From Rhodophyticola porphyridii (GTDB taxonomy: Bacteria > Pseudomonadota > Alphaproteobacteria > Rhodobacterales > Rhodobacteraceae): a stretch of 64,000 nucleotides of DNA. The stretch covers positions 1-64,000 of the forward strand of contig NZ_RCNT01000008.1 in assembly GCF_003688285.1 (NCBI RefSeq), read 5' to 3'. This document shows positions 1-64,000 of this stretch, in pieces. A program made the position numbers and the translations under genes. Under the pieces are notes generated by a model, which was given only the letters and a program-made list of their open reading frames with translations, had not been told where the DNA came from and made no database searches. Within the stretch, counting starts at the first letter, position 1; each line of letters starts with the position of its first letter.

Positions 1-121
1 AAATCGCCTGCCGGGCAATGAATGATCTGCGCTTCGCTGAAACGGCTTCTCTTCATCGTCTGTCTCCTCAGTTGGAGAACAGGCTAACCTCAAAGCGAGG
101 ACTTTTCAGGGGAGCAGGTCA
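1..121 (-). mobile_element. IS3-family-like insertion sequence, 5' end (truncated by window edge)
   Basis: Read on the minus strand this stretch begins TGACCTGCTCCCC, which resembles the terminal inverted repeat of many IS3-family elements. After a GAGGAGA ribosome binding site it opens a reading frame at about base 56 with residues MKRSRFSEAQII, the typical start of an IS3-group OrfA transposase. After QII the frame diverges from what I expect, so the element may be degenerate, and the rest lies outside the window. The terminus is at base 121; only one end is visible, so neither the partner repeat nor a target duplication can be checked. The assignment rests on the start motif plus the terminal sequence. 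Confidence 0.6.
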
Positions 122-252
122 GATATTTTGAGGTTGGAGAATGGCTATTGACCCTAGAGGAGCTAGAACACACAGCTGAGAAAAATCCGGAATTCAAGAG
201 GATATGCTCGGAGACTTTTCGATCGATCCGAGCATACTTCGATGAGGAGTAA
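122..252 (+). pseudogene. 3' remnant of a small acidic protein, possibly an Rhs-type immunity protein, beheaded by the IS
   Basis: Directly at the IS terminus an open frame runs to a TAA at 250-252. It encodes about 43 residues, including GEWLLTLEELEHTAEKN and ending SIRAYFDEE. There is no start codon of its own and the frame continues backward only into the IS, so the 5' part of the gene has been displaced or lost. Its small size, acidic helical character and position next to an orphan Rhs repeat scrap suggest an immunity-type protein of a polymorphic toxin locus. That role is inference; no family could be named from the sequence alone. Confidence 0.45.
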
Positions 253-312
253 GAAGGCAAAGAGCTCTTCTCCTGCGTATGCACGATAACGGTTTCACCT
301 CATTGGCGGGCT

Positions 313-498
313 GTGACGTGCCCGTTTCGCCGCCTCGCCAGCCATCTGAGCGAGCTCTGCGACACCAATCCCCACAACCAGCCTCTCTCGGACGACACTT
401 ACACCTACGTCTATGACACCCGCGGCAGCCGGATCGAGCGGCCGGACGGAGAGGGCGGGACCTATTCTTACGATAGCCGGAATCGCCCGCGCTGCTGA
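313..498 (+). pseudogene. orphan Rhs/YD-repeat fragment
   Basis: The frame contains YVYDTRGSRIERPDG followed by TYSYDSRNR, two consecutive YD repeats of the Rhs/teneurin type (Y-x-Y-D-x-x-G/N-x-x). It ends at a TGA at 496-498, far short of a complete Rhs protein, which is usually over 1000 residues. The preceding part of the same frame, from base 253, has no recognisable domain or convincing start. It is best read as a leftover from an Rhs tip-exchange region next to the beheaded immunity-like gene and the IS end. Confidence 0.6.
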
Positions 499-604
499 CA
501 ATCGAGAGTGATTTCGGGTCAGCTCAATCAGTCGAGATCACGTAACGCGCTGAAATCCTTGACGTCGCGTGGCGCTACGTGATCCGGGCCGACCGATTTT
601 TGCC

Positions 605-2770
605 CTAGGACCTCAGCTCTAACTGGTGCGAAGGCTGGAGCGGCAAGTGGTGCTCGAAGATCGGCTTTGCGTTTTTCAGGTGCCGCTGCGTCAACAGCTT
701 CGCTGCCATTCCGCGATCCGGCAGACGCCGTGCAGCGCTGGCGACGAAGTCCGCAGCGAAGATCTCCGGGAGCACCAGACGCAGCTCTTCCAAGGAAGCC
801 GCGGGCAGAGCCTTGAGCGCCTCGGATCCTGCAAGAAGGCTCTCCGATGAGGCGCCGTTGGCGATAACGATCTCATGCGCATCGAGCATGAAATGCCAGT
901 ACTCGATCTCTTCCACACCTTCCTCAACCTCGATACCGGGCATGGACAGCAGTTTGACGGCCGGGATCAAGACCTCATAGCTGCCAAAAATGCGCTCTGC
1001 GATCTTGGATCGGACAAGAATCCGGTGCTGCGGCGAGGTAATCAGATCCTGCTCCGGCAGCCCTTCGGCAAGGGAACCGGCCCGGATCCGAATGGGACGC
1101 AGCTTGGGATTTGCCGCCAAGGCGCTCTTGGATAGCCGGTTCTTGCCGATCCAACGAATGGGCTGGAAGCCATGATCGGCCGTAAAGACAAGGTCGCCGG
1201 GGACAAGGGTTTCGATGGGGCGGTTGCCCCGGTCGGTCTTGATCATCGTGCCGCGGGTGAAACAGACCGCGGTGGCATTGGTTGCCACGTCGCCGTCCTG
1301 TCCGTTGGAATCGAACAGCGCCTCGACATCGAGCGCGCCGTTCTCGGTCCCGTCGGCCAAATCGAGGGCCCGGATGGAGTCCTTGTCGGTGATGACGGTT
1401 CGGCCATCATCAAGCATGATCAGATATTCGCCGGGGGCGGAGCCGCTTGGGATAATCGTGAAGCCCTGACCAGACCCGGTCGTGAGGATCAGATCGTCAT
1501 CGGTGGAAGAGGTGTCATTGATCAGCGCCTCAAGGTCGACGCGCCCGTCCTCGGCGCCATCGCCAATGTCCCAGCCGCGCAAGCTGTCGCGCGACAGAAG
1601 GGCCGTGGTTCCGTCGTCAAGCGTGAGAATGTAATCCAGCGCCTCGTTTCCGGTTGGCGTGATGGTAAAGCCCTGGCCCGACCCGGTATAAAGAACCAGA
1701 TCGTCGTCGGTGGAGCTGGTATCGTTGACCAGCGCCTCGAGGTCGACACGCCCGTCCTCGGTGCCATCGCCGATATCCCAGCCGCGCAGCGTGTCCTTGG
1801 CGACGATGGCGGTGGTGCCGTCGTCGAAGGTGACGATGTATTCCAGCGCATTGTTGCCCGACGGCGTGACGGTGTAGCCTTGGCCCGACCCGGTATAAAG
1901 CACCACATCTTCGTCGGTGGATCCGCTGTCGTTGACCAGCGCCTCAAGGTCGACGCGCCCGTCTTCGGTGCCGTCGCCGATATCCCAGCCGCGCAGCGTA
2001 TCCTTGGCGACGATGGCGGTGGTGCCGTCGTCGAAACTGATGATATATTCCAGCGCATTGTTGCCCGACGGCGTGACGGTGAAGCCCTGGCCCGATCCGG
2101 TATAAAGCACCACATCTTCGTCGGTGGAGCTGCTGTCGTTGATCAGCGCCTCAAGGTCGACGACCCCGTCTTCGGTGCCGTCGCTGATATCCCAGCCGCG
2201 CAACGTGTCCTTGGCGACGATGGCGGTGGTGCCGTCGTCAAGCGTCACGATGTATTCCAGCTCGTTGTTGCCCGACGGCGTGATGGTAAAGCCCTGGCCC
2301 GAGCCGGTGACCAGACGCACATCGTCATCGGTGGAAAAGCTGTCGCCCAGCAGGATCTCGAGATCGATCTTGCCGTCATCCACACCGTCGGCGAAATCCC
2401 AGCCTCGCACATCGTCGCCCGATACATCGGTCCGGTCGATGATGGCGGTGGTGCCGTCGGCGAGGGTGATGATGTATTCAAGACCACTGTTGCCGGTGGG
2501 CGTGATGGTGAAATCCTGCCCCGAGCCGGTGAAGAACTCGACCATATCTCCGGAGGACGAGGAAATGTTGTCCAGCGCGTTGACGTCGAAGAACCCGTCG
2601 TTGTTGCCGTCCGTCAGGTCATAGCCCCAAAGATTATCGCGGGCGATGATGAAGGTCCGGCCGCTATCGGTCGTAACGATGAATTCGTTGGTGTTGTTTC
2701 CGGTGGGTCTAATCGTTGCCATAGTTACCATACCTAATTTTTTGGCCGAGAAGCCGTTGTTACCAGCCAT
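605..2770 (-). CDS. Seven-repeat protein with C-terminal Hint (Hedgehog/intein) domain
   Basis: The protein has up to 721 residues. Residues about 14-502 form seven tandem repeats; the four central ones are exactly 69 residues each. Each carries GSGQGFT, a DDGTT turn and a loop such as DGTEDGRVDLEAL, which resembles a calcium-binding EF-hand or dockerin loop (D, N/T, D-G, V, D). At residue 503 CFTRGT opens a Hint_2-type domain with the usual Cys at position 1 and a later TSPQHRIL block containing the conserved His. No signal peptide is visible, as is common for Hint proteins thought to leave by type I secretion. Alternative starts are at 2731 and 2722; 2722 (MATIRPTG) has a weak AGGT upstream and may be the true one. 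The function of the repeats is unknown; calcium binding is inferred. Confidence 0.85.
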   Translation of the reverse strand: MAGNNGFSAKKLGMVTMATIRPTGNNTNEFIVTTDSGRTFIIARDNLWGYDLTDGNNDGFFDVNALDNISSSSGDMVEFFTGSGQDFTITPTGNSGLEYIITLADGTTAIIDRTDVSGDDVRGWDFADGVDDGKIDLEILLGDSFSTDDDVRLVTGSGQGFTITPSGNNELEYIVTLDDGTTAIVAKDTLRGWDISDGTEDGVVDLEALINDSSSTDEDVVLYTGSGQGFTVTPSGNNALEYIISFDDGTTAIVAKDTLRGWDIGDGTEDGRVDLEALVNDSGSTDEDVVLYTGSGQGYTVTPSGNNALEYIVTFDDGTTAIVAKDTLRGWDIGDGTEDGRVDLEALVNDTSSTDDDLVLYTGSGQGFTITPTGNEALDYILTLDDGTTALLSRDSLRGWDIGDGAEDGRVDLEALINDTSSTDDDLILTTGSGQGFTIIPSGSAPGEYLIMLDDGRTVITDKDSIRALDLADGTENGALDVEALFDSNGQDGDVATNATAVCFTRGTMIKTDRGNRPIETLVPGDLVFTADHGFQPIRWIGKNRLSKSALAANPKLRPIRIRAGSLAEGLPEQDLITSPQHRILVRSKIAERIFGSYEVLIPAVKLLSMPGIEVEEGVEEIEYWHFMLDAHEIVIANGASSESLLAGSEALKALPAASLEELRLVLPEIFAADFVASAARRLPDRGMAAKLLTQRHLKNAKPIFEHHLPLQPSHQLELRS
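1478..2305 (-). repeat. Four in-frame 207-bp tandem repeats inside the Hint protein gene
   Basis: Repeat units 3 to 6 of the protein are each exactly 69 codons long and align without gaps, so the DNA is a head-to-tail array of 207-bp units. Units 4 and 5 (residues 225-293 and 294-362) are nearly identical, suggesting recent duplication or gene conversion. The outer units (1, 2 and 7) are more diverged and differ slightly in length. Such an array can expand or contract by recombination without shifting the reading frame. Confidence 0.85.
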
Positions 2771-3280
2771 TCTGGCTCTAAGAGGGAGGGTTCGTCTGGA
2801 CCCTCATTGCCTGCTGCACGCTTGGTTCGCCGTTCGGTCGGAGGCCATTCTTCGGACGGTAAGGACCCGTCCGCCGCTCAGGTTTGCGCGAGCGGAGTCA
2901 AGTGAACGTCTCACCGATAAAGTCACGATCTAACCCTAACTGAGGGTGTCTTGGAAAAAGTCATTCCAAGAAAAAACGAGTAGGTCATATGTTGCCATTG
3001 CAGGCTGCCTCCTCAAACCATTACGAGTACGAGCCGAAGCTGCAAACCAACGCCTGCAGTACTGCCCGCACAACACTAAAACAACGCTAAGAATCGCTTA
3101 GCGCTGATAACTCTTTTCCTTAAACTACACGTTCAGCGCGTATTACTCAAGCGATATTCGCCCAAGTGCATTCAAAACAAACCGAAACTATAGCGGCTAG
3201 TGCATTGTTCCAGAACGCGTTCTTGATCTAGAGACAAATTGTTTCTAGAGCCTGCCGAGCTTAATCGGTTTGGCGCGCGC
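2771..3280. other. AT-richer intergenic region with inverted repeats, no gene
   Basis: No reading frame here has coding character. It must hold the promoter of the minus-strand Hint gene and the 3' region of the dehydrogenase gene. Three dyads are visible: CGCTAAG/CTTAGCG at 3085-3103 with a 5-base loop; a perfect 12-bp palindrome AGAACGCGTTCT at 3212-3223; and a near-perfect 10+1+10 dyad at 3228-3248. Confidence 0.6.
3212..3248. promoter_or_regulatory. Two adjacent palindromes downstream of the dehydrogenase gene
   Basis: AGAACGCGTTCT (3212-3223) is a perfect palindrome. Five bases later CTAGAGACAA, a single A, then TTGTTTCTAG forms a dyad with 9 of 10 arms matching (3228-3248). They lie just beyond the stop of the minus-strand dehydrogenase gene. 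There is no T-run, so this is not a classical terminator; it could be a protein-binding site or a weak transcript-end hairpin. Confidence 0.4.
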
Positions 3281-4261
3281 TCAAACGACGACGACGTTGC
3301 CGCGCTTGTGACCCGTCTCCATGTGGCGGTGCGCCTCGATCAGGTCGGCCAAAGGGTAAACCCGGTCGATGACAGGCACCAGCTTGCCCTCCTCGACCAT
3401 CTCGACGAGGGTGCCGAGCATCGGGCGCAGGACGTCCGGTCTGAGCATCCCGGTAGCCGAGAAGCGCGCCTTGCGCGTGCCCGCAATCGCAGTGCGCATC
3501 ATCGCGCCCAGCAGACCAAGGCCCAGCACCGGACAGACATAGCGTCCCAAGCGGGTCAGGCTTCCCTTGGCGTCAGCGAAGGACGAGACGCCGAGCGTGT
3601 CGTAGATCACGTCATACCGCTCGGCCTGTCGGGTGAAATCCTGCTGCCTATAGTCGATGACCCTGCTGGCCCCAAGCGACGCCACCATGCCAGCGTTGCG
3701 GGCGCTGCAGGTGCCGGTGACCTCAGCTCCCATTGCGGCCGCGATTTGCACCGCGGCGCTGCCGAGGCTGCCCGAGGCGCCGAGGATCAGGACCTTTTGC
3801 CCCGCGCGCAGTTCAGCCACCTCGCGCAGGAAGTTCAGCGAGGTCAGCGGCCCATCGCACATTACGGCGGCCTCCTCATGCGAAAGTGCCGCGGGCTTCT
3901 TCATCAACACGCCGGATGCGTCGAGGCAGATGTGGCTGGCATTTGCCCCGAAATTCAGCCCCGCCTCGCCGAAGACGGCGTCGCCCACGGCAAACCTGTC
4001 AACATCGCTGCCCACGGCGATCACCTCGCCCGAGAGCCCGGTGCCCGAAAGGGTGTGACGCGGGCGGCGCAGGCCAAGGAAAAGACGTGCAAAGCGGGGC
4101 TGCCCGGCCCGCATCATGCCATCGGCGCGCGTTACGGCCGAGGCGCGGATACGGATCAGGATCTCGGTGGGGCCCGGTGCCGGAACGGGCCGGGTCACCG
4201 GGCTCAGCACCTCGGGGGTGCCATAATGATTGATGCTCCATGCAGAGAGTGTTGCGGTCAT
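3281..4261 (-). CDS. Zinc-independent MDR-family NAD(P)H:quinone reductase-like oxidoreductase
   Basis: A 326-residue medium-chain dehydrogenase/reductase. The N-terminal GroES-like domain (residues about 1-125) contains GTGLSGEVIAVGSDVDRF, and the Rossmann half contains ILGASGSLGSAAVQIA near residue 150. The structural-zinc cysteines and catalytic zinc ligands of true alcohol dehydrogenases are absent, pointing to the quinone oxidoreductase/YhdH-like branch that reduces quinones or enones with NADPH. The start at 4261 is chosen because AAGGAG lies just upstream; longer readings run into the divergent regulator gene. It is transcribed away from a LysR gene with 97 bases between starts, so that regulator probably controls it. 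The substrate is unknown. Confidence 0.85.
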   Translation of the reverse strand: MTATLSAWSINHYGTPEVLSPVTRPVPAPGPTEILIRIRASAVTRADGMMRAGQPRFARLFLGLRRPRHTLSGTGLSGEVIAVGSDVDRFAVGDAVFGEAGLNFGANASHICLDASGVLMKKPAALSHEEAAVMCDGPLTSLNFLREVAELRAGQKVLILGASGSLGSAAVQIAAAMGAEVTGTCSARNAGMVASLGASRVIDYRQQDFTRQAERYDVIYDTLGVSSFADAKGSLTRLGRYVCPVLGLGLLGAMMRTAIAGTRKARFSATGMLRPDVLRPMLGTLVEMVEEGKLVPVIDRVYPLADLIEAHRHMETGHKRGNVVVV

Positions 4262-4328
4262 GGTGGACTCCTTTCGGTTCGGTTGCCCTGTCTCTATCGG
4301 ACCGAATTCCATCCGAATATTGCAGTTC

Positions 4329-4347
4329 ATGAACCACTGTGGTTCAT
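4329..4347. promoter_or_regulatory. Perfect 19-bp palindrome between divergent dehydrogenase and LysR genes
   Basis: ATGAACCAC-T-GTGGTTCAT is a perfect 9+1+9 inverted repeat starting 30 bases upstream of the LysR start codon. Its place in a divergent promoter next to a LysR-family gene makes it the likely operator for that regulator. Confidence 0.7.
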
Positions 4348-4358
4348 AATCGATCCGC

Positions 4359-5240
4359 ATGGTGGATTGGAAATCTCTTCCGGCCTTTCTGGCCGTTGCG
4401 CGGGCGGGATCGTTGCGCGGGGCCGCCGAGCAGCTTGACGGCACCCACGCGACCGTGCGCCGGCAAGTCGAGAGCCTAGAGGCGCAACTGGGCGTACAGC
4501 TGTTCCGGCGCAGTGCGGGCGGGCTCGAACTGTCGGCGGCGGGCCGCAAGTTGCTGCCGCAAGCGCTGGAAGCCGAAGCATCCTTGCGCCAGGGCTTCAA
4601 CGCCGTTCGCGGGCTGGACAGCGAGGCGGCGGGGCGTATTCGCCTGTCGGCCGACCCGATGACCGCGCATTTCCTGCTGGCGCCGGTTCTGGGCGAGTTT
4701 TTGGCGCTCTATCCCGACATCCACATCGACATGAACCTGTCCTACGCCATCGACTCGATCGAAAAACTTGAGACGGACGTCTCGATCCGCCATGTGCGCG
4801 ATCTCACCGGCGATGCCGTGGGGCGCAAGCTGTTTCCCTTGTCGATCGGTGTCTTCGCCTCGCGCGGCTACATCGACAGGCATCTGCACGATGCCGGTCC
4901 ACGCGGCGAAGGGTTGACCTGGCTTGGCTACGGCGAGGTCCCGGAATTGCAGGCGATGATCTCTGCCTCACCTTTTCCACGCGCGACGGTACGCCATGCC
5001 ATCGCCGATCCGGCAATGCACATGCACCTTGCCCGCGCCGGGGCGGGGATGAGCTTTCTGGCCGCCTGGGTGCAAAGCGTCTTTCCCGAGTTGCAGCGGG
5101 TGCCGGGAACCGACCTCGACCAGAGCCGCTCGACCTGGGTGCTGATGCACGGCGACCTGCGCCGGGTGCATCGGGTCCGGCTCTTTGTCGATTTCCTCTA
5201 CGAGAGCCTGCTCGAGCGACGCGCGGACTTCATCGGCTGA
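4359..5240 (+). CDS. LysR-family transcriptional regulator
   Basis: 293 residues. The N-terminal winged helix-turn-helix (residues about 1-60) includes FLAVARAGSLRGAAEQL and a recognition-helix region with HATVRRQVESLEAQLGVQLF, as in the LysR family. A substrate-binding domain follows (about 90-290). It is divergent from the quinone-reductase-like gene and a 19-bp palindrome lies in the shared promoter, so it most likely regulates that gene and itself. The inducer is unknown. Confidence 0.9.
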   Translation: MVDWKSLPAFLAVARAGSLRGAAEQLDGTHATVRRQVESLEAQLGVQLFRRSAGGLELSAAGRKLLPQALEAEASLRQGFNAVRGLDSEAAGRIRLSADPMTAHFLLAPVLGEFLALYPDIHIDMNLSYAIDSIEKLETDVSIRHVRDLTGDAVGRKLFPLSIGVFASRGYIDRHLHDAGPRGEGLTWLGYGEVPELQAMISASPFPRATVRHAIADPAMHMHLARAGAGMSFLAAWVQSVFPELQRVPGTDLDQSRSTWVLMHGDLRRVHRVRLFVDFLYESLLERRADFIG

Positions 5241-5758
5241 GTGCCGCTACAGCGTCGACACCCATTGGGTATCGGCATGCTACGCCCCCTGCAGGTGGAT
5301 ATGTTCCATGGCTGAAACTTTGCGGCACTCGTCGGTCCATAATGTTTTCAAATACTTAGGGTGGAGAGGTTCGACATTAATCCCGTTTACTCCGCCACCT
5401 ACACTTCGCGAACCCGAGACAAGGTCTTTGACAGGGCCTTTTTCCCTTTTTGGCTCGAAGGAGTTGAGCGACGCCGCCCGACTTTGAGAGACTGGCCGTT
5501 GGCTCGAAATCGGTCTCTGAGCGCCCCGCGTCTCTTTCAACCTGCCTTCACCCAAATCGAGACGGATTCAAAAGATTTGCTTTTTCAGATGCTTGTCGAA
5601 AACTGGTTGCGCCGCAGCTGAGGCAGGTTCAGCTGCTGTCAATGGGAACGGAGACACCCGAAGCCTAACCCCCGGGCGGGGACACTTCCGGTAGCGCAGC
5701 ACCGGGGCACGTCACGACTAAAAACGAAACTGAAGTTAACAAAGTCTCAAATTCGCCA
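5241..5758. other. Intergenic region without a convincing gene
   Basis: Several short frames cross this stretch on both strands, for example 5361-5621 plus and 5280-5555 minus. None has a ribosome binding site with coding-type codon use or a recognisable motif. Base composition drops toward the asparagine-synthetase-like gene. It may be the scarred edge of an inserted island; no IS terminus was identified. Confidence 0.5.
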
Positions 5759-7171
5759 TCAGCCGAATGGCTTTCCGTTTATGGGATAATGCGCAAGCTC
5801 TGGCGCTATCTCACGCACAATCCGCTTGAGTAGCTGATCGTTTTTCTGGGCCTCAATGGGCACAGCCCAGAACAGAGAAAGCAAGTCACGTGAATTGTAC
5901 AGTGAAAGACTTTCACATGCGATATCGGCCTCAAGAGCAACCTGTGAATGCCAACACCCCATCCTATGCTCCCAATAGAATAGTGACGTAAGCTCTACCG
6001 GGCAGCGAAAGAATGCTGTATCCTCGCAAAAAGTACGGAAGGCGTTTTCATTTTCCTTAGTGTGCAGGCTTGGATCGTTTGACCAAAGCCTGACCAAGTC
6101 ATGAGGCGACTTGGGATCGATCTTTCGTCCTTTGTAGAACATACGCCCGATTTCACTCAAGTTGGATCGAATATGGACAGGCTCTTTTGTCGCGGAAAGC
6201 GCAAGCCTTCTATATGCCCATGGAGCGGGTGGTATATGTCGATAGTAAGTGTTAAATTCATTCACCTTCAAAAACTCTTCCGGAGCCGCTTCAAGATCCG
6301 AACGAGTGATAGAAACATGGTTGAGATTAAGGTCTCTCGCCATTGTCTCTGCTGCCAGACGATCTTGCTCTTCGGCCGGTTTGTCTTGGCCCCGACTGTA
6401 GGTCATGTAGCGAGCCAGACCGCCAGAAACCGCCAAGGTTACACGGGAATCAAGGCCGGCAGTAATTGAGACAAAGCAATCAAAATGTCGATTTATCCAA
6501 CGATAGGAACGGAAAAGAAGGTCGTGAATGCGCTCGGCGCATTCGCTCTCTTCGATCTCCTCTATGCCGTATCTCGGCCAAAACCTCTCAACGCGCCGGC
6601 ATTTGAGGTTCAGCTTAGTGTTGGGTGTCAATATTTTGGTGCCTTGGAAAGGGGTAAGATTTCCAGGAAAGCCGAACTTATACTGCCGCGTGTCTTTGGG
6701 AGTTCGCACACTTTTATTCTGCTGAACTAGGTGGGCGTGGGAGGAAATCAGGAGTTCCGATTCCGTCGAGTAGAATGCCGACCTCATCCCAGTGGCATCG
6801 GTCAACAAGCAGCATTCCCCGTCGTCGCTTGCATAGGCCAGAACGTATCTTCCATTTGTCGCGGAAATGCGCTCAAAGAAAATATGTTCTGACTCTGCAA
6901 GGCCCTCCGCCAGATAGGTCAGTACGTCATTTCCAGAAAGACTCTCCATTTCCGGAAAAAAGATGGTTCCAAGACACAATAGGCTCACACCTGAATGAGA
7001 GACCTGTGAGACTTGCAATAGCGGATGTGTACTTACATAATAGCCCCCGAAGCGCACCGTATGCCATTCCCTCGGAAGAACAGATTTCGATTCGGATACC
7101 AGGTAACCCCGGGCATAGAGCAAATGCGAAGAGTTTGGATATTTCTCTTCGATTTCTCGGATACTAAGCAA
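5759..7171 (-). CDS. Asparagine synthetase-like ATP-pyrophosphatase protein
   Basis: 470 residues. The C-terminal half (about 215-460) has the PP-loop VSITAGLDSRVTLA, the ATP-pyrophosphatase motif of class B asparagine synthetases and relatives (usually SGGLDS). The N-terminal part resembles a glutaminase domain fold, with NGRYVLAYASDDGECCLLTD, but lacks the N-terminal catalytic Cys, so glutamine hydrolysis in cis is unlikely. The start is TTG at 7171, supported by AGGAGAG about seven bases upstream. The C-terminus stops soon after PINGKPFG and may be short for the family. Codon use is visibly less GC-biased than its neighbours, suggesting horizontal transfer. Relatives act in amidation of surface sugars or in lasso-peptide cyclisation; no partner genes are adjacent, so the role is open. 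Confidence 0.75.
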   Translation of the reverse strand: MLSIREIEEKYPNSSHLLYARGYLVSESKSVLPREWHTVRFGGYYVSTHPLLQVSQVSHSGVSLLCLGTIFFPEMESLSGNDVLTYLAEGLAESEHIFFERISATNGRYVLAYASDDGECCLLTDATGMRSAFYSTESELLISSHAHLVQQNKSVRTPKDTRQYKFGFPGNLTPFQGTKILTPNTKLNLKCRRVERFWPRYGIEEIEESECAERIHDLLFRSYRWINRHFDCFVSITAGLDSRVTLAVSGGLARYMTYSRGQDKPAEEQDRLAAETMARDLNLNHVSITRSDLEAAPEEFLKVNEFNTYYRHIPPAPWAYRRLALSATKEPVHIRSNLSEIGRMFYKGRKIDPKSPHDLVRLWSNDPSLHTKENENAFRTFCEDTAFFRCPVELTSLFYWEHRMGCWHSQVALEADIACESLSLYNSRDLLSLFWAVPIEAQKNDQLLKRIVREIAPELAHYPINGKPFG

Positions 7172-7510
7172 AGGTCACTCTCCTGTCGAACGGCCCGCGC
7201 AATCCATGTGTTTCACCTAAATCCGGTTTTAGCATGATGCCACGTAATACGGATAATTCTGATTCCACCATCAGCGAGCAGTCAAACCTTGTCCACCCAG
7301 CGACGACTGTCAGCCCCGGGCTAGCTACTAATTTGCGACCGACAGATCAGAAATAGTTCTTCCCTCGTACCAATCCAATCTCTCACGCGCCCGCACTCGG
7401 ACCGTCGTCTGACCGCCCCGGCGCAGCCCCCTCGCCTGCATCTCGTACCGCCTGTGACCCTGCTGTCGGTCGGTCCGCCGCAGGCCGGGCACATGTGTCC
7501 CGCTCTTGGA
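7172..7510. other. Intergenic region upstream of the asparagine synthetase-like gene
   Basis: No coding frame is convincing here. The first 20 bases carry the ribosome binding site of the minus-strand gene; the rest is expected to hold its promoter and the end of the pqi transcript. Composition shifts from AT-richer near 7172-7380 to GC-rich beyond about 7380, which may mark the boundary of the foreign segment. Confidence 0.5.
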
Positions 7511-8074
7511 CTATCGTGCGATGCTTTCGGCGATCCTGCTCGACAGGGCGGTCAAAGCACGTCCCAAGGCGTCGGCGACCGATTGCGGGTCGGGCCCGGC
7601 ATAGGGCTCGACAATCTCGAAACGGCGGAGAAATTCGCGTGCAGCACCGCTGCGCGAGATCACCGCGAACTGCCCACCCAGTTCGAATTGCCCGTCAGCG
7701 CGGGCGACCATGCGATCGATGGTGACCTGTACGCTTCTGTCGGGCCCGTCGAACAGAGGCCAGGGCTCGGCCGCGACCGTGGCCGTGGTGCCAAGATCGA
7801 GCCGCCGCGCAAGTGCCTGGGTGATGCCGGTTCGCGGATCATCGGCCCAAAGCGCCCCTCCGACCGGGCGCAGTGCGCCATCGGCCTCCTGCACCAGAAT
7901 GTCAGCCTCCGCCACATAGGCCGGCAGGATCACATCGCGCACCTCCAGGCTTTGCGCACCAACTGCAATCGGCGCCGCGGGGGTGGTGACCGGCGGCACT
8001 AGGAACAGGTCCTCATTGCCGCCGCAGGCCGCAAGCGACAGCACCAGAAGGAATATCGAAATCCGGGTCAACAT
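7511..8074 (-). CDS. pqiC: PqiC-type outer-membrane lipoprotein (ABC transport auxiliary)
   Basis: 187 residues. The signal peptide ends in the lipobox LAAC with Cys17 as the lipidation site. The remaining domain matches the PqiC/DUF330 auxiliary lipoprotein type, with VRDVILPAYV and a later RFEIVEPY segment. PqiC is the outer-membrane end of the PqiABC system, in which an MCE-protein tube links inner and outer membranes and is thought to move lipids. It is the last gene of the operon, three bases after pqiB, matching the order pqiA-pqiB-pqiC in enterobacteria. Confidence 0.85.
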   Translation of the reverse strand: MLTRISIFLLVLSLAACGGNEDLFLVPPVTTPAAPIAVGAQSLEVRDVILPAYVAEADILVQEADGALRPVGGALWADDPRTGITQALARRLDLGTTATVAAEPWPLFDGPDRSVQVTIDRMVARADGQFELGGQFAVISRSGAAREFLRRFEIVEPYAGPDPQSVADALGRALTALSSRIAESIAR

Positions 8075-8077
8075 GGG

Positions 8078-10141
8078 TCAGCGTCCAGTGATCAGGGAAC
8101 TTGGGTTGCGTTCGATGGCCCGTGCCAGTTGCGCGATGGACCGGGCCGCAGTGGTAATCTCGCGCAGGACGTCCATCGTTTCTCCCATGAATGCGGAGCG
8201 CGCGCCATAAGCTCCGACAAGGGTGTTGATCCGCGTCAGAACGGCATCGGTCCGCTCGACAAGGGCCGGCAACTCCTCGGCGGCTGCGCTTGTGGAGGCC
8301 AAAGTCGTGTTCAGGCTGCCCACCACATCTGCCTCGCGCAACTCGGCGACAAGCGCTTCGAGTTCGACGAGCGAAGCCGAGAGATTTGCCGGAACCTCCG
8401 CCATGCCCTCGCTGCTGATGAAGGCATCGGCACTGGCCAACACGGAATTTGCCGTGGTGATCAACGCCTCGATTTCAAGCTCCGCGGCGGTTTCCGAGAG
8501 GGCGCGGAGGTTGGCCATCACCTCCGGCAACACCGCAGAGGCCTCGGTGATCGGGCCCATCGCCTCGTCCGCCTGTGCGATGACCGAGGTCAGCGCGGCG
8601 ATGGTGCCGCCTTCGCGCAGTTCGGCAAGGATCCCGCGCAACTCGGCAACGGCGGCGCGCGCCTCCCCCGGGATCGCCTGCGTTTCGTCGCCGCCGACCA
8701 GTTCGCGCGCCTCGGTCAGCAGCGCCACGACCTCCTCCGGCACATCCCTCAGCGCCGGATCGCCCGCCAGCCCCTCGATGCTGGCCAGCGTGTCAATGGC
8801 TTGGCTCAGAAGTTCCTCGAACGGCAGCGCCGCCACGCGTTCCAGCACACCCTCGGCGGTGGTGTTCACATTGGTCTGCTCGACAATGATGGAGGGCATG
8901 ACCGGGTAGGGATCGGCCGCCACCTCGAACCGAGCAGGCCGGGCATCGTAATCAATGGCAAACTCGATCCGGGTTTCCGACGAGATCAGACCCGCAGTGG
9001 AGAGTCGGGCCCGCAAACCATCGGCCACCTGTTCGGCCAGGTATTCGTAGACCTCTTCGGCCCCCGTCCCGATGGGGAAGCCCATGCGGCCCGGGTCCAG
9101 CACCAGATCGACGACCAGCCGCTGCTTTGACCCGTCCGCAATCTCGACCGACTGCACGGTCACGGCGGTCACTTCGCCGATCTGGTCGTTGGCCATCACC
9201 ACCTGCGTGCCGGGGACGAGGCCGCGTATGTAATTGCTGAACTCCACCGCGACAGGCACTTCCCCGATCGGGGCCACGTCGAATGCGCTCGCCCGCGCGG
9301 CCTCCTCGGATTCGTATACCTCGAACACCGCGTCGCCCTCGACCGGCTGACCGTTGGAATACACCTCATCAAACTCGATCCCGCCGGTCACGAGCGAAGC
9401 AAGGCTTTCCACGTCCAGCGTCAGGCCATCCGCCCCGAAACTGACGGAAAACCCCGAACTGTCCCAGAACCGCGATGCCTGTGTGATCCGCTGGTCGTGA
9501 GGGGCGTCGATGAATGCATCGACGGTAATCGAAAGCCCGTCCTCGGTGAGATCCGGCTGTTCCAGGCGCCCGACCTGAATGCCCCGGAAGGTCACGGGCG
9601 CCCCGCCCTGAAGCTGAATGCCGGGGCTGACATTCAGCGTGATCCGGCGCCCCTCGTCACCGGGCAGGACGAAGAGCGGGCTCTCGCGGCCGTCGAAACT
9701 GCGCATCGCACTCTCGGGCCGGCTATCCCAGGCACCCTCGATAAAGACGCCGGACACGACCGTGGACAGGCCGCTGACCCCTTGGGTGGATATCTCCGGG
9801 CGCACCACCCAGAAAGTCGCATCCTCGTCGAGAAAGGGCAGCACTTCGTTTTCAACCCGGGCCTCCACGATGACCGTTTGCAGATCGGGGCTGAACCTCA
9901 CGTCTTCCACCGTTCCGATAACCACATCACGGTAGCGGACCGTGGTTTCGCCGGCCGTGACCCCGGCGCCGTTCTCGAAGCGGATCTCGATCAGCGTGCC
10001 GCGGTCCGAATAAGCCTGCCATGCGATGCCAAGCGCCACGGCAAGCGCCAGAACCGGCACCAGCCAGACGACCGACAGGTTCCGAAGGGCCGAGCGGTTC
10101 GGCTGATCGATCTCCGGCAAGGGCGGTGTCTGATCCGTCAT
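8078..10141 (-). CDS. pqiB: PqiB intermembrane transport protein with three MCE domains
   Basis: 687 residues. One N-terminal membrane helix (about 25-45, LSVVWLVPVLALAVALGIAW) is followed by three MCE domains: about 50-140, about 160-255 and about 290-355. A long Ala/Glu/Leu-rich helical tail (about 420-680) fits the coiled needle described for PqiB. The protein should be anchored in the inner membrane and span the periplasm, forming a hexameric lipid conduit. Its start overlaps the stop of the upstream PqiA-like gene by four bases (ATGA), indicating translational coupling. Confidence 0.92.
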   Translation of the reverse strand: MTDQTPPLPEIDQPNRSALRNLSVVWLVPVLALAVALGIAWQAYSDRGTLIEIRFENGAGVTAGETTVRYRDVVIGTVEDVRFSPDLQTVIVEARVENEVLPFLDEDATFWVVRPEISTQGVSGLSTVVSGVFIEGAWDSRPESAMRSFDGRESPLFVLPGDEGRRITLNVSPGIQLQGGAPVTFRGIQVGRLEQPDLTEDGLSITVDAFIDAPHDQRITQASRFWDSSGFSVSFGADGLTLDVESLASLVTGGIEFDEVYSNGQPVEGDAVFEVYESEEAARASAFDVAPIGEVPVAVEFSNYIRGLVPGTQVVMANDQIGEVTAVTVQSVEIADGSKQRLVVDLVLDPGRMGFPIGTGAEEVYEYLAEQVADGLRARLSTAGLISSETRIEFAIDYDARPARFEVAADPYPVMPSIIVEQTNVNTTAEGVLERVAALPFEELLSQAIDTLASIEGLAGDPALRDVPEEVVALLTEARELVGGDETQAIPGEARAAVAELRGILAELREGGTIAALTSVIAQADEAMGPITEASAVLPEVMANLRALSETAAELEIEALITTANSVLASADAFISSEGMAEVPANLSASLVELEALVAELREADVVGSLNTTLASTSAAAEELPALVERTDAVLTRINTLVGAYGARSAFMGETMDVLREITTAARSIAQLARAIERNPSSLITGR

Positions 10142-10752
10142 CTGGGCCGCATGTCCCCGTCAAGCCATATGGTCTTGGGGTCGAAGCTCTGCGCCGAAAG
10201 CATGGTGAATGCAACCGAAAGCGCGAAGCTTATGGCCGCGATGCCGGGGTTGATCGTGGCCGCAAAGTCAAGCTGGACAAGCGCGGCCAGGATCGCGACC
10301 ACGAAAACGTCGATCATCGACCAGCGCCCGATGAATTCCACAACCTCGAACAGCCGATGACGCGCATGAACCTGCATCATCTCGCGCCGTTCGACACTGA
10401 TGGCGAGATAGGCGATGGCGAAGAACTTGCCGATGGGGATCACGATGCTGGCCACGAAAACCACCAGCGCCACCCCGTAGGAGCCGTGATGGATCAGGTC
10501 CACCACTCCTTCGAGGATCGTGCTTTCGGTCGTCCGGCCGAAGGTGTTGGTGCGCAGCATCGGGTAGATATTCGCCGGAATATACACGACCAGCCCGGCA
10601 AGCAGCCATGCCCAGACCCGCTGCAGGCTTCGATCCGGCGCATGGCCCGGCAGACGCCACCCGCAGCGCTGGCAGCGCCCGGGCGCGGGGACATCGTGGA
10701 CCCGGCCGCAATTCGGGCAGCCGACCAGACCAGCCGAGCGCGCGGTCACCAT
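10138..10752 (-). CDS. pqiA: PqiA-like membrane protein, second half-module
   Basis: About 204 residues from the start at 10752. It opens with a zinc-ribbon (CPNCGRVHD, then CQRCGW) followed by four predicted membrane helices, including VWAWLLAGLVVYIPANIYPM, the PqiA-typical PAN-x-YP-M motif. In E. coli PqiA two such modules are fused in one polypeptide; here this is the downstream module as its own gene. Its ATG overlaps the stop of the first module gene within ATGGTGA, implying coupled translation. An alternative start lies at 10779. It is probably the inner-membrane component that feeds PqiB. Confidence 0.85.
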   Translation of the reverse strand: MVTARSAGLVGCPNCGRVHDVPAPGRCQRCGWRLPGHAPDRSLQRVWAWLLAGLVVYIPANIYPMLRTNTFGRTTESTILEGVVDLIHHGSYGVALVVFVASIVIPIGKFFAIAYLAISVERREMMQVHARHRLFEVVEFIGRWSMIDVFVVAILAALVQLDFAATINPGIAAISFALSVAFTMLSAQSFDPKTIWLDGDMRPR

Positions 10753-11426
10753 TGGCTGCGCTGTTCGAGCGTTTTCCATATCGTCAACCGGCACATGAAT
10801 GTGTCCTTCACCGCAGTAATCAGCACCAGCGCCACGAAGGCCCAGAAGGCAGGGCCGAGGGACAGATGCGCAAGCCCCGCCACCTTGATCAGCGCCACGG
10901 CCACCCCGACGATGAATATCTCCGCCATCGACCAGGGTTTCATACGCTCCGCCAGCCGGAAAACCGGCACCGCCACGCGGGCGGGCCGCCAGCCGAAGGC
11001 CATGGGCGCAAGCACATAGATCAGCGCCAGAAAGCGCGCGAGCGGCAGGATCACGATGAGCGCGCCCACGGCGATCGCCAGGCCCACGAAGGGCCCGTCT
11101 GCAAAGACCAGAACCACGTCCATGATCGAGCTGCGCTGCGTGATGCCCGCCGCCGTCAGCTCCAGAAAGGGAAAGAAGATCGCCGCCAGCATCAGAATGA
11201 CGGATGTACCCGCCAGCATCACGATCCGTGTCATCGCCCCGTCGCGTGGCGCGGTCAGAACCGTATGGCAGCGCAGGCATCGCGCGCGCGCGCCTTTCGG
11301 CACATCCGGAAGCTGATAAAGCGCGTCGCAGGTCGGGCAGGCAACCAGATCCTCGACCGGCGGAAAGTGGCCGGGGGGCGTCGCGGCGGACCGGCTGGTT
11401 TCGGAGGTGTGAACCTGATCAGACAT
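10746..11426 (-). CDS. pqiA: PqiA-like membrane protein, first half-module
   Basis: 226 residues from 11426. An N-terminal zinc-ribbon (CPTCDALY, then CLRCHTV) precedes four membrane helices, with FFPFLELTAAG and MKPWSMAEIFIVG typical of the PqiA family. It is the promoter-proximal gene of a four-gene operon (two PqiA halves, PqiB, PqiC). An alternative start at 11444 would add six residues; neither site has a strong ribosome binding site. The paired half-modules probably assemble as a heterodimer equivalent to fused PqiA. Confidence 0.85.
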   Translation of the reverse strand: MSDQVHTSETSRSAATPPGHFPPVEDLVACPTCDALYQLPDVPKGARARCLRCHTVLTAPRDGAMTRIVMLAGTSVILMLAAIFFPFLELTAAGITQRSSIMDVVLVFADGPFVGLAIAVGALIVILPLARFLALIYVLAPMAFGWRPARVAVPVFRLAERMKPWSMAEIFIVGVAVALIKVAGLAHLSLGPAFWAFVALVLITAVKDTFMCRLTIWKTLEQRSQW

Positions 11427-11983
11427 GGGACATGTGACCTGCATTTCTTGCACTATGTGGCAGAACCCGGGGCCGCTCTGCGCGGAACGCATGGCAAGAT
11501 GCGAACCTGCCATTTCGAAAATCTCAAGATGCAGCTCAGCATTGCGCGCCCCACCAAGGAGTGCAAGGGCGCTTGGCTCTACCAGTTTTTTGGGCTGGGA
11601 CACAATGCGACCGTGCAGCGGTCCGCGCATTCGGGCACGGGCGCAACTGCCCGGGACGCGGGTGAGGTCACTGAGGTTTGCAAGTATGTCCGGCGTGACC
11701 TAGGCCACGATCTTCACATCGCCAAGATCCGCCTGTTGCAGATGGCGCGACGCCACCCGCAACAGCGACATCGCGTCCGGGCCCGGCCCGTCCACCACGA
11801 ATGTCAGGGAGGTTTTCTTCACGCGCACATGCCGGCTGCTGCCTCGTCAAACCCGACCATGGAGGGGATCTTTCCGAGCCAAACGCCCATTGACCGCAAT
11901 GCCGCAAGCAGCCCGCCCCCAGGGCTTGAGGTATCCCGGCGGTACAGGTTCACTGCAAGGGACAGCGCAGAGGGAGCGGGAAG
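11427..11983. other. Intergenic region between the pqi operon and the DUF2461 gene
   Basis: Apart from the possible minus-strand small protein at 11700-11828 this gap carries no convincing gene. It must contain the pqi promoter (minus strand) and, just before 11984, the GGGAGCGGGA ribosome binding site of the DUF2461 gene. Confidence 0.45.
11700..11828 (-). CDS. Possible small protein (about 42 residues), unassigned
   Basis: A GTG-started frame (GTG at 11828 or 11822) ends in TAG at 11700-11702. It contains KKTSLTFVVDGPGPDAMSLL and ends DLGDVKIVA. Third codon positions are strongly G/C and the pattern is beta-alpha-beta-like, which looks like real coding. The GTG at 11822 overlaps a TGA in another frame, so it could also be the tail of a frameshifted longer gene. 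No family recognised. It lies in the 557-base gap between the pqi operon and the DUF2461 gene, which otherwise shows nothing clear. Confidence 0.35.
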   Translation of the reverse strand: MRVKKTSLTFVVDGPGPDAMSLLRVASRHLQQADLGDVKIVA

Positions 11984-12649
11984 ATGAGCGAGGGGTTCGA
12001 AGACATGGTCAATGCGGCGCAGGCATTCTTTGCCGAACTCTCCTGCAATAATCGCAAGGACTGGTTCGAGCCGCGCAAGACGCATTACGTCACCCAAATC
12101 AGGAAACCTGCGGAATTGTTCGCCGAGTTGCTGGCCGAAGATCTGAGCCGGCTGACCGGGGTTGCCCATGCCCCGAAACTGTTCCGCATTTATCGGGACG
12201 TGCGCTTCGCCAGGGATAAATCGCCCTACAACCCGTGGCTTCACATCCTCTGGCGGCCCGCAAGTGCCGACGGTCTTGCACCGGGCTGGTTCTTTTCCTG
12301 CGCATCGGGCGAGCTGGTTCTGGGCCTGGGCGTGGTGTCCCTGAAAGGGCCGGCGCTGACCCGGTACAGGGAATGGATCGATACGCGCGGCGATCTGGTA
12401 GCAGACGCGATGACGGAGGTTGCCCGCACATCCGGCGCGCAGATCTCCAATTTCGGGGACGCGTCGCTTAAACGGGTGCCGAAGCCTTATGCTGCCGATC
12501 ATCCCCATGCCGATCTGTTGAAACGCAGGGGCATCGCAATGATGGCGCCGCTCCCCGCCACATGGCGCAAACGCGGTCTCCTCGTCTCCGCCCGCGATCA
12601 GGCGAGCGACATGCTGCCGCTCTGGCGGGCCTTTCACGACCATCTCTAA
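11984..12649 (+). CDS. DUF2461 (TIGR02453) family protein
   Basis: 221 residues matching the DUF2461 family over its whole length: an N-terminal FFAELSCNNRKDWFEPRKTHY block, then RIYRDVRFARDKSPYN, and a C-terminal region ending LPLWRAFHDHL. The NN-x-x-W-F and R-D-x-R-F-x-x-D-K-x-P-Y segments are the family hallmarks. The biochemical function is not established. GGGAGCGGGA precedes the ATG. It is convergent with the MarR gene, with nine bases between the stops, and does not appear to belong to an operon. Confidence 0.88.
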   Translation: MSEGFEDMVNAAQAFFAELSCNNRKDWFEPRKTHYVTQIRKPAELFAELLAEDLSRLTGVAHAPKLFRIYRDVRFARDKSPYNPWLHILWRPASADGLAPGWFFSCASGELVLGLGVVSLKGPALTRYREWIDTRGDLVADAMTEVARTSGAQISNFGDASLKRVPKPYAADHPHADLLKRRGIAMMAPLPATWRKRGLLVSARDQASDMLPLWRAFHDHL

Positions 12650-12658
12650 GGCCGCCCC

Positions 12659-13096
12659 TCACGGCAGGCGGGCGATCCGGGTGAGACAACGGCGCAACAC
12701 CGCCTCCTCCTGATCCGTGAAATGCGCCGTCATGGCGCTGTCGAAACGTTGGGCCGCGCCAAGCAGATCGGCAAAGACACGCTCCCCCATCGGGGTCAGA
12801 CCAAGGCTTTCCAGGCGCCGGTCGGTCTCCAGCACTTCCCGCGACAGATAGCGCTTGCGCTCCAGTGCGGCCACCGCGCGGCTCACCTTGGTCTTGTGAA
12901 TGCCGGAGCGTGCGCAGATCTCTTTCGCGGTCATCGCGCCGAAACGTCCCAGATGAAACAGAACCCGCCATTCCGTCCGCAGCATCCCGTAGCGGCCCTT
13001 GTAGTGCTGCTGAAACTCCAGGCTTGAGGCCTCGGCGGCCTGCGTCAGCAGATAGGGCAGAAAGTCTTCCAGATCGAAGGTGGCTTTTTGGGTCAT
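12659..13096 (-). CDS. MarR-family repressor of the adjacent aromatic operon
   Basis: 145 residues with the MarR winged-helix fold: EWRVLFHLGRFGAMTAKEIC (helices 3-4), the recognition helix HKTKVSRAVAALERK and the wing with ETDRRLESLGLTPMG. It is divergent from the fumarylacetoacetase gene across 181 bases that contain a TTAGTT-N8-AACTAA dyad close to its own start. Family knowledge and this arrangement suggest that it represses the catabolic operon and itself until an aromatic intermediate binds. The ligand cannot be read from the sequence. Confidence 0.88.
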   Translation of the reverse strand: MTQKATFDLEDFLPYLLTQAAEASSLEFQQHYKGRYGMLRTEWRVLFHLGRFGAMTAKEICARSGIHKTKVSRAVAALERKRYLSREVLETDRRLESLGLTPMGERVFADLLGAAQRFDSAMTAHFTDQEEAVLRRCLTRIARLP

Positions 13097-13115
13097 TCCG
13101 ACAGACTAGGCCTTG

Positions 13116-13135
13116 TTAGTTACAAAACCAACTAA
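13116..13135. promoter_or_regulatory. Candidate MarR operator
   Basis: TTAGTT, eight bases, then AACTAA forms a perfect 6-bp-arm dyad, 20 bases after the MarR start codon on the divergent side. The AT-rich dyad of about 20 bases is typical for MarR-family binding sites. Confidence 0.6.
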
Positions 13136-13277
13136 TATCCAACCCGCGTTGGGGAGGGAGGACCCCTACCCGCCCGGCGCGGACACCGGTCCGCTGGCCA
13201 ACTGCCGGGCGGGCCGTATACGCTCCCTCCCATGTCAGATCGATCTTGTGCCAACCGCACCGAAGGAATGCCGCACC

Positions 13278-14531
13278 ATGCCATTGATGAAAAGCTGGGT
13301 CGCCTCGGCCAATGACGCCGATACCCCGTTTCCGTTGAACAACCTTCCCTATGGTGTCTTTTCCACCGGTGACGAGCCACCGCGCTGCGGCGTGGCCATC
13401 GGCGACATGATCCTGGATATGGCCGCCGCCGAGGAGGCAGGGCTCATCGATCTGGAGGAGCCCGATCTCTTTTCGATGCCGTTCTGGAACGATGTCATGG
13501 AACTGGGCCCCGAGGCGTGGGAGGCGCTTCGCGCGCGGCTGATCCAAATGCTAGCCGAGGGGTCCGCCGATCAGGGCACGGTCGAACCGATGCTGATCCC
13601 GATGGATCAGGCCACGCTGCACATGCCCTTCGCGGTGTCGGAGTTCACCGACTTCTACGCCGGTCGTCAGCATGCCCAGAACATGGGCGCGATCCTGCGC
13701 GGCTCGCCCGATCTGCCGGGCAACTGGCTGCATATCCCGATCGGCTACAATGGCCGCGCCTCCTCGGTCGTGGTGTCGGGCACGCAGATCCACCGCCCCA
13801 ATGGCCAGACCAAGGCCCCCGATGCCGAGATGCCGTCCTTTGGCCCCTCGAAACGGCTCGATATCGAACTGGAGATGGGCGCCATCGTCGGCACCGGGTC
13901 AGAGTTCGGCCAGCCGATCACGGTGGACGAGGCCGATGCGATGATCTTTGGCTATGTGCTGCTGAACGACTGGTCGGCGCGCGATATCCAGGGCTGGGAA
14001 TATCAACCGCTGGGGCCGTTCCAGGGCAAGGCATTCGGCACCTCGATCAGCCCTTGGATCGTGACCGCCGCCGCGCTGGAGCCGTTCCGCGCCCCCACGC
14101 CCCCGCGTGAGAAAGAGCTTTTGCCCTATCTCAAGGGCAGCAGGGACGGGCTTTACAACATCGAGCTTGAGGTTCTGATGCAGCCCGAAGGCGCCGACCG
14201 CGCATCGGTCATCGCCAGGACCAACTATAGCCGCATGTATTATTCGGCGGCCGAGCAGCTGTGCCATCACGCCATTGGTGGCTGCGCGATGAATGCGGGC
14301 GATCTGTTGGGGTCGGGGACCATCTCGGGGCCGGAACGCGGTGAATTCGGCTCGCTGATGGAACTCAGCTGGGCCGGGCGCGAACCCTTCATGCTGGAGA
14401 CCGGCGAGACCCGGGGCTTTATCGAGGATGGTGATACGCTGACCCTGCGCGGCAATGCGCGCGGCGATGGCTATACCATCGGGTTCGGCGATTGCGTGGG
14501 CCAGATCCTGCCCGCCAAGGCCTGGGGCTGA
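13278..14531 (+). CDS. fahA: Fumarylacetoacetase
   Basis: 417 residues, the length of classical fumarylacetoacetate hydrolase. The N-terminal SH3-like domain starts KSWVASANDADTPFPLNNLP, and the catalytic domain has TDFYAGRQHAQNMG, in which Asp125 and His132 correspond to the metal-binding Asp126 and catalytic His133 of mouse FAH. It hydrolyses fumarylacetoacetate to fumarate and acetoacetate, the last step of homogentisate breakdown. The start at 13278 follows GAAGGA; readings upstream have no support. It is the first gene of a tightly packed operon running to the maleylacetoacetate isomerase gene. Confidence 0.93.
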   Translation: MPLMKSWVASANDADTPFPLNNLPYGVFSTGDEPPRCGVAIGDMILDMAAAEEAGLIDLEEPDLFSMPFWNDVMELGPEAWEALRARLIQMLAEGSADQGTVEPMLIPMDQATLHMPFAVSEFTDFYAGRQHAQNMGAILRGSPDLPGNWLHIPIGYNGRASSVVVSGTQIHRPNGQTKAPDAEMPSFGPSKRLDIELEMGAIVGTGSEFGQPITVDEADAMIFGYVLLNDWSARDIQGWEYQPLGPFQGKAFGTSISPWIVTAAALEPFRAPTPPREKELLPYLKGSRDGLYNIELEVLMQPEGADRASVIARTNYSRMYYSAAEQLCHHAIGGCAMNAGDLLGSGTISGPERGEFGSLMELSWAGREPFMLETGETRGFIEDGDTLTLRGNARGDGYTIGFGDCVGQILPAKAWG

Positions 14532-14538
14532 GCCGCCC

Positions 14539-14898
14539 ATGACCCTGGCTCTCGACCATATCCAGATCGCAATCCCCGCCGGGGGCGAGGACGCGGCGCG
14601 CGCCTTTTGGTGCGCGGGTCTGGGTCTGGCCGAGATCGCCAAGCCCGACGCGCTGAAGGCGCGCGGCGGGCTGTGGCTGGCGCTCAACGGCGCCAAACTG
14701 CATCTGGGGGTGGAGCCCGATTTCACCCCCGCGCGCAAGGCCCATCCGGGCTTTGCCGTCATTGACATAGACACCGTCGCCGCGCGGATCGAGGCCCTGG
14801 GCCAGAGCCCGCGCTGGGACGACACAATCGAGAACCGCCGCCGGTTCTTTGCCGAAGACCCCTTTGGCAACCGGCTGGAATTCCTGGAAAGGGACTGA
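14539..14898 (+). CDS. VOC-superfamily (glyoxalase-like) protein
   Basis: 119 residues, a single VOC module pair: ALDHIQIAIPAG with a His typical of a metal ligand, and a C-terminal FFAEDPFGNRLEFLER with the Glu ligand. Members include glyoxalases, fosfomycin-resistance-type enzymes and extradiol dioxygenases; at 119 residues it is shorter than a typical type I extradiol dioxygenase. It sits seven bases after fahA and three before the MBL-fold gene, so it is clearly in the operon. It might act on a ring-cleavage intermediate or serve as a small dioxygenase. The reaction is not assigned. Confidence 0.8.
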   Translation: MTLALDHIQIAIPAGGEDAARAFWCAGLGLAEIAKPDALKARGGLWLALNGAKLHLGVEPDFTPARKAHPGFAVIDIDTVAARIEALGQSPRWDDTIENRRRFFAEDPFGNRLEFLERD

Positions 14899-14901
14899 CA
14901 C

Positions 14902-15852
14902 ATGGCCAAGGCATTCGCGTCGCAAGGCGACATGACGCAAAAGAAAATCAGCTTCACCGAGGTGGGCGAAGGGCTTTACGCCTTCACAGCCGAGGGCGAT
15001 CCGAATTCCGGCGTCATTATCGGGGACGAGTCCGTGATGATCATCGAGGCGCAGGCGACGCCGCGACTGGCGAAGAAGGTCATCGAATGCGTCCGCACGG
15101 TCACCGACAAGCCGATCAGCCATGTCGTGCTAACCCATTACCATGCGGTGCGCGTGCTGGGCGCGTCGGCCTATGGCGCGGATCAGATCATCATGTCCGA
15201 CACCGCCCGCTCGATGGTGGTGGAACGCGGGCAGGAGGACTGGGACAGCGAATTCCAGCGCTTCCCGCGTCTGTTCGAAGGGCATGAGAGCATCCCCGGA
15301 CTGACCTGGCCCACCACCACCTTTTCCGAAAGCATGACTGTCTATCTGGGCAACCGCCGGGTCGATATCATGCATCTGGGCCGCGCCCATACGGCCGGCG
15401 ATGCGGTGATCTGGGTGCCGGATCAGGAGGTGATGTTCACCGGCGATATCGTGGAGTACCACTCGGCCTGCTATTGCGGCGACGGCCATTTCAGCGACTG
15501 GGACGAGACGCTCGGCAACATCGCTTCGTTCCAGCCGCGCAGCATCGCGCCGGGGCGCGGTGACGCGCTGGTCGGCCCCGAGATGGTGGCGGCTGCCATT
15601 CGAAATACGTCCGATTTTGTCATGTCGACCTATGCGGCGGCCGCCAGGGTGGCGGCGCGCGGCGGCAGCCTGAAGGAAGCCTGGGACGCGGTCCGCGCCG
15701 CATGCGATCCGAAATTTGCCGATTACGCGATCTACGAGCATTGCCTGCCCTTCAATGTCGCCCGCGCCTATGACGAAGCGCGCGGGCTGGATACGCCACG
15801 CATCTGGACGGCGGAGCGGGACCTGAAGATGTGGGAGGACTTGCAGGGATGA
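14902..15852 (+). CDS. Metallo-beta-lactamase-fold hydrolase with altered metal motif
   Basis: 316 residues with the MBL fold: the family motif H-x-H-x-D-H is LTHYHAVRVLG here (residues 77-87), so the two His remain while the Asp-His pair reads Val-Arg. Later MBL elements are present, with GRAHTAGDAV and VMFTGDIVEY. Loss of the second-metal ligands suggests a mononuclear or non-hydrolytic enzyme. AAGGGA precedes the ATG. Its stop overlaps the start of the DinB-like gene (ATGA), placing it firmly in the aromatic operon. The substrate could be a thioester or ring-cleavage product; this is inference. Confidence 0.85.
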   Translation: MAKAFASQGDMTQKKISFTEVGEGLYAFTAEGDPNSGVIIGDESVMIIEAQATPRLAKKVIECVRTVTDKPISHVVLTHYHAVRVLGASAYGADQIIMSDTARSMVVERGQEDWDSEFQRFPRLFEGHESIPGLTWPTTTFSESMTVYLGNRRVDIMHLGRAHTAGDAVIWVPDQEVMFTGDIVEYHSACYCGDGHFSDWDETLGNIASFQPRSIAPGRGDALVGPEMVAAAIRNTSDFVMSTYAAAARVAARGGSLKEAWDAVRAACDPKFADYAIYEHCLPFNVARAYDEARGLDTPRIWTAERDLKMWEDLQG

Positions 15853-16379
15853 GCGTTGCCTATTTCCGGTCGCTGGCCCGGAACAACGCCTGGGCCAATG
15901 CGACACTTTTCGAAACGGTCTGCGCCATGCCGAAGGGGGTCTACCACAGGGAATTCCCAAGCTTCTTCGGCACGCTCGCGCGGACGCTGAACCATATCTA
16001 CGAGGTCGATCTCTACTATATCGACGCCCTTCTCGGCGGGGGGAAGGGGCGCGCGATCTTCCGGCGCGAGGATATCGACGAGCCCTTGGCCCTTGCCGGA
16101 GCGCAGAGAGAGACCGACGCCGCGCTGATCGCGGCCTGCGATGGCCTTGCCGATGCCGATCTGCCGCGCAGCGTGACCGTTGAACGCCCCGACGGGCCGT
16201 CGCAGGAGCGGACCGATCACCTTCTTCTACATCTGTTTCAGCACCAGATCCACCATCGCGGGCAAGTCCATGCGCTGCTGAGCCAGGCGGGGGTCACTCC
16301 GCCGCAGCTCGACGAGTTCTTCCTCGTCTGGGACCGCGCGGAAACCGCGAAACCCTATTGGAAGGACGGCACAGAATGA
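15849..16379 (+). CDS. DinB-family (putative metal-dependent thiol/isomerase-type) protein
   Basis: 176 residues forming a four-helix bundle of the DinB/YfiT type. His49 (LNHIYEVD) and the pair His132/His136 in LFQHQIHHRGQVHALL give the His triad that binds a divalent metal. Relatives include mycothiol- and bacillithiol-dependent enzymes and maleylpyruvate isomerases of the DinB fold. Given the catabolic neighbours it may be an isomerase or thiol transferase acting on the ring-cleavage product. It overlaps both neighbours by four bases. Confidence 0.82.
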   Translation: MSVAYFRSLARNNAWANATLFETVCAMPKGVYHREFPSFFGTLARTLNHIYEVDLYYIDALLGGGKGRAIFRREDIDEPLALAGAQRETDAALIAACDGLADADLPRSVTVERPDGPSQERTDHLLLHLFQHQIHHRGQVHALLSQAGVTPPQLDEFFLVWDRAETAKPYWKDGTE

Positions 16380-18001
16380 CCCAGTCCCGATACCGCCTCG
16401 CCTTCGAGCTTTACCCGTACCGGAAGGTCGCGGCGCAGGATGCGCCGGTGCCTGAACGCCACCCGATCGTCGTTGTCGGCGCGGGCCCGATCGGTATTGC
16501 GACCGCGCTGGATCTTGCGCAGCGGGGTCAGCCGGTGCTGGTGCTCGACGATCACGAAGGAATCGGCGAAGGCTCCCGCGCAATCTGTTTCTCGCAGCGC
16601 TGCCTCGAAATCGCGGACAGGCTCGGCTGCGGTGCCGCAATGGTGGAAAAGGGCGTCGTCTGGAACGTGGGAAAGGTATTCCACGGAGATGACCGCGTGT
16701 TCGAGTTCAATCTGCAACCCGAGACCGGCCACAAGAACCCGGCGTTCATCAACCTCCAGCAGCCCTATTTCGAGAAGTTCCTGATCGATCAGGTTCGCGC
16801 CGAGCAGAACAACGGTCTGGAGATCGAAATCCGCGGCCGGAACCGGGTTACGGCGCTGGAGGACAGGGGCGATTGCATTGCACTGTCGGTCGACACTCCG
16901 GACGGTCCCTACAGTCTTCATGCCGACTGGCTGATTGCCTGCGACGGCGCGCGGTCTCCGCTGCGCGAGATGATGGGGCTCGGCTTCGAAGGCCGCGTCT
17001 TCGAGGACAACTTCCTCATCGCCGATGTGAAGATGACCGCCGATTTCCCGACCGAACGCTGGTTCTGGTTCGAACCGCCTTTCAAGGATGCCGGACAGTC
17101 CGCGCTCCTGCACAGGCAGCCCGACGATATCTGGCGGATCGACTTTCAGCTTGGTTGGGATATCGACCGCGAAAAGGAACTGGACGAGGCGAATATCCGC
17201 GCCCGCGTCGATTCAATGCTGGGGCCGGAGGCGCAATACGAGCTGGAATGGACCTCCATCTACACGTTCCAGTGCCGCCGGATGGAACGGTTCCGCCATG
17301 GTCGCGTGATGTTTGCCGGCGATGCGGCGCATCAGGTCTCGCCATTTGGCGCACGTGGCGCGAATTCGGGGATGCAGGATGCCGAAAACCTTGCCTGGAA
17401 GCTGGATCTCGTGATCCGCGGGCTGGCCCCCGAGGATCTTCTCGACAGCTATTCCGAAGAGCGGGTTTTCGGGGCTGACGAGAACATCCTGAACTCGACC
17501 CGGGCGACCGATTTCATAACCCCCAAAACCGAGATCAGCACACTGTTCCGCAATGCGGTCCTGACACTGGCGCACAAGCATGCTTTTGCGAGGCCTCTGG
17601 TCAATTCCGGCCGCCTGTCCGTACCTTGTACCTATGACGGTCTGTCCCTGACGGGGGAGGATCGGCTGGCCGGTGGCCCCGCCCGCACCCGGCCGGGCGC
17701 GCCATGTGTGGACGCGCCCTTGCGCGACGGGTTTCTGCTCGACGCACTCGGGTCGGGCTTCACCCTTCTGACGCTCAACACCGACGCGCCTGAAACCTTC
17801 GCCGAAGCCGGTATCGATGTTGCCCGGCTGGCGCTTGGCGCCGACGACGACCCGACGGGCGCGCTCTCCGCGCGCTATCTGGGCCAGGCCGGCACGGCCG
17901 TCTACCTCATCCGGCCCGATCAGCATGTGGTCGCCCGCTGGCCTGCCTTCGACGAGACCGCCACCCGCGCGGCCCTGCGCCGCGCCACAGGACAGGAGTG
18001 A
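16376..18001 (+). CDS. FAD-dependent aromatic monooxygenase (PheA/MhpA-like)
   Basis: 541 residues of the class A flavoprotein hydroxylase type: VVVGAGPIGIATALDLA (FAD ADP-binding fold, residues about 32-48), LIACDGARSPLREMMG (DG motif, about 183-198) and GRVMFAGDAAHQVSPFGARG (GD motif, about 306-325). A thioredoxin-like C-terminal domain follows, as in phenol hydroxylase and MhpA. Such enzymes hydroxylate phenolic substrates with NAD(P)H and O2. The start at 16376 overlaps the DinB-like stop. In this operon it probably makes the dihydroxylated ring substrate; the exact phenol is unknown. Confidence 0.88.
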   Translation: MTQSRYRLAFELYPYRKVAAQDAPVPERHPIVVVGAGPIGIATALDLAQRGQPVLVLDDHEGIGEGSRAICFSQRCLEIADRLGCGAAMVEKGVVWNVGKVFHGDDRVFEFNLQPETGHKNPAFINLQQPYFEKFLIDQVRAEQNNGLEIEIRGRNRVTALEDRGDCIALSVDTPDGPYSLHADWLIACDGARSPLREMMGLGFEGRVFEDNFLIADVKMTADFPTERWFWFEPPFKDAGQSALLHRQPDDIWRIDFQLGWDIDREKELDEANIRARVDSMLGPEAQYELEWTSIYTFQCRRMERFRHGRVMFAGDAAHQVSPFGARGANSGMQDAENLAWKLDLVIRGLAPEDLLDSYSEERVFGADENILNSTRATDFITPKTEISTLFRNAVLTLAHKHAFARPLVNSGRLSVPCTYDGLSLTGEDRLAGGPARTRPGAPCVDAPLRDGFLLDALGSGFTLLTLNTDAPETFAEAGIDVARLALGADDDPTGALSARYLGQAGTAVYLIRPDQHVVARWPAFDETATRAALRRATGQE

Positions 18002-18005
18002 CCGG

Positions 18006-18188
18006 ATGGCCCTGATTCTTCAGCCCAACATCCCCGATCAGGACGGGTTCTACCAGGAATTGCTGGCCGCCCATGACGGCCTCGGCAAGGCCGAAAGCGA
18101 CGCGCTGAATGCGCGGCTGATCCTGATCCTGTGCAACCATATCGGTGACCGTGAGGTGATCGCCGCGGCGCTCAAGGCCGCGAAATGA
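18006..18188 (+). CDS. DUF2783 small protein
   Basis: 60 residues: NIPDQDGFYQELLAAHDGL, then ESDALNARLILILCNHIGD, matching DUF2783. The family is small, helical and, as I recall it, found beside FAD monooxygenases in aromatic operons. It lies four bases after the monooxygenase gene and overlaps the start of the isomerase gene by four bases. It could be a small accessory subunit of the hydroxylase; there is no direct evidence. Confidence 0.8.
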   Translation: MALILQPNIPDQDGFYQELLAAHDGLGKAESDALNARLILILCNHIGDREVIAAALKAAK

Positions 18189-18811
18189 ACGAGACGTTGC
18201 TGTATGATTACCCGCGCTCCTCGGCCAGCTACCGGGTCCGGATCGCGCTAAACCTCGCGCGCATCGGGTATCGCGCCATCCGCGTCGATCTGCTGGCAAA
18301 ACAGCACAAATCCGACGAGCATCTGGCGCGCAACCCGCAGGGTCTGGTTCCGGTTCTTCAGATTGACGGCCACCGGCTGACCCAGTCGCTCGCGATCCTC
18401 GACTACCTCGATCAGACCCGCGATCTGGGCCTCTTGCCGAAAGAGCCCGCGGCGCGCGCCAAGGCGCAGGCGCTGGCCTATGTGCTGGCCGTGGATGTGC
18501 ACCCGGTTTGTAACCTGTCGGTCGTGACACATGCCACCGGCGGTCAGGACCCCGCACGCACCGATTGGATGCGCCATTTCATTCGCCCCGGCCTGCTGGC
18601 GTTCGAAGCCTTGCTTGGCGACTTCACCCAGGCGCCCTTCACCATCGGCCCTCGGCCTTCCCTGCCCGATCTTTGCCTGATCCCGCAGCTTTACAACGCG
18701 GATCGATGGGGTGTGGATTATGCCGATTGCGTCCGTATCTGCGCGGTCAAAGCGGCCTGTGCGGCACATCCCGCCTTTGCCGCCGCTGCGCCGGACGCGG
18801 TCGGACCCTGA
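18185..18811 (+). CDS. maiA: Maleylacetoacetate isomerase (zeta-class GST)
   Basis: 208 residues. The thioredoxin-like N-terminal domain carries SSASYRVRIALNLA (residues 12-25), the zeta-class signature with the catalytic Ser, then GLVPVLQIDG and the helical C-terminal domain. The enzyme uses glutathione to convert maleylacetoacetate (or maleylpyruvate) to the fumaryl isomer, the substrate of the fahA product at the head of the operon. It overlaps the DUF2783 stop by four bases. Confidence 0.9.
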   Translation: MNETLLYDYPRSSASYRVRIALNLARIGYRAIRVDLLAKQHKSDEHLARNPQGLVPVLQIDGHRLTQSLAILDYLDQTRDLGLLPKEPAARAKAQALAYVLAVDVHPVCNLSVVTHATGGQDPARTDWMRHFIRPGLLAFEALLGDFTQAPFTIGPRPSLPDLCLIPQLYNADRWGVDYADCVRICAVKAACAAHPAFAAAAPDAVGP

Positions 18812-18913
18812 GGAAACGGCACCGGCGCCCCTCGTCGCATGCGAGCAGGGGGCTGGCCGCGACCATCCCCTCCACGGGGCTTTACGCTAAGGCAAGCGGG
18901 CGGCATACTTTCA

Positions 18914-18948
18914 ACGCCTGCGACCGGCATCAAGACCGGCGCAGGCGT
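18914..18948 (+). promoter_or_regulatory. Stem-loop in the leader of the AraC/FeaR-type gene
   Basis: ACGCCTGCG (18914-18922) and CGCAGGCGT (18940-18948) are perfect 9-base complements, with an inner CCGG/CCGG pair. The hairpin ends a few bases before the GGGAGGAGG ribosome binding site of the regulator gene at 18966. No T-run follows. It could terminate the maiA operon weakly, be an operator, or control translation of the regulator. Confidence 0.55.
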
Positions 18949-18965
18949 CAGGGAGGAGGCGCCCG

Positions 18966-19904
18966 ATGATCCGGGAAACACCATTCGACAAATGGTATGA
19001 CGACCTTCATGCGATCTGTGGGGCCTACGATGGCGTGCCGCAGCGCGGCCAGCGGGCGGTCAAGGGCAGGATCGGGGTGCATATGTTCGACCATCTGGAC
19101 GTGGCGGATGTCTGGGGCGACGTCGCCAAGATCGAGCGGGACCGGGCCGGCATCAGGCGCGATGACAATGAGTACATCTTCTTCGTGATCGAAATGTCGG
19201 GCACGCTGTCGGTCGACCACAATGAAACCCGATCACGCCTTGCACCGGGAGATGCCGTGCTGCTCGACAGCACCAAGGAGGGTGTGCTCCATCTGGCCGA
19301 GGACAGCAGCCGCCTGATGTCGGTCCACCTGCCCCGGCAGAGCTTTCTGAGCGAGCGCCGGCCGGGCGTGGGCATCGGCAGGAAACTCGCCGCCGCGACC
19401 CCCGTCGCCAGAACACTGACCCGCCATTTCTTCCGCTTCTTCAACGAAAACGGCGCGGGCGAGCGTCAGGGCAACGCGTCGCTGCTCTATGACATGATCC
19501 ATCTGGCCTTTTCGTGCCCGGAGGACGGGTTGGCGGGCATCGCACTGAGCGATGCGGCAAGCCGCTATGATCTGGCACTTGATCTGATCGACACCCACCT
19601 GACCGCCGATTACCTGTCGCTTCCCTGGCTTGCCGGCCAGCTTGGCGTCTCGGAACGCCAGCTTCAGCGCCTGTTTCACGCCCATGAGACCAGCTTCATC
19701 GATCTGGTCCGGTCCAAACGCTATCGGTTCGTGACCGAACATCTGAACCACCTGCCTCATGTTCATGGGCGGATTTCCGACATTGCCTATCGGGCCGGGT
19801 TTCAGGACCTGTCGAATTTCAACCGGGGCTTCCGGGCCCGCTTCGGGATGAGCCCGCGCGACTATCACCGGGGCCGCCGGACGGCCCCGCCCCACATGGC
19901 GTAA
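18966..19904 (+). CDS. AraC-family activator (FeaR-like)
   Basis: 312 residues. The C-terminal third (about 205-305) is a double helix-turn-helix AraC domain with [18 protein letters not shown] and [20 protein letters not shown]. The N-terminal domain resembles the ligand-binding part of FeaR/AraC_binding_2 regulators, with [11 protein letters not shown]. FeaR activates aromatic amine and alcohol catabolism in enterobacteria; here the gene lies between the ring-cleavage operon and the ligase/PQQ dehydrogenase genes, so it probably activates one or both. A strong GGGAGGAGG precedes the ATG. Confidence 0.87.
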
Positions 19905-19996
19905 AATGCCGAGACTCCGGATTTGCTTCGCGGCACGATGGATATCCAACGGAGATCTGGCCCGGCGCGCCGCCCCGACAGATCAAGGAGAGTGAC

Positions 19997-21733
19997 ATGC
20001 ATGAAGGCATTGCGCCTGCCCGGCAGGCCGAATTGGGTGTCGTGCCCGAGGGGAAGGCCCATGTGGCGGGCCGGACGGACGAACCGCTGATTGAATGGAC
20101 GATCCCGGCACTTCTGGCCGACACGGTGGCGCGGGTCCGCGACCGCGAGGCGGTGGTGTTCCGCGCCCAGGGCATTCGCTGGACCTGGGGGGAGTTCGCG
20201 GCCCGCGTCGATGCGCTGGCCGGCGGTATGACGCGTCTGGGGCTTGCAAAGGGGGACCGCTGCGGGGTCTGGGCGCCCAACCGCTATGAATGGCTGCTGG
20301 CGCAGTTCGCCACGGCCCGGATCGGCGTTATCCTGGTCAATATCAACCCCGCCTACCGCCTGCATGAGCTGGAGTTCGCGCTGGCAAAGACAGGGTGCCG
20401 CGCATTGATCCTGCCGGAACGGTTCAAATCGTCGGAGTATCTCGCCATGCTGCGCGTCGTGGCCCCCGAACTGACCGAGGACGCACCGGGCGAGCTGGAC
20501 TCCGCCAGCCTGCCCAATCTCCGCCACGTGATCGTGATGAGCGACGCGCACCATCCGGGGTGTTTCCGCTTCGCCGAGGTCGAGGCGATGGGCGCGGAGG
20601 TATCCGTTTCCGATCTGGACGCGCTCACCGCGACGCTCGACCGCCACGATCCGGTGAACATCCAGTTCACTTCGGGGACCACGGGCATGCCAAAGGGCGC
20701 CACGCTGACGCATCGCAATATTGTCAACAATGCCCATTTCGTCACCGCCGCCATGAAGCTTGCCGAAGCGGACAGGCTGTGCATCCCGGTTCCGTTCTAC
20801 CATTGTTTCGGCATGGTCATGGGCACACTTGGCTGTGTGACGAAAGGTGCGGCGATGGTCGTGCCGGGTGAAGGGTTCGATCCGGTCGATACGCTTACTG
20901 CTGTGGCTGAAGAACGCTGCACCGCGCTTTATGGCGTGCCCACGATGTTTGTCGGAATGCTGGAGCATCCGCGCTTTGCGGAGTTCGACCTGTCCAGCCT
21001 GCGTACCGGAATCATGGCCGGTGCCCCCTGCCCGATCGAGGTGATGAAACAGGTCCAGCGCCACATGCACATGCATGAGGTCACTATCGCCTATGGCATG
21101 ACCGAAACCAGCCCCGTGTCGTTCCAGTCCGACACCGATACCCCGCTCGACAAGCGGGTCGGCTCGGTCGGGCGCATCCAGCCGCATCTGGAAGTGAAAA
21201 TCGCCCGCGAGGACGGTTCCGTCGCGGATATCGGCGAACAGGGCGAGTTGATGACCCGCGGCTACTCGGTGATGCAGGGCTATTGGGACGAACCTGACCG
21301 CACCGCCGAGGCCATCGACGAAGAGGGCTGGATGCATACCGGCGATCTGGCGACGATCGACGGGGAAGGGTATTGCAACATCACCGGCCGGGTGAAGGAC
21401 ATGATCCTGCGCGGCGGCGAAAACGTCTACCCGCGCGAGATCGAGGAGTTTCTCTACACGCACCCGGATGTCAGCCAGGTGCAGGTCTTCGGGGTGCCCG
21501 ATCACAAATACGGTGAAATCGTCGCCGCATGGATTGTGCCAAAACCCGGAGCGACGCCGACCGAAGACGGCATCCGCCAGTTCTGCCGCGATCAGATCGC
21601 CCATTTCAAGGTGCCTGCCCTGGTCCGCTTCAAACCCGAACTGCCGATGACCGTGACCGGCAAACCGCAGAAATTCGTCATGCGCGACGCCATGGTCGAG
21701 GAGCTGGGGATCGACATCGAAAAGACCGCGTGA
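19997..21733 (+). CDS. AMP-forming acyl-CoA synthetase
   Basis: 578 residues with the ANL-superfamily motifs: A3 loop [13 protein letters not shown] (about 226-238), A5 [10 protein letters not shown]7 [12 protein letters not shown] and A8 [20 protein letters not shown], and the A10 Lys in TVTGKPQKF near the C-terminus. It activates a carboxylic acid to its CoA thioester via an acyl-adenylate. The closest-looking relatives are medium- and long-chain or aryl-acid CoA ligases. AAGGAG precedes the start. It is downstream of the FeaR-like regulator and upstream of a PQQ alcohol dehydrogenase, which together could convert an alcohol to an acyl-CoA. Confidence 0.9.
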
Positions 21734-21799
21734 AGGGGGAGGCAAGACAAGGGGACTGACGGCACAGACGATCGAAACAGATCCGTAGGGAGGACCAAG

Positions 21800-23890
21800 A
21801 TGAGACATCTGTTAGGGGCGGCCTGCGCCCTGATGACGGCTGCGACCGTCCAGGCACAAACCATCGACAGGGAAAGCATCCGCGCCGCGGTTGGCGCGAT
21901 AGACACCCAAGCCATCATCGACAATGACGCGCATGACCGGAACTGGCTGAATTACGGGCTGAACTATGCGGAAACGCGGTTTTCCCAGCTCGACAGCATC
22001 AACACGGAGAACGTGGGCCAACTCGGTCTTGAATGGTCCTACAACCTGAATTCCACGCGCGGCGTGCAGTCGACGCCGATCGTGGTGGATGGCGTGATGT
22101 ATGTCACCGGGTCATGGTCCATCGTTCATGCGCTCGACGCGCTGACCGGAGAGCCGATTTGGGTCTACGACCCGGAGGTGCCGGGCGATTTCGGCGAACG
22201 GGGCTGTTGCGACGTGGTGAACCGGGGCGTCGCGGTCTATGACGGCATGGTGTTCGTCGGCGCGTTCGACGGCTATCTGCACGCCATCGATGCCGCCACC
22301 GGCGATCGTGTCTGGGTCACCGACACGATCGAAAACCGCGAGATGTCCTACACCATCACCGGTGCGCCACGGGTGATCAACGGCAATGTGCTGATCGGAA
22401 ATGGCGGCGCCGAATTCGGCGTGCGCGGCTATATCTCCGCCTATGACGCCGCAAGCGGGGAGATGTCCTGGCGCTGGTATTCGGTGCCCGGAGATCCGAG
22501 CGAGCCGTTCGAGAACGCCTCGATGGAGATGGCCGCGGACACATGGGATCCGTCCGCCGAATACTGGCTGGCCGGCGGTGGCGGAACGATCTGGGATGCC
22601 ATGGCCTATGATCCGGATCTGAACCTCCTCTACGTGGGCACCGGCAACGGCTCGCCCTGGAACCAGCACCTGCGCAGCCCCGCAGGCGGCGACAACCTGT
22701 TCCTCGCCTCGATCGTCGCGTTGAACCCCGATACGGGCGACTATGTCTGGCACTACCAGAACACACCGGGCGACACCTGGGACTATACCTCGACCCAGCA
22801 CATCATCCTCGCCGATCTTGAGATCGACGGAGAGATACGACAGATCCTGATGCAGGCCCCGAAAAACGGGTTCTTCTATGTGATCGACCGGGTCACGGGG
22901 GAGTTCATCTCCGCCGAGCCCTTCGTGGAGGTCACATGGGCCACCGGGTATGACGAAACCGGCCGTCCGATCGAGGCAGCGGGCGCACGCTCCCGCACCG
23001 AGCCGTGGGAAACGATCCCCTCCGCCTACGGCGCCCACAACTGGCATCCGATGAGCTTCAACCCCGAAACGGGTCTGGTCTACATCCCCGCCCAGGGCGT
23101 CCCCCTGGTCCAGTCGACCGACCCGGCATGGCAGCTCAACAGCCATCAACCGATGTCGACCATGTCCGGCGTCGGCTGGAACCTCGGCTATCTGTTCAAC
23201 GTGGTTGCACCTGAAGCCACGCCCTTTGGCCATCTTCTGGCCTGGGACCCGGTGGAACAGCGGGAGGTCTGGCGGGCGGAATACGTCTCCCCCTGGAATG
23301 GCGGCACTCTGACCACGGCGGGAAATCTGGTTTTTCAGGGCACCGCGGATGGCCGCTTCATGGCCTATGACGCGACAACCGGTCAGGTGCTCTGGCAAAC
23401 ACCGGTCACGTCGGGCGTGGTTGCGGCCCCTGCCACATGGGAACATGAAGGCCAGCAATATGTCACCATCGCGGTGGGCTGGGGCGGGGTCTATGGACTG
23501 ATGCAGAGAGCCACCGACCGCGTGGGCCCGGGCCGGGTCTTCACCTTTCGCGTCGGGGGCGAAACCCCGATGCCGGAGGCTGAAATCAGCGACCGGCTCG
23601 ACCTCGTGGAAGGTGTGCCCTACGACCCCGACCATGTGGGGGAGGGCCTGGCGATCTATGTCTCCAACTGCCTGTTCTGCCACGGCGTTCCGGGCGTGAA
23701 CAACGGCGGCGCGATCCCCAATCTGGGCTACTCCACCGCCCATACCCTGATCAACGCGCGCGCCTGGATCCTTGACGGCGCAGGCGTGGACAACGGCATG
23801 CCCAGCTTTGCGGACCGGCTGTCCGAAGAGGATGTTACGCGTCTTGTGGCGTTCATTCAGGGCACGGCCGACGCGGTTCGCCCGCAATAG
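21800..23890 (+). CDS. PQQ-dependent alcohol dehydrogenase with C-terminal cytochrome c (quinohaemoprotein)
   Basis: 696 residues. A Sec signal peptide (1-20, ending VQAQ) sends it to the periplasm. The eight-bladed propeller includes the adjacent cysteines GCCD (136-137) that form the disulfide over PQQ, and TWDYTSTQH with a motif typical of the active site. After residue about 600 a class I cytochrome c domain carries CLFCH (Cys624, Cys627, His628) and a later NGMPSF with a candidate Met axial ligand. This is the type II quinohaemoprotein alcohol dehydrogenase layout, oxidising primary alcohols and passing electrons to a soluble carrier. GGGAGGA precedes the ATG. No PQQ synthesis genes are in the window. 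Confidence 0.92.
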   Translation: MRHLLGAACALMTAATVQAQTIDRESIRAAVGAIDTQAIIDNDAHDRNWLNYGLNYAETRFSQLDSINTENVGQLGLEWSYNLNSTRGVQSTPIVVDGVMYVTGSWSIVHALDALTGEPIWVYDPEVPGDFGERGCCDVVNRGVAVYDGMVFVGAFDGYLHAIDAATGDRVWVTDTIENREMSYTITGAPRVINGNVLIGNGGAEFGVRGYISAYDAASGEMSWRWYSVPGDPSEPFENASMEMAADTWDPSAEYWLAGGGGTIWDAMAYDPDLNLLYVGTGNGSPWNQHLRSPAGGDNLFLASIVALNPDTGDYVWHYQNTPGDTWDYTSTQHIILADLEIDGEIRQILMQAPKNGFFYVIDRVTGEFISAEPFVEVTWATGYDETGRPIEAAGARSRTEPWETIPSAYGAHNWHPMSFNPETGLVYIPAQGVPLVQSTDPAWQLNSHQPMSTMSGVGWNLGYLFNVVAPEATPFGHLLAWDPVEQREVWRAEYVSPWNGGTLTTAGNLVFQGTADGRFMAYDATTGQVLWQTPVTSGVVAAPATWEHEGQQYVTIAVGWGGVYGLMQRATDRVGPGRVFTFRVGGETPMPEAEISDRLDLVEGVPYDPDHVGEGLAIYVSNCLFCHGVPGVNNGGAIPNLGYSTAHTLINARAWILDGAGVDNGMPSFADRLSEEDVTRLVAFIQGTADAVRPQ

Positions 23891-23911
23891 GCCCGCGCAA
23901 ACCGCTATCCG

Positions 23912-23943
23912 GCCCCGCCCGGCCCCTGCCCGGCGGGGCTTCC
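23912..23943 (+). terminator. Likely terminator after the PQQ dehydrogenase
   Basis: GCCCCGCC (23912-23919) pairs with GGCGGGGC (23932-23939) over a 12-base loop, followed by TTCCTCT. It lies 22 bases past the stop codon, before the next gene at 24008. Confidence 0.55.
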
Positions 23944-24007
23944 TCTCTGGCCAATCCGCGACACTTCGGCCACTCTGCGGTCAGGCGTTCAGAAGTGGAG
24001 TTGAAAG

Positions 24008-24388
24008 ATGACAGACAGATGGGAACAGGGCATGGCAACCCGGCGCCGCGTTCTGGGCAATGCCCATGTGGACGCGGCCGAGGCCAGACGCACCGCTTTC
24101 GACACGCCCTTTCAGGAATTGATCACCGAAGCCGCCTGGGGTCACCTGTGGTCCCGGCCCGACTGGCCGTTTCGCGAACGCTCCATCGTGACCATCGCGA
24201 TTCTCGCCGCGCTCGGTCAGGATGAAGAACTGGCGATGCATATTCGCGCCACCGCCAATACCGGCGCAACAGAGGCCGATATCCGCGAGGCATTGCTGCA
24301 TGTCGCGATTTATGCCGGTGTGCCCGCCGCCAATCGCGCGATCCGCATCGCAAAGGAAACCCTCGACGGGATGCAAGAGGTATCCTGA
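24008..24388 (+). CDS. Carboxymuconolactone decarboxylase-family protein (PcaC-like)
   Basis: 126 residues. The N-terminal RRRVLGNAHVDAAEARRT resembles 4-carboxymuconolactone decarboxylase (PcaC), and the core has IVTIAILAALGQDEELAMHIRAT. The usual AhpD-type C-x-x-C is absent, so it is of the decarboxylase branch rather than the peroxidase branch. PcaC acts in the protocatechuate branch of the beta-ketoadipate pathway. No other pca genes are nearby, so it may act on a different lactone here. Confidence 0.82.
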   Translation: MTDRWEQGMATRRRVLGNAHVDAAEARRTAFDTPFQELITEAAWGHLWSRPDWPFRERSIVTIAILAALGQDEELAMHIRATANTGATEADIREALLHVAIYAGVPAANRAIRIAKETLDGMQEVS

Positions 24389-24456
24389 CACACGAGGACG
24401 CTTTGCGGAACCATGTCTGCGCTGTAGCCTTCCCCAAGGGAACGGGAGGCGCATAG

Positions 24457-26376
24457 ATGAAAGACAAGATCATCCCTGCCAGCGACGCGGCAGCGCTGGT
24501 CTCCGCGGGAGACACCGTCACCACCTCCGGCTTTGTCGGGATCGGCGTGCCCGACGCGCTGCTCGCCGCGATCGAAACCCGGTTTCTGGAAACCGGCGCC
24601 CCGCGCGATCTGACCCTGTTCTTCGCGGCGGGTCAGGGTGACGGCAGGGATCGCGGCCTCAACCGGCTGGGCCATGAGGGTCTTCTGAAACGCGTGATCG
24701 GCGGTCATTGGGGCCTTATCCCCAAGGTCGCTCAACTGGCCACCAACGGGCTGATCGAAGCCTATAATCTGCCCCAGGGCGTGATCAGCCAGCTTTACCG
24801 GGATATCGCTGCCGGCAAGCCCGGCACGCTGACCCATGTGGGGCTCGGCACCTTCGTCGACCCGCGCCTTGAAGGGGGCCGCATCAATGCGCAGACGACC
24901 GAAGAGTTGATCGAGGTGATGCAGATCGGCGACCGCGATCTTCTGTTCTACAAGGCCCAACCGATCCAGGTCGCGCTTCTGCGCGGCACCACCGCGGATC
25001 CGGCAGGGAACATCACGATGGAGCGCGAAGCGCTGGTTATCGACAATCTTGCGCAGGCCATGGCAACGCGCAACTCGGGCGGGATGGTCGTTGTGCAGGT
25101 GGAACGCATCGCCGCCAGGGGCGCGCTCAACCCCCGCGATGTGATCCTGCCCGCCACCCTTGTCGATGCGGTCGTCATCGCCGAGCCAGAATTCCACATG
25201 CAGACCTACGCCACGCCCTACTCTCACCTGTTTGCGGGCCAGTTTCGGGCGCCGGCGGGCAGCACCGCACCGATGCCGCTGGACGCCCGCAAGATCATCG
25301 CCCGGCGCGCGGCCTTCGAACTGCCGGTCAACGGCGTCGTCAATCTGGGGATCGGCATGCCCGAAGGCGTCGCCGCCGTGGCGGAGGAGGAGGGTCTTCT
25401 GGAACATGTCACACTTACCGCCGAACCCGGTGTGATCGGCGGCCAGCCCGCCTCGGGCCTCGATTTCGGAGCCGCGGTGAATACCGACGCCATCATCCCG
25501 CAAAACGCGCAGTTCGACTTCTACGATGGCGGCGGGCTGGACCTTGCCGTTCTCGGCATGGCCGAGACCGATCGCGCCGGCAACGTCAATGTCTCCCGGT
25601 TCGGCACGCGGCTGGCCGGGGCGGGCGGGTTCATCAATATCAGCCAGAATGCTGCGCGCGTGGTCTTTGCCGGCACGTTCACCGCAGGCGGTCTCCACCT
25701 TTCGATATCGGACGGGGAAATCGCCGTTCGCGGGGAGGGACGCGCCCGGAAGTTCCTGGACGACGTGCAGCAGATCACCTTCTCGGGCCGACAGGCGCAG
25801 GGCAAATCAATCCTCTATGTCACCGAACGCTGCGTTTTCGATCTTTGCGCCGACGGCCTCCGCCTGATCGAAATCGCACCGGGGATCGACCTTGAGCGGG
25901 ATATCCTTTCCCACATGGCCTTTCGCCCCGTGATCGGAGAGATCACGCAGATGGATCCGCGGATCTTCACCGCCACGCCGATGGAGCTGAAACGCGACCT
26001 CCTCCATCTCGATCTGGATGACCGTATCGCGCTGAACCCCGAGGCCACGCGCCTTTTCATCAATTTCGAAAAGCTGCGCATTCGCACCGAACAGGACATC
26101 GCCCGCATCGCGGCCCGGGTCGAAACGCTTTGCGCCCCGCTTGAAACCCCCGTCGACGTGATCGTCAATTATGACGGGGCGCGGATCGACGAGGATGTGG
26201 AAGACGCCTACGCCGCCATGGTTGCCGATCTGGAAGAGCGCCACTATCGCACCGTGTCACGCTATTCCTCTTCTGCGTTCATGCGGATGAAACTTGGTCA
26301 GGCGCTTGGCCGTGCCAACGCACCCCACATCTTCGAAACCGCTGAGGACGCGCGGCGCTATCTGGACCGGCGATAG
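24457..26376 (+). CDS. Family I CoA-transferase (acyl-CoA:acetate/3-ketoacid) with C-terminal extension
   Basis: 639 residues. Alpha- and beta-type halves are fused: residues about 1-240 include VGIGVPDALLAAIETRFLE, and about 290-510 include LGIGMPEGVAAVAEE. The catalytic Glu is Glu323 in AEPGVIGG. The layout matches YdiF/propionate CoA-transferase, which are near 530 residues, so roughly 110 extra residues (about 525-639) form a C-terminal domain of unassigned role. It transfers CoA between acyl-CoA and free acids, for example activating a 3-oxo acid such as acetoacetate from the fahA step. The preceding decarboxylase-like gene is 68 bases upstream. Confidence 0.88.
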   Translation: MKDKIIPASDAAALVSAGDTVTTSGFVGIGVPDALLAAIETRFLETGAPRDLTLFFAAGQGDGRDRGLNRLGHEGLLKRVIGGHWGLIPKVAQLATNGLIEAYNLPQGVISQLYRDIAAGKPGTLTHVGLGTFVDPRLEGGRINAQTTEELIEVMQIGDRDLLFYKAQPIQVALLRGTTADPAGNITMEREALVIDNLAQAMATRNSGGMVVVQVERIAARGALNPRDVILPATLVDAVVIAEPEFHMQTYATPYSHLFAGQFRAPAGSTAPMPLDARKIIARRAAFELPVNGVVNLGIGMPEGVAAVAEEEGLLEHVTLTAEPGVIGGQPASGLDFGAAVNTDAIIPQNAQFDFYDGGGLDLAVLGMAETDRAGNVNVSRFGTRLAGAGGFINISQNAARVVFAGTFTAGGLHLSISDGEIAVRGEGRARKFLDDVQQITFSGRQAQGKSILYVTERCVFDLCADGLRLIEIAPGIDLERDILSHMAFRPVIGEITQMDPRIFTATPMELKRDLLHLDLDDRIALNPEATRLFINFEKLRIRTEQDIARIAARVETLCAPLETPVDVIVNYDGARIDEDVEDAYAAMVADLEERHYRTVSRYSSSAFMRMKLGQALGRANAPHIFETAEDARRYLDRR

Positions 26377-26507
26377 CCCCGCCCCGGGCACCGCAGCCCG
26401 GCCCGTCCGGCATTTTGTGCGCAGGCTGCCTGTGTTCCTGCGGTCAGAAATCTGCGAATGAGACCGGGGCGACAGCGCCTGCGACCGGGGTTCAGGCCGG
26501 TCCGGGC

Positions 26508-27995
26508 TCAGCGGCTCAGAGTGCGTGCAACCGCATCCTTCCAGCCCGCGTACCGCGCCTCGCGCCGCCCGGCATCCATTGCGGGCGTGAACTGCCGGTC
26601 CAGCGCCCACATGGCCGCGAACCCATCCTGACCGGGATAGAGACCGGCCCGCATTCCCGCAACCCAGGCCACGCCCAATGCCGTCGTCTCCAGCACTTTC
26701 GGGCGATCCACCGGGGCGCCCAGAATATCGGCCAGAAACTGCATCGTCCAATCGGACGCGCTCATCCCGCCATCCACCCGAAGGATGTTCTCCCCGCCCG
26801 AGGCCTGCCAGTCGGCGCGCATCGCTTCCCACAGATCCCGGGTCTGGAATCCGACGCTTTCCAATGCGGCGCGGGCAAATTCCGCCGGGCCCGATCCGCG
26901 CGTCAGCCCATAGATCGCCCCCCGGCAATCCGGGTCCCAATAGGGCGCGCCAAGCCCGACAAAGGCGGGCACGAGATAAAGTTCCTGTGTCTCGTCGGCG
27001 GCTTCGGCCAGCGTCTGGCTCTCTCCTGCCTCGCGGATAATCCGCAACCCGTCCCGCAGCCACTGAACCACGGCGCCCGCGATGAAGATCGACCCTTCCA
27101 GCGCATAGCTGGGCGTCCCGTCAAACTGATAGGCAATCGTTCCCAGCATCCTGTTCTGGCTTTCCACCAGCGTATCACCGGTGTTGAGAAGCGCGAAACA
27201 CCCCGTGCCATAGGTCGATTTCATCATGCCAGGCTGGAAACAGGCCTGCCCGAGGGTGGCGGCCTGCTGGTCCCCGGCGACGCCCAGAACGGGCAGCGGC
27301 TTGCCAAACAGATCGGCGCGGGTCATCCCGAAATCGGCGCCGCAGTCCTTCACTTCGGGCAGCATTTCCATCGGAATGTTCAACAGCGCGCAGATCTCAG
27401 CGTCCCATTCGCCCTTGCGGATGTTATACAACAATGTCCTGGCGGCATTGGTGGCATCTGTGACATGCGATGCCCCGCCCGTCAGCTTCCAGATCAGATA
27501 GCAATCGACCGTCCCGAAGATCAGCCGACCCGCCTCGGCCTTGGCACGCGCGCCATCAACGTTCTCCAGCAGCCACGCCAGTTTCGTACCCGAAAAATAA
27601 GGGTCTAGCAGTAGCCCGGTGCGGGACCGGATCATCGGCTCGTGCCCGTCGGCCTTCAGCCGGGCGCAGAGCTCCGCCGTGCGCCGATCCTGCCAGACAA
27701 TCGCGTTGTGAACGGGCTGGCCGGTTTCCCGATCCCAGACCACGACGGTTTCACGCTGATTGGTAATCCCGATCGCGGCGATATCCTCCGGACCCAGCCC
27801 CGCGCGCTCGATCGCTTCTCGGCAGGTGCCGGCCGTGGTCACCCAGATATCCGCCGGATCATGTTCCACCCAGCCGGAGGCCGGAAAATGCTGGGTGAAC
27901 TCCTCCTGCGCCGAGGCAATCGGCGTCAGCGCCCTGTCGAAGATGATGGCCCGGCTGGATGTGGTGCCCTGATCGATGGCCAGAATATGGGTCAT
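26508..27995 (-). CDS. glpK: Glycerol kinase
   Basis: 495 residues, full length for GlpK. It starts [18 protein letters not shown] (phosphate-1 motif) and has [27 protein letters not shown] and [16 protein letters not shown] (adenosine region). It phosphorylates glycerol to glycerol 3-phosphate in the cytoplasm. It is convergent with the CoA-transferase gene and is the last gene before the SGNH esterase on the same strand; no glycerol transporter or glpD is adjacent. Confidence 0.96.
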
Positions 27996-28079
27996 CGCGC
28001 CCTCCCTTGCTTGTCCGGTGATCGTATCGCCCCAAACCGGAGCCGCAAGCCCATCCCGCCCGGATGTCTGCCGCCCGCC

Positions 28080-28781
28080 TCAGGAGCGGGGGACGCGGGC
28101 GATCAGCGCCTCGACCTCGGGGCCGAGCGCCTCGACGATGCGGGCCACGCCTTCGGCATTGGGATGGATGCCGTCGGCCTGCATGTACCTTGCAATCGCG
28201 TCCGTGCGATCCTCCTCGGCTGCCGTTTCAAGCCCGCCGAGAAAGCTTTCGGCGTGCAATGCACCGTAGGCCCGGGCAAGGTCCGGGTACATCGCGTCGA
28301 ATGCGGCCTTGTAGTCAGGGCCGTAATTTCCCGGCGCCTGCAGGCCCACAAGCAGAACCTCGACCGATCCGGCATCTGCGGCTTGCAGGATGCCTTCCAG
28401 ATTGGCGCGGCTGACCTCCGGCGCGATGCCGCGCAACAGGTCGTTGCCCCCCAAAGCCACGATCATCGCGTCCACCTCGGGCGTCAGCGTCCAGCCCACC
28501 CTCGCCAGCCCGCCCGCCGTCGTATCTCCCGAAACGCCGGCATTGATCACCGTGACTTCGTGGCCGCGCGCGCGCAGCCATGCCTCCAGTTGCGGAACGA
28601 ACCCATCCTCCTGCACCAGCCCGTATCCTTGCGTCAGGCTGTCGCCCAAGGCCGCGATAGTGATCTCTTCCGCCGCCGCCGCACCCGCGAGGCTTGCAAA
28701 AAACCCAGCCAAAACAACCTTGCTCAACCGCCTGCGCGCCCCATATGCCAAGGAACGAAGTGAACCGAGGCGTTCAGACAT
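28080..28781 (-). CDS. tesA: TesA-type SGNH arylesterase/lysophospholipase
   Basis: 233 residues. The signal peptide ends in GAAAAEE near residue 33, so it is periplasmic. SGNH blocks: GDSLTQGYG (catalytic Ser), GVSGDTTAGG (Gly), GGNDLLRG (Asn) and DGIHPNAEG (catalytic Asp and His). This is the TesA/arylesterase family, which hydrolyses thioesters and esters. Its ATG shares two bases with the ATG of the divergent ABC ATPase gene, the same tesA-ybbA-ybbP arrangement known from E. coli. Confidence 0.92.
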   Translation of the reverse strand: MSERLGSLRSLAYGARRRLSKVVLAGFFASLAGAAAAEEITIAALGDSLTQGYGLVQEDGFVPQLEAWLRARGHEVTVINAGVSGDTTAGGLARVGWTLTPEVDAMIVALGGNDLLRGIAPEVSRANLEGILQAADAGSVEVLLVGLQAPGNYGPDYKAAFDAMYPDLARAYGALHAESFLGGLETAAEEDRTDAIARYMQADGIHPNAEGVARIVEALGPEVEALIARVPRS

Positions 28782-29475
28782 GGCCGAGCCGATCCTCTCC
28801 CTGACCGACACCAGACTGGCGCTTGACGGCAATGCCGGCCGGGTGGAGATCCTGCATGGCATCACCTTGCGGATCGCGCGCGGGGAAACCGTGGGGCTGG
28901 TCGGGCCATCTGGGTCGGGCAAATCCTCACTCCTCATGCTGATGGGCGGTCTGGACCGCGCCACCGGGGGCCGGGTCATGGCGCTTGGCCATGATCTCAC
29001 CGCGATGAACGAAGACCAACTGGCCCGCTTCCGTCGGGAACATATGGGCGTCGTGTTCCAATCCTTCCACCTCATTCCGACGATGACGGCCCTTGAAAAC
29101 GTCGCGACGCCGCTGGAACTCGCCGGTCACGCCGACGCGTTCGAGCGGGCCGAAGCCGAACTGGCCGCCGTGGGTCTTGCCGACCGGCTTCACCATTATC
29201 CCTCCCAGATGTCAGGCGGCGAACAACAGCGCGTGGCGCTGGCGCGCGCCGCGGCGCCACGCCCCGATATCCTGCTGGCAGACGAACCAACAGGCAATCT
29301 GGACGAAACCAACGGCGCCGCGATCATGGATCTTCTCTTTGGCCTGCGCGACCGTCACGGCGCTACCCTGGTTCTGGTCACTCATGCGTCCGATCTGGCG
29401 GCCCGCTGCGACCGTGTGATCCGCCTGCGCGATGGCCGGATAGACGATAGCGCCTCCCGCGCCGCCGCGGAATGA
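28780..29475 (+). CDS. ybbA: ABC transporter ATP-binding protein, YbbA/LolD type
   Basis: 231 residues. Walker [10 protein letters not shown] (42-50), Q-loop [10 protein letters not shown], signature MSGGEQQR (144-151) and Walker B ILLADEP (164-170). It resembles the LolD/MacB-ATPase group. The gene overlaps the downstream permease start by four bases (ATGA). Its start codon overlaps that of tesA on the other strand, so its promoter and leader must lie inside tesA. Confidence 0.93.
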
Positions 29476-32000
29476 GCGTCGCCTTTCTTATTGCCAGGCG
29501 CGAGTTGCGCGGCGGTCTCCGTGGCTTTCGCATCTTTCTCGCCTGCCTGGCTCTGGGTGTGGCGGCCATCGCGGCGGTCGGCTCGGTGCGTGTCTCAATC
29601 CAAGAAGGGCTGGCCCGTGAGGGGGCTACGATCCTCGGCGGGGATGCAGAAATGTCCTTCACATACCGTTTCGCTACCGAGGCGGAGCGCGCCTGGATGG
29701 AAGCCAACGCCATCACCATCTCCGAAACCGTCGATTTTCGGTCCATGGCGGTGGTCGACGGGCAAAACGGCCCCGAACGCGGGCTGACGCAAGTGCGCGG
29801 CGTCGACGAACTTTACCCGCTTTACGGCGAGGTCGTTCTGTCGCCCGATATTCCCATCACCGACGCGCTCGCCATCCATCAGGGTGTTCCCGGCGGCGTG
29901 ATGCAACAGGTGCTGGCAGACCGTCTCGGGCTCAGCCCCGGCGATATGTTTCGACTGGGTACGCAGGAATTTCGCCTGACCGCCCTTCTGGAGGTCGAAC
30001 CGGACGGGGCGGCTGGCGGTTTCGCCCTCGGGCCACGCACATTGGTCAGTCTCGATGGCCTGGCGACCTCCGGTCTTCTGGAGCCGGGTACGCTCTACGA
30101 CAGCCAATACCGTCTGCGCCTGCCGGACATGGTCAATCTCCAAAGCCTGGAAGAAAATGCATTGTCCCGGTTCCGCGATACCGGCCTTCGCTGGCGCGAC
30201 AGCCGCAATGGCGCACCGGGCATTCAGGAGTTTGTGGACAGGATCGGGGCGTTTCTGGTGCTTGTGGGGCTTGCGGGGCTTGCCGTTGGCGGCATCGGCG
30301 TGTCCTCGGCCATCCGTGCCTATCTCGACGGAAAGATCGCCACCATCGCGACCCTGAAAACCCTCGGCGCGGAAAGCCGGACCATATTCGCCGCCTATTT
30401 CCTGCAAATCGGTCTTCTGACGGCGCTTGGCATCATGATCGGGCTGACCCTCGGCGCGGTGGCGCCCCTGGCACTCTCGCCGCTGATCGAAGCCCAACTG
30501 CCCATTCCCGCCGCGTTCGGCCTGTACCCTGCCCCTCTGGCCGAGGCCGCGCTTTATGGCCTGCTCACCGCGCTGATCTTCACACTCTGGCCACTCGCCC
30601 GCACAGAACAGGTGCGCGCCGCGGCGCTCTATCGCGATGCGACAGGGCCGGCGCGGTCGTGGCCGCGTCCGGTCTTTCTGGCCCTGACGGTGGCGCTGGT
30701 CACCTTGCTGGTGGGGCTGGCCGCCTGGCTCTCCGGCATCCCGGCTCTGGCACTCTACACAGCCGCCGCAATCCTGGCCTCCCTCCTCCTGCTCAGCCTG
30801 TCGGCCCTTGGCGTCCGGGCGCTGTCGCGCCGACTGTCGCGCGCCCACATCGTCCGGGGGCGCACGGCCCTGCGCCTCGCGCTCGGCTCGGTCGGCGGAC
30901 CTGGGTCGGAGGCGACATCGGTGGTGCTGTCCCTGGGCCTCGGCCTGACGGTACTGGCCGCGGTCGGGCAGATCGACAGCAACCTGCGCAGCGCCATCGA
31001 ACAGGATCTGCCCGAAGTTGCACCCTCCTATTTCTTCGTCGATATCCAGAACGATCAGCTTCCGGATTTCCTGGACCGGGTGAACAACGATCCTCAGGTC
31101 AGCCGCGTCGATACCGCGCCGATGCTGCGCGGGATCATCACCCGCATCAACGGCGTGCCCGCACAGCAGGTCGCCGCCGACCACTGGGTGCTGCAGGGCG
31201 ACCGGGGGGTCACCTATCTGACCACGGCGCCGCCTGCCGATCAGGTGGTGGCGGGTGAATGGTGGCCCGATGACTATGCCGGGCCGCCCCTTGTGGCCTT
31301 CGCCGCCGAAGAAGCCGCCGAGATTGGCCTGACCCTTGGCGACGAGATCACCGTGAACATCCTCGGCCGCGACATCACGGCCCGGATCGCGGCACTGCGG
31401 GAGGTCGATTTCTCCAATGCCGGCATCGGATTCATCCTCACCATGTCGCAAAACGCGCTGGCGGGCGCGCCCCATACCCACATCGCCACGGTCTACGCGG
31501 AAGAGGCGGCCGAGGCGCAGATCCTTCGCGATGTCGCCGCGGCGGCCCCGAACATCACCGCCATCCGGATGCGCGATGCGCTGCAACGGGTGGCCGATGC
31601 TCTGTCAGGCATTGCCGCCGCCACGTCCTATGGTGCGGCCGCCACGCTTCTGACCGGGTTCGTCGTGCTGATCGGGGCCGCGGCGGCGGGCGAACGGGGT
31701 CGGGTCTTCGAAGCGGCGGTGCTGAAGACCGTGGGCGCTTCACGGGGCAGAATCCTCACAAGCTTTGCCCTGCGCTCGGCCTTTCTGGGGGCCGCCGCAG
31801 GGATCGTGGCCATCCTTGCCGGCGCAATCGGCGCATGGGCCGTTATGATATTCGTGATGGATGCCTCGTTCCGCTTCGAACCGGTCTCGGCCACCGCCAT
31901 TGTTGTGGGCGGTGCGCTGGCGACGCTTCTGGCCGGGCTGGCTTTTGCGCTGCGCCCGCTGGCAGCCCGGCCCGCCCGCGTGCTTCGCGCACGCGAATAA
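29472..32000 (+). CDS. ybbP: FtsX/YbbP-family ABC transporter permease
   Basis: 842 residues. One N-terminal membrane helix (FLACLALGVAAIAAVGSV), a MacB-like periplasmic domain, then two FtsX modules of three to four helices each (about 255-455 and about 720-835) separated by a second large extracytoplasmic domain. This is the YbbP layout. With the YbbA-like ATPase it should form an inner-membrane mechanotransmission-type or lipid-extraction transporter; the TesA neighbour suggests a lipid or fatty-acid-linked substrate. Confidence 0.92.
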   Translation: MSVAFLIARRELRGGLRGFRIFLACLALGVAAIAAVGSVRVSIQEGLAREGATILGGDAEMSFTYRFATEAERAWMEANAITISETVDFRSMAVVDGQNGPERGLTQVRGVDELYPLYGEVVLSPDIPITDALAIHQGVPGGVMQQVLADRLGLSPGDMFRLGTQEFRLTALLEVEPDGAAGGFALGPRTLVSLDGLATSGLLEPGTLYDSQYRLRLPDMVNLQSLEENALSRFRDTGLRWRDSRNGAPGIQEFVDRIGAFLVLVGLAGLAVGGIGVSSAIRAYLDGKIATIATLKTLGAESRTIFAAYFLQIGLLTALGIMIGLTLGAVAPLALSPLIEAQLPIPAAFGLYPAPLAEAALYGLLTALIFTLWPLARTEQVRAAALYRDATGPARSWPRPVFLALTVALVTLLVGLAAWLSGIPALALYTAAAILASLLLLSLSALGVRALSRRLSRAHIVRGRTALRLALGSVGGPGSEATSVVLSLGLGLTVLAAVGQIDSNLRSAIEQDLPEVAPSYFFVDIQNDQLPDFLDRVNNDPQVSRVDTAPMLRGIITRINGVPAQQVAADHWVLQGDRGVTYLTTAPPADQVVAGEWWPDDYAGPPLVAFAAEEAAEIGLTLGDEITVNILGRDITARIAALREVDFSNAGIGFILTMSQNALAGAPHTHIATVYAEEAAEAQILRDVAAAAPNITAIRMRDALQRVADALSGIAAATSYGAAATLLTGFVVLIGAAAAGERGRVFEAAVLKTVGASRGRILTSFALRSAFLGAAAGIVAILAGAIGAWAVMIFVMDASFRFEPVSATAIVVGGALATLLAGLAFALRPLAARPARVLRARE

Positions 32001-32050
32001 CACGCGCAGAGGCCTTGCCAAGTCCCGGCCAAAGGCGCACCTCCTAGCCT

Positions 32051-32845
32051 ATGAAGCGCAGTCTCAAATCCCTTCTCAAGCGTTCCGCGCCATCCGTTGC
32101 GCCCAAAGCCGCGCCCGACCGTCCCGCGCCCGACCGCACGGTCTATGTCGTGGGCGACCTGCATGGTCGGGCCGATCTGCTGGAGCAGATGCTGGAGCTG
32201 ATCGACGCCGATGTCGGCAGGACGCGCGCCCGCAACCCGCATCTGGTCTTTGTCGGCGATTATGTCGATCGCGGCCCCGACAGCGCCGGCGTGCTGGACC
32301 GGCTTCACGAACTGGCAAGCGAACTGCCGGAGAATGTGACCTGTCTGATGGGCAATCACGACCGGATGATGCTGGATTTTCTGGCCGATCCGCTGATACG
32401 CGGGGCGCGGTGGCTGCGGTCCGGGGCCTTGCCCACTCTGCAAAGCTTCGACTTGCCGTCCGAGACCCTGCCGAAGACGCCGACGCCAGACACTCTGATC
32501 GAACTGGCCACGCTTCTGAAATCGAACCTGACGGCCGAGAAGCATGGCTGGCTCTCCGATCTGCCGCTGAGCTGGTCCTCGGGAAATCTCTGGGTCGTGC
32601 ATGCCGCGGCCGACCCGCAACACCGCATGGAACAGCAGAACCCGCGTACCCTGCTTTGGGGACATCCGGAGTTCGAAACCCGGCCCCGCGCCGACGGGGT
32701 CTGGGTGGCCCATGGCCATTACCAGGTCGACACCCCGGTCTTCGATCAGGGCCGCATCGCGACCGATACCGGAGCATGGCACAGCGGGCGTCTGACCGCC
32801 TGCGCGATCCGGCCCGATGGCAGCCACAGGTTCCTGCAAACGTGA
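32051..32845 (+). CDS. Metallophosphoesterase (PPP-type Ser/Thr protein phosphatase-like)
   Basis: 264 residues with the PPP-phosphatase metal motifs: GDLHGRADLL (residues about 36-45), VGDYVDRGPDS (about 74-84), MGNHDRMM (about 99-106) and a later WVAHGHYQ with His. Bacterial relatives dephosphorylate proteins or diadenosine tetraphosphate (ApaH-like). It stands alone between ybbP and the convergent mrp operon. Confidence 0.88.
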   Translation: MKRSLKSLLKRSAPSVAPKAAPDRPAPDRTVYVVGDLHGRADLLEQMLELIDADVGRTRARNPHLVFVGDYVDRGPDSAGVLDRLHELASELPENVTCLMGNHDRMMLDFLADPLIRGARWLRSGALPTLQSFDLPSETLPKTPTPDTLIELATLLKSNLTAEKHGWLSDLPLSWSSGNLWVVHAAADPQHRMEQQNPRTLLWGHPEFETRPRADGVWVAHGHYQVDTPVFDQGRIATDTGAWHSGRLTACAIRPDGSHRFLQT

Positions 32846-32936
32846 ACGCATCGCACCTTTCGTGGTATGCGCCCACAACGGCAGGCACCGCCCCTGCCCC
32901 ACTCACTCGTCGCCGATCCGCCTCCGTCTGCTCGGC

Positions 32937-33272
32937 TCAGCGTCGTTTGAGTGCCTCCTGCGCCCCATCCTCGATCTTCGTCCTCCACATCGGCACACCG
33001 GACCGGAAGGCGGCGCGCCCGATCATATGAGCCGCCACCGGCGCGGTGATCAAAAGGAAGACGATCGTCGCAACCGCGCGGGTTACCGTCGCGAGATCGG
33101 CAAACAACACCGCAACTGCCGCCAGTATCAGACCGCTGCCCAGGGTGCCCGCCTTGGTGGAAGCATGCATGCGGATCAGCACATCCGGCAGGCGCAGCAC
33201 ACCCAGTCCCGCCACGAAGCAGAAGAACCCGCCCAGAAGGACCAGCGCCACCAGAATGAACTCGACGATCAT
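32937..33272 (-). CDS. mrpG: Mrp Na+/H+ antiporter subunit G
   Basis: 111 residues with three membrane helices and the MrpG core GVLRLPDVLIRMHASTKAGTLG. It is the last gene of the seven-gene Mrp operon, overlapping mrpF by four bases. MrpG is a small structural subunit of the multi-protein antiporter. Confidence 0.93.
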   Translation of the reverse strand: MIVEFILVALVLLGGFFCFVAGLGVLRLPDVLIRMHASTKAGTLGSGLILAAVAVLFADLATVTRAVATIVFLLITAPVAAHMIGRAAFRSGVPMWRTKIEDGAQEALKRR

Positions 33273-33595
33273 GGGCCTGTCTCCTCGTCTTGCGGCAGAT
33301 CCGGCGTCAGGGCCCGGTCATCGTGCCGCGCCTCGCGCCGTTCCACGAAACGGGCCAAAGCGACCGTGGCAAGAAACCCGACCAGAGCCAGCACAATCGC
33401 CACGTCCAGAAAGGCCGTTTCGCCGGAGCTGATGGCGAACAGCGCGCAGATCGCAACGATCTGCACCGTCATCATGTCGAGCGCCACGATCCGATCCGGC
33501 AGGCTTGGCCCCTTGATCAGCCGAATGAAGGCGAGCAGAACGCCCAGCATGACGATCACGAAGGCGATATCGACGGCTGTCTGCAAAATCTCCAT
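33269..33595 (-). CDS. mrpF: Mrp Na+/H+ antiporter subunit F
   Basis: 108 residues, three membrane helices, with the MrpF-typical IRLIKGPSLPDRIVALDMMT. Four bases separate it from mrpE. The acidic tail (LPQDEETGP) is cytoplasmic by prediction. Confidence 0.93.
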   Translation of the reverse strand: MEILQTAVDIAFVIVMLGVLLAFIRLIKGPSLPDRIVALDMMTVQIVAICALFAISSGETAFLDVAIVLALVGFLATVALARFVERREARHDDRALTPDLPQDEETGP

Positions 33596-33599
33596 GGCC

Positions 33600-34076
33600 T
33601 TACTCCATCGCCTCGATCACCCATCGTTCCATACCCTGCTTCAACTGCTTGCGGATCGCATCGGGATCGTCCGCGAACATCGCATGGATATAGAGCGTCT
33701 TGCCGTCATCGGTCACGTCGAGGCTCAACGTGCCCGGGGTGAGAGAGATAAGGTTGGTGACCAGCAGCACCTCCATCTCACCCTTGGCATCGAGTGGCAT
33801 CGAGATGATGCCGGGATTGGATTTCTGGGTCGGTGTCAGCACGTCCCAGACAACCTCGATCGAGCTGACCACCAGTTCGTAGAGAAAGAGCGTAATCAGC
33901 TTGATCCAGCGCCACGCGCGCAGGAAGTATCGCTCGGAGCCCGGAAAAAGCGGGCGCGTGATGTAGAGCGCGGCCGAGCCGAACGCAAACCCCACAACCA
34001 GCCCGGTCAGGGTGAAATTCCCGGTCAGCGCGGCCCAGGAGATCGCCAGAACGATGTTGAGGGTGAAGATGTTCAT
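33600..34076 (-). CDS. mrpE: Mrp Na+/H+ antiporter subunit E
   Basis: 158 residues. Two N-terminal membrane helices, then the MrpE domain with TNLISLTPGTLSLDV and a soluble tail. MrpE is needed for full antiport in characterised systems. It overlaps mrpD by four bases. Confidence 0.93.
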   Translation of the reverse strand: MNIFTLNIVLAISWAALTGNFTLTGLVVGFAFGSAALYITRPLFPGSERYFLRAWRWIKLITLFLYELVVSSIEVVWDVLTPTQKSNPGIISMPLDAKGEMEVLLVTNLISLTPGTLSLDVTDDGKTLYIHAMFADDPDAIRKQLKQGMERWVIEAME

Positions 34077-35611
34077 TCGATCCCCTCCAGTTGGGCAAGT
34101 CCGGTTGCGCCTTCTGCCTCCGCCCCCAGCACGGTTGCCACATAATCCACCGGATCCAGCAGTTGCGCGGCGGCGCGCTCGGCGAATTGCACGAACGGTT
34201 CAGGGAACAATCCGATCACGCAGGTCAGGATCGCAAGCGACGCGATCGGCAGGATCAGCGATGCGCGATCCCGTCCCGACAGGCTGCCGAGTTTCGGCTG
34301 CATCCCCGCCGGGTGCGGCTTCCAGAACGCGTTGCCCCAGATTTTCGTCATCGAATAGATGGTCAGCAGCCCGACCACCAGCGCCACGCCCGCGACGAGC
34401 CAGAGTTCCAGATCAAGGCTGGCCTTAACCAGAATATACTTCGCCCAGAAGCCGCTCAGCGGCGGGAACCCCGCCAGCGAAAAGGCCGGGATCAGGAACA
34501 GAAGACCAAGGACCGGTGCCGTCTTGTAGAGCCCGCCGATGGCACTGAGTTCCGTCGATCCCGCAATCCGGCGAGCCACGCCCGCGACGAGGAAAAGGTT
34601 CGCCTTCACGATGATATGATGCACCAGATAGAAAACCGCGCCAACCAGCGCCAGCGGCGTGTAAAGCGCGAGTCCGAGGATCATGTAGCCGATCTGGCTG
34701 ACGATATGGAATGACAGGATGCGCCGGAAATCGTTCATCGCCGCTGCGCCCAAGACGCCTGTGACCATGGTGAATCCGGCCACCCACAGCAGGATCGTGT
34801 GGGTGTAGTCGACGTCTTCGGTGAAGACCAGTGTGAACATCCGGATCAGGGCATAGACACCCACCTTGGTCAGCAGGCCCGCAAAGATCGCGGAGACCGC
34901 GACCGATGGCGTGTGGTAGGAGGCGGGCAGCCAGAAGAACAGCGGGAAGACCGCGGCCTTGACCCCGAACGCCACCATGAACATCACCGCGACTACGGTC
35001 AGCAGGCCCTTGTTCTCCACCTCCTGCACCGCGAGATGAAGATCGGCCAGGTTGAGCGTGCCGGTCATCCCGTAGAGCAAACCGATCCCCGCAAGAAACA
35101 GGATCGTCGAGACCAGATTGATGGTCACATATTTGATGCCCGCATCCAGTTGCTGGCGCCGTCCGCCAAGGATCAGCAATCCGAAAGACGCGATCAGCAT
35201 CACCTCGAACCAGACATAGAGGTTGAAGAGATCTCCGGTCAGGAACGCGCCGCAGACACCGGCCAGCAGCACCTGAAAGAGCGCGTGATATCCAAGCTTT
35301 TCAAGCCGTTCCTCGATATCGGCCAGCGCATAGACCGCCACGGCCAGCCCGGTGATCCCGGTGATGACGACCATAACGGCGCTCAACAGGTCGGCAACCA
35401 GTGTGATGCCGAAGGGCGCGGGCCAGTTTCCCATCTGCCCCGCCACGACGCCCTCGGCCAGCACGGCCTGCATCAACAGGCCCGACGCAATCAGAAGCGC
35501 GGCCGAACCCAGCACCGAAATCCACCGCCCCTCGGGGCCGTTGCGGAACAGGAACGCCAGAACCGCCGTGGCAAAGGGGATGATCAGCGGCGCCGCCAGA
35601 AGCCAGCTCAT
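34073..35611 (-). CDS. mrpD: Mrp Na+/H+ antiporter subunit D
   Basis: 512 residues with about 14 membrane helices, homologous to the proton-pumping NuoL/M/N subunits of complex I. NLYVWFEVMLIASFGLL carries the conserved Glu of helix 5 and MVAFGVKAAVFPLFFWLPASY the Lys of helix 7. It forms one of the two main ion channels with MrpA. It overlaps mrpC and mrpE by four bases. Confidence 0.95.
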   Translation of the reverse strand: MSWLLAAPLIIPFATAVLAFLFRNGPEGRWISVLGSAALLIASGLLMQAVLAEGVVAGQMGNWPAPFGITLVADLLSAVMVVITGITGLAVAVYALADIEERLEKLGYHALFQVLLAGVCGAFLTGDLFNLYVWFEVMLIASFGLLILGGRRQQLDAGIKYVTINLVSTILFLAGIGLLYGMTGTLNLADLHLAVQEVENKGLLTVVAVMFMVAFGVKAAVFPLFFWLPASYHTPSVAVSAIFAGLLTKVGVYALIRMFTLVFTEDVDYTHTILLWVAGFTMVTGVLGAAAMNDFRRILSFHIVSQIGYMILGLALYTPLALVGAVFYLVHHIIVKANLFLVAGVARRIAGSTELSAIGGLYKTAPVLGLLFLIPAFSLAGFPPLSGFWAKYILVKASLDLELWLVAGVALVVGLLTIYSMTKIWGNAFWKPHPAGMQPKLGSLSGRDRASLILPIASLAILTCVIGLFPEPFVQFAERAAAQLLDPVDYVATVLGAEAEGATGLAQLEGIE

Positions 35612-35970
35612 TGCCTGTCCTCCTCTGGCTCGGCCAGCCGCATCTCGTCACTCATCAGCGTTCCCATGGACTGATAGCCCCGGTAGACCAGCGTCAATGC
35701 GAAGGCGAACAGACCGAAACCGATCACGATGGCCGTCAGTACCAGGGCCTGCGGCAGCGCATTGGCAACGATATCGGGCGGAACATCTGCGCCGTCGGGG
35801 ATCAGCGGCGGGCTTTCCGGGGTCAGGCGACCCGCCACGAAAATCATCAGATTTGCCGCGTTGGAGATCAGGATCAGCCCGAAAATGAACCGCAGCACAT
35901 TGCGCGCCAGCATCAGATACGTGCCCGTGGCGATCATCACGCCGACCATGACCGAAATGAGAAGTTCCAT
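35608..35970 (-). CDS. mrpC: Mrp Na+/H+ antiporter subunit C
   Basis: 120 residues, three membrane helices, homologous to NuoK: GTYLMLARNVLRFIFGLILI and LPQALVLTAIVIGFGLFAFA. It overlaps mrpD by four bases and is three bases from mrpB. Confidence 0.94.
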   Translation of the reverse strand: MELLISVMVGVMIATGTYLMLARNVLRFIFGLILISNAANLMIFVAGRLTPESPPLIPDGADVPPDIVANALPQALVLTAIVIGFGLFAFALTLVYRGYQSMGTLMSDEMRLAEPEEDRQ

Positions 35971-35973
35971 ATC

Positions 35974-36396
35974 TCAGACCTCCTCTTCCAGCGCCAGAAC
36001 AATGGTCAGGATCGAGCCGAAGACCACAAGATAGACCCCGATATCGAACACAAGGACCGAGCTGAGAGGCAGACCGTAATCGTCTTCCGTCGCGCCAAGG
36101 AACAGCCATTGCCCGGTGAAGAGCGCGTCGCCGAAAAATACGGCGAAGACGCCCGCCGCCAATGCGACGCCAAGGCCCACCATCGCGATGCTCTGCGGTT
36201 CCACCCGGAGTGCCGCACGTGTCGCCGAACAGCCGTGGGCAATCGCGTAAAGCACAAAGCCCGTGGCCCCGATCAGCCCGCCGATGAAGCCGCCGCCCGG
36301 CAGGTTATGGCCCCTGAGCAGCATATAGATCGAAAACAGTAGCAAGAGCGCCACCAGCAATCGCGTGGCCGCGTTCAGGATCAGCGAGTTCATCAT
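35974..36396 (-). CDS. mrpB: Mrp Na+/H+ antiporter subunit B
   Basis: 140 residues, four membrane helices, with [20 protein letters not shown], the MrpB signature. A separate mrpB gene shows the classic seven-gene group 1 layout rather than the six-gene fused mrpAB layout. It overlaps mrpA by four bases. Confidence 0.94.
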
Positions 36397-38699
36397 GCCT
36401 CATCCTCCTTCGCGGCGACGGGTTTCTTGTAATGCGTGCCGCGCAGAAGCGCGTAGGCGGCAAGGGCCGCGACCACGACCACGGCGATCTCGCCGAATGT
36501 ATCCAGTGCGCGGAAATCCACGAGGATCACGTTGACTATGTTCCGCCCATAGGCCTCGGGCCAGCTGGTGATCTCGAAGTAGTCGGTCAGACGGCGGTCG
36601 ATATCGCCCTGCATGACGGCAATCAGCACGGCGCTTGAAACCACGCCCACGCCGATCGACAACACCCCGTGCCAGGGGCGTTTGTCGCGCCTGCCCGGCA
36701 GATCGAGATGGGGCAACTTCAGCATCGCCACCGCCACCAGAACCACGACGAGCGTTTCCACCAGAAGCTGTGTGATGGCGACATCCGGGGCGCTGAACAT
36801 GATGAAGATCAGCGCCACACCGATGCCGACCACGCCCAGACATACGATCGCGGTCATCCGGCTGGAGGTCAGCGCTGTCAGGATTGACCCGGCCGCGACG
36901 AAGATCAGCACCGCCCAATGTTTGAAAAGCAGCCCGTCAAGTTCGGAAGACAGATCCAGATCGAAGGCAAGCGCATCCCGTGCCCAGATCGTCAGTCCGA
37001 CCGCCACGCCAAGCGTTGCGAAGACGGTGAACAGATAGCGCTGCAACACACCGGATTGCAGATGCCGCGTCTGCCATGCGGCCAGCGCCTTCAGCCCGTC
37101 GAGAACCTGGTCCCAACCCGGATCGAACTTGATCGGATTGGCCTCAAAGACGCGCCCGAGCCAGTTCCTCAGCGGCCGGTGGATGGCATAGATCACGGCG
37201 CCCGTGGCGAAGGTTACGAGCGACAGGATAAAGGCAGCATTCACCTCCCGGAACAGATAGAGATCCACGCTGACCGTCGGGTCGCCATAGACGGCCCATG
37301 TACCGGGCGCCACCAGCCAGGCCTCGATCGTGTCGGGGAACAGCCCGAAATAGAGGCTGAGACCGGCCAGAACCAGCGGCCCCGTCAGCATCATCACCGG
37401 ACCCTCATGAGCCGGTTTGGGCGTTTCCGCCAGCTTGCCGAAGAAGGGGCGCAAGGCGACGATCCCGGCCACCGCGAACATCAGCGCGCTGGCGGCAAAG
37501 GCCGCGCCGGTGACCCAGAACATGCCCTGATCCAGCTCCAGCCCGGCCTTGTAGAGGAATTCCTTGCCGATGAAGCCGACAAGCGGCGGGATACCCGCCA
37601 TCGACACCGCGGCGACCACCGCCGCCACGGCGGTGACGGGCATCTTGCGGCCAAGCCCCCTCAGCACCTCGGCCTCGCGCGTGCCGGTGGCATGATCGAC
37701 GATCCCGATCATCAGGAAGAGCGCGGCCTTGTAGAGCGAGTGGACCACGAGGAAGAGCATCATCGCCTTGATTGCATCGCTGGTGCCCGCGCCGATGAAC
37801 AGCGTCAACGTGCCAAGCGCCATCAGGGTCGTGTAGGCCAGCACCTGCTTGATGTCGGTCTGGCGCATGGCGAGGATGCTTGCGAAAACAGCCGTGAACC
37901 CGCCCGCGATGGTCAGCGTCCAGAACCAAAGATCGGTGCCGCCGATGGCCGGGTTCATCCGCGCCATCAGGAAGACGCCGGCCTTCACCATCGTGGCGGA
38001 GTGCAGATAGGCCGAAACGGGTGTGGGGGCCGCCATCGCATTCGGCAGCCAGAAATGGAACGGGAACTGCGCCGATTTGGTGAATGCCCCGGCGAGGAAC
38101 AGGATCACGATTGGCGCATAGAGCGGATGCGCGCGGATCATGTCGCCCTGGCTGAGGATCACGCTCAGCTCGAACGATCCCGCCACATTGCCCAGCATGA
38201 TGATACCGGCCAGCAGGGCCAGGCCGCCGGTCCCGGTGACCAGAAGCGCCTGAAGGGCGGAGCGGCGCGATTTCGCCTCGTCGGAATTGAAGCCGATCAG
38301 CAGGTAGGAGGAAATTGTCGTGACCTCCCAGAAAACGAACAACGCAATCAGATTGTCCGCCAGAACCAGCCCCAGCATGCCGAACATGAACGCCATCAGG
38401 TAGAGCACGAAACGCGGATATTCGGGATGATTGCCCAGGTATCTCGCGGAATAGAGCGTCACCAGTGCCCCGATCCCGCTGATCAGGAGCGCAAAGGTCA
38501 GGCTGAGCCCATCGAGAATGACCGACAGGCGGATGTCCAGCGACGGCACCCAGTCATAGGCCCACAGGATCACCTCGCCCGAAGCGATCGCGGGAACGAA
38601 CTGCACCAGCCAGACAAAAATCGCCGCCGGGATCAGGATCGAAATCCATCCCGCCGGCCCGCCCGCCGCACGCGGCACCTCGCCTGCTGCCTCTGCCAC
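36393..38699 (-). CDS. mrpA: Mrp Na+/H+ antiporter subunit A
   Basis: 768 residues. The NuoL-like part (about 1-500) has [19 protein letters not shown] with the key Glu, and [29 protein letters not shown] as the quinone-reductase-like core. The C-terminal part (about 590-760) includes NuoJ-like helices with [21 protein letters not shown]. It is the promoter-proximal and largest subunit of the antiporter, which exports Na+ using the proton motive force and supports salt and alkaline tolerance, fitting a marine host. Confidence 0.95.
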
Positions 38700-38771
38700 C
38701 TTAATCTACCCTTCTCGTTCCGGGTTTGCCCGCACTGACGCATGCACGTCGCGGCCCCGATCAAATACCTG

Positions 38772-38792
38772 CGCCCCGCGGTCGGGGCGTTT
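38772..38792. terminator. GC-rich hairpin between the universal stress gene and mrpA
   Basis: CGCCCCG (38772-38778) and CGGGGCG (38783-38789) flank a CGGT loop; TTT follows on the plus side. It lies 11 bases beyond the stop of the minus-strand stress-protein gene, so it probably ends that transcript before mrpA, although the T-run is on the opposite side. Confidence 0.45.
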
Positions 38793-38802
38793 CCGTCACG
38801 AT

Positions 38803-39768
38803 CTAGCTTGTCGCTTCCAATGTCACGGGCGACACGAACCCTTCGGGCTTCACTGCAATCACCGCGCAATCGACGCGGTGCAGGATCGTCTCGGCCGTGT
38901 TGCCCATGATGAAACCGCTGATACCGGTCCGGCCCACCGTTCCCATCACGATCAGATCCGGTTTGTGCGTTTCGGCAAATTCCGCAATCGCATCTCCGGG
39001 CAAACCCTTCAGCATATGGACATGGACCCGTTTCACTTGCGGATAATTCGCCAGCAGCGCGTTCAGCCGGGTCTTGGCGGCCTCTTTCTCCCGCTCGACC
39101 ATCCGGTCCACCTCGCCCTGATACTTCGAGGTATAGCGCCCGTGGCGCAAGGCATATTCCTCCTGCAGGCGCCAAGCATGGGCCACGTGGCAGGTGGCAT
39201 TGTCCCGCTCCGCCAGCGAGGTCGCGAGATCCAGGACAAGACGGTCAAGCTTGTCGCGCGCCTCATCGCCATGCGGCTCCGGATCAACGGTGGCAAGGAT
39301 GGTGTCGAAAACGCCGTCGCCGGGACCTTTCAGCATCCAGACGGGGCAAGGGCATTTCCGCAGCAGATGCATGTCTGGGCCTTTCAGCACGCCCTTGCCA
39401 TGGGCTGCGGCGGTCGCGCCCTTGATCACGATGTCATGGCCTTCGCGCAGGACCATCCGGATCACTTCCACGAACGCGCTGCCCTGCAGCACCGCCTCCG
39501 TCACCTCGACCCCCTCGGCGCGGGCGGTATCGGCCAGCCGCGTCAGCCGGTCCCGGTGATAGGCGATCACATCCTCTTCGATCTCGGTGCCGCGCCGCCC
39601 CTGCAACGCAGACAAAAGCCGCCCCAATTCGCCTGGCGCCGCGTCGATCACGTCAACCAGTGTCAGCGCCGCACCGTTCAGCTTGGCCAGATGCACGGCA
39701 CGCGCCAGCGCAACCTCGTGCAGGCTGTCTTCGGTCAAAACCGCAAGAATACTCCTGAATCTCTGCAT
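38803..39768 (-). CDS. Tandem universal stress protein
   Basis: 321 residues made of two UspA domains (about 1-150 and 155-300). The second ends with MGTVGRTGISGFIMGNTAETIL, the ATP-binding G-x2-G-x9-G-S/T pattern; the first is more diverged. The start at 39768 (MQRFRSIL) follows GGGAGAG; a longer reading to 39825 has no support. It is divergent from an OxyR-like LysR gene with a dyad between them, so that regulator may control it. Confidence 0.9.
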   Translation of the reverse strand: MQRFRSILAVLTEDSLHEVALARAVHLAKLNGAALTLVDVIDAAPGELGRLLSALQGRRGTEIEEDVIAYHRDRLTRLADTARAEGVEVTEAVLQGSAFVEVIRMVLREGHDIVIKGATAAAHGKGVLKGPDMHLLRKCPCPVWMLKGPGDGVFDTILATVDPEPHGDEARDKLDRLVLDLATSLAERDNATCHVAHAWRLQEEYALRHGRYTSKYQGEVDRMVEREKEAAKTRLNALLANYPQVKRVHVHMLKGLPGDAIAEFAETHKPDLIVMGTVGRTGISGFIMGNTAETILHRVDCAVIAVKPEGFVSPVTLEATS

Positions 39769-39824
39769 ACCAGCTCTCCCAGACCCGTTGCCGACCAGAT
39801 AATGCCCGCTTGCTGATTGATCCA

Positions 39825-39848
39825 ATCGAAACTAAAGTCGGTTTTGAT
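39825..39848. promoter_or_regulatory. Candidate LysR operator between the stress protein and OxyR-like genes
   Basis: ATCGAAAC, eight bases, then GTTTTGAT form a dyad with 7 of 8 arm bases matching. A further GATCAAAC half-site lies closer to the LysR start, giving the multi-site layout common for OxyR/LysR regulators. Confidence 0.5.
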
Positions 39849-39886
39849 AGATATTCCCGATCAAACAACCGTCCCCGGAACGTCCG

Positions 39887-40807
39887 ATGCCCACCCTGCA
39901 ACAGCTTCGCTATCTTGTGGCCATCGCCGATACGCTGCATTTCCACCGCGCGGCGGAGCGTGCCCATGTGACCCAGCCAACCCTGTCGGGCCAGTTGAAG
40001 GAGCTTGAGGCGAAGCTTGGGGTGCAGTTGGTCGAACGGTCCCGCGCGCGTGTGGTGCTGACACCCACGGGTGCCCAGATCGCGGCCCGCGCACGCTCCG
40101 TCCTGCGTGACGTGGCGGACATATCTGAGATCGCGAAACAGGGGCAGCGCCGTTTCAGCGGTACAATCCGCGTCGGCGTGGTGCAATCGCTCGGCTCCTA
40201 TCTTCTACCGCTGGTAATCCCCGAACTGCACGCCAGCCATCCGAACCTGAAACTCTATGTGCGCGAAGGGCTGGCCGCCGATCTTCTGGGCCGGATCGAC
40301 GATGGCGCGCTGGATCTGCTGTTTTTCCCGCTGCCGGCTGCCGGGCCCGATCTCAGAACCGTCCGCCTGTTCCGGGAACCGCTGCTGGTGGTGACCGCGA
40401 CTGATCATCCGCTCGCCGCAAGGACACAGGTCGCGCGAGACGATCTGCGCGGTGAGTCCATTCTGACACTGGAGCCCGGCCACCGGCTGCATGCTCAGGT
40501 CAAGCAGATCTGTGCCGATACCGGCGCCCGGCTCAGCCTCGATTACGAGGCGACCTCGCTTGATACGATCCGGCAGATGGTGGCCATGGGGTTGGGCATT
40601 TCGCTACTGCCGGCGCTCTATGTCCGTTCCGAGGTGACCCAGAACACGCTTGTCACCTCGCGGCCGCTGGCCGGGCCTGTGCCGTTCCGCTCCATCGGCA
40701 TGGTCTGGCGCAAGACCGCACCACGCAATGACGAGCTTGTCGAACTGGCGCAGATCCTGCGGCGCATTCTGCGCGCAAACGCACCCGAGGTGACGGTGAT
40801 CGACTGA
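39887..40807 (+). CDS. OxyR-like LysR regulator lacking the Cys199 equivalent
   Basis: 306 residues. The N-terminal HTH has LHFHRAAERAHVTQPTLSGQL. The effector domain resembles OxyR/CynR, and the segment ESILTLEPGHRLHAQVKQIC aligns with the OxyR redox loop. In E. coli OxyR that loop carries Cys199 and Cys208; here Arg200 replaces the first and Cys209 keeps the second. Disulfide-based peroxide sensing is therefore unlikely. It is divergent from the tandem stress-protein gene and followed by a second paralogue. Confidence 0.88.
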   Translation: MPTLQQLRYLVAIADTLHFHRAAERAHVTQPTLSGQLKELEAKLGVQLVERSRARVVLTPTGAQIAARARSVLRDVADISEIAKQGQRRFSGTIRVGVVQSLGSYLLPLVIPELHASHPNLKLYVREGLAADLLGRIDDGALDLLFFPLPAAGPDLRTVRLFREPLLVVTATDHPLAARTQVARDDLRGESILTLEPGHRLHAQVKQICADTGARLSLDYEATSLDTIRQMVAMGLGISLLPALYVRSEVTQNTLVTSRPLAGPVPFRSIGMVWRKTAPRNDELVELAQILRRILRANAPEVTVID

Positions 40808-41009
40808 CGGGGATTTAGTAGTCCGGGCGGTCCCGACCCAGCTGACGGCAGGGGCCAAATCGGAACCACCCGGATGATGACGCTGCGTGTCCGTGAATGC
40901 TGGAAGGGACTAAACGACCAGCAAGAGCAGTGTCATCGACAACAGACATGCGCGTGCCCACATGCCTGTCATGTCCAACTTCTTAGACACTCTCTTTTTG
41001 ACACAACCC

Positions 41010-41045
41010 TTGCAAATGGAAAAGTCAATCGTATATGAATATTCA
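41010..41045 (+). promoter_or_regulatory. Candidate promoter and palindrome of the second OxyR-like gene
   Basis: TTGCAA (41010-41015), 16 bases, then TATATG (41032-41037) fits a sigma-70-type promoter. A perfect 10-bp palindrome TGAATATTCA (41036-41045) overlaps the -10 side, a plausible autoregulatory site. The ATG is at 41071. Confidence 0.4.
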
Positions 41046-41070
41046 ATAGAAAAAAGCTAACGAATACCGC

Positions 41071-42009
41071 ATGCCCGTCTCTGTTCCTCCGCTCACGCTT
41101 CGGCAAATGCGCTACCTCGTGGCGCTGGAAGAAACCGCGCATTTTCGCGAGGCCGCGGAATCCTGCGGCATCTCCCAACCCTCCCTTTCCGTCCAGATCA
41201 AAACCCTGGAAGAGGCCCTTGGCCTGACCCTGGTGGAGCGCGGGCGCGGCCCTGTCCGGCTGACACTGGCCGGGCGCGAGGTTTCCGCGCGCTCGCGCGA
41301 CATTCTGGATGCAACCCAGGGCATCCTCGATCTGTCGGTTACCCTGAAATCGGGGCTGGGCGGCACCATCAGGCTTGGCACCTCGGCCACGTTGGGTCCC
41401 TATCTGATGCCCCATGTGGTGGGCGATCTGCACAAGTCCCACCCGGATCTGCGCCTGTATATCCGCGAAGCCGCCCCAAGGGAGTTGCTGCGCGAGCTGA
41501 ATGATGGCGTCCATGACCTGATCCTGACGCAATTGCCCGTCTCGGGCGCGGCGCTGACAACCTCACGTCTTTTCCGCGAGCCCTTGTCTGTCGCGCTGCC
41601 TGCGGATCATCCGCTGACCGAAAAGGCCATGCTGGACGGGCCCGATCTGACCGATCAGACGATCCTGTCCCTGTCGCCATCCTACACGCTGCACGACCAG
41701 ATCTCGGCGCTTTGCGTCGAAACCGGCGCGACGCTGTCACGGGATTATGAAGGCACATCGCTGGATGCGCTCCGCCAGATGGTGGCGATGGGTATGGGCG
41801 CGACATTCCTGCCGGCGCTTTACGTGAAATCCGAAATTGAAGGCCGGGCGCAGGATGTGATCGTCCGCCCGTTCCGGGGCCGCCGCTTCTCGCGCTCCAT
41901 AGGGCTGGTCTGGCGCTCGACAACCGGCGCCTCCGCGGCTTATGGCCGGCTGGCCCAGTTGATCCGTGAAACGGCCGGGCGGTTCCCCGATCTCGTCATT
42001 GAAGGGTGA
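41071..42009 (+). CDS. Second OxyR-like LysR regulator, also lacking the Cys199 equivalent
   Basis: 312 residues, clearly paralogous to the gene at 39887 (shared ALYVKSE/ALYVRSE and EGTSLDALRQMVAMG blocks). HTH: AHFREAAESCGISQPSLSVQI. The loop SLSPSYTLHDQISALC has Thr206 at the Cys199 position and Cys215 at the Cys208 position. It is preceded by an AT-rich 263-base gap containing a candidate promoter. Its target is unknown; the M19-like operon begins 212 bases downstream on the same strand and is a candidate. Confidence 0.88.
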   Translation: MPVSVPPLTLRQMRYLVALEETAHFREAAESCGISQPSLSVQIKTLEEALGLTLVERGRGPVRLTLAGREVSARSRDILDATQGILDLSVTLKSGLGGTIRLGTSATLGPYLMPHVVGDLHKSHPDLRLYIREAAPRELLRELNDGVHDLILTQLPVSGAALTTSRLFREPLSVALPADHPLTEKAMLDGPDLTDQTILSLSPSYTLHDQISALCVETGATLSRDYEGTSLDALRQMVAMGMGATFLPALYVKSEIEGRAQDVIVRPFRGRRFSRSIGLVWRSTTGASAAYGRLAQLIRETAGRFPDLVIEG

Positions 42010-42221
42010 GCTCCCCCTCTGACGCGCGCGGGCCCTCAGCCCCGATCCGTCATCGGACCACGGGAGATCATCGCGGGCGATAGGTTACAAAAAGCTCAAA
42101 ATCGATCTTTTTTCGCAACCTGTTTTGCGACCGCAACAGCGTACACAGGGGCATTTGGGCTTGCGCGACCCCGTGACTATTTGCTCAAGTCCGTCAACTT
42201 GACACAAGCCAGGCGGCACAC

Positions 42222-43202
42222 ATGATCTGCATCGACGCGCTGCAATATGCCAACTGGTCCGAAAAGGTGTTTCGCCAGATGCGCGACGGCGGGTTGGACT
42301 GCGTGCATGTGACCATCGCCTATCACGAGACATTTCGCGAGACCGTTCTCAGGATAGAGGAGTGGAACCGCCGGTTCGAAGCATTCCCCGACCTGATCCG
42401 GCTGGCCTATACCACCGCCGATATCCGCGCCGCCAAGGCAGAGGGCCGGACGGCGATCCTTTACGGTGCGCAAAACCCTTCCCCCATCGAAGACGATATC
42501 GGGCTGGTCGAGATCCTGCACCGCCTTGGTCTGCGGATCATGCAGCTTTCCTACAACAACCAAAGTCTCCTTGCGACCGGCGCCTATGAGGCCCAGGATC
42601 CGGGCCTGACCCGCATGGGCCGGGAGGTGGTGGCCGAGATGAACCGGGTAGGCATGGCTGTCGACATGTCCCATTCGGCAGAACGCTCCACCCTTGAGGC
42701 GATCGAGCGGTCGACCCGCCCCATCGCGATCACCCACGCCAACCCCCATGCATGGCATCCCGCGCTGCGCAACAAGTCCGACACGGTCCTGCGAGCGCTG
42801 ACGAGCAGTGGCGGAATGCTGGGATTTTCCCTTTACCCCCACCATCTGAAAGACGGCAGCGGCTGCAGTCTGGAGAGCTTCTGCAGGATGATCGCCGACA
42901 CCGCCGACCGATACGGCGCGGCCCATCTGGGGATCGGCTCCGATCTTTGCCAGGATCAGCCGGACAGCGTGGTGGAGTGGATGCGCACAGGCCGATGGAG
43001 CAAACGGATCGACTTCGGCGAAGGCTCCGCGGAGGCGCCCGGCTTTCCGCCGCAGCCTGCGTTTTTCCGCGACAACCGCGACTTTCCGCGACTGGCCGAG
43101 GGACTTGCGGCTGTCGGATTCGACAAATCCGAAATCGCTGGCATCATGGGCGGCAATTGGCTGGCTTATTTTGACCGGGTATTTGACGGTACCGATGGAT
43201 GA
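42222..43202 (+). CDS. Peptidase-M19 (membrane dipeptidase)-like protein with altered metal site
   Basis: 326 residues, a TIM barrel of the M19/renal dipeptidase family: GREVVAEMNRVGMAVDMSHS, AITHANPHAWHP and HLGIGSDLCQD align well. Of the five zinc ligands of renal dipeptidase (His20, Asp22, Glu125, His198, His219) the last two are present (VDMSH and ITHAN). The N-terminal H-x-D is replaced (CIDALQYANW), and the bridging Glu in the usual G-I-E-G is Gln here (GAQNPSPIEDD). So dipeptidase activity is doubtful, or it uses one metal. It overlaps the next gene by eight bases. Confidence 0.85.
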   Translation: MICIDALQYANWSEKVFRQMRDGGLDCVHVTIAYHETFRETVLRIEEWNRRFEAFPDLIRLAYTTADIRAAKAEGRTAILYGAQNPSPIEDDIGLVEILHRLGLRIMQLSYNNQSLLATGAYEAQDPGLTRMGREVVAEMNRVGMAVDMSHSAERSTLEAIERSTRPIAITHANPHAWHPALRNKSDTVLRALTSSGGMLGFSLYPHHLKDGSGCSLESFCRMIADTADRYGAAHLGIGSDLCQDQPDSVVEWMRTGRWSKRIDFGEGSAEAPGFPPQPAFFRDNRDFPRLAEGLAAVGFDKSEIAGIMGGNWLAYFDRVFDGTDG

Positions 43203-44895
43203 TCTGATCCAAAATTCTGCCCAGACGGAAGGCTTGCGTCCGCCCGCTCTGGTCATGCGGCTTGCCCGGATGGGCGCCAGCTTTCCCACCCGGCTGAGCT
43301 TTCTCAGGGTCCTGATGCGCCGGCTGAATGAAGAGCAGGTCAGGGTCACCCGGCGGTTGTGGGAGATGACACCCGATGGCTATGGGCGCGCGGTCTATAC
43401 GCTCACACTGGGCGGCCACAGCTATGCCCTTGTGGCGTTTTCCCATCATCTGCCGCCTGAGGACCGGACCGACCGGGTGATCGCCGAGCGGTGGGACACG
43501 ACCTATGCCCTGTTTGACGGGCTGCCCACGCCCGACGATCTAGACAGGCTGGCCGAAAACGTGCCCCTGCAGGAGGCGGGCCGCATGTCGCAGCGCGAAC
43601 TCGTGCTCAGCCGGGCCAACAGGAGCGTGCGTCTCTTCGAACATGTGGTCTCGGCCCTGGCTCGGGGGAACCAGCCGGAGCCCAAGATACTGGACCAGAC
43701 CGGCTATCTGATGCGCACCACGGCCGTTTACGGCAACGGAAAGTTCGGGCTGGCGGACCGCGCGGTGATTGCCGGGCGCCCCGGTCTGCAAGGGGCGTTT
43801 CAGGTCGAGATGCTGACCATCTGGCTGATCCGGCATTTCACCCATGATCTGGCCGATCATATCGCCCATGCCCGCGCCCCCGGAACCGCCGTTTCGCTTT
43901 CTGCGGATACCCGCCGCCGACTGGGGATCGGCAACGCGACCGGCCTTGGCATGGCGCCGTTTCTGGTGACCCACCCCGAACTGATCCATTCCTGGGTCCA
44001 TGCCCGCGAAACCGCTCTGGCGCGGGTCCGCGCCCTGCCGCGCGCCAGCGCCCAGGACCGCGCCGTATTTGCCGACGTCCTGAACCGCGCGATTGCCCAT
44101 GCCGCAAGCTGGTCGGTACCCGACCCGGTGCAGATGGATCACATCAGGGAGCTGCGCACCGATCTGGCCGGTATCCGGGCACTGACCGATAGCGGCAGCC
44201 TGCACGCACCCTACCCGTGGGAGGGGTTGCTGATCGCCGCGTCGGCCTGCGGGCTTGAAGCGCAGGAATGCCTGAACGCCCTTGTCATGGAACCTTACGG
44301 CGCGCTGGTCGACGATCTGGCCGATGAGATGCAGTGCGGCCTGCCGATGCGGCTGGACCCGTCGATGCGGCTCTCCGATCTGGCCGGGATCATCCGGCAT
44401 GAATATGCATGGGCGCTGAAGATCGATTTCGGACAGCCCGACGAAACCTATCAGTTCTGGTATGTGTCCGAGGACAAATCCGAACCTCGCCTTGGAGTGC
44501 GCTCCCGGGAACCGGGCGCGGAACTGGAAACCCGCCTGGACATCGCCCGACAGGTTCAGGAGTTGTCCCACGCCGTTCACCGGGCGCAACCCGCCGACAG
44601 TGTCGCGGCCTTTCTCATGCGCCACCCGGATCAGCGCCATATCGTCGAACGGGTGCAGACCATCGCCGCGCACCCCTATGGTGAAATCCGCGACAACCTG
44701 ATCGGGCGGGCGTGCCTGCCGATCGATCTGCTCCGCTTCAAACTGGCCTTTTTCGGGGCGACCCGGTTCGATCCGAAATCGGACCGCTGGACCCGGATCA
44801 CCCTCTGCCAGGGCGCGCCGCTGGCCGGGGAAATTGCACAGGCGGACCCCGATGAGTGGGCGTTCTGGGCGCCGCCCGACGCTGGTGCGGCATGA
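43195..44895 (+). CDS. Unassigned 566-residue protein in the M19/Ldh operon
   Basis: I recognise no family. The start at 43195 (MDDLIQNSAQ) overlaps the M19-like stop. The protein is soluble and mostly helical, with no signal peptide or membrane helix. Visible conserved-looking patches are YGNGKFGLADRA, RRLGIGNATGLGMAPFLVTH (glycine-rich, near residue 245), HELIHSW-like residues in HPELIHSWVHARE, and QFWYVSEDKSEPRLGVRSRE (near residue 425). Its stop overlaps the DUF3726 start (ATGA), so it is translated with the M19-like and DUF3726 proteins and probably shares their pathway. It may be a new enzyme or scaffold; no role is inferred beyond that. Confidence 0.8.
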   Translation: MDDLIQNSAQTEGLRPPALVMRLARMGASFPTRLSFLRVLMRRLNEEQVRVTRRLWEMTPDGYGRAVYTLTLGGHSYALVAFSHHLPPEDRTDRVIAERWDTTYALFDGLPTPDDLDRLAENVPLQEAGRMSQRELVLSRANRSVRLFEHVVSALARGNQPEPKILDQTGYLMRTTAVYGNGKFGLADRAVIAGRPGLQGAFQVEMLTIWLIRHFTHDLADHIAHARAPGTAVSLSADTRRRLGIGNATGLGMAPFLVTHPELIHSWVHARETALARVRALPRASAQDRAVFADVLNRAIAHAASWSVPDPVQMDHIRELRTDLAGIRALTDSGSLHAPYPWEGLLIAASACGLEAQECLNALVMEPYGALVDDLADEMQCGLPMRLDPSMRLSDLAGIIRHEYAWALKIDFGQPDETYQFWYVSEDKSEPRLGVRSREPGAELETRLDIARQVQELSHAVHRAQPADSVAAFLMRHPDQRHIVERVQTIAAHPYGEIRDNLIGRACLPIDLLRFKLAFFGATRFDPKSDRWTRITLCQGAPLAGEIAQADPDEWAFWAPPDAGAA

Positions 44896-45506
44896 TCACA
44901 CCATCGCTGAATGAAACCGCCAGACGGATGCGGGATGCCGCGCGCGGAGCGGGTTGGCCCGATGGAATCGCAACCGAGATCGGTCACGCCGCCGCATGGC
45001 TTGCAGCGCTGGGTGCCGACGGGGTTGGCGCCGCGCTGGCGGCCATCAAGGAGCCGTCGGGCCCCGTCGACGCGCGCCAGAACGGCGATGCGCTATGGCA
45101 TATCGGCCCGGCGCCGGTGGCCCTGGCAGGGCCCGCCGCGCTGGATCTGCTCTTCGCAGGCGAAGGCCCCGTCCATGTCACCTTCACCGATCACCGGACG
45201 CTTTTCCTGGGCCTGGCCGGATGGGCCTCGGCCCAGACAGGATACCGGATCAGGCTTGAAGGTGCGATCACGGTGCAGATCGAGGCCGGCCACCTGCTGA
45301 ATGCGCCCCATACCGACCCGACCCGCCGCGATCTGGTGTTGACGGCAAGACCCGGTCTTCCCGGCGCACCTCTGCCCTGCGGCCGACACGCGCCGTCTCC
45401 CGAAGCGTGGGAGGATGCGCTGCAACTTTCCAGCCGGACGCTGGTGCCGGCCACCGCCGCATCGCGGGCCTTTGGTGCCGGGGCCGGCCTCGGCGATGGC
45501 GATTGA
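44892..45506 (+). CDS. DUF3726 family protein
   Basis: 204 residues. The start ITPSLNETARRMRDAARGAGWPDGIATEIGHAAAWL fits the DUF3726 family pattern (SLNE ... A-R-G-A-G ... E-x-G-x-A-x-x-W-L). The function is unknown. It is coupled by four-base overlap to the 566-residue protein gene and followed by an Ldh-family oxidoreductase, an association that suggests a shared substrate. Confidence 0.72.
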   Translation: MITPSLNETARRMRDAARGAGWPDGIATEIGHAAAWLAALGADGVGAALAAIKEPSGPVDARQNGDALWHIGPAPVALAGPAALDLLFAGEGPVHVTFTDHRTLFLGLAGWASAQTGYRIRLEGAITVQIEAGHLLNAPHTDPTRRDLVLTARPGLPGAPLPCGRHAPSPEAWEDALQLSSRTLVPATAASRAFGAGAGLGDGD

Positions 45507-45528
45507 CCCCAAGATGAAAGAATGGCCC

Positions 45529-46527
45529 ATGAATGAAATCCTCGGCCTTGACGACCTGGAGGCGCTGGCCTGCGATGTGCTCAGGCGCGCCGGTGCCAGC
45601 GAGATGGCCGCCGCATCCGTGGCGCGCTCGACACGCGCGGCGGAGTGCGACGGCATTCGCAGCCACGGACTGATGTATATCCCGATCTACGCCGAACATC
45701 TGCGCTGCGGCAAGGTGGACGGGCAGGCCATGCCGCAGGTTACAGCGCCCAGACCGGGGGCCGTGCGTGTGGATGCCGGCGCGGGATTTGCCCACCCGGC
45801 GATAGACGCAGGCTTCGACCGGCTGATCGGCGCGGCGCGCAGCCAGGGTATCGCGGCGATGACGGTCTTCAACAGCTACAATTGCGGCGTACTCGGCCAT
45901 CATGCGGAAAGGATTGCCGAGGCTGGCCTTCTGGGATTGTGTTTCACGAATGCGCCGGCCTCCATCGCGCCCTGGGGGGGCAGGACCCCGGTGATCGGCA
46001 CCAACCCTTTCGCGCTTGGCGTTCCCGATGGCGCGGGCGGCGCAAAACTGGTCATTGACCAGTCCGCCAGCGCTATTGCCAAATCCGAGATCATGCTGCG
46101 GGCCCGCGAAGGACGCAGCATCGACGCGGGATGGGCCTTCGACGAAAGCGGCGCGCCCACCACCGATGCGGGCGCCGCGCTGAAGGGGTCGATGGCGCCC
46201 GCCGGAGGGTACAAGGGCTTCGGCGCGGGGCTGATGGTGGAAATCTTCGCCGCGTGTCTCGCGGGGGCGACCCTTGGCAAGGATGCCGCCCCGTTCTCGG
46301 GGCCCCTTGGCGGACCGCCCCGGACCGGGCAGTGCTTCATCGCGGTGGAGACCGATGCCCTGTCTGGCGGGGAGTTCGGCACGCGGCTGACCGATCTGGC
46401 CGCGGCGATTGCCGCGCAGGAGGGCGCGCGCCTGCCCGGGACCAGGCGCGCCGACGCACGGGTACGTATCGAGGCCGACGGGGTGGCCGTGCCGCAGGAT
46501 CTGCTGGAACGGATCATCAATTCATGA
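45529..46527 (+). CDS. Ldh-family (malate/L-lactate/ureidoglycolate-type) NAD(P)-dependent oxidoreductase
   Basis: About 332 residues from the ATG at 45529; in-frame ATGs at 45514 and 45496 are alternatives. Family blocks: DGIRSHGLMYIPIY, GVLGHHAERIAEAGL, PVIGTNPFALGVP and GGYKGFGAGLMVEI. This fold (Ldh_2) includes sulfolactate, ureidoglycolate, malate and delta-1-piperideine-2-carboxylate reductases. It would oxidise a 2-hydroxy acid or reduce a cyclic imine or keto acid. It sits between the DUF3726 gene and a LysR gene. Confidence 0.87.
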   Translation: MNEILGLDDLEALACDVLRRAGASEMAAASVARSTRAAECDGIRSHGLMYIPIYAEHLRCGKVDGQAMPQVTAPRPGAVRVDAGAGFAHPAIDAGFDRLIGAARSQGIAAMTVFNSYNCGVLGHHAERIAEAGLLGLCFTNAPASIAPWGGRTPVIGTNPFALGVPDGAGGAKLVIDQSASAIAKSEIMLRAREGRSIDAGWAFDESGAPTTDAGAALKGSMAPAGGYKGFGAGLMVEIFAACLAGATLGKDAAPFSGPLGGPPRTGQCFIAVETDALSGGEFGTRLTDLAAAIAAQEGARLPGTRRADARVRIEADGVAVPQDLLERIINS

Positions 46528-46543
46528 CCGGGGCTTTCTAGAG

Positions 46544-47509
46544 ATGCCCGGCAGCGCCCTCAAAGGTGTCTCCATCCGCGGGCTTGAGGTGTTCGAAGCC
46601 CTGGCCCGCACCGGATCCGTTGCGGGCGCCGCAGAACGGCTGGCGATGAGTGCGCCTGCGGTATCGCAGCAACTCAAGAACCTCGATGCGGCTCTTGGTG
46701 TGGAGCTGATCGACCATTCCCGCCGGCCGATGACGCTGACCCCGGCGGGGCGCTTGTTTCTCCGGCGGGCGGAGGCCGCCCTGTCCGCCCTGCGAATGGG
46801 GCAGCGGGACGTGGTGGCGCTGGATCTGTCCGATCTTTCCTCGCTGAGAATGGGCGTGATCGAGGATTTCGAGAATGAGGTGACACCGAACCTGGCGTCG
46901 CATCTTGCGGAGACGATGCAGAATTGCGCGTTCCGGCTGCAAACCGGGGCCAGCCACGCGATGCAGGCGCTGATCGCCGCGCGGGAGCTGGATATCGCGA
47001 TCTGCGCCGCGGGGCCGAGCGTGCCGCCGAACACCGTCACCCATCCACTGCTGAGAGATCCCTACATTCTGGCGGCCCCCCGCGGAACAGATGTTTCCGG
47101 CGGGCTGACGGCCTTGTCGGACCTCCCGTTTCTGCGGCGCGACATGAACCAGATCATGGGCAAGCAGATCGAGGAATATCTGGCCACCCATGGCTGGACC
47201 CCGCCGCAGCGCTTCGAAATGGACAGCAATCAATCGATCAGTGCACTGGTGGCCGGCGGCAAGGGCTGGACAATCACGACTCCGCTGAGCCTGCTGCGGG
47301 CGGGCCGGTTCGCGGACGGGATCGACGCGTTTCCTCTGCCGCAGGACGGGATCGCACGGCAGATCGTGCTTTATGCAAGCGGCGACTGGAGCGGCGACAT
47401 TCCCGGCCAGATCGCAAGCATCGCGCGGGAACTGATTGCCACCCATTTCACCACCCCCGGACTGGACGCGATGCCCTGGCTGGCAAGCGAGTTCGTGCTT
47501 CTGGACTGA
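46544..47509 (+). CDS. LysR-family regulator
   Basis: 321 residues. N-terminal HTH: GLEVFEALARTGSVAGAAERL then SAPAVSQQLKNLDAALGVEL. A substrate-binding domain follows. It lies 16 bases after the Ldh-family gene, on the same strand, and is convergent with the ABC importer operon. It probably controls the M19/Ldh operon and perhaps the importer. Confidence 0.9.
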   Translation: MPGSALKGVSIRGLEVFEALARTGSVAGAAERLAMSAPAVSQQLKNLDAALGVELIDHSRRPMTLTPAGRLFLRRAEAALSALRMGQRDVVALDLSDLSSLRMGVIEDFENEVTPNLASHLAETMQNCAFRLQTGASHAMQALIAARELDIAICAAGPSVPPNTVTHPLLRDPYILAAPRGTDVSGGLTALSDLPFLRRDMNQIMGKQIEEYLATHGWTPPQRFEMDSNQSISALVAGGKGWTITTPLSLLRAGRFADGIDAFPLPQDGIARQIVLYASGDWSGDIPGQIASIARELIATHFTTPGLDAMPWLASEFVLLD

Positions 47510-47595
47510 GCACGGCCGGGCGGGCGTTATGGAGGACGGCCCACCACCCCGGCAAACCAGAGCATAGGCTCACAATCGGCCTGCAAGGTCACACG

Positions 47596-48756
47596 CTATC
47601 CCTTGACCGCGCCGGCCGTCAGGCCCGATACGATCTGACGCTGAAAGATCATCACCAGAAGAAAGAGTGGGGCCGTGATCGACACAGCGGCGGCCACGGC
47701 CTCCACCTGATCGGTGGTCGTCGTTTCACGGTTGAAATACCCCGCGATGGCGGGAACCATCGTCTGGTTGGTCGCATCGAGCAACAGCGAGGTGACGAGA
47801 AAATCATTGTAGGCCAGAAGAAAACTAAACAGGCCCGTGGTGATCACACCCGGCCACATCACCGGCATGATCACCCAGCGGAACGCCTGAAAATGGGTGC
47901 AGCCATCGACGCGCGCCGCCTCGTCCAACTCGGCGGGGATGTTCTGGAAGAAGCTGCGCAGCATCCAGATGGTGAAGGGCTGATTGATCGAAACAAGAAC
48001 CGCGATGACCGCCATCGGCTGACCGTAGAGGGTGGGCGCATTGTCGCCAAGGATCGGGCGCAGCCATTCCGCGGAGTTGATGAAGACCGGCAGATAACCG
48101 GCCACCAGAACCGAATGCGGCAGCGCGCGGAACACCAGCGCGACGATCAGAAGCCAGAAGGCAAGGTTGGATCCGGATCGCGCGAGACCGTAGCCCGCAA
48201 GGGTGCCCACGGTCAGCGACACGATGACGACCCCCGTCGTGACCAAGAGTGAATTCAGGAAATTCCGATAGAACTCGTTTTCGACCCAGACAGAGTGATA
48301 GTGGACCGTTGTCAGGCCGAGAACCGGCTTTCCAAGTGGCCCGAGAACCGGGTTCAGCGCGCCGAGCACCACCGGCAGCACTCCGAGGAAGACCACGACG
48401 AAGGCCACGCCATAGGCCAGCCCGCCGATGATCCATCCGGCCCAGACCTGGCCGCCCGGTGACCACGCCGCGACCCGACCGGGCAGCCAGCGCATGGCGA
48501 ACCGCACCGTCAGATACAGCACCGCCAGACCGGCCGCGATATCGAGGATCGACAGGCCCTGCCCCGCCGCGCGGGTGGCCGGGCCAAGGATCACGTCAAG
48601 CGGGTTGGCGGCGAAGGCATCGACCGGCGCCTTGAAGCTCATTACCGCGATCCAGAAGATCGGGAAGGAGGCGATCAGGCACCAGAATGCAAGAAAGGCG
48701 GCCGAGCCCAGACGGAGCGAAACGGGTTGGCGCATCGCGCGGGGCCTGTCGGACAT
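47596..48756 (-). CDS. ABC importer permease, MalG-type
   Basis: 386 residues from the start at 48756, which overlaps the upstream permease stop (ATGA). Several membrane helices and the EAA loop ELDEAARVDGCTHFQAFRWVIMPVM define a carbohydrate-type binding-protein-dependent permease. There is an extra N-terminal segment with two added helices (about 60-150) compared with MalG, which is near 290 residues. It is the last gene of the importer operon; no ATPase follows. Confidence 0.9.
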   Translation of the reverse strand: MSDRPRAMRQPVSLRLGSAAFLAFWCLIASFPIFWIAVMSFKAPVDAFAANPLDVILGPATRAAGQGLSILDIAAGLAVLYLTVRFAMRWLPGRVAAWSPGGQVWAGWIIGGLAYGVAFVVVFLGVLPVVLGALNPVLGPLGKPVLGLTTVHYHSVWVENEFYRNFLNSLLVTTGVVIVSLTVGTLAGYGLARSGSNLAFWLLIVALVFRALPHSVLVAGYLPVFINSAEWLRPILGDNAPTLYGQPMAVIAVLVSINQPFTIWMLRSFFQNIPAELDEAARVDGCTHFQAFRWVIMPVMWPGVITTGLFSFLLAYNDFLVTSLLLDATNQTMVPAIAGYFNRETTTTDQVEAVAAAVSITAPLFLLVMIFQRQIVSGLTAGAVKG

Positions 48757-49808
48757 CAATGCGGCGCCCCCTTGTGATCGCGCCATGTCCGCCGTAGCAG
48801 CGGGATCAGCAGAATGACGATCCCGACCATCGTCAACATGGCCGAGGCCGAGGCCCGACTATAGGCCCGGTTGCCCGCATCGTCGGGTTGCAGGAAATCA
48901 TAGGTCAGCCATTGCAGGCTTATGACATGTGCCTGACTGGAAAAGCCGACGATCTCTTCGAACACGCGGTAGCTGTCCATCAGGTGGATGAGTGCGACGA
49001 ATACGATCAGCGGCATGAGATGGGGGATAATCACATAACGCAGACGATCCCATCTTGAGGCCCCGTCGATAATGGCGCTTTCCAGCGTGTCCCGGTTCAC
49101 CGTCTGCAGGCCCGCATAGAAGATAACGAAGGCGAAGGGCGCCACGTGCCAGACCCTGTAGAAGAGCATCATCAGCTCGATCGTCCAGGCCTGGGCGAAC
49201 AGGGCGAGATCGCGGTCCAGCCACATCTCAAGCGCCGATGTCAGGATACCATCGCCTATGAACAGCCAGCGGATCGAAAGTGCGCCGACCACCGGCGTGA
49301 TGATGAAGGGCAGAAGCGAGACGAAGATAACGGGCCCCTTGATCGACCGGGCGACGTTGTTCACCGCAAGCGCGATGGCCAGGCCAAAGCCGATGACAAG
49401 CGGCAACGTGACCAGCGTGAACATCAGCGTGAAACGCAAAGCCGCCCAGAAATCGATCTGCATCAGGGCGTTGTAGTCGAGATCCCTGACTGCGTCCCAG
49501 GCGCGTCCGGGCTCCAGCACACGGATATAGGACGTCAGACCGACCCATTCCGTGGTGGTGGTGATATTGCCGTTTTCATCGAGGATCGGGCGGGTCACAA
49601 GTTCGGTCGTGCAGGTCTGCGTCAGAAAGCCGGGGGTGCAGGTTTCGACCTCCACCTGTTCCACCACAGGCTGCGTGATCTGAAAGCTGCCCAGAAACAC
49701 GCCGACCAGCGGGGCGGCGATAAACAGCAGCATCAGGAAGACCGACGGCCCGACGAAGCCTGCAAATGTCCTGAAGTGCAAAGATCCGCCCCCCCTTTTG
49801 AGAGACAT
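48756..49808 (-). CDS. ABC importer permease, MalF-type
   Basis: 350 residues. The first helix (FVGPSVFLMLLFIAAPLVGVFLG) is followed by a periplasmic loop with a Cys pair (CTPGFLTQTCTTE) that could form a disulfide, then five further helices and the EAA loop ESAIIDGASRWDRLRYVIIPHL. It pairs with the MalG-type permease. The gene is 45 bases downstream of the binding-protein gene. Confidence 0.9.
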   Translation of the reverse strand: MSLKRGGGSLHFRTFAGFVGPSVFLMLLFIAAPLVGVFLGSFQITQPVVEQVEVETCTPGFLTQTCTTELVTRPILDENGNITTTTEWVGLTSYIRVLEPGRAWDAVRDLDYNALMQIDFWAALRFTLMFTLVTLPLVIGFGLAIALAVNNVARSIKGPVIFVSLLPFIITPVVGALSIRWLFIGDGILTSALEMWLDRDLALFAQAWTIELMMLFYRVWHVAPFAFVIFYAGLQTVNRDTLESAIIDGASRWDRLRYVIIPHLMPLIVFVALIHLMDSYRVFEEIVGFSSQAHVISLQWLTYDFLQPDDAGNRAYSRASASAMLTMVGIVILLIPLLRRTWRDHKGAPH

Positions 49809-49853
49809 TGGCGGCGGGCCGGGCGGTATTGCCGGCCCCGCCTTCGGCGTGTC

Positions 49854-51074
49854 CTAGTCCAGCAGCCCGGCTTCTTGAGCGGCGGTGATATAGGCCGCCT
49901 CCGCCGCGGCGAGCGCGTCCTCGGCTGTGACGTCGCCGGTGAAATAGGCGGGCAGTTCGTTGCCGAGCGCCGTATGCATCAGGCCCATCTGGGAGGTCGA
50001 CGGATAGGAGAGCGGCGCGGGTTCTGCGGTGGCTGTCGCAATCGCCCCCTCCGCAAGCGGCGACGGCTGATAGCCCGGAACCAGCCAGATGGCGTCGTCG
50101 TTGTTGGCCCTCACCATCTCCTCGTCGAGCCCCTCCATAGCGACGCGAAAGGCGTTTTCGGCCTCTTCGTTGCTGATATTGGCGGCGATCACGATCCCGT
50201 CCCACCACAACGTGGTGGCGGGTGAGCCACCGGGCATCGCCGTTGGCGCGGCTGCGGTGGCGACCAGACCGACGACCTGGCTTTCCTCTTCGATATTCAT
50301 GGCGGCGGCGCGGCTGGCCCAGAGATTTGCCATGGCGATCCGGCCCTGCTGGAACTGCTGCTGCACATAGGTGCTGTCGGAGACGAGATATTCCGGATCC
50401 ATGTACTCGGTCATCCGCATCATCATCTCCAGCGCCCGCACCCCGGCCTCGGTGTTGACATTGGGGGTACTGTCCTCGTTCACGAATGTGCCCCCGAACC
50501 CGAGGAACATGTTGTTGAAGTCCTGCGCGATGTTCCAACCGGCCCGCATCGTCGCGCCAAGCGGGTAGTCGACGACGCCGGCCTCCCGGATCACCTCGGC
50601 GGCGGCCAGAACCTCTTCCCAAGTGGTGGGAACGGGGATTCCGAGATCTTCGAGAATGTCGGCGCGATACATCAGATGCTGGGTATTCACCATCATCGCG
50701 ACGGCAAGGATTTCGCCGTTGATGCGGATCAGCTGATTGGAACTCAGATGCTGGCCGTATTCCGCGACCAGATCGTCAAGCGGGCGGATCGTGCCTTCGT
50801 TCATCAAAGGCGTGATCGTACCGTTCGACACACCGCCGACATGGTAGAGCGACGGGTTCGCGGCAAAGGCGGACGGTTGTTTGGTTCGGAATTCCTGATC
50901 GAGCTCGGCGCTGACATTGCCACATTCCGCCATCGCTTCGGTGACAGCATTCCAGGCTTCGAAGGCCGCGCTGAGAATCCGGACTTCGGTTTCGTTTTCA
51001 AAGGCGCAATCGGCCGTTGCGGTGCCGGCTATCAGGCTGAGTGCCCCGGCCAGCGCAAGTTTCTTGATCATCAT
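49854..51074 (-). CDS. Extracellular solute-binding protein, family 1
   Basis: 406 residues. Signal peptide 1-22 (MMIKKLALAGALSLIAGTATA), no lipobox, so it is soluble in the periplasm. The body has the family 1 layout, with YRADILEDLGIPVPTTWEEV and GRIAMANLW. Ligands of this family are sugars, polyols, and some other small organics. The start at 51074 is preceded by GGGAGAG. It is the first gene of the importer operon and divergent from the NTF2-like gene. Confidence 0.9.
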   Translation of the reverse strand: MMIKKLALAGALSLIAGTATADCAFENETEVRILSAAFEAWNAVTEAMAECGNVSAELDQEFRTKQPSAFAANPSLYHVGGVSNGTITPLMNEGTIRPLDDLVAEYGQHLSSNQLIRINGEILAVAMMVNTQHLMYRADILEDLGIPVPTTWEEVLAAAEVIREAGVVDYPLGATMRAGWNIAQDFNNMFLGFGGTFVNEDSTPNVNTEAGVRALEMMMRMTEYMDPEYLVSDSTYVQQQFQQGRIAMANLWASRAAAMNIEEESQVVGLVATAAAPTAMPGGSPATTLWWDGIVIAANISNEEAENAFRVAMEGLDEEMVRANNDDAIWLVPGYQPSPLAEGAIATATAEPAPLSYPSTSQMGLMHTALGNELPAYFTGDVTAEDALAAAEAAYITAAQEAGLLD

Positions 51075-51266
51075 CTTCAGGTCTCTCCCGGTTGGTATTC
51101 TCAAGTCCCCGCGCATGGCACAGATATCCTCCCATCTGCTTCGGCATCGGCGTTTCGCCCTTGCAGGCCGGCATCTTTCCGTTTGCATAGGTTTGCAAGA
51201 AAACGCTAGTTTCCCCTGCGGCAATTTGGCAAGGGTTTTCTCAAGGAATTGCCGGAGGCGCCCAAA

Positions 51267-52271
51267 GTGACCGATCCCAGAGCAGATATCCAAGGTTTTC
51301 TTGGCGGCCTGTTGCGATGCCGCGAGGCGGATCTCGAAGGCTACGCCGCCGCCTTTCTGGCAGAGGACGCGGTTTTCGACATAAGCGCGCCGGTCGAGCG
51401 GTTGCAGGGCCGCCGCGCCATTCTGTCGGGTTTTATCCGGCCGCTGCGCACGGCACTGACCCGTTTGAACAGACGAGATGAGCTGTTTATCGGCGGGCGC
51501 AACACGCGTGCAAATGGGGGAGACTGGATGGCCAGCCTGACCCATTACGTGGGCCGTTTTTCCGCGCCGCTTTTCGGCATTCTGCCAAGCGACCGGATGG
51601 TATTCCTGCGCGCCGGTGAGTTCTACCGGATCGAGGAAGGGCGGATCGTCGAGGCGCGGATCATCCTCGACCTGCTGGACCTGATGCGGCAGACCGGGCG
51701 TTTCCCGCTACCGTTTTCCTACGGGACGGAGATGACATTTCCGGGTCCCGTAACCCACGATGGTGTGATCCCGCCGGACCGGGAGACCGGCGCCCGCAGT
51801 CTGGCCATTGTTGAGGCGATGCTTGGGGCCCTGCATGACTATGACCCGACCACGTTCGGGTCGCAGTCGCAGACCGGCAGCGACGGGTTATGGGACGACG
51901 ACCTGATGTGGTACGGGCCGGGCGGCATCGGCTCCACGACCGGGTGGGACGGGTTCGTGGACCATCACCGCGCGTCCTTTCTGGGGGCTTTTCCCGACCG
52001 TAAGGGCGGCAATCACTACTGCAGGATCGGTGACGGGAGCTATGCGGCGGTCTCGGGCTGGCCGTCTATGACGATGACCCATCTGGGGCCCTATCTGGGC
52101 GTGGCGCCGACCGGCCGCGCAATGACTTTGCGAGTGATGGATTTCTATCGCTGCACCGACCGGAAGATCGCCGAAAACTGGGTCCTTCTGGACTATATCG
52201 ACCTTCTCAACCAGATGGGACGCGATCCGATCTCGGACTCAAACAGACTTGGCGGGCTTCCCGGCCAGTAA
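51267..52271 (+). CDS. Two-domain NTF2/SnoaL-like protein
   Basis: 334 residues made of two SnoaL/NTF2-like alpha+beta cone domains (about 10-150 and 175-325), both with RVMDFYR- or AGEFYRIEEGRIVEARIILD-type strands and a DDLMWYGPGGIG motif in the second. The start is GTG at 51267, chosen because CGGAGG lies eight bases upstream. Relatives are polyketide cyclases and isomerases or binding proteins. It is divergent from the solute-binding protein gene across 192 bases, so it probably works on the imported compound. Confidence 0.85.
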   Translation: MTDPRADIQGFLGGLLRCREADLEGYAAAFLAEDAVFDISAPVERLQGRRAILSGFIRPLRTALTRLNRRDELFIGGRNTRANGGDWMASLTHYVGRFSAPLFGILPSDRMVFLRAGEFYRIEEGRIVEARIILDLLDLMRQTGRFPLPFSYGTEMTFPGPVTHDGVIPPDRETGARSLAIVEAMLGALHDYDPTTFGSQSQTGSDGLWDDDLMWYGPGGIGSTTGWDGFVDHHRASFLGAFPDRKGGNHYCRIGDGSYAAVSGWPSMTMTHLGPYLGVAPTGRAMTLRVMDFYRCTDRKIAENWVLLDYIDLLNQMGRDPISDSNRLGGLPGQ

Positions 52272-52854
52272 GCCTGCCCCGGGGACCATCGGGCTCTTGC
52301 CGCAGACCGCAGAGGCGGCCAGAGCTTCATGACACTTCGCCGCACCGCCTGCCGGCATTGCGGAGCGACCGCCCCGACGGCTGGATGCCGTCGTAAACCC
52401 TGAAACGGGAAGCCCTTGATCCAACATCACAATTCCGGCATCTGTCAATAAATTTACACCAACTGAGCCGAAGTATGAAAATCTGTTACAGAAAAATCTT
52501 TTCCAGTCAGGAACATGTTCTGAATTTGCCGGATTCCTGTAATGTCCGAGCACCGGTTCCGCAGCGTAATGATCAATTCCTTAGGTGGTTCGGAGCCGGG
52601 CGGAGATACCCGATCTGAGATGACTGAGCCGGGGACGAACAGCCCCGACAACTTTGCCAGAACGGACACCGCGATACGGTTGGGGAGGCTAACCATTTCA
52701 TTCGGCCCGGCATGCCCGGGCTCCGGCCAACGGGAGCGCCTCGCCGCGCTGATCCGGCCGGGATTGCGCAACGCGTGGGGCCCGCCCGGACCCCGAAGGC
52801 TCAGCGCGTTGTGCCGATGGGAACCGAGCCGAGACTCGTTAAGGGAGAGAGACC
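52272..52854. other. Intergenic region carrying the acs promoter
   Basis: No convincing gene; a plus-strand frame at 52542-52913 runs into acs in another frame and lacks any motif. The stretch 52420-52560 is AT-rich and includes the palindrome GAACATGTTC. The ribosome binding site AAGGGAGAG of acs is at the right end. Confidence 0.5.
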
Positions 52855-54789
52855 TTGCCCAAAGATACGCCCGATTTGCTGCCCGACGCCCATATCGATG
52901 CGGCCCGCTATGAGGAGATGTACGCCGCCTCCGTCAATGACCCCGAAGGGTTCTGGGGTGAGCATGGCAAGCGGATCGACTGGATCAAGCCCTATACCAA
53001 GGTCAAGGATACCTCCTTCGCCCATGACAATGTGCATGTGAAATGGTTCGAGGATGGCACTCTGAACGTTTCGGCCAACTGCATCGACCGGCATCTGGAA
53101 AGCAGGGGCGACCAAACCGCGATCATCTTCGAGCCCGACGATCCGAATGACGAAGCCAAACACATCACCTACGAGCAACTCGCCAAGGAGGTCGGCACAT
53201 TCGCCAATGTGCTGAAGGAATGCGGCGTGCGGAAGGGTGACCGCGTGGTGCTCTATCTGCCGATGATCCCCGAGGCGGCCTATGCGATGCTGGCCTGCGC
53301 CCGGATCGGGGCGATCCATTCGATCGTGTTCGCGGGGTTCTCGCCGGATGCGCTTGCCGCCCGGGTCAACGGATCCGGCGCCAAGCTGGTGATTACCGCG
53401 GACGGCGCGCCGCGCGGCGGACGCGTGACCGAGCTGAAGGACAACGTCAACAAGGCGCTGCTGCACAATGTGCTGGGCACCAGGTGTCTCGTGGTCAAAC
53501 GCACCGGCGATCAGGTTGCCTGGGTCGGCGGGCGCGACATCTGGTATGACGATCTTGCCGAGCGGGTCAGCAGCGACTGCCCGCCGGAAGAGATGAACGC
53601 CGAGGATCCGCTTTTCATCCTCTACACTTCCGGCTCCACCGGACAGCCGAAGGGTGTGGTGCACACCACCGGCGGCTATCTCGTCTATGCCTCCATGACC
53701 CACGAGTACACGTTCGACTACAAGGATGGCGATGTATTCTGGTGCACGGCGGACGTGGGCTGGGTGACCGGGCACAGCTATATCGTCTATGGCCCGCTGG
53801 CCAACGGCGCCACGACCCTGATGTTCGAGGGCGTGCCGACCTACCCCGACGCGGGCCGGTTCTGGCAGGTCTGCGAAAAGCACAAGGTCAATCAGTTCTA
53901 CACCGCCCCCACCGCGATTCGCGCATTGATGGGCAAGGGCACCGGCTTTGTCGAAAAATACGACCTGAGCAGCCTGAAACTGCTTGGCACCGTGGGCGAG
54001 CCGATCAACCCCGAGGCCTGGAACTGGTACAACGAGAATGTCGGCAAGGGCACCTGCCCCATCGTCGACACATGGTGGCAGACTGAAACGGGCGGTCACA
54101 TGATGACCCCCCTGCCCGGCGCTCACACCTTGAAACCGGGGGCCGCGCAGAAGCCGTTTTTCGGGGTGCAGCCCTTGGTGCTGGACCCGACCTCGGGTGA
54201 GGTCGTCGAAGGAAACGGGGTCGAAGGCGTACTGGTGATCGCCGATAGCTGGCCGGGTCAGATGCGCACAGTCTATGGTGACCACGACCGTTTCGTGCAG
54301 ACCTACTTCAGCGATTACAAGGGCTATTACTTCTCGGGCGATGGCTGTCGCCGGGATGCGGATGGCGATTACTGGATCACGGGCCGTGTCGACGACGTGA
54401 TCAACGTGTCCGGCCACCGTATGGGCACCGCCGAGGTCGAAAGCGCGCTTGTCGCACATGAGACCGTATCTGAAGCCGCCGTCGTCGGTTATCCGCACCC
54501 GGTGAAGGGGCAGGGCATCTATTGCTACGTCACCCTGATGAATGATGAAACGCCGTCGGACGAGCTGAAGAAAACATTGTCGGACTGGGTTCGCCGCGAG
54601 ATCGGCCCGATAGCGAAACCGGATGTCATTCAATGGGCGCCGGGGCTGCCCAAGACCCGCTCGGGCAAGATCATGCGCCGCATCCTGCGCAAGATCGCGG
54701 AAAACGATTTCGACAGTCTTGGCGATACATCGACACTGGCCGACCCGTCCGTGGTCGACGAGCTGATCGAAAATCGCGAGAAGGGCTGA
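52855..54789 (+). CDS. acs: Acetyl-CoA synthetase (AMP-forming)
   Basis: 644 residues, full length for Acs. Motifs: [20 protein letters not shown] (A3), TWWQTETGG (A5), [20 protein letters not shown] (A7/A8), and [12 protein letters not shown] with the acetylatable catalytic Lys. The start is TTG at 52855, supported by AAGGGAGAG just upstream and by the expected family N-terminus ([16 protein letters not shown]). It converts acetate, ATP and CoA to acetyl-CoA, AMP and PPi. It is followed by adk, a symporter pair and the DUF294 protein, forming an acetate uptake and activation cluster. Confidence 0.95.
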
Positions 54790-54802
54790 GGGGGTGGAGA
54801 TG

Positions 54803-55489
54803 ATGGCAGAGACCACAACCCGACCGGTAAACCTGATTTTGCTGGGCCCCCCGGGGGCCGGCAAGGGCACGCAGGCCCGAATGCTGGAGGAGGCGTTCGG
54901 ATTGGTGCAACTGTCCACCGGTGATCTGCTGCGCGGGGCCGTGGCGTCCGGGACGCCTGCCGGGCTTGCCGCGAAAACCGTGATGGATGCGGGCGAGCTT
55001 GTCTCCGACGAGATCGTGCTGGCGGTGCTGAAGGAGCGGCTTGACGGGCCGGATCTGGCCAAGGGAACGATACTGGACGGCTTTCCCCGGACCGAGGCAC
55101 AGGCCCGGGCACTCGATACGCTTCTTGCCGCGAAAGGGCAGAAGATCGACGCGGCGATAAGCCTGAAGGTCGAGGACGAGGCGATGATCGCGCGTGTTGC
55201 GGGTCGCTATACCTGCGCCGCCTGCGGCGAAGGATATCACGACGACTTCAAACAGCCCCGGGAAGAGGGCATGTGCGACAAATGCGGCGGCATGGAGATG
55301 AAACGCCGCGCCGATGATAACGCCGAAACGGTCCGCACCCGGCTGCAGGCCTATCACGCGCAGACCGCACCACTGATCGAGTACTACAACGCACGCGGCA
55401 CGCTGACGGAGGTGTCCGCCATGGGCGACATCACCGTCATTGCTGCCGATCTTGACGCCATCGTCGGCAAGCTGACGCAGGTGTCGTAA
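54803..55489 (+). CDS. adk: Adenylate kinase with zinc LID
   Basis: 228 residues. P-loop GPPGAGKGTQ (15-24) and DGFPRTEAQ. The LID domain carries four cysteines (138, 141, 158, 161), a zinc-stabilised long-form LID. It converts AMP and ATP to 2 ADP, and so recycles the AMP made by the acs product encoded 14 bases upstream. In-frame starts at 54800 and 54794 are possible. Rhodobacteraceae usually have adk in the ribosomal-protein region, so this may be a second copy. Confidence 0.93.
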   Translation: MAETTTRPVNLILLGPPGAGKGTQARMLEEAFGLVQLSTGDLLRGAVASGTPAGLAAKTVMDAGELVSDEIVLAVLKERLDGPDLAKGTILDGFPRTEAQARALDTLLAAKGQKIDAAISLKVEDEAMIARVAGRYTCAACGEGYHDDFKQPREEGMCDKCGGMEMKRRADDNAETVRTRLQAYHAQTAPLIEYYNARGTLTEVSAMGDITVIAADLDAIVGKLTQVS

Positions 55490-55591
55490 TCGCAATTCGC
55501 CGAGGCCCGGACCAGATATCGGGTGGCGGCGAGTACAATGCCCGTCGGATCAAGGAGGGTCTGGCAGGCGATCACTCGAAGGGAGTAAGCA

Positions 55592-55852
55592 ATGGCAGAA
55601 AAGCCAAATAACAACGCGTACTGGGCCGCGAATATCCGTCTGGTCACCATCTGCTTGGTGATCTGGGCGCTCGTGTCCTACGGATTCGCGATTCTGCTTC
55701 GCCCGATGCTTTCCGGCATCGCGGTGGGCGGCACGGACCTGGGCTTCTGGTTTGCCCAGCAGGGATCTATCCTCGTCTTCCTCGTCCTGATCTTCTTCTA
55801 TGCATGGCGCATGAACAAGATCGACAAGGAACATGGCGTGGAAGAAGAGTAA
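55592..55852 (+). CDS. DUF4212 small symporter subunit
   Basis: 86 residues with two membrane helices (about 18-36 and 50-68) and a charged tail. NNAYWAANIRLVTICLVIWALVSYG and WFAQQGSILVFLVLIFFYA match the DUF4212 family. It is thought to be the small partner of the SSS-family symporter encoded 15 bases downstream. Confidence 0.88.
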   Translation: MAEKPNNNAYWAANIRLVTICLVIWALVSYGFAILLRPMLSGIAVGGTDLGFWFAQQGSILVFLVLIFFYAWRMNKIDKEHGVEEE

Positions 55853-55867
55853 GGGACGGACCAGACC

Positions 55868-57649
55868 ATGGATCAGACAACACTCAATATCATCGTAGTG
55901 GGGCTGTCGTTCGCGCTCTACTTCGGGATCGCGATCTGGGCCCGAGCGGGCTCCACGTCGGAATTCTATGCCGCCGGACGGGGCGTGAACCCGGTCGTCA
56001 ACGGCATGGCCACCGCGGCCGACTGGATGTCGGCGGCTTCCTTCATCTCGATGGCGGGCCTCATTGCCTTCGTCGGCTACCAGAACTCCACCTTCCTGAT
56101 GGGCTGGACCGGCGGCTACGTGCTTATGGCGATGCTGCTTGCACCCTACCTCCGCAAGTTCGGCAAGTTCACCGTCCCGGAGTTCATCGGCGACCGCTAC
56201 TATTCGAACACGGCGCGGGTCGTGGCCGTCATCTCGCTGATCATCATTTCGGTCACCTACGTGATCGGGCAGATGACCGGCGCGGGCGTGGCCTTCTCGC
56301 GATTCCTGGAGGTCAGCTCGACCAACGGTCTGTTGATCGCCTCGGCGGTTGTCTTCGTCTACGCCGTTCTCGGCGGAATGAAGGGCATCACCTACACCCA
56401 GGTGGCGCAGTATTGCGTGCTGATCGTCGCCTATACGATCCCGGCGATCTTCATCTCGCTGCAGCTGACGGGCAATCCGATCCCGGGCCTCGGCCTGTTC
56501 TCGGACATGTCTGCCGGCAATACGGGGCAAGGCACGCCGCTTCTGGTCACGCTGGACGGCCTGTTGACCGACCTCGGCTTCAGCGCCTACACCACGGGCT
56601 CCTCGCCCTGGCTGATGGCCCTCTTCACCCTGTCGCTGATGATCGGTACCGCGGGTCTGCCGCATGTGATCATCCGCTTCTTCACGGTGCCGAAGGTGGC
56701 CGACGCACGCTGGTCCGCCGGCTGGGCGCTGGTGTTCATCGCGCTGCTTTACCTGACGGCTCCGGCCGTGGGCGCAATGGCGCGTCTGAACATCACGACC
56801 ACCATGTGGCCCGAAGGTGTGCAAGGTGAAGCCGTGGCGGTCGAGGACCTGCCGAACTGGTTCGAAACCTGGCAGGTCACGGGCCTGCTCGGCGTCGAGG
56901 ACAAGAACGGCGACGGCCGCATCCAGTACTACAACGACAGTTCCGAAGAGATGCAGGCACTGGCGGCCGAGCGGGGCTGGGAAGGCAACGAACTCGTCAC
57001 CTTCAACCGTGACATCCTCGTGCTCGCCAACCCGGAGATCGCGCAGCTTCCGGGCTGGGTTATCGCGCTGATCGCCGCAGGCGGCATCGCGGCGGCCCTC
57101 TCGACAGCGGCGGGTCTGCTACTGGCCATCTCCTCGGCCATCAGCCACGACCTCATCAAGTCGGTGATCAACCCCGGTATCTCTGAGAAAGGCGAACTTG
57201 TGGCCGCCCGGATCTCGATGGCCGGTGCGATCGTGTTGGCGACATGGCTCGGGCTCAATCCACCGGGCTTCGCGGCGCAAACCGTGGCACTTGCCTTCGG
57301 TCTGGCGGCGGCATCGCTCTTCCCGACGCTGATGATGGGGATTTTCTCCAAGCGGATGAACTCCGCCGGGGCAACAGCAGGGATGTTGGCCGGTCTGATC
57401 CTGACCTGCCTGTATCTGTTCACCTATCTGGGCTGGTTCTTCATCCCCGGTACGAACATGCTGGAAAACACCGCATCGAACTACCTGTTCGGCATCCCGC
57501 CGACCCATTTCGGGCCGATCGGTGCAGTGGCGAACTTCCTGGTTGCCTATCTGGTGAGCCGTGTCACGGCAGAGCCGCCGCAGCACATCCAGGAACTGGT
57601 GGAATCTGTCCGTATCCCCCGCGGAGCGGGCGCGGCGACTGACCACTAG
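55868..57649 (+). CDS. Sodium:solute symporter (acetate-type, ActP-like)
   Basis: 593 residues with about 13 membrane helices of the SSS family. FYAAGRGVNPVVNGMATAADWMSAASFISMAG carries the Na+-binding and GRxxNP-type region, and TAGLPHVIIRFFTVPK is typical of acetate permeases. A loop of about 60 residues (roughly 310-380) is inserted before a later helix. With the DUF4212 subunit it probably imports acetate or another short-chain acid with Na+. A strong terminator follows 50 bases after the stop. Confidence 0.92.
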   Translation: MDQTTLNIIVVGLSFALYFGIAIWARAGSTSEFYAAGRGVNPVVNGMATAADWMSAASFISMAGLIAFVGYQNSTFLMGWTGGYVLMAMLLAPYLRKFGKFTVPEFIGDRYYSNTARVVAVISLIIISVTYVIGQMTGAGVAFSRFLEVSSTNGLLIASAVVFVYAVLGGMKGITYTQVAQYCVLIVAYTIPAIFISLQLTGNPIPGLGLFSDMSAGNTGQGTPLLVTLDGLLTDLGFSAYTTGSSPWLMALFTLSLMIGTAGLPHVIIRFFTVPKVADARWSAGWALVFIALLYLTAPAVGAMARLNITTTMWPEGVQGEAVAVEDLPNWFETWQVTGLLGVEDKNGDGRIQYYNDSSEEMQALAAERGWEGNELVTFNRDILVLANPEIAQLPGWVIALIAAGGIAAALSTAAGLLLAISSAISHDLIKSVINPGISEKGELVAARISMAGAIVLATWLGLNPPGFAAQTVALAFGLAAASLFPTLMMGIFSKRMNSAGATAGMLAGLILTCLYLFTYLGWFFIPGTNMLENTASNYLFGIPPTHFGPIGAVANFLVAYLVSRVTAEPPQHIQELVESVRIPRGAGAATDH

Positions 57650-57699
57650 GGGATTGCGCCTTTCCGGGGCCTGCGTCACCGTGGGCCCTGCTACATCAT

Positions 57700-57732
57700 G
57701 GGCGCATCCCGCCTGATCGGGATGCGCCCTTT
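57700..57732 (+). terminator. Rho-independent terminator after the symporter gene
   Basis: GGGCGCATCCCG (57700-57711) and CGGGATGCGCCC (57718-57729) form a perfect 12-bp stem with a six-base loop, followed by TTTCC. It separates acs-adk-symporter from the DUF294 gene at 57757. Confidence 0.8.
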
Positions 57733-57756
57733 CCAGTTCAGCGGGCGTTTGGAAAT

Positions 57757-59571
57757 ATGACATTCGATCTTGCCACGATCCTGACCCAGACCCATCCCTA
57801 TGACAGCCTGCCCGCGGAGGATCAGGCGCTGCTGGCCGGAGAACTCTCCGAAGTCACGTTCGACACCAACGAGGTGATCTACCAAATCGGCGCACCGCAA
57901 ACCGCGCTCTTCCTGATCCTGCGCGGCCGCGTGAACATCACCGATGAGACGGGCGAGCTGGTCTCGATCCTCGGTCCTAAAAACTCCTTCGGTGAACGCG
58001 GCCTGATGAAGAACGGCATGGCCGCCGTGACCGCCACCGCGGCGGAGCCCACCACGGTTGTCGCCATTCCGGCGGAGATTTTTCACAGGCTGATCGGCGA
58101 ACATCCGGCGGTCCGCCGGTTTTTCGACCGGACCCGGCCGGCCATGGCCCGTAAGCAGGACCTGACGACCATGGCCCTGTCGGACATCATGACGCCCGGG
58201 CCTTTGACCTGCCCTCCCGGCACGTCGCTGATCGAAGCCGCCCGGATGATGCGCGACCGGCGCGTGTCCTGCGTGATCGTTTCCGAGAAGGGTGAAGCGA
58301 CCGGCATTCTGACGACCCGCGACCTGACCAACAAGGCGCTGGCGGAAGGGCTTGCGTATGATACCCCCGTCAAGCAAATCATGACGCCCGATCCGATCAC
58401 GCTGCCGCCCACGGCGCTGGTTTCGGACGTTCTTCATGCCATGGTAGAACGCGGCATCACCCATATGCCCGTGACAGACGGCGGCCAGCTTGTCGGTATT
58501 CTGACCCAAACCGATCTGACCCGGTTTCAGGCTGCATCCTCGGCCGCGCTGATCGAAGAGATCACCTATGCGCAAAGCACATCCGCGCTGGCCCAGATCG
58601 TGGGCCGCATCCCGCAGCTGCTGGTGCAACTCGTGGGGGCGCACAACGCACATCAGGTCGTGACGCGGCTGATCACCGATATCGGCGATGCGACCACGCG
58701 GCGGCTGCTTGCGATGGCCGAGGAAAAGCTCGGCCCCCCGCCGGTGCGCTATCTCTGGCTGGCCTGCGGATCGCAGGGCCGGCAGGAGCAGACCGGCATT
58801 TCGGATCAGGACAACTGCCTGATCCTGGACGATGCGGTGACCGAGGCGGATGACGCCTATTTCGCGGCGCTGGCCAAATTCGTCTCCGACGGCCTCGACG
58901 AGGCTGGGTATTTCTATTGCCCGGGCGACATGATGGCGACCAACCCGAAATGGCGCCAACCGCTGAGCACATGGCGGAAGTATTTCCGGGGCTGGATTGC
59001 CAAGCCGGACCCGGAGGCACAGATGCTGGCCTCTGTCATGTATGATCTGCGTGCGATTGGCGGCGACGCGGAGCTGTTTTCGGGATTACAGGAAGAAACC
59101 CTCGCGCAATCGGCCAAGAACAGCATCTTCGTCGCCCACATGATTTCCAACTCCCTCAAGCATACGCCGCCACTTGGCCTGTTTCGCGGCTTCGCCACCG
59201 CCCGCTCGGGCGAGCACAAGAACATGATCGACCTCAAGCACAGCGGTGTCGTGCCGGTCGTCGATCTGGGGCGGATCTATGCGCTGCGGGGCCAGCTGAC
59301 CCAGGCCAATACCCGGGCGCGTCTGGTTTCAGCGGTGGAGACGGGCATCATCTCCGCCACCGGCGGTCGCGACCTGATCGACGCCTATGACATGATCGCC
59401 GATACCCGGCTGGCCCATCAGGCCGCACAGATCAAGCGTGGCGAAAAGCCGGACAACTTCATGCCACCATCCGATCTGAGCGATTTCGAACGCAGTCATC
59501 TGCGCGACGCCTTCGTCGTCGTCAAAACCATGCAATCCGCCGCCGGCTCCCGCGGCGGTCATCTGAGCTGA
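57757..59571 (+). CDS. cNMP-binding / CBS-pair / DUF294 nucleotidyltransferase-like signalling protein
   Basis: 604 residues. A cyclic-nucleotide-binding domain (about 15-125) is followed by two CBS domains (about 140-200 and 205-260) and the DUF294 nucleotidyltransferase-like domain with GSQGRQEQTGISDQDN (338-353), a GlnD-type G-S-x-G-R...D-x-D pattern with its helical C-terminal domain. It is the standard partner of DUF4212/SSS symporters and is expected to control them by sensing nucleotides. Whether it transfers nucleotides is unknown. Confidence 0.9.
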   Translation: MTFDLATILTQTHPYDSLPAEDQALLAGELSEVTFDTNEVIYQIGAPQTALFLILRGRVNITDETGELVSILGPKNSFGERGLMKNGMAAVTATAAEPTTVVAIPAEIFHRLIGEHPAVRRFFDRTRPAMARKQDLTTMALSDIMTPGPLTCPPGTSLIEAARMMRDRRVSCVIVSEKGEATGILTTRDLTNKALAEGLAYDTPVKQIMTPDPITLPPTALVSDVLHAMVERGITHMPVTDGGQLVGILTQTDLTRFQAASSAALIEEITYAQSTSALAQIVGRIPQLLVQLVGAHNAHQVVTRLITDIGDATTRRLLAMAEEKLGPPPVRYLWLACGSQGRQEQTGISDQDNCLILDDAVTEADDAYFAALAKFVSDGLDEAGYFYCPGDMMATNPKWRQPLSTWRKYFRGWIAKPDPEAQMLASVMYDLRAIGGDAELFSGLQEETLAQSAKNSIFVAHMISNSLKHTPPLGLFRGFATARSGEHKNMIDLKHSGVVPVVDLGRIYALRGQLTQANTRARLVSAVETGIISATGGRDLIDAYDMIADTRLAHQAAQIKRGEKPDNFMPPSDLSDFERSHLRDAFVVVKTMQSAAGSRGGHLS

Positions 59572-59585
59572 CAGGAAAACCGCAC

Positions 59586-60113
59586 ATGTTCTTCACCCTT
59601 ATCGCCACTCTTTTCGCCGGGCTTGCCGGCGCCGGCATGGTGATGCTTCTCAGGACCGTGCTGAAGGACAGGGTTCCGAAATGGGCGACGCCGATTGCCG
59701 CCGGTGCCGCCATGATCGCCGCGACCATCGGCAGCGAGTACGCCTGGTATGATGGCACGTTGCAAACCTTGCCCGCGGGGATGGAGGTGGTCGCGACACG
59801 CGAAAACCAATCCTGGTGGCGTCCGTGGACCTTTGTCGTTCCCTATACCGACGGGTTCGTTGCCGTCGATCAGAGTTCGGTTCGCACCAATGACGCCGTG
59901 CCGGGCGTACATTTGCTGAATGTCTATGTCTTCGCGCGCTGGCAGGCGGCTACGCAAATCCCCTCGCTCGTGGATTGCATCGGTAGCCGCCGCGCCGACG
60001 TCATCGACGGGATCGAGTTCGACGAAAACGGCGCTCCGATCGATGCCGATTGGCGTGAGGTCACGCCCGACGATGCCTTGCTTGCCGCCGTTTGCGGGGA
60101 GGCCGTCAGCTGA
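59586..60113 (+). CDS. Hypothetical membrane-anchored protein
   Basis: 175 residues. The first two helices (about 3-23 and 35-52) anchor it; the remaining domain is probably periplasmic and has two Cys (CIGSRRAD and AVCGEA near the end). SWWRPWTFVVPYTDGFVAVD and HLLNVYVFARWQA look conserved. I do not recognise a family. It lies 14 bases after the DUF294 gene and before the sensor-exonuclease gene, so it belongs to this signalling cluster. Confidence 0.78.
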   Translation: MFFTLIATLFAGLAGAGMVMLLRTVLKDRVPKWATPIAAGAAMIAATIGSEYAWYDGTLQTLPAGMEVVATRENQSWWRPWTFVVPYTDGFVAVDQSSVRTNDAVPGVHLLNVYVFARWQAATQIPSLVDCIGSRRADVIDGIEFDENGAPIDADWREVTPDDALLAAVCGEAVS

Positions 60114-60164
60114 AACACCGGCCGGGAGGGGCCGACACTCGCGGGTAGGAGGAGGCCCGCAGCC

Positions 60165-62156
60165 ATGTTTACCCATCTCAGTCTGCGTTTGCGCATATTT
60201 CTGTTCTTCGCCCTTCTGGCCCTCGGCGGCTCGGCATTGATGATCGCGGGGCTGACGCTCGGATACATCCGTCTGGGCGAAGACCATGCCCTGCCGAGCT
60301 TCGTGATCGCGGGCGCCATCGGCGTCTTGGCGATTTTCGGGCTGACTGCTTGGGTCTGGGTTCTCTTCGATGAAAACGTGGCCCGCCCGGTGGAGAGACT
60401 GGCCGCGGACATGCGGGCACGAGCCCATGCCGATGTCGATCTGGATATCGACCATGCACCGGCGCGCTATCTGGGCGATCTGGCCCCGGCTGCGGCGGCG
60501 GTGGCTTCAAACCTCACCGAGACGCGCAACGCCATGGCACAGGCGATCGGTCGCGAGACCGCACGGCTCGGCCTTGAGAAATCTCGGCTGGAAACACTTC
60601 TGGCCGAGGTGCCGGATGGCGTTCTCTTCTGCACGCCGGATCATTGCGTGGCGCTTTACAACGGGCAGGCCCGCACCGTTCTGGACAACAGCCCCGCCCT
60701 GGGGCTCAACCGGCCGCTGGCCGATGTGATCCTGCCGGGCCCGGTGCATCAGGCCTATGAGCGGCTGCTGGCCGCAGAGGCGCAGGAGGGCGCGGATATT
60801 CTTTGCGCCACCAAGGCAGGCGCAAAGCTGCTTGAGGCACGCATGCGGCTGATGTGGCTCGACGCGCAGGAGACCAAACAGCCGGGCTACATTCTGAGCT
60901 TGCGGGATGTGACGACCGATCTGAAGATCCACGCGGAGCGCGCCCATTTGCTGAACTCGCTTCTTGACGCGGCGAAAGGGGCCGTCGCAAGCAAGGATCC
61001 AAGTGCGATGGAGTACCTTGTCAGCACCACGGCCGAAGTGGCCGCCCGCAAACCCCTCACGGATACCGCATGGTGGCCGATGGAAGCCCTTGCAGCGACA
61101 GATCTGGGCGCGGCGCTTTCATCGCGGCTGAAACGCAAGGGCGTGTCCATTTCCACCGATCTGCCCGCCCTGAAACTGCGCTGCGACGGGTTCGCGGTGA
61201 CCCGGCTTCTGGAACGTCTGGCGCTGGAATGGGCGACGGCGGGCGCCAGCGCATTGAAACTCGGCTTTGAGGATGACACGCAGAGCACGGGCCGGCTTGT
61301 GTTATCAGCCACGGGCGCCCCGCCCGATGCCGAAACGCTGGCGCGCTGGCTGGCCACGCCGCTCAGCCCCGGTCTGGCGCAGTTCGCCGGCCGGGACGTG
61401 CTGGTAACGCATGCCACGAGGCTGCTTCCCGACCCCTCCGGCGCGCTGTATCTGACCCTGCCCCTCGCCGATCCGCGGCCCCGCAGCACCGCACGGGTGA
61501 TCCAATATGATTTCGAACTTTTGCATGCGGATATCCCCAAGGAGATAGCGGAGGCCGCGCTGAGGCAGTTGAATTACGTGGTGTTCGATACCGAAACCAC
61601 GGGGCTGAACCCGCAAGTGGACGAGATCTGCCAGATCGCCGCCGTGCGGATCGTGAATGGCAAGATTGTCGATAGCGAGCGGTTCGACATGCTGGTCGAC
61701 CCGGGGCGGCGTATTCCGCAGGGCTCGATCGAGGTGCATGGTGTGACCAACGAAATGGTCCAGGGCGCGCCATCGGTCGGAGAGGCGTTGAAACGGTTTC
61801 ACGCCTATGCGGACGGCGCGGTTCTTGTGGCCCATAACGCCCCGTTCGACATGAGTTTCCTGCAGCGCCGCGAGGCCGAGATCGGGGCGCGCTTCGATCA
61901 GCCCATTCTGGATACGGTCCTGTGCTCGGCGATCCTGTTCGGGCAGTCGGCGGATCATACGCTGGATGCGCTTTGCCAGCGGCTTGGTGTCGTGATCCCC
62001 GAGGCCGACAGGCATACGGCAATCGGCGACGCCATCGGCACGGCGGCAGCCTTTCGCAAGATGATTCCGATGCTGGAAGCGGCAGATCTGCCCAGTTTGG
62101 GGGCAACGATCAAGGCTTTCGACAAACATGCCCGCCTGATCGAGCATCTCAATTGA
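60165..62156 (+). CDS. Membrane sensor fused to a DnaQ-type DEDDh 3'-5' exonuclease
   Basis: 663 residues. Two membrane helices (about 11-33 and 45-68), a HAMP-like linker (69-125), a PAS-like region (about 140-255) and a region resembling a histidine-kinase core (about 258-435) that lacks the phospho-accepting His box and the Asn of the N-box. From about 468 a complete exonuclease follows: VVFDTETTGL with Asp475 and Glu477, AHNAPFDMSFL with Asp562, and HTAIGD with His617 and Asp622. It closes the acetate/DUF294 cluster. It may act as a membrane-linked nuclease under sensor control; the substrate is unknown. Confidence 0.87.
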   Translation: MFTHLSLRLRIFLFFALLALGGSALMIAGLTLGYIRLGEDHALPSFVIAGAIGVLAIFGLTAWVWVLFDENVARPVERLAADMRARAHADVDLDIDHAPARYLGDLAPAAAAVASNLTETRNAMAQAIGRETARLGLEKSRLETLLAEVPDGVLFCTPDHCVALYNGQARTVLDNSPALGLNRPLADVILPGPVHQAYERLLAAEAQEGADILCATKAGAKLLEARMRLMWLDAQETKQPGYILSLRDVTTDLKIHAERAHLLNSLLDAAKGAVASKDPSAMEYLVSTTAEVAARKPLTDTAWWPMEALAATDLGAALSSRLKRKGVSISTDLPALKLRCDGFAVTRLLERLALEWATAGASALKLGFEDDTQSTGRLVLSATGAPPDAETLARWLATPLSPGLAQFAGRDVLVTHATRLLPDPSGALYLTLPLADPRPRSTARVIQYDFELLHADIPKEIAEAALRQLNYVVFDTETTGLNPQVDEICQIAAVRIVNGKIVDSERFDMLVDPGRRIPQGSIEVHGVTNEMVQGAPSVGEALKRFHAYADGAVLVAHNAPFDMSFLQRREAEIGARFDQPILDTVLCSAILFGQSADHTLDALCQRLGVVIPEADRHTAIGDAIGTAAAFRKMIPMLEAADLPSLGATIKAFDKHARLIEHLN

Positions 62157-62210
62157 CGTGAGGCTGCAGGTGCAGCATTTTCTTTTAGAAGAATCACGAA
62201 AGGATCTCAG

Positions 62211-62915
62211 ATGGCGCGTATACCGCTTTACCGCAAGGCCGAAACGGAAATGCTGCGGCGCATCAAGACCGGGGAATGGGCCATTGGCCAGCGGCTTGGA
62301 AACGAGTTTCAGCTGGCGGAGGAGTTCGGCGTAAGCCAGGGCACCATGCGCCGTGCGCTCATCACGCTGGAGGGCCAGGGCTTTCTGGCGCGAAAACCGG
62401 GCCGCGGCACCATCGTTGCAGAACCCGGCGATACCGGCGATGAGGGGACGGCCCGGCCCGGTTTCGACCGTTTGGCCACGCCCGGCGGCGAGCCGCCCGA
62501 CCTTGCAGTGTTTCGAAGCCGCACCACCGGTCGCCGCGCCGGGGCCGCAGAGGCCGAAATGCTGGGCGAGGCAAGGGCCCTTGTGGTGGAACGAATGCTG
62601 AAGCGCGGCTCTCGCCGGTTCGCGCAGGATGAAATCAGCCTGCCGGAAAGCCTGCTTGACGATATGGATGGCGAGGCTGCGGTGACCCTGCCGGACCTTT
62701 TATCCGCCCATGGCCTGGAGGTCGCGCAGATCGAGGATCGGATTACCGCCGAGCTCAGCTCAATGAGCGAGGCGGTCGCCCTGGAAGTCGACCGCAATAC
62801 GGCCCTTCTGGTACTCAGACGGATCGCGAAGGACGCCTCGGGCAGAGTTCTGGCCATTCAGGTCATGAAAATGGCCAGTGACGATATAGGCTATTCAATC
62901 GGTCTTATCGGGTGA
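62211..62915 (+). CDS. GntR-family regulator with UTRA domain (HutC-type)
   Basis: 234 residues. The N-terminal winged HTH (about 1-75) starts PLYRKAETEMLRRIKTGEW and has FQLAEEFGVSQGTMRRALITLEGQGFLARKPGRGT. The UTRA ligand domain spans about 95-230. AAGGA precedes the ATG. It lies 54 bases after the sensor-exonuclease gene and is convergent with an aldehyde dehydrogenase gene; its target is not clear from the sequence. Confidence 0.9.
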   Translation: MARIPLYRKAETEMLRRIKTGEWAIGQRLGNEFQLAEEFGVSQGTMRRALITLEGQGFLARKPGRGTIVAEPGDTGDEGTARPGFDRLATPGGEPPDLAVFRSRTTGRRAGAAEAEMLGEARALVVERMLKRGSRRFAQDEISLPESLLDDMDGEAAVTLPDLLSAHGLEVAQIEDRITAELSSMSEAVALEVDRNTALLVLRRIAKDASGRVLAIQVMKMASDDIGYSIGLIG

Positions 62916-62990
62916 TCCCGCCGGTTACCCGGTAGCCCGTCACAAACCCAAGGAGGCCGCCCACCCGGTTGGCGCGTTTCAGCGAACCCG

Positions 62991-64000
62991 TCAGAGCCCG
63001 TCGATACAGACGTATTTCGTATCGAGATAGTCATCGAGGCCCTGGCTGCCGCCCTCTTTGCCCATGCCGGATTCCTTGACCCCGCCGAACGGCGCCTCGA
63101 CCGTTGTGATCAGGCCGGAATTGATACCGATCATACCATACTGCAGCCCTTCGTTCAGACGGAAGGCGCGCGCGAGATCGGTCGTATAGGCGTAGGAGGC
63201 GAGACCGAACACCGTGTCATTGGCCATGGCAATCGCCTCCTCCTCCGTTTCGAAGCGGAAGACCGGCGCAAGCGGTCCGAAAATCTCCTCCTGTGCGAAA
63301 GCCATGTCCTGTGTGGCCCCGGTCAGCACAGTTGGCTCGAAGAACTGCCCGCCCAGCGCATGACGATTGCCGCCAATCGCGACCTCCGCCCCCTTGGATG
63401 TCGCATCTGCAAGCAGGCTTTCGACCTTTTCCACCGCTTCCATGTCGATCATCGGACCCTGCTCGACGCCGTCCTCGCGCCCGTCGCCGACTTTCATCGC
63501 GCGGGTCCTCTCCACAAGTCTCTCGACGAAGGCGTCATGGATCCCGGACTGCACATAGATGCGGTTCGCGCAAACGCAGGTCTGCCCCATATTGCGATAC
63601 TTGGACGTCATCACGCCTTCCACCGCAGCATCCAGATCGGCATCGTCGAACACCAGAAATGGCGCGTTACCGCCCAGCTCCATGGAGACCTTCTTGACCG
63701 TGTCCGCGCTACCCCGGATCAGTTCCTTGCCGACCGCAGTGGAGCCGGTGAAGGTGATCTTGCGCACCTCGTCGCGGGCCATCATCGCGCCCGCGATTTC
63801 CTTGGCGGATCCTGTCAGTATGTTCACTGTGCCGGACGGAAAGCCGACCTCTTCGGACAGCGCCGCCCATGCGAGACCGGAGTAAGGGGTGGCTGTGGCG
63901 GGTTTGGCCACGACGGTGCAGCCAACAGCCAGCGCAGGCGCCAGTTTGCGGGCAAGCATGGAGGACGGGAAGTTCCATGGTGTGATCATTCCCACCACGC
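62991..64000 (-). CDS. gabD: Succinate-semialdehyde-type aldehyde dehydrogenase (partial)
   Basis: About 336 residues of the C-terminal two-thirds; the 5' end lies beyond base 64000. [32 protein letters not shown], the catalytic Glu in MELGGNAPF and the catalytic Cys in GQTCVCANR are present, and the C-terminus has [25 protein letters not shown]. The pattern fits NAD(P)-dependent succinate-semialdehyde dehydrogenases (GabD) more than general ALDH, especially the C-V-C active-site context and the GMGKEGG end. Substrate specificity is inferred. Confidence 0.85.

Follow-up and report, generated by a model that had tools for sequence, protein, structure and literature searches.

In Acinetobacter, the trigonelline pathway (Tgn proteins) opens an N-methylpyridinium carboxylate with a flavin monooxygenase, and oxidation of a semialdehyde follows. 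In the known routes for stachydrine and hydroxyproline betaine, the enzymes include Rieske demethylases and epimerases. For homarine (N-methylpicolinate), a study of 2026 reportedly describes an operon, homABCDER, of five genes and a regulator, and hom genes are said to be spread over Rhodobacterales, SAR116 and SAR11. Delta1-piperideine-2-carboxylate reductase, also known as N-methyl-L-amino-acid dehydrogenase, reduces N-methyl-imino acids. M19 dipeptidases possess a dinuclear zinc site consisting of His-x-Asp, a bridging Glu, two His and an Asp.

Homarine is termed a ubiquitous marine metabolite in passages of PMC13390433, which also cite a homarine pathway (Nat Microbiol 2026, 11:1531) with N-methylglutamate dehydrogenase. 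Passages of PMC9723723 and PMC9038784 place it among the osmolytes of a diatom. In sections of PMC3160333, SAR11_1302-1304 are annotated as betaine transporter and demethylation genes, and according to sections of PMC8079746, the genes induced together with quaternary-amine genes in Pseudomonas include one of the dgc operon that is annotated as a dipeptidase. The main texts of PMC11306105 and PMC12478193, on methylated compounds in Phaeobacter and Ruegeria, contain neither 'dipeptidase' nor 'homarine'. Literature searches for hom gene names or gene context yielded no hom gene list, a search by the gene names of the present cluster gave no lead and a search on DUF3726 found nothing.

In this study, we analyse a window of 64,000 nucleotides of Rhodophyticola porphyridii (contig NZ_RCNT01000008.1, positions 1 to 64,000), which carries a gene set common to many ocean and soil bacteria. 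In the annotated records examined, these genes bear the names 'membrane dipeptidase' and, for the most part, 'hypothetical protein', labels that mislead about them. We propose that the cluster is rather probably a homarine catabolic operon or a close variant of it. Through this gene set, the cell can probably use an algal ring compound that bears a methyl group as food.

Organisation and co-inheritance of the gene cluster

The open reading frame (ORF) listing placed all reported genes where a preliminary description of this DNA had located them, with the same overlaps, spacing and strands. On the plus strand, the gene of an M19-fold protein (42222..43202) overlaps by 8 bases, from 43195 to its 3' end at 43202, with the ORF of a 566-aa protein (43195..44895), the end of which overlaps by 4 bases with a DUF3726 gene (44892..45506). 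After 22 bases follows the gene of an Ldh_2 oxidoreductase (45529..46527; start taken at 45529, a longer alternative ORF beginning at 45415) and directly downstream, on the same strand, that of a LysR regulator (46544..47509, start taken at 46544; Pfam HTH_1 and LysR_substrate). The gene of a further LysR protein (41071..42009, plus strand), a candidate regulator, lies about 210 bases before the M19 gene. Convergent with the downstream LysR gene, an importer operon occupies the minus strand from 51089 to 47596. It encodes an extracellular solute-binding protein of the sugar family SBP_bac_1 (49854..51089; PF01547, 1.8e-23), a UgpA-like permease (48756..49808; NCBIfam UgpA 49.5 bits, cut-off 335) and a MalG-like permease (47596..48786; NCBIfam MalG 77.7 bits, cut-off 261), both permeases matching BPD_transp_1 (PF00528). 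Divergent from it stands the gene of a tandem NTF2/SnoaL-like protein (51249..52271, plus strand), which matches PF07366 in two stretches. The importer operon of the window has no ATPase gene; the genome contains four MalK-type ATPase matches at E<=1e-60, all on other contigs. Rfam gave no match at 38000-54000.

Among 385 genomes from its class, 55 encode the 566-aa protein. A matching M19 protein was found in 47 of these 55 genomes versus 2 of the 330 others; the core genes are co-inherited, which supports the earlier proposal that the genes import and convert some small molecule, and complete relatives carry importers as well. Wider DNA was taken for 40 places out of the 65 match rows of the class-wide search with the 566-aa protein. 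The array down to the NTF2-like gene is kept in a Rhodophyticola metagenome-assembled genome (L071) at 54-93% identity per counterpart gene (upstream LysR 93% and in place, downstream LysR 74%, MalG-like permease 77%, UgpA-like permease 85%, solute-binding protein 83%, NTF2-like protein 75%), and the core of M19, 566-aa and DUF3726 genes is kept across families. The arrangement is therefore more than chance. The importer and the NTF2-like gene, which had been counted into the same system, are kept only by L071 among 80 named loci and were thus ruled out as parts of a conserved unit. Among the other 79 named loci, the upstream LysR protein finds a match only in L146, at 36% and elsewhere.

Complete relatives in Aminobacter, Phaeobacter and a 1.4-Mb SAR11-like genome combine an aldehyde dehydrogenase (ALDH) with M19, 566-aa, DUF3726 and Ldh genes and a betaine-type importer. 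Aminobacter (Amn_RS27735-27760) has all five enzyme genes, a divergent LysR gene and a ProXWV importer; Phaeobacter inhibens DSM 17395 (PGA1_RS18825-18850, with the 566-aa gene as PGA1_RS18830) likewise has the five and a divergent LysR gene, here with a BCCT importer, its Ldh being missing from the gene table and located by tblastn at 57-60%. The 1.4-Mb genome (L066) shows the order ProX-ProW-ProV-ALDH-M19-566aa-DUF3726 with Ldh adjoining ProX. In 8 of the 80 named loci, the 566-aa gene has ALDH, M19 and Ldh genes next to it, each with at least 60% identity, and six of these eight complete loci have a betaine ABC importer (ProX and ProW). Counted over all 80, Ldh is nearby in 15, ALDH at >=60% in 13 and a betaine importer in 12, while M19 is absent from the examined DNA in 18. 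The window cluster contains a LysR gene and four of the five enzyme-type genes of complete relatives, ALDH excepted, and a sugar-family importer takes the place of the betaine importer. No ALDH gene was found among the ORFs of the window cluster; the best one elsewhere in the genome is 53% identical and has a peptide-type importer and further genes as neighbours. In most named relatives the neighbourhood contains the core alone, which may therefore act on other substrates.

Predicted properties of the encoded proteins

At least two proteins were expected to have no known function, and the 566-aa protein and DUF3726 bear this out. The 566-aa protein has no sequence match above noise in Pfam, NCBIfam or PDB (best sub-threshold Pfam match 0.069) and no recognisable cofactor site. 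Its predicted structure (pLDDT 89.4) gave no Foldseek match to solved structures at E<=0.001; as modelled, the protein resembles no solved structure found. In a tree it falls within a clade of 64 (support 0.917) that includes complete operons, and forms a pair of its own with Rhodophyticola L071. The alignment of the 566-aa protein omits L144 and, on account of stop codons within their stretches, L124 and L135; alignment A2 covers 40 of the 80 named loci.

The DUF3726 protein of the window matches PF12525 (1.9e-6, 28.1 bits against a cut-off of 22.1), as do 32 of 35 aligned sequences. Its predicted structure (pLDDT 89.1) retrieved Ldh_2 structures at all Foldseek ranks from 1 to 27. Their E values run from 4e-4 to 0.15, with two matches at E<=0.001, and their TM values of 0.38-0.48 indicate a partial match. 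The model suggests a shortened Ldh-fold protein. Its profile aligns with the operon's own Ldh with an hhalign probability of 31% (E 5e-4), over 58 N-terminal columns only. An archaeal protein in the DUF3726 slot reaches PF02615 at 4.8e-9, just under cut-off, and has no PDB sequence match; the DUF3726 profile matches this Ldh-like protein weakly (probability 4%).

The M19 protein belongs to the M19 fold family by its match to Peptidase_M19 (PF01244, 3.6e-74), with profile positions 1-32 unmatched. Aligned to dipeptidases, it has Asp5-x-Leu7 in place of His-x-Asp and Gln84 in place of the bridging Glu, and keeps His151, His172, Asp241 and Arg183; the metal-ligand roles of these positions are those we take to apply from the dipeptidase site. 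The 126 loci gave 103 M19 sequences, of which 99 are near full length; together with that of the window, these make up the 100 sequences (98 distinct) that we compared. Asp-x-Leu and Gln are present in all 100, as are His172 and Asp241, and His151 in 99. Since three of five metal ligands are lost, the protein can hardly be an ordinary dipeptidase, and this function was discarded.

The Ldh protein matches Ldh_2 (PF02615) at 1e-90. Its nearest solved relative is delta1-piperideine-2-carboxylate reductase / N-methyl-L-amino-acid dehydrogenase of Pseudomonas syringae (1wtj, 2cwf, 2cwh; 186 bits, E 8e-54; next best 122 bits), which supports the imine-type oxidoreductase assigned before; we propose a DpkA-like enzyme that would reduce a cyclic or N-methyl 2-imino acid with NAD(P)H. 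The ALDHs of relatives score best, below cut-off, with the NCBIfam models of 2-oxoglutarate-semialdehyde / 2,5-dioxovalerate dehydrogenase and appear closest to C5 semialdehyde dehydrogenases. Sarcosine-oxidase-type genes lie near the core in Phaeobacter and in 5 of the 80 named loci (two of these SAR116; one of the five matches at only 24% identity). They are commoner in genomes with the 566-aa gene (47/55 versus 91/330), a comparison confounded by kinship and genome size. The genome of the window has two full-length SoxA-type genes (43% and 40%). With the NCBIfam models tried, N-methylglutamate dehydrogenase and sarcosine oxidase cannot be told apart.

Candidate substrates of the cluster

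The homarine reading is favoured because of the Ldh, ALDH and betaine importer of complete relatives, the sarcosine-oxidase-type neighbours, the tree clade shared with complete operons, the induced dipeptidase-annotated gene of the dgc operon and the N-methylglutamate dehydrogenase of the cited homarine pathway. Against it speak the missing ALDH and betaine importer of the window, the many named relatives with the core alone, the 18 loci without M19, the small number of loci with sarcosine-oxidase-type genes nearby, the peptide-type ABC ATPases near 7 of the 80 loci and the lack of a recognisable cofactor site in the 566-aa protein. We infer six steps. The substrate would be imported, here by the sugar-family ABC importer with a shared ATPase, and its N-methylpyridinium ring opened or dearomatised by the 566-aa protein with DUF3726 as partner. 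The M19-fold protein might then split the ring-opened product at a C-N bond, for instance with release of formate. The N-methyl-imino acid so formed would be the substrate of Ldh, which would reduce it in the manner of the related delta1-piperideine-2-carboxylate reductase. A C5 semialdehyde would be converted by ALDH, here an unlinked one, to N-methylglutamate, from which N-methylglutamate dehydrogenase would yield glutamate.

The same betaine importers, DpkA-like Ldh, ALDH and sarcosine-oxidase-type neighbours would fit any other N-methylated or cyclic amino-acid betaine (e.g. proline betaine, pipecolate betaine, N-methylproline) degraded via the same imine, semialdehyde and N-methyl-amino-acid steps, and 7 of the 80 named loci also show DMGDH-like matches (22-27% identity). 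Rieske demethylases and epimerases, however, are not in the conserved core, and this reading would leave the 566-aa protein without an evident task, which makes such a substrate rather unlikely. Less likely still is re-use of the window copy for another substrate, with the sugar-family importer, extra LysR and SnoaL-like genes added to the same core in place of ALDH and the betaine importer. The special arrangement and separate tree pair shared with L071, and the lack of a linked ALDH, would suit it, but the Ldh shares 53-70% identity with its counterparts in loci that have both the core and ALDH, and in the tree the 566-aa protein sits among those from complete operons. Uptake and hydrolysis of a peptide or cyclic dipeptide with M19 as dipeptidase, for which the PF01244 match, the tight operon beside an importer, the peptide-type importer adjoining the genome's best ALDH match and peptide-type ABC ATPases within the examined DNA of 7 of the 80 named loci (oligo_HPY in the one tested; right behind the divergent LysR gene in L141, a complete operon) might speak, is very improbable, as three dipeptidase metal ligands are absent from all 100 M19 sequences (98 distinct), the ATPases lie several kb off beyond other genes in 6 of the 7 loci, where complete-operon ALDH and Ldh are both absent nearby, and betaine importers accompany six of the eight complete loci; Ldh and ALDH would be left unexplained. 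The peptide-like substrate considered earlier is weakened accordingly.

A sister clade (Sinorhizobium pSymB, Alloyangia, Neorhizobium and others; in Sinorhizobium meliloti 1021, the pSymB gene at 397150-398808) has a similar module with other transporters. Its genes stand with IclR and with an importer of the polyamine type, and in Alloyangia the neighbourhood also has a Rid protein, GabT and a semialdehyde dehydrogenase. The small protein after the Sinorhizobium 566-aa relative has no Pfam match and matches the DUF3726 profile weakly (probability 11%), and is therefore at most a candidate DUF3726 counterpart. A literature search with candidate Sinorhizobium locus tags returned a single transporter mention, perhaps unrelated to this locus. 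Tentatively, the 566-aa protein might represent a new fold class that opens N-methylpyridinium (or similar) carboxylate rings, working as one unit with a DUF3726 partner of shortened Ldh fold and with an M19 protein in which some other chemistry has replaced the dinuclear zinc site; the main clade would act on homarine and the sister clade on another compound, perhaps the isomer trigonelline.

Comparison with described systems

The earlier statement that no known pathway fits the cluster may be out of date given the 2026 homarine operon as a likely match. With M19 membrane dipeptidases (renal dipeptidase), the window protein shares the fold and some residues of the metal site (His151, His172, Asp241), and it lacks the His-x-Asp pair and the bridging Glu; it is closer to the 'amidohydrolase' 2i5g, which has the same Gln. 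The Pseudomonas dgc operon resembles the cluster, by annotation in the sections of PMC8079746, in having a dipeptidase-annotated gene within an N-methyl amine catabolic operon. Unlike that of the window, its M19-like gene stands with DgcAB.

The putative likeness to homABCDER comprises the link to N-methylglutamate dehydrogenase, cited in passages of PMC13390433, and the reported five genes with a regulator and taxon spread. If the genes of complete relatives are assumed to be hom genes, the window lacks ALDH and the betaine importer; its additional genes are those of a sugar-family importer, a LysR protein on either flank and a SnoaL-like protein. Should the assignment be true, the window carries a variant operon with a different importer. 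The trigonelline pathway of Acinetobacter resembles the proposed route in the opening of an N-methylpyridinium carboxylate and in semialdehyde oxidation, but it has a flavin monooxygenase and the core described here has none. If the homarine assignment holds, the comparison points to the question of which protein attacks the ring and how. A concrete target is a conserved enzyme without known fold, together with a putative remnant Ldh-fold partner and an M19 protein without most of the dipeptidase metal site.

Gene content and co-inheritance

The cluster consists, on the forward strand, of genes for an M19 protein (42222-43202), a 566-aa protein (43195-44895), a DUF3726 protein (44892-45506) and Ldh (45529-46527), and the open reading frames bear out the gene map of the preliminary description, with overlaps of 8 and 4 bases and a gap of 22 bases. 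It is accompanied by LysR genes (41071-42009 and 46544-47509), an importer on the reverse strand (47596-51089) and an NTF2/SnoaL gene (51249-52271). Pfam and NCBIfam assign the products to M19, DUF3726, Ldh_2, LysR, two ABC permeases, a sugar-family binding protein and a tandem SnoaL protein. An extra LysR gene at 39887-40807, OxyR-like by eye, precedes that of 41071; in L071, the locus of a Rhodophyticola MAG, its place is taken by a gene 48% identical to the window LysR of 41071.

The R. porphyridii genome carries a single copy of the 566-aa gene. Of the 385 class genomes, 55 contain the protein (E<=1e-3), as do 71 of 149 genomes of the family. The proposal of a co-inherited catabolic system was upheld when co-occurrence was checked across genomes: M19 at E<=1e-90 was found in 47 of the 55 genomes with the 566-aa protein vs 2 of the 330 others (Fisher p 2e-49, kinship between genomes ignored). 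The eight exceptions include two very weak matches, two distant relatives (33%), one contig fragment and a genome (G161) whose M19, at 40% identity, lies below the cut-off. Among 40 wider loci picked from the class scan, M19 occurs in 36 (one a fragment) and Ldh in 16.

In named genomes, 586 of 593 stretches among the matches listed encode a relative of the 566-aa protein, and neighbours were counted in the best 80 of these at least 586 relatives. M19 lies within the fetched DNA in 62 of the 80, at most 300 bases upstream in 54; three of the 18 loci without it start no more than 820 bases from the end of a contig. After the 566-aa gene, 74 loci have an ORF with a DUF3726-type C-terminal motif; of the other six, one (L138) gave a tblastn match, four run out of contig and one (L082) allowed no assignment. 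Ldh is nearby in 15 loci (with at least 65% identity in 10), ALDH in 24 (with at least 60% in 13), LysR of the divergent type in 15, ProX with ProW in seven and BCCT in five. Because of these counts, M19, the 566-aa protein and DUF3726 form the core, and Ldh, ALDH, LysR and importers are additions.

Proteins of the core

Solved M19 chains, 2i5g excepted, align to the window M19 protein no earlier than its residue 35, and positions 1-32 of the Pfam M19 profile have no counterpart in it. Asp5-x-Leu7, present in 100 of 100 M19 sequences, stands at the presumed site of the dipeptidase His-x-Asp pair. All 100 likewise have Gln84, where aligned dipeptidases have Glu, and 2i5g, the nearest solved structure, has the same Gln. 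His172, Asp241 and Arg183 are invariant in the 100 sequences and His151 is found in 99. A peptide-like substrate, one possibility raised in the preliminary description, is unlikely. The dipeptidase-annotated gene of the Pseudomonas dgc operon may belong to the window M19 clade. This gene is induced together with quaternary-amine genes (PMC8079746).

Pfam gave a single sub-threshold match (0.069) for the window 566-aa protein and, on the aligned family, 13 scattered weak matches (best 0.0094), each in at most two of 41 members. Structure prediction, as previously recommended, yielded a confident model (pLDDT 89.4, pTM 0.90) with no Foldseek match in the PDB at E<=0.001 (best 0.25, probability 0.06), and no PDB sequence matched the profile at E<=1; the absence of a match among PDB chains is no proof that the fold is new. 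The least ordered internal part is loop 181-187, in which Gly182, Lys183 and Gly185 are invariant. Five matches to the 566-aa protein within the bacterial family (G507, G408, G484, G399, G395) each contain one internal TGA, which may reflect decay or sequence errors.

DUF3726 probably has a shortened form of the Ldh fold. For its predicted model (pLDDT 89.1), each of the top 27 Foldseek matches is an Ldh_2 enzyme (E 4e-4 to 0.15, with E<=0.001 for two; TM relative to the query 0.38-0.48). Its profile matches the operon's own Ldh weakly (probability 31%, 58 columns). In the archaeon Natrinema the DUF3726 slot is filled by a 317-aa protein with an Ldh_2 match just below cut-off (4.8e-9) and a weak match to the DUF3726 profile. 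DUF3726 is kept with the 566-aa protein where Ldh is not nearby, and we therefore propose it as a candidate partner of that protein. The Natrinema locus, on plasmid pNVE500 (L162:9115-14814), also carries BCCT and an NTF2-family gene, after those for the 566-aa relative and the Ldh-like protein.

Complete operons, the window variant and a sister clade

Aminobacter has LysR divergent from ALDH-M19-566aa-DUF3726-Ldh and a betaine ABC importer. Phaeobacter inhibens DSM 17395 has LysR divergent from ALDH-M19-BCCT-566aa-DUF3726, with Ldh as a tblastn match in an unannotated gap (57-60%) and four sarcosine-oxidase-type genes past the regulators. A 1.4-Mb genome (L066), probably SAR11-like to judge by its size and composition, shows ProX-ProW-ProV-ALDH-M19-566aa-DUF3726 with Ldh adjoining ProX, and on a Shinella zoogloeoides plasmid Ldh (just 41%) and the betaine importer lie on the opposite strand. 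ALDH, M19 and Ldh, each at 60% or more, coincide in eight of the best 80 named loci; ProX and ProW occur in six of these, L103 lacks an importer of this kind, and in L141 a peptide-type ATPase gene stands behind LysR. Two SAR116 loci (L077, L089) combine the core with Ldh at 32-33% and sarcosine-oxidase-type genes, without a close ALDH.

Further neighbours were observed. Peptide-type ABC ATPases lie near the core in seven of the best 80 loci (L141, L083, L085, L086, L093, L106, L108), directly beside the operon LysR only in L141 (1-813); the one examined for its domains, that of L106, has oligo_HPY. C-N hydrolase-type genes recur beside the core: M24 creatinase-like in L068:7314-8486 (Pfam), L099:6186-7418 and L149:7668-8909 (both by eye), and M20 in L072:7759-8976 (Pfam). 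The S. zoogloeoides plasmid also carries, ~11 kb away from the core, an annotated DMSP lyase gene (L152:24258-24863), separated from it by flavoprotein genes and the betaine importer.

In the tree of 566-aa proteins, the window and L071 pair inside a clade of 64 (support 0.917), which includes complete-operon members as well. The window's importer and NTF2 gene are shared with L071 only, among the best 80 named loci. The window cluster has no ALDH; the closest elsewhere in the genome, 53% identical, adjoins a peptide-type importer and is grouped with dihydrodipicolinate-synthase-like and enoyl-CoA-hydratase-like genes (named by eye). No ATPase gene stands alongside the window importer, and four MalK-type matches (E<=1e-60) lie on other contigs.

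Relatives ~30% identical to the 566-aa protein form a separate clade of seven sequences (support 1.0), represented by loci L161, L166 and L167. Sinorhizobium meliloti pSymB (L161:8139-16438) and Alloyangia share the order IclR, 566-aa relative, small protein, M19, ABC importer; by eye, the importer is of the polyamine type, and its binding protein in Sinorhizobium is SBP_bac_8. In Alloyangia there are also genes for a Rid protein and an FAD oxidoreductase, and GabT and a semialdehyde dehydrogenase are encoded nearby. The Neorhizobium locus (L167) is similar, with no M19 in its gene table. Trigonelline as the substrate of this clade would be a guess; the Sinorhizobium trigonelline genes are said to lie on a megaplasmid other than pSymB.

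Proposed chemistry and comparison with the homarine operon

Among solved structures, Ldh is closest to delta1-piperideine-2-carboxylate reductase (186 bits; next 122). The operon ALDHs of L046 and L066 score best with the 2-oxoglutarate-semialdehyde and 2,5-dioxovalerate dehydrogenase models (475-504 bits, under cut-offs of 750-770), which suggests a C5 semialdehyde as substrate. SoxA-type genes occur in 47 of the 55 genomes with the 566-aa gene vs 91 of the 330 without, a correlation open to confounding; near the core they were found in only five of the best 80 named loci, one at 24%, and the NCBIfam models tried do not tell N-methylglutamate dehydrogenase and sarcosine oxidase apart.

We infer an order of steps in which the ring of homarine (N-methylpicolinate) would be cleaved with loss of C6; Ldh and ALDH would then convert the product, an N-methyl-imino C5 semialdehyde, to N-methylglutamate. 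A homarine operon, homABCDER, has reportedly been described in Rhodobacterales, SAR11 and SAR116, and its products are said to be N-methylglutamate and glutamate. The cluster type is probably identical with homABCDER, and a variant of this homarine operon is the best explanation of the window cluster, one that we favour with some reserve.
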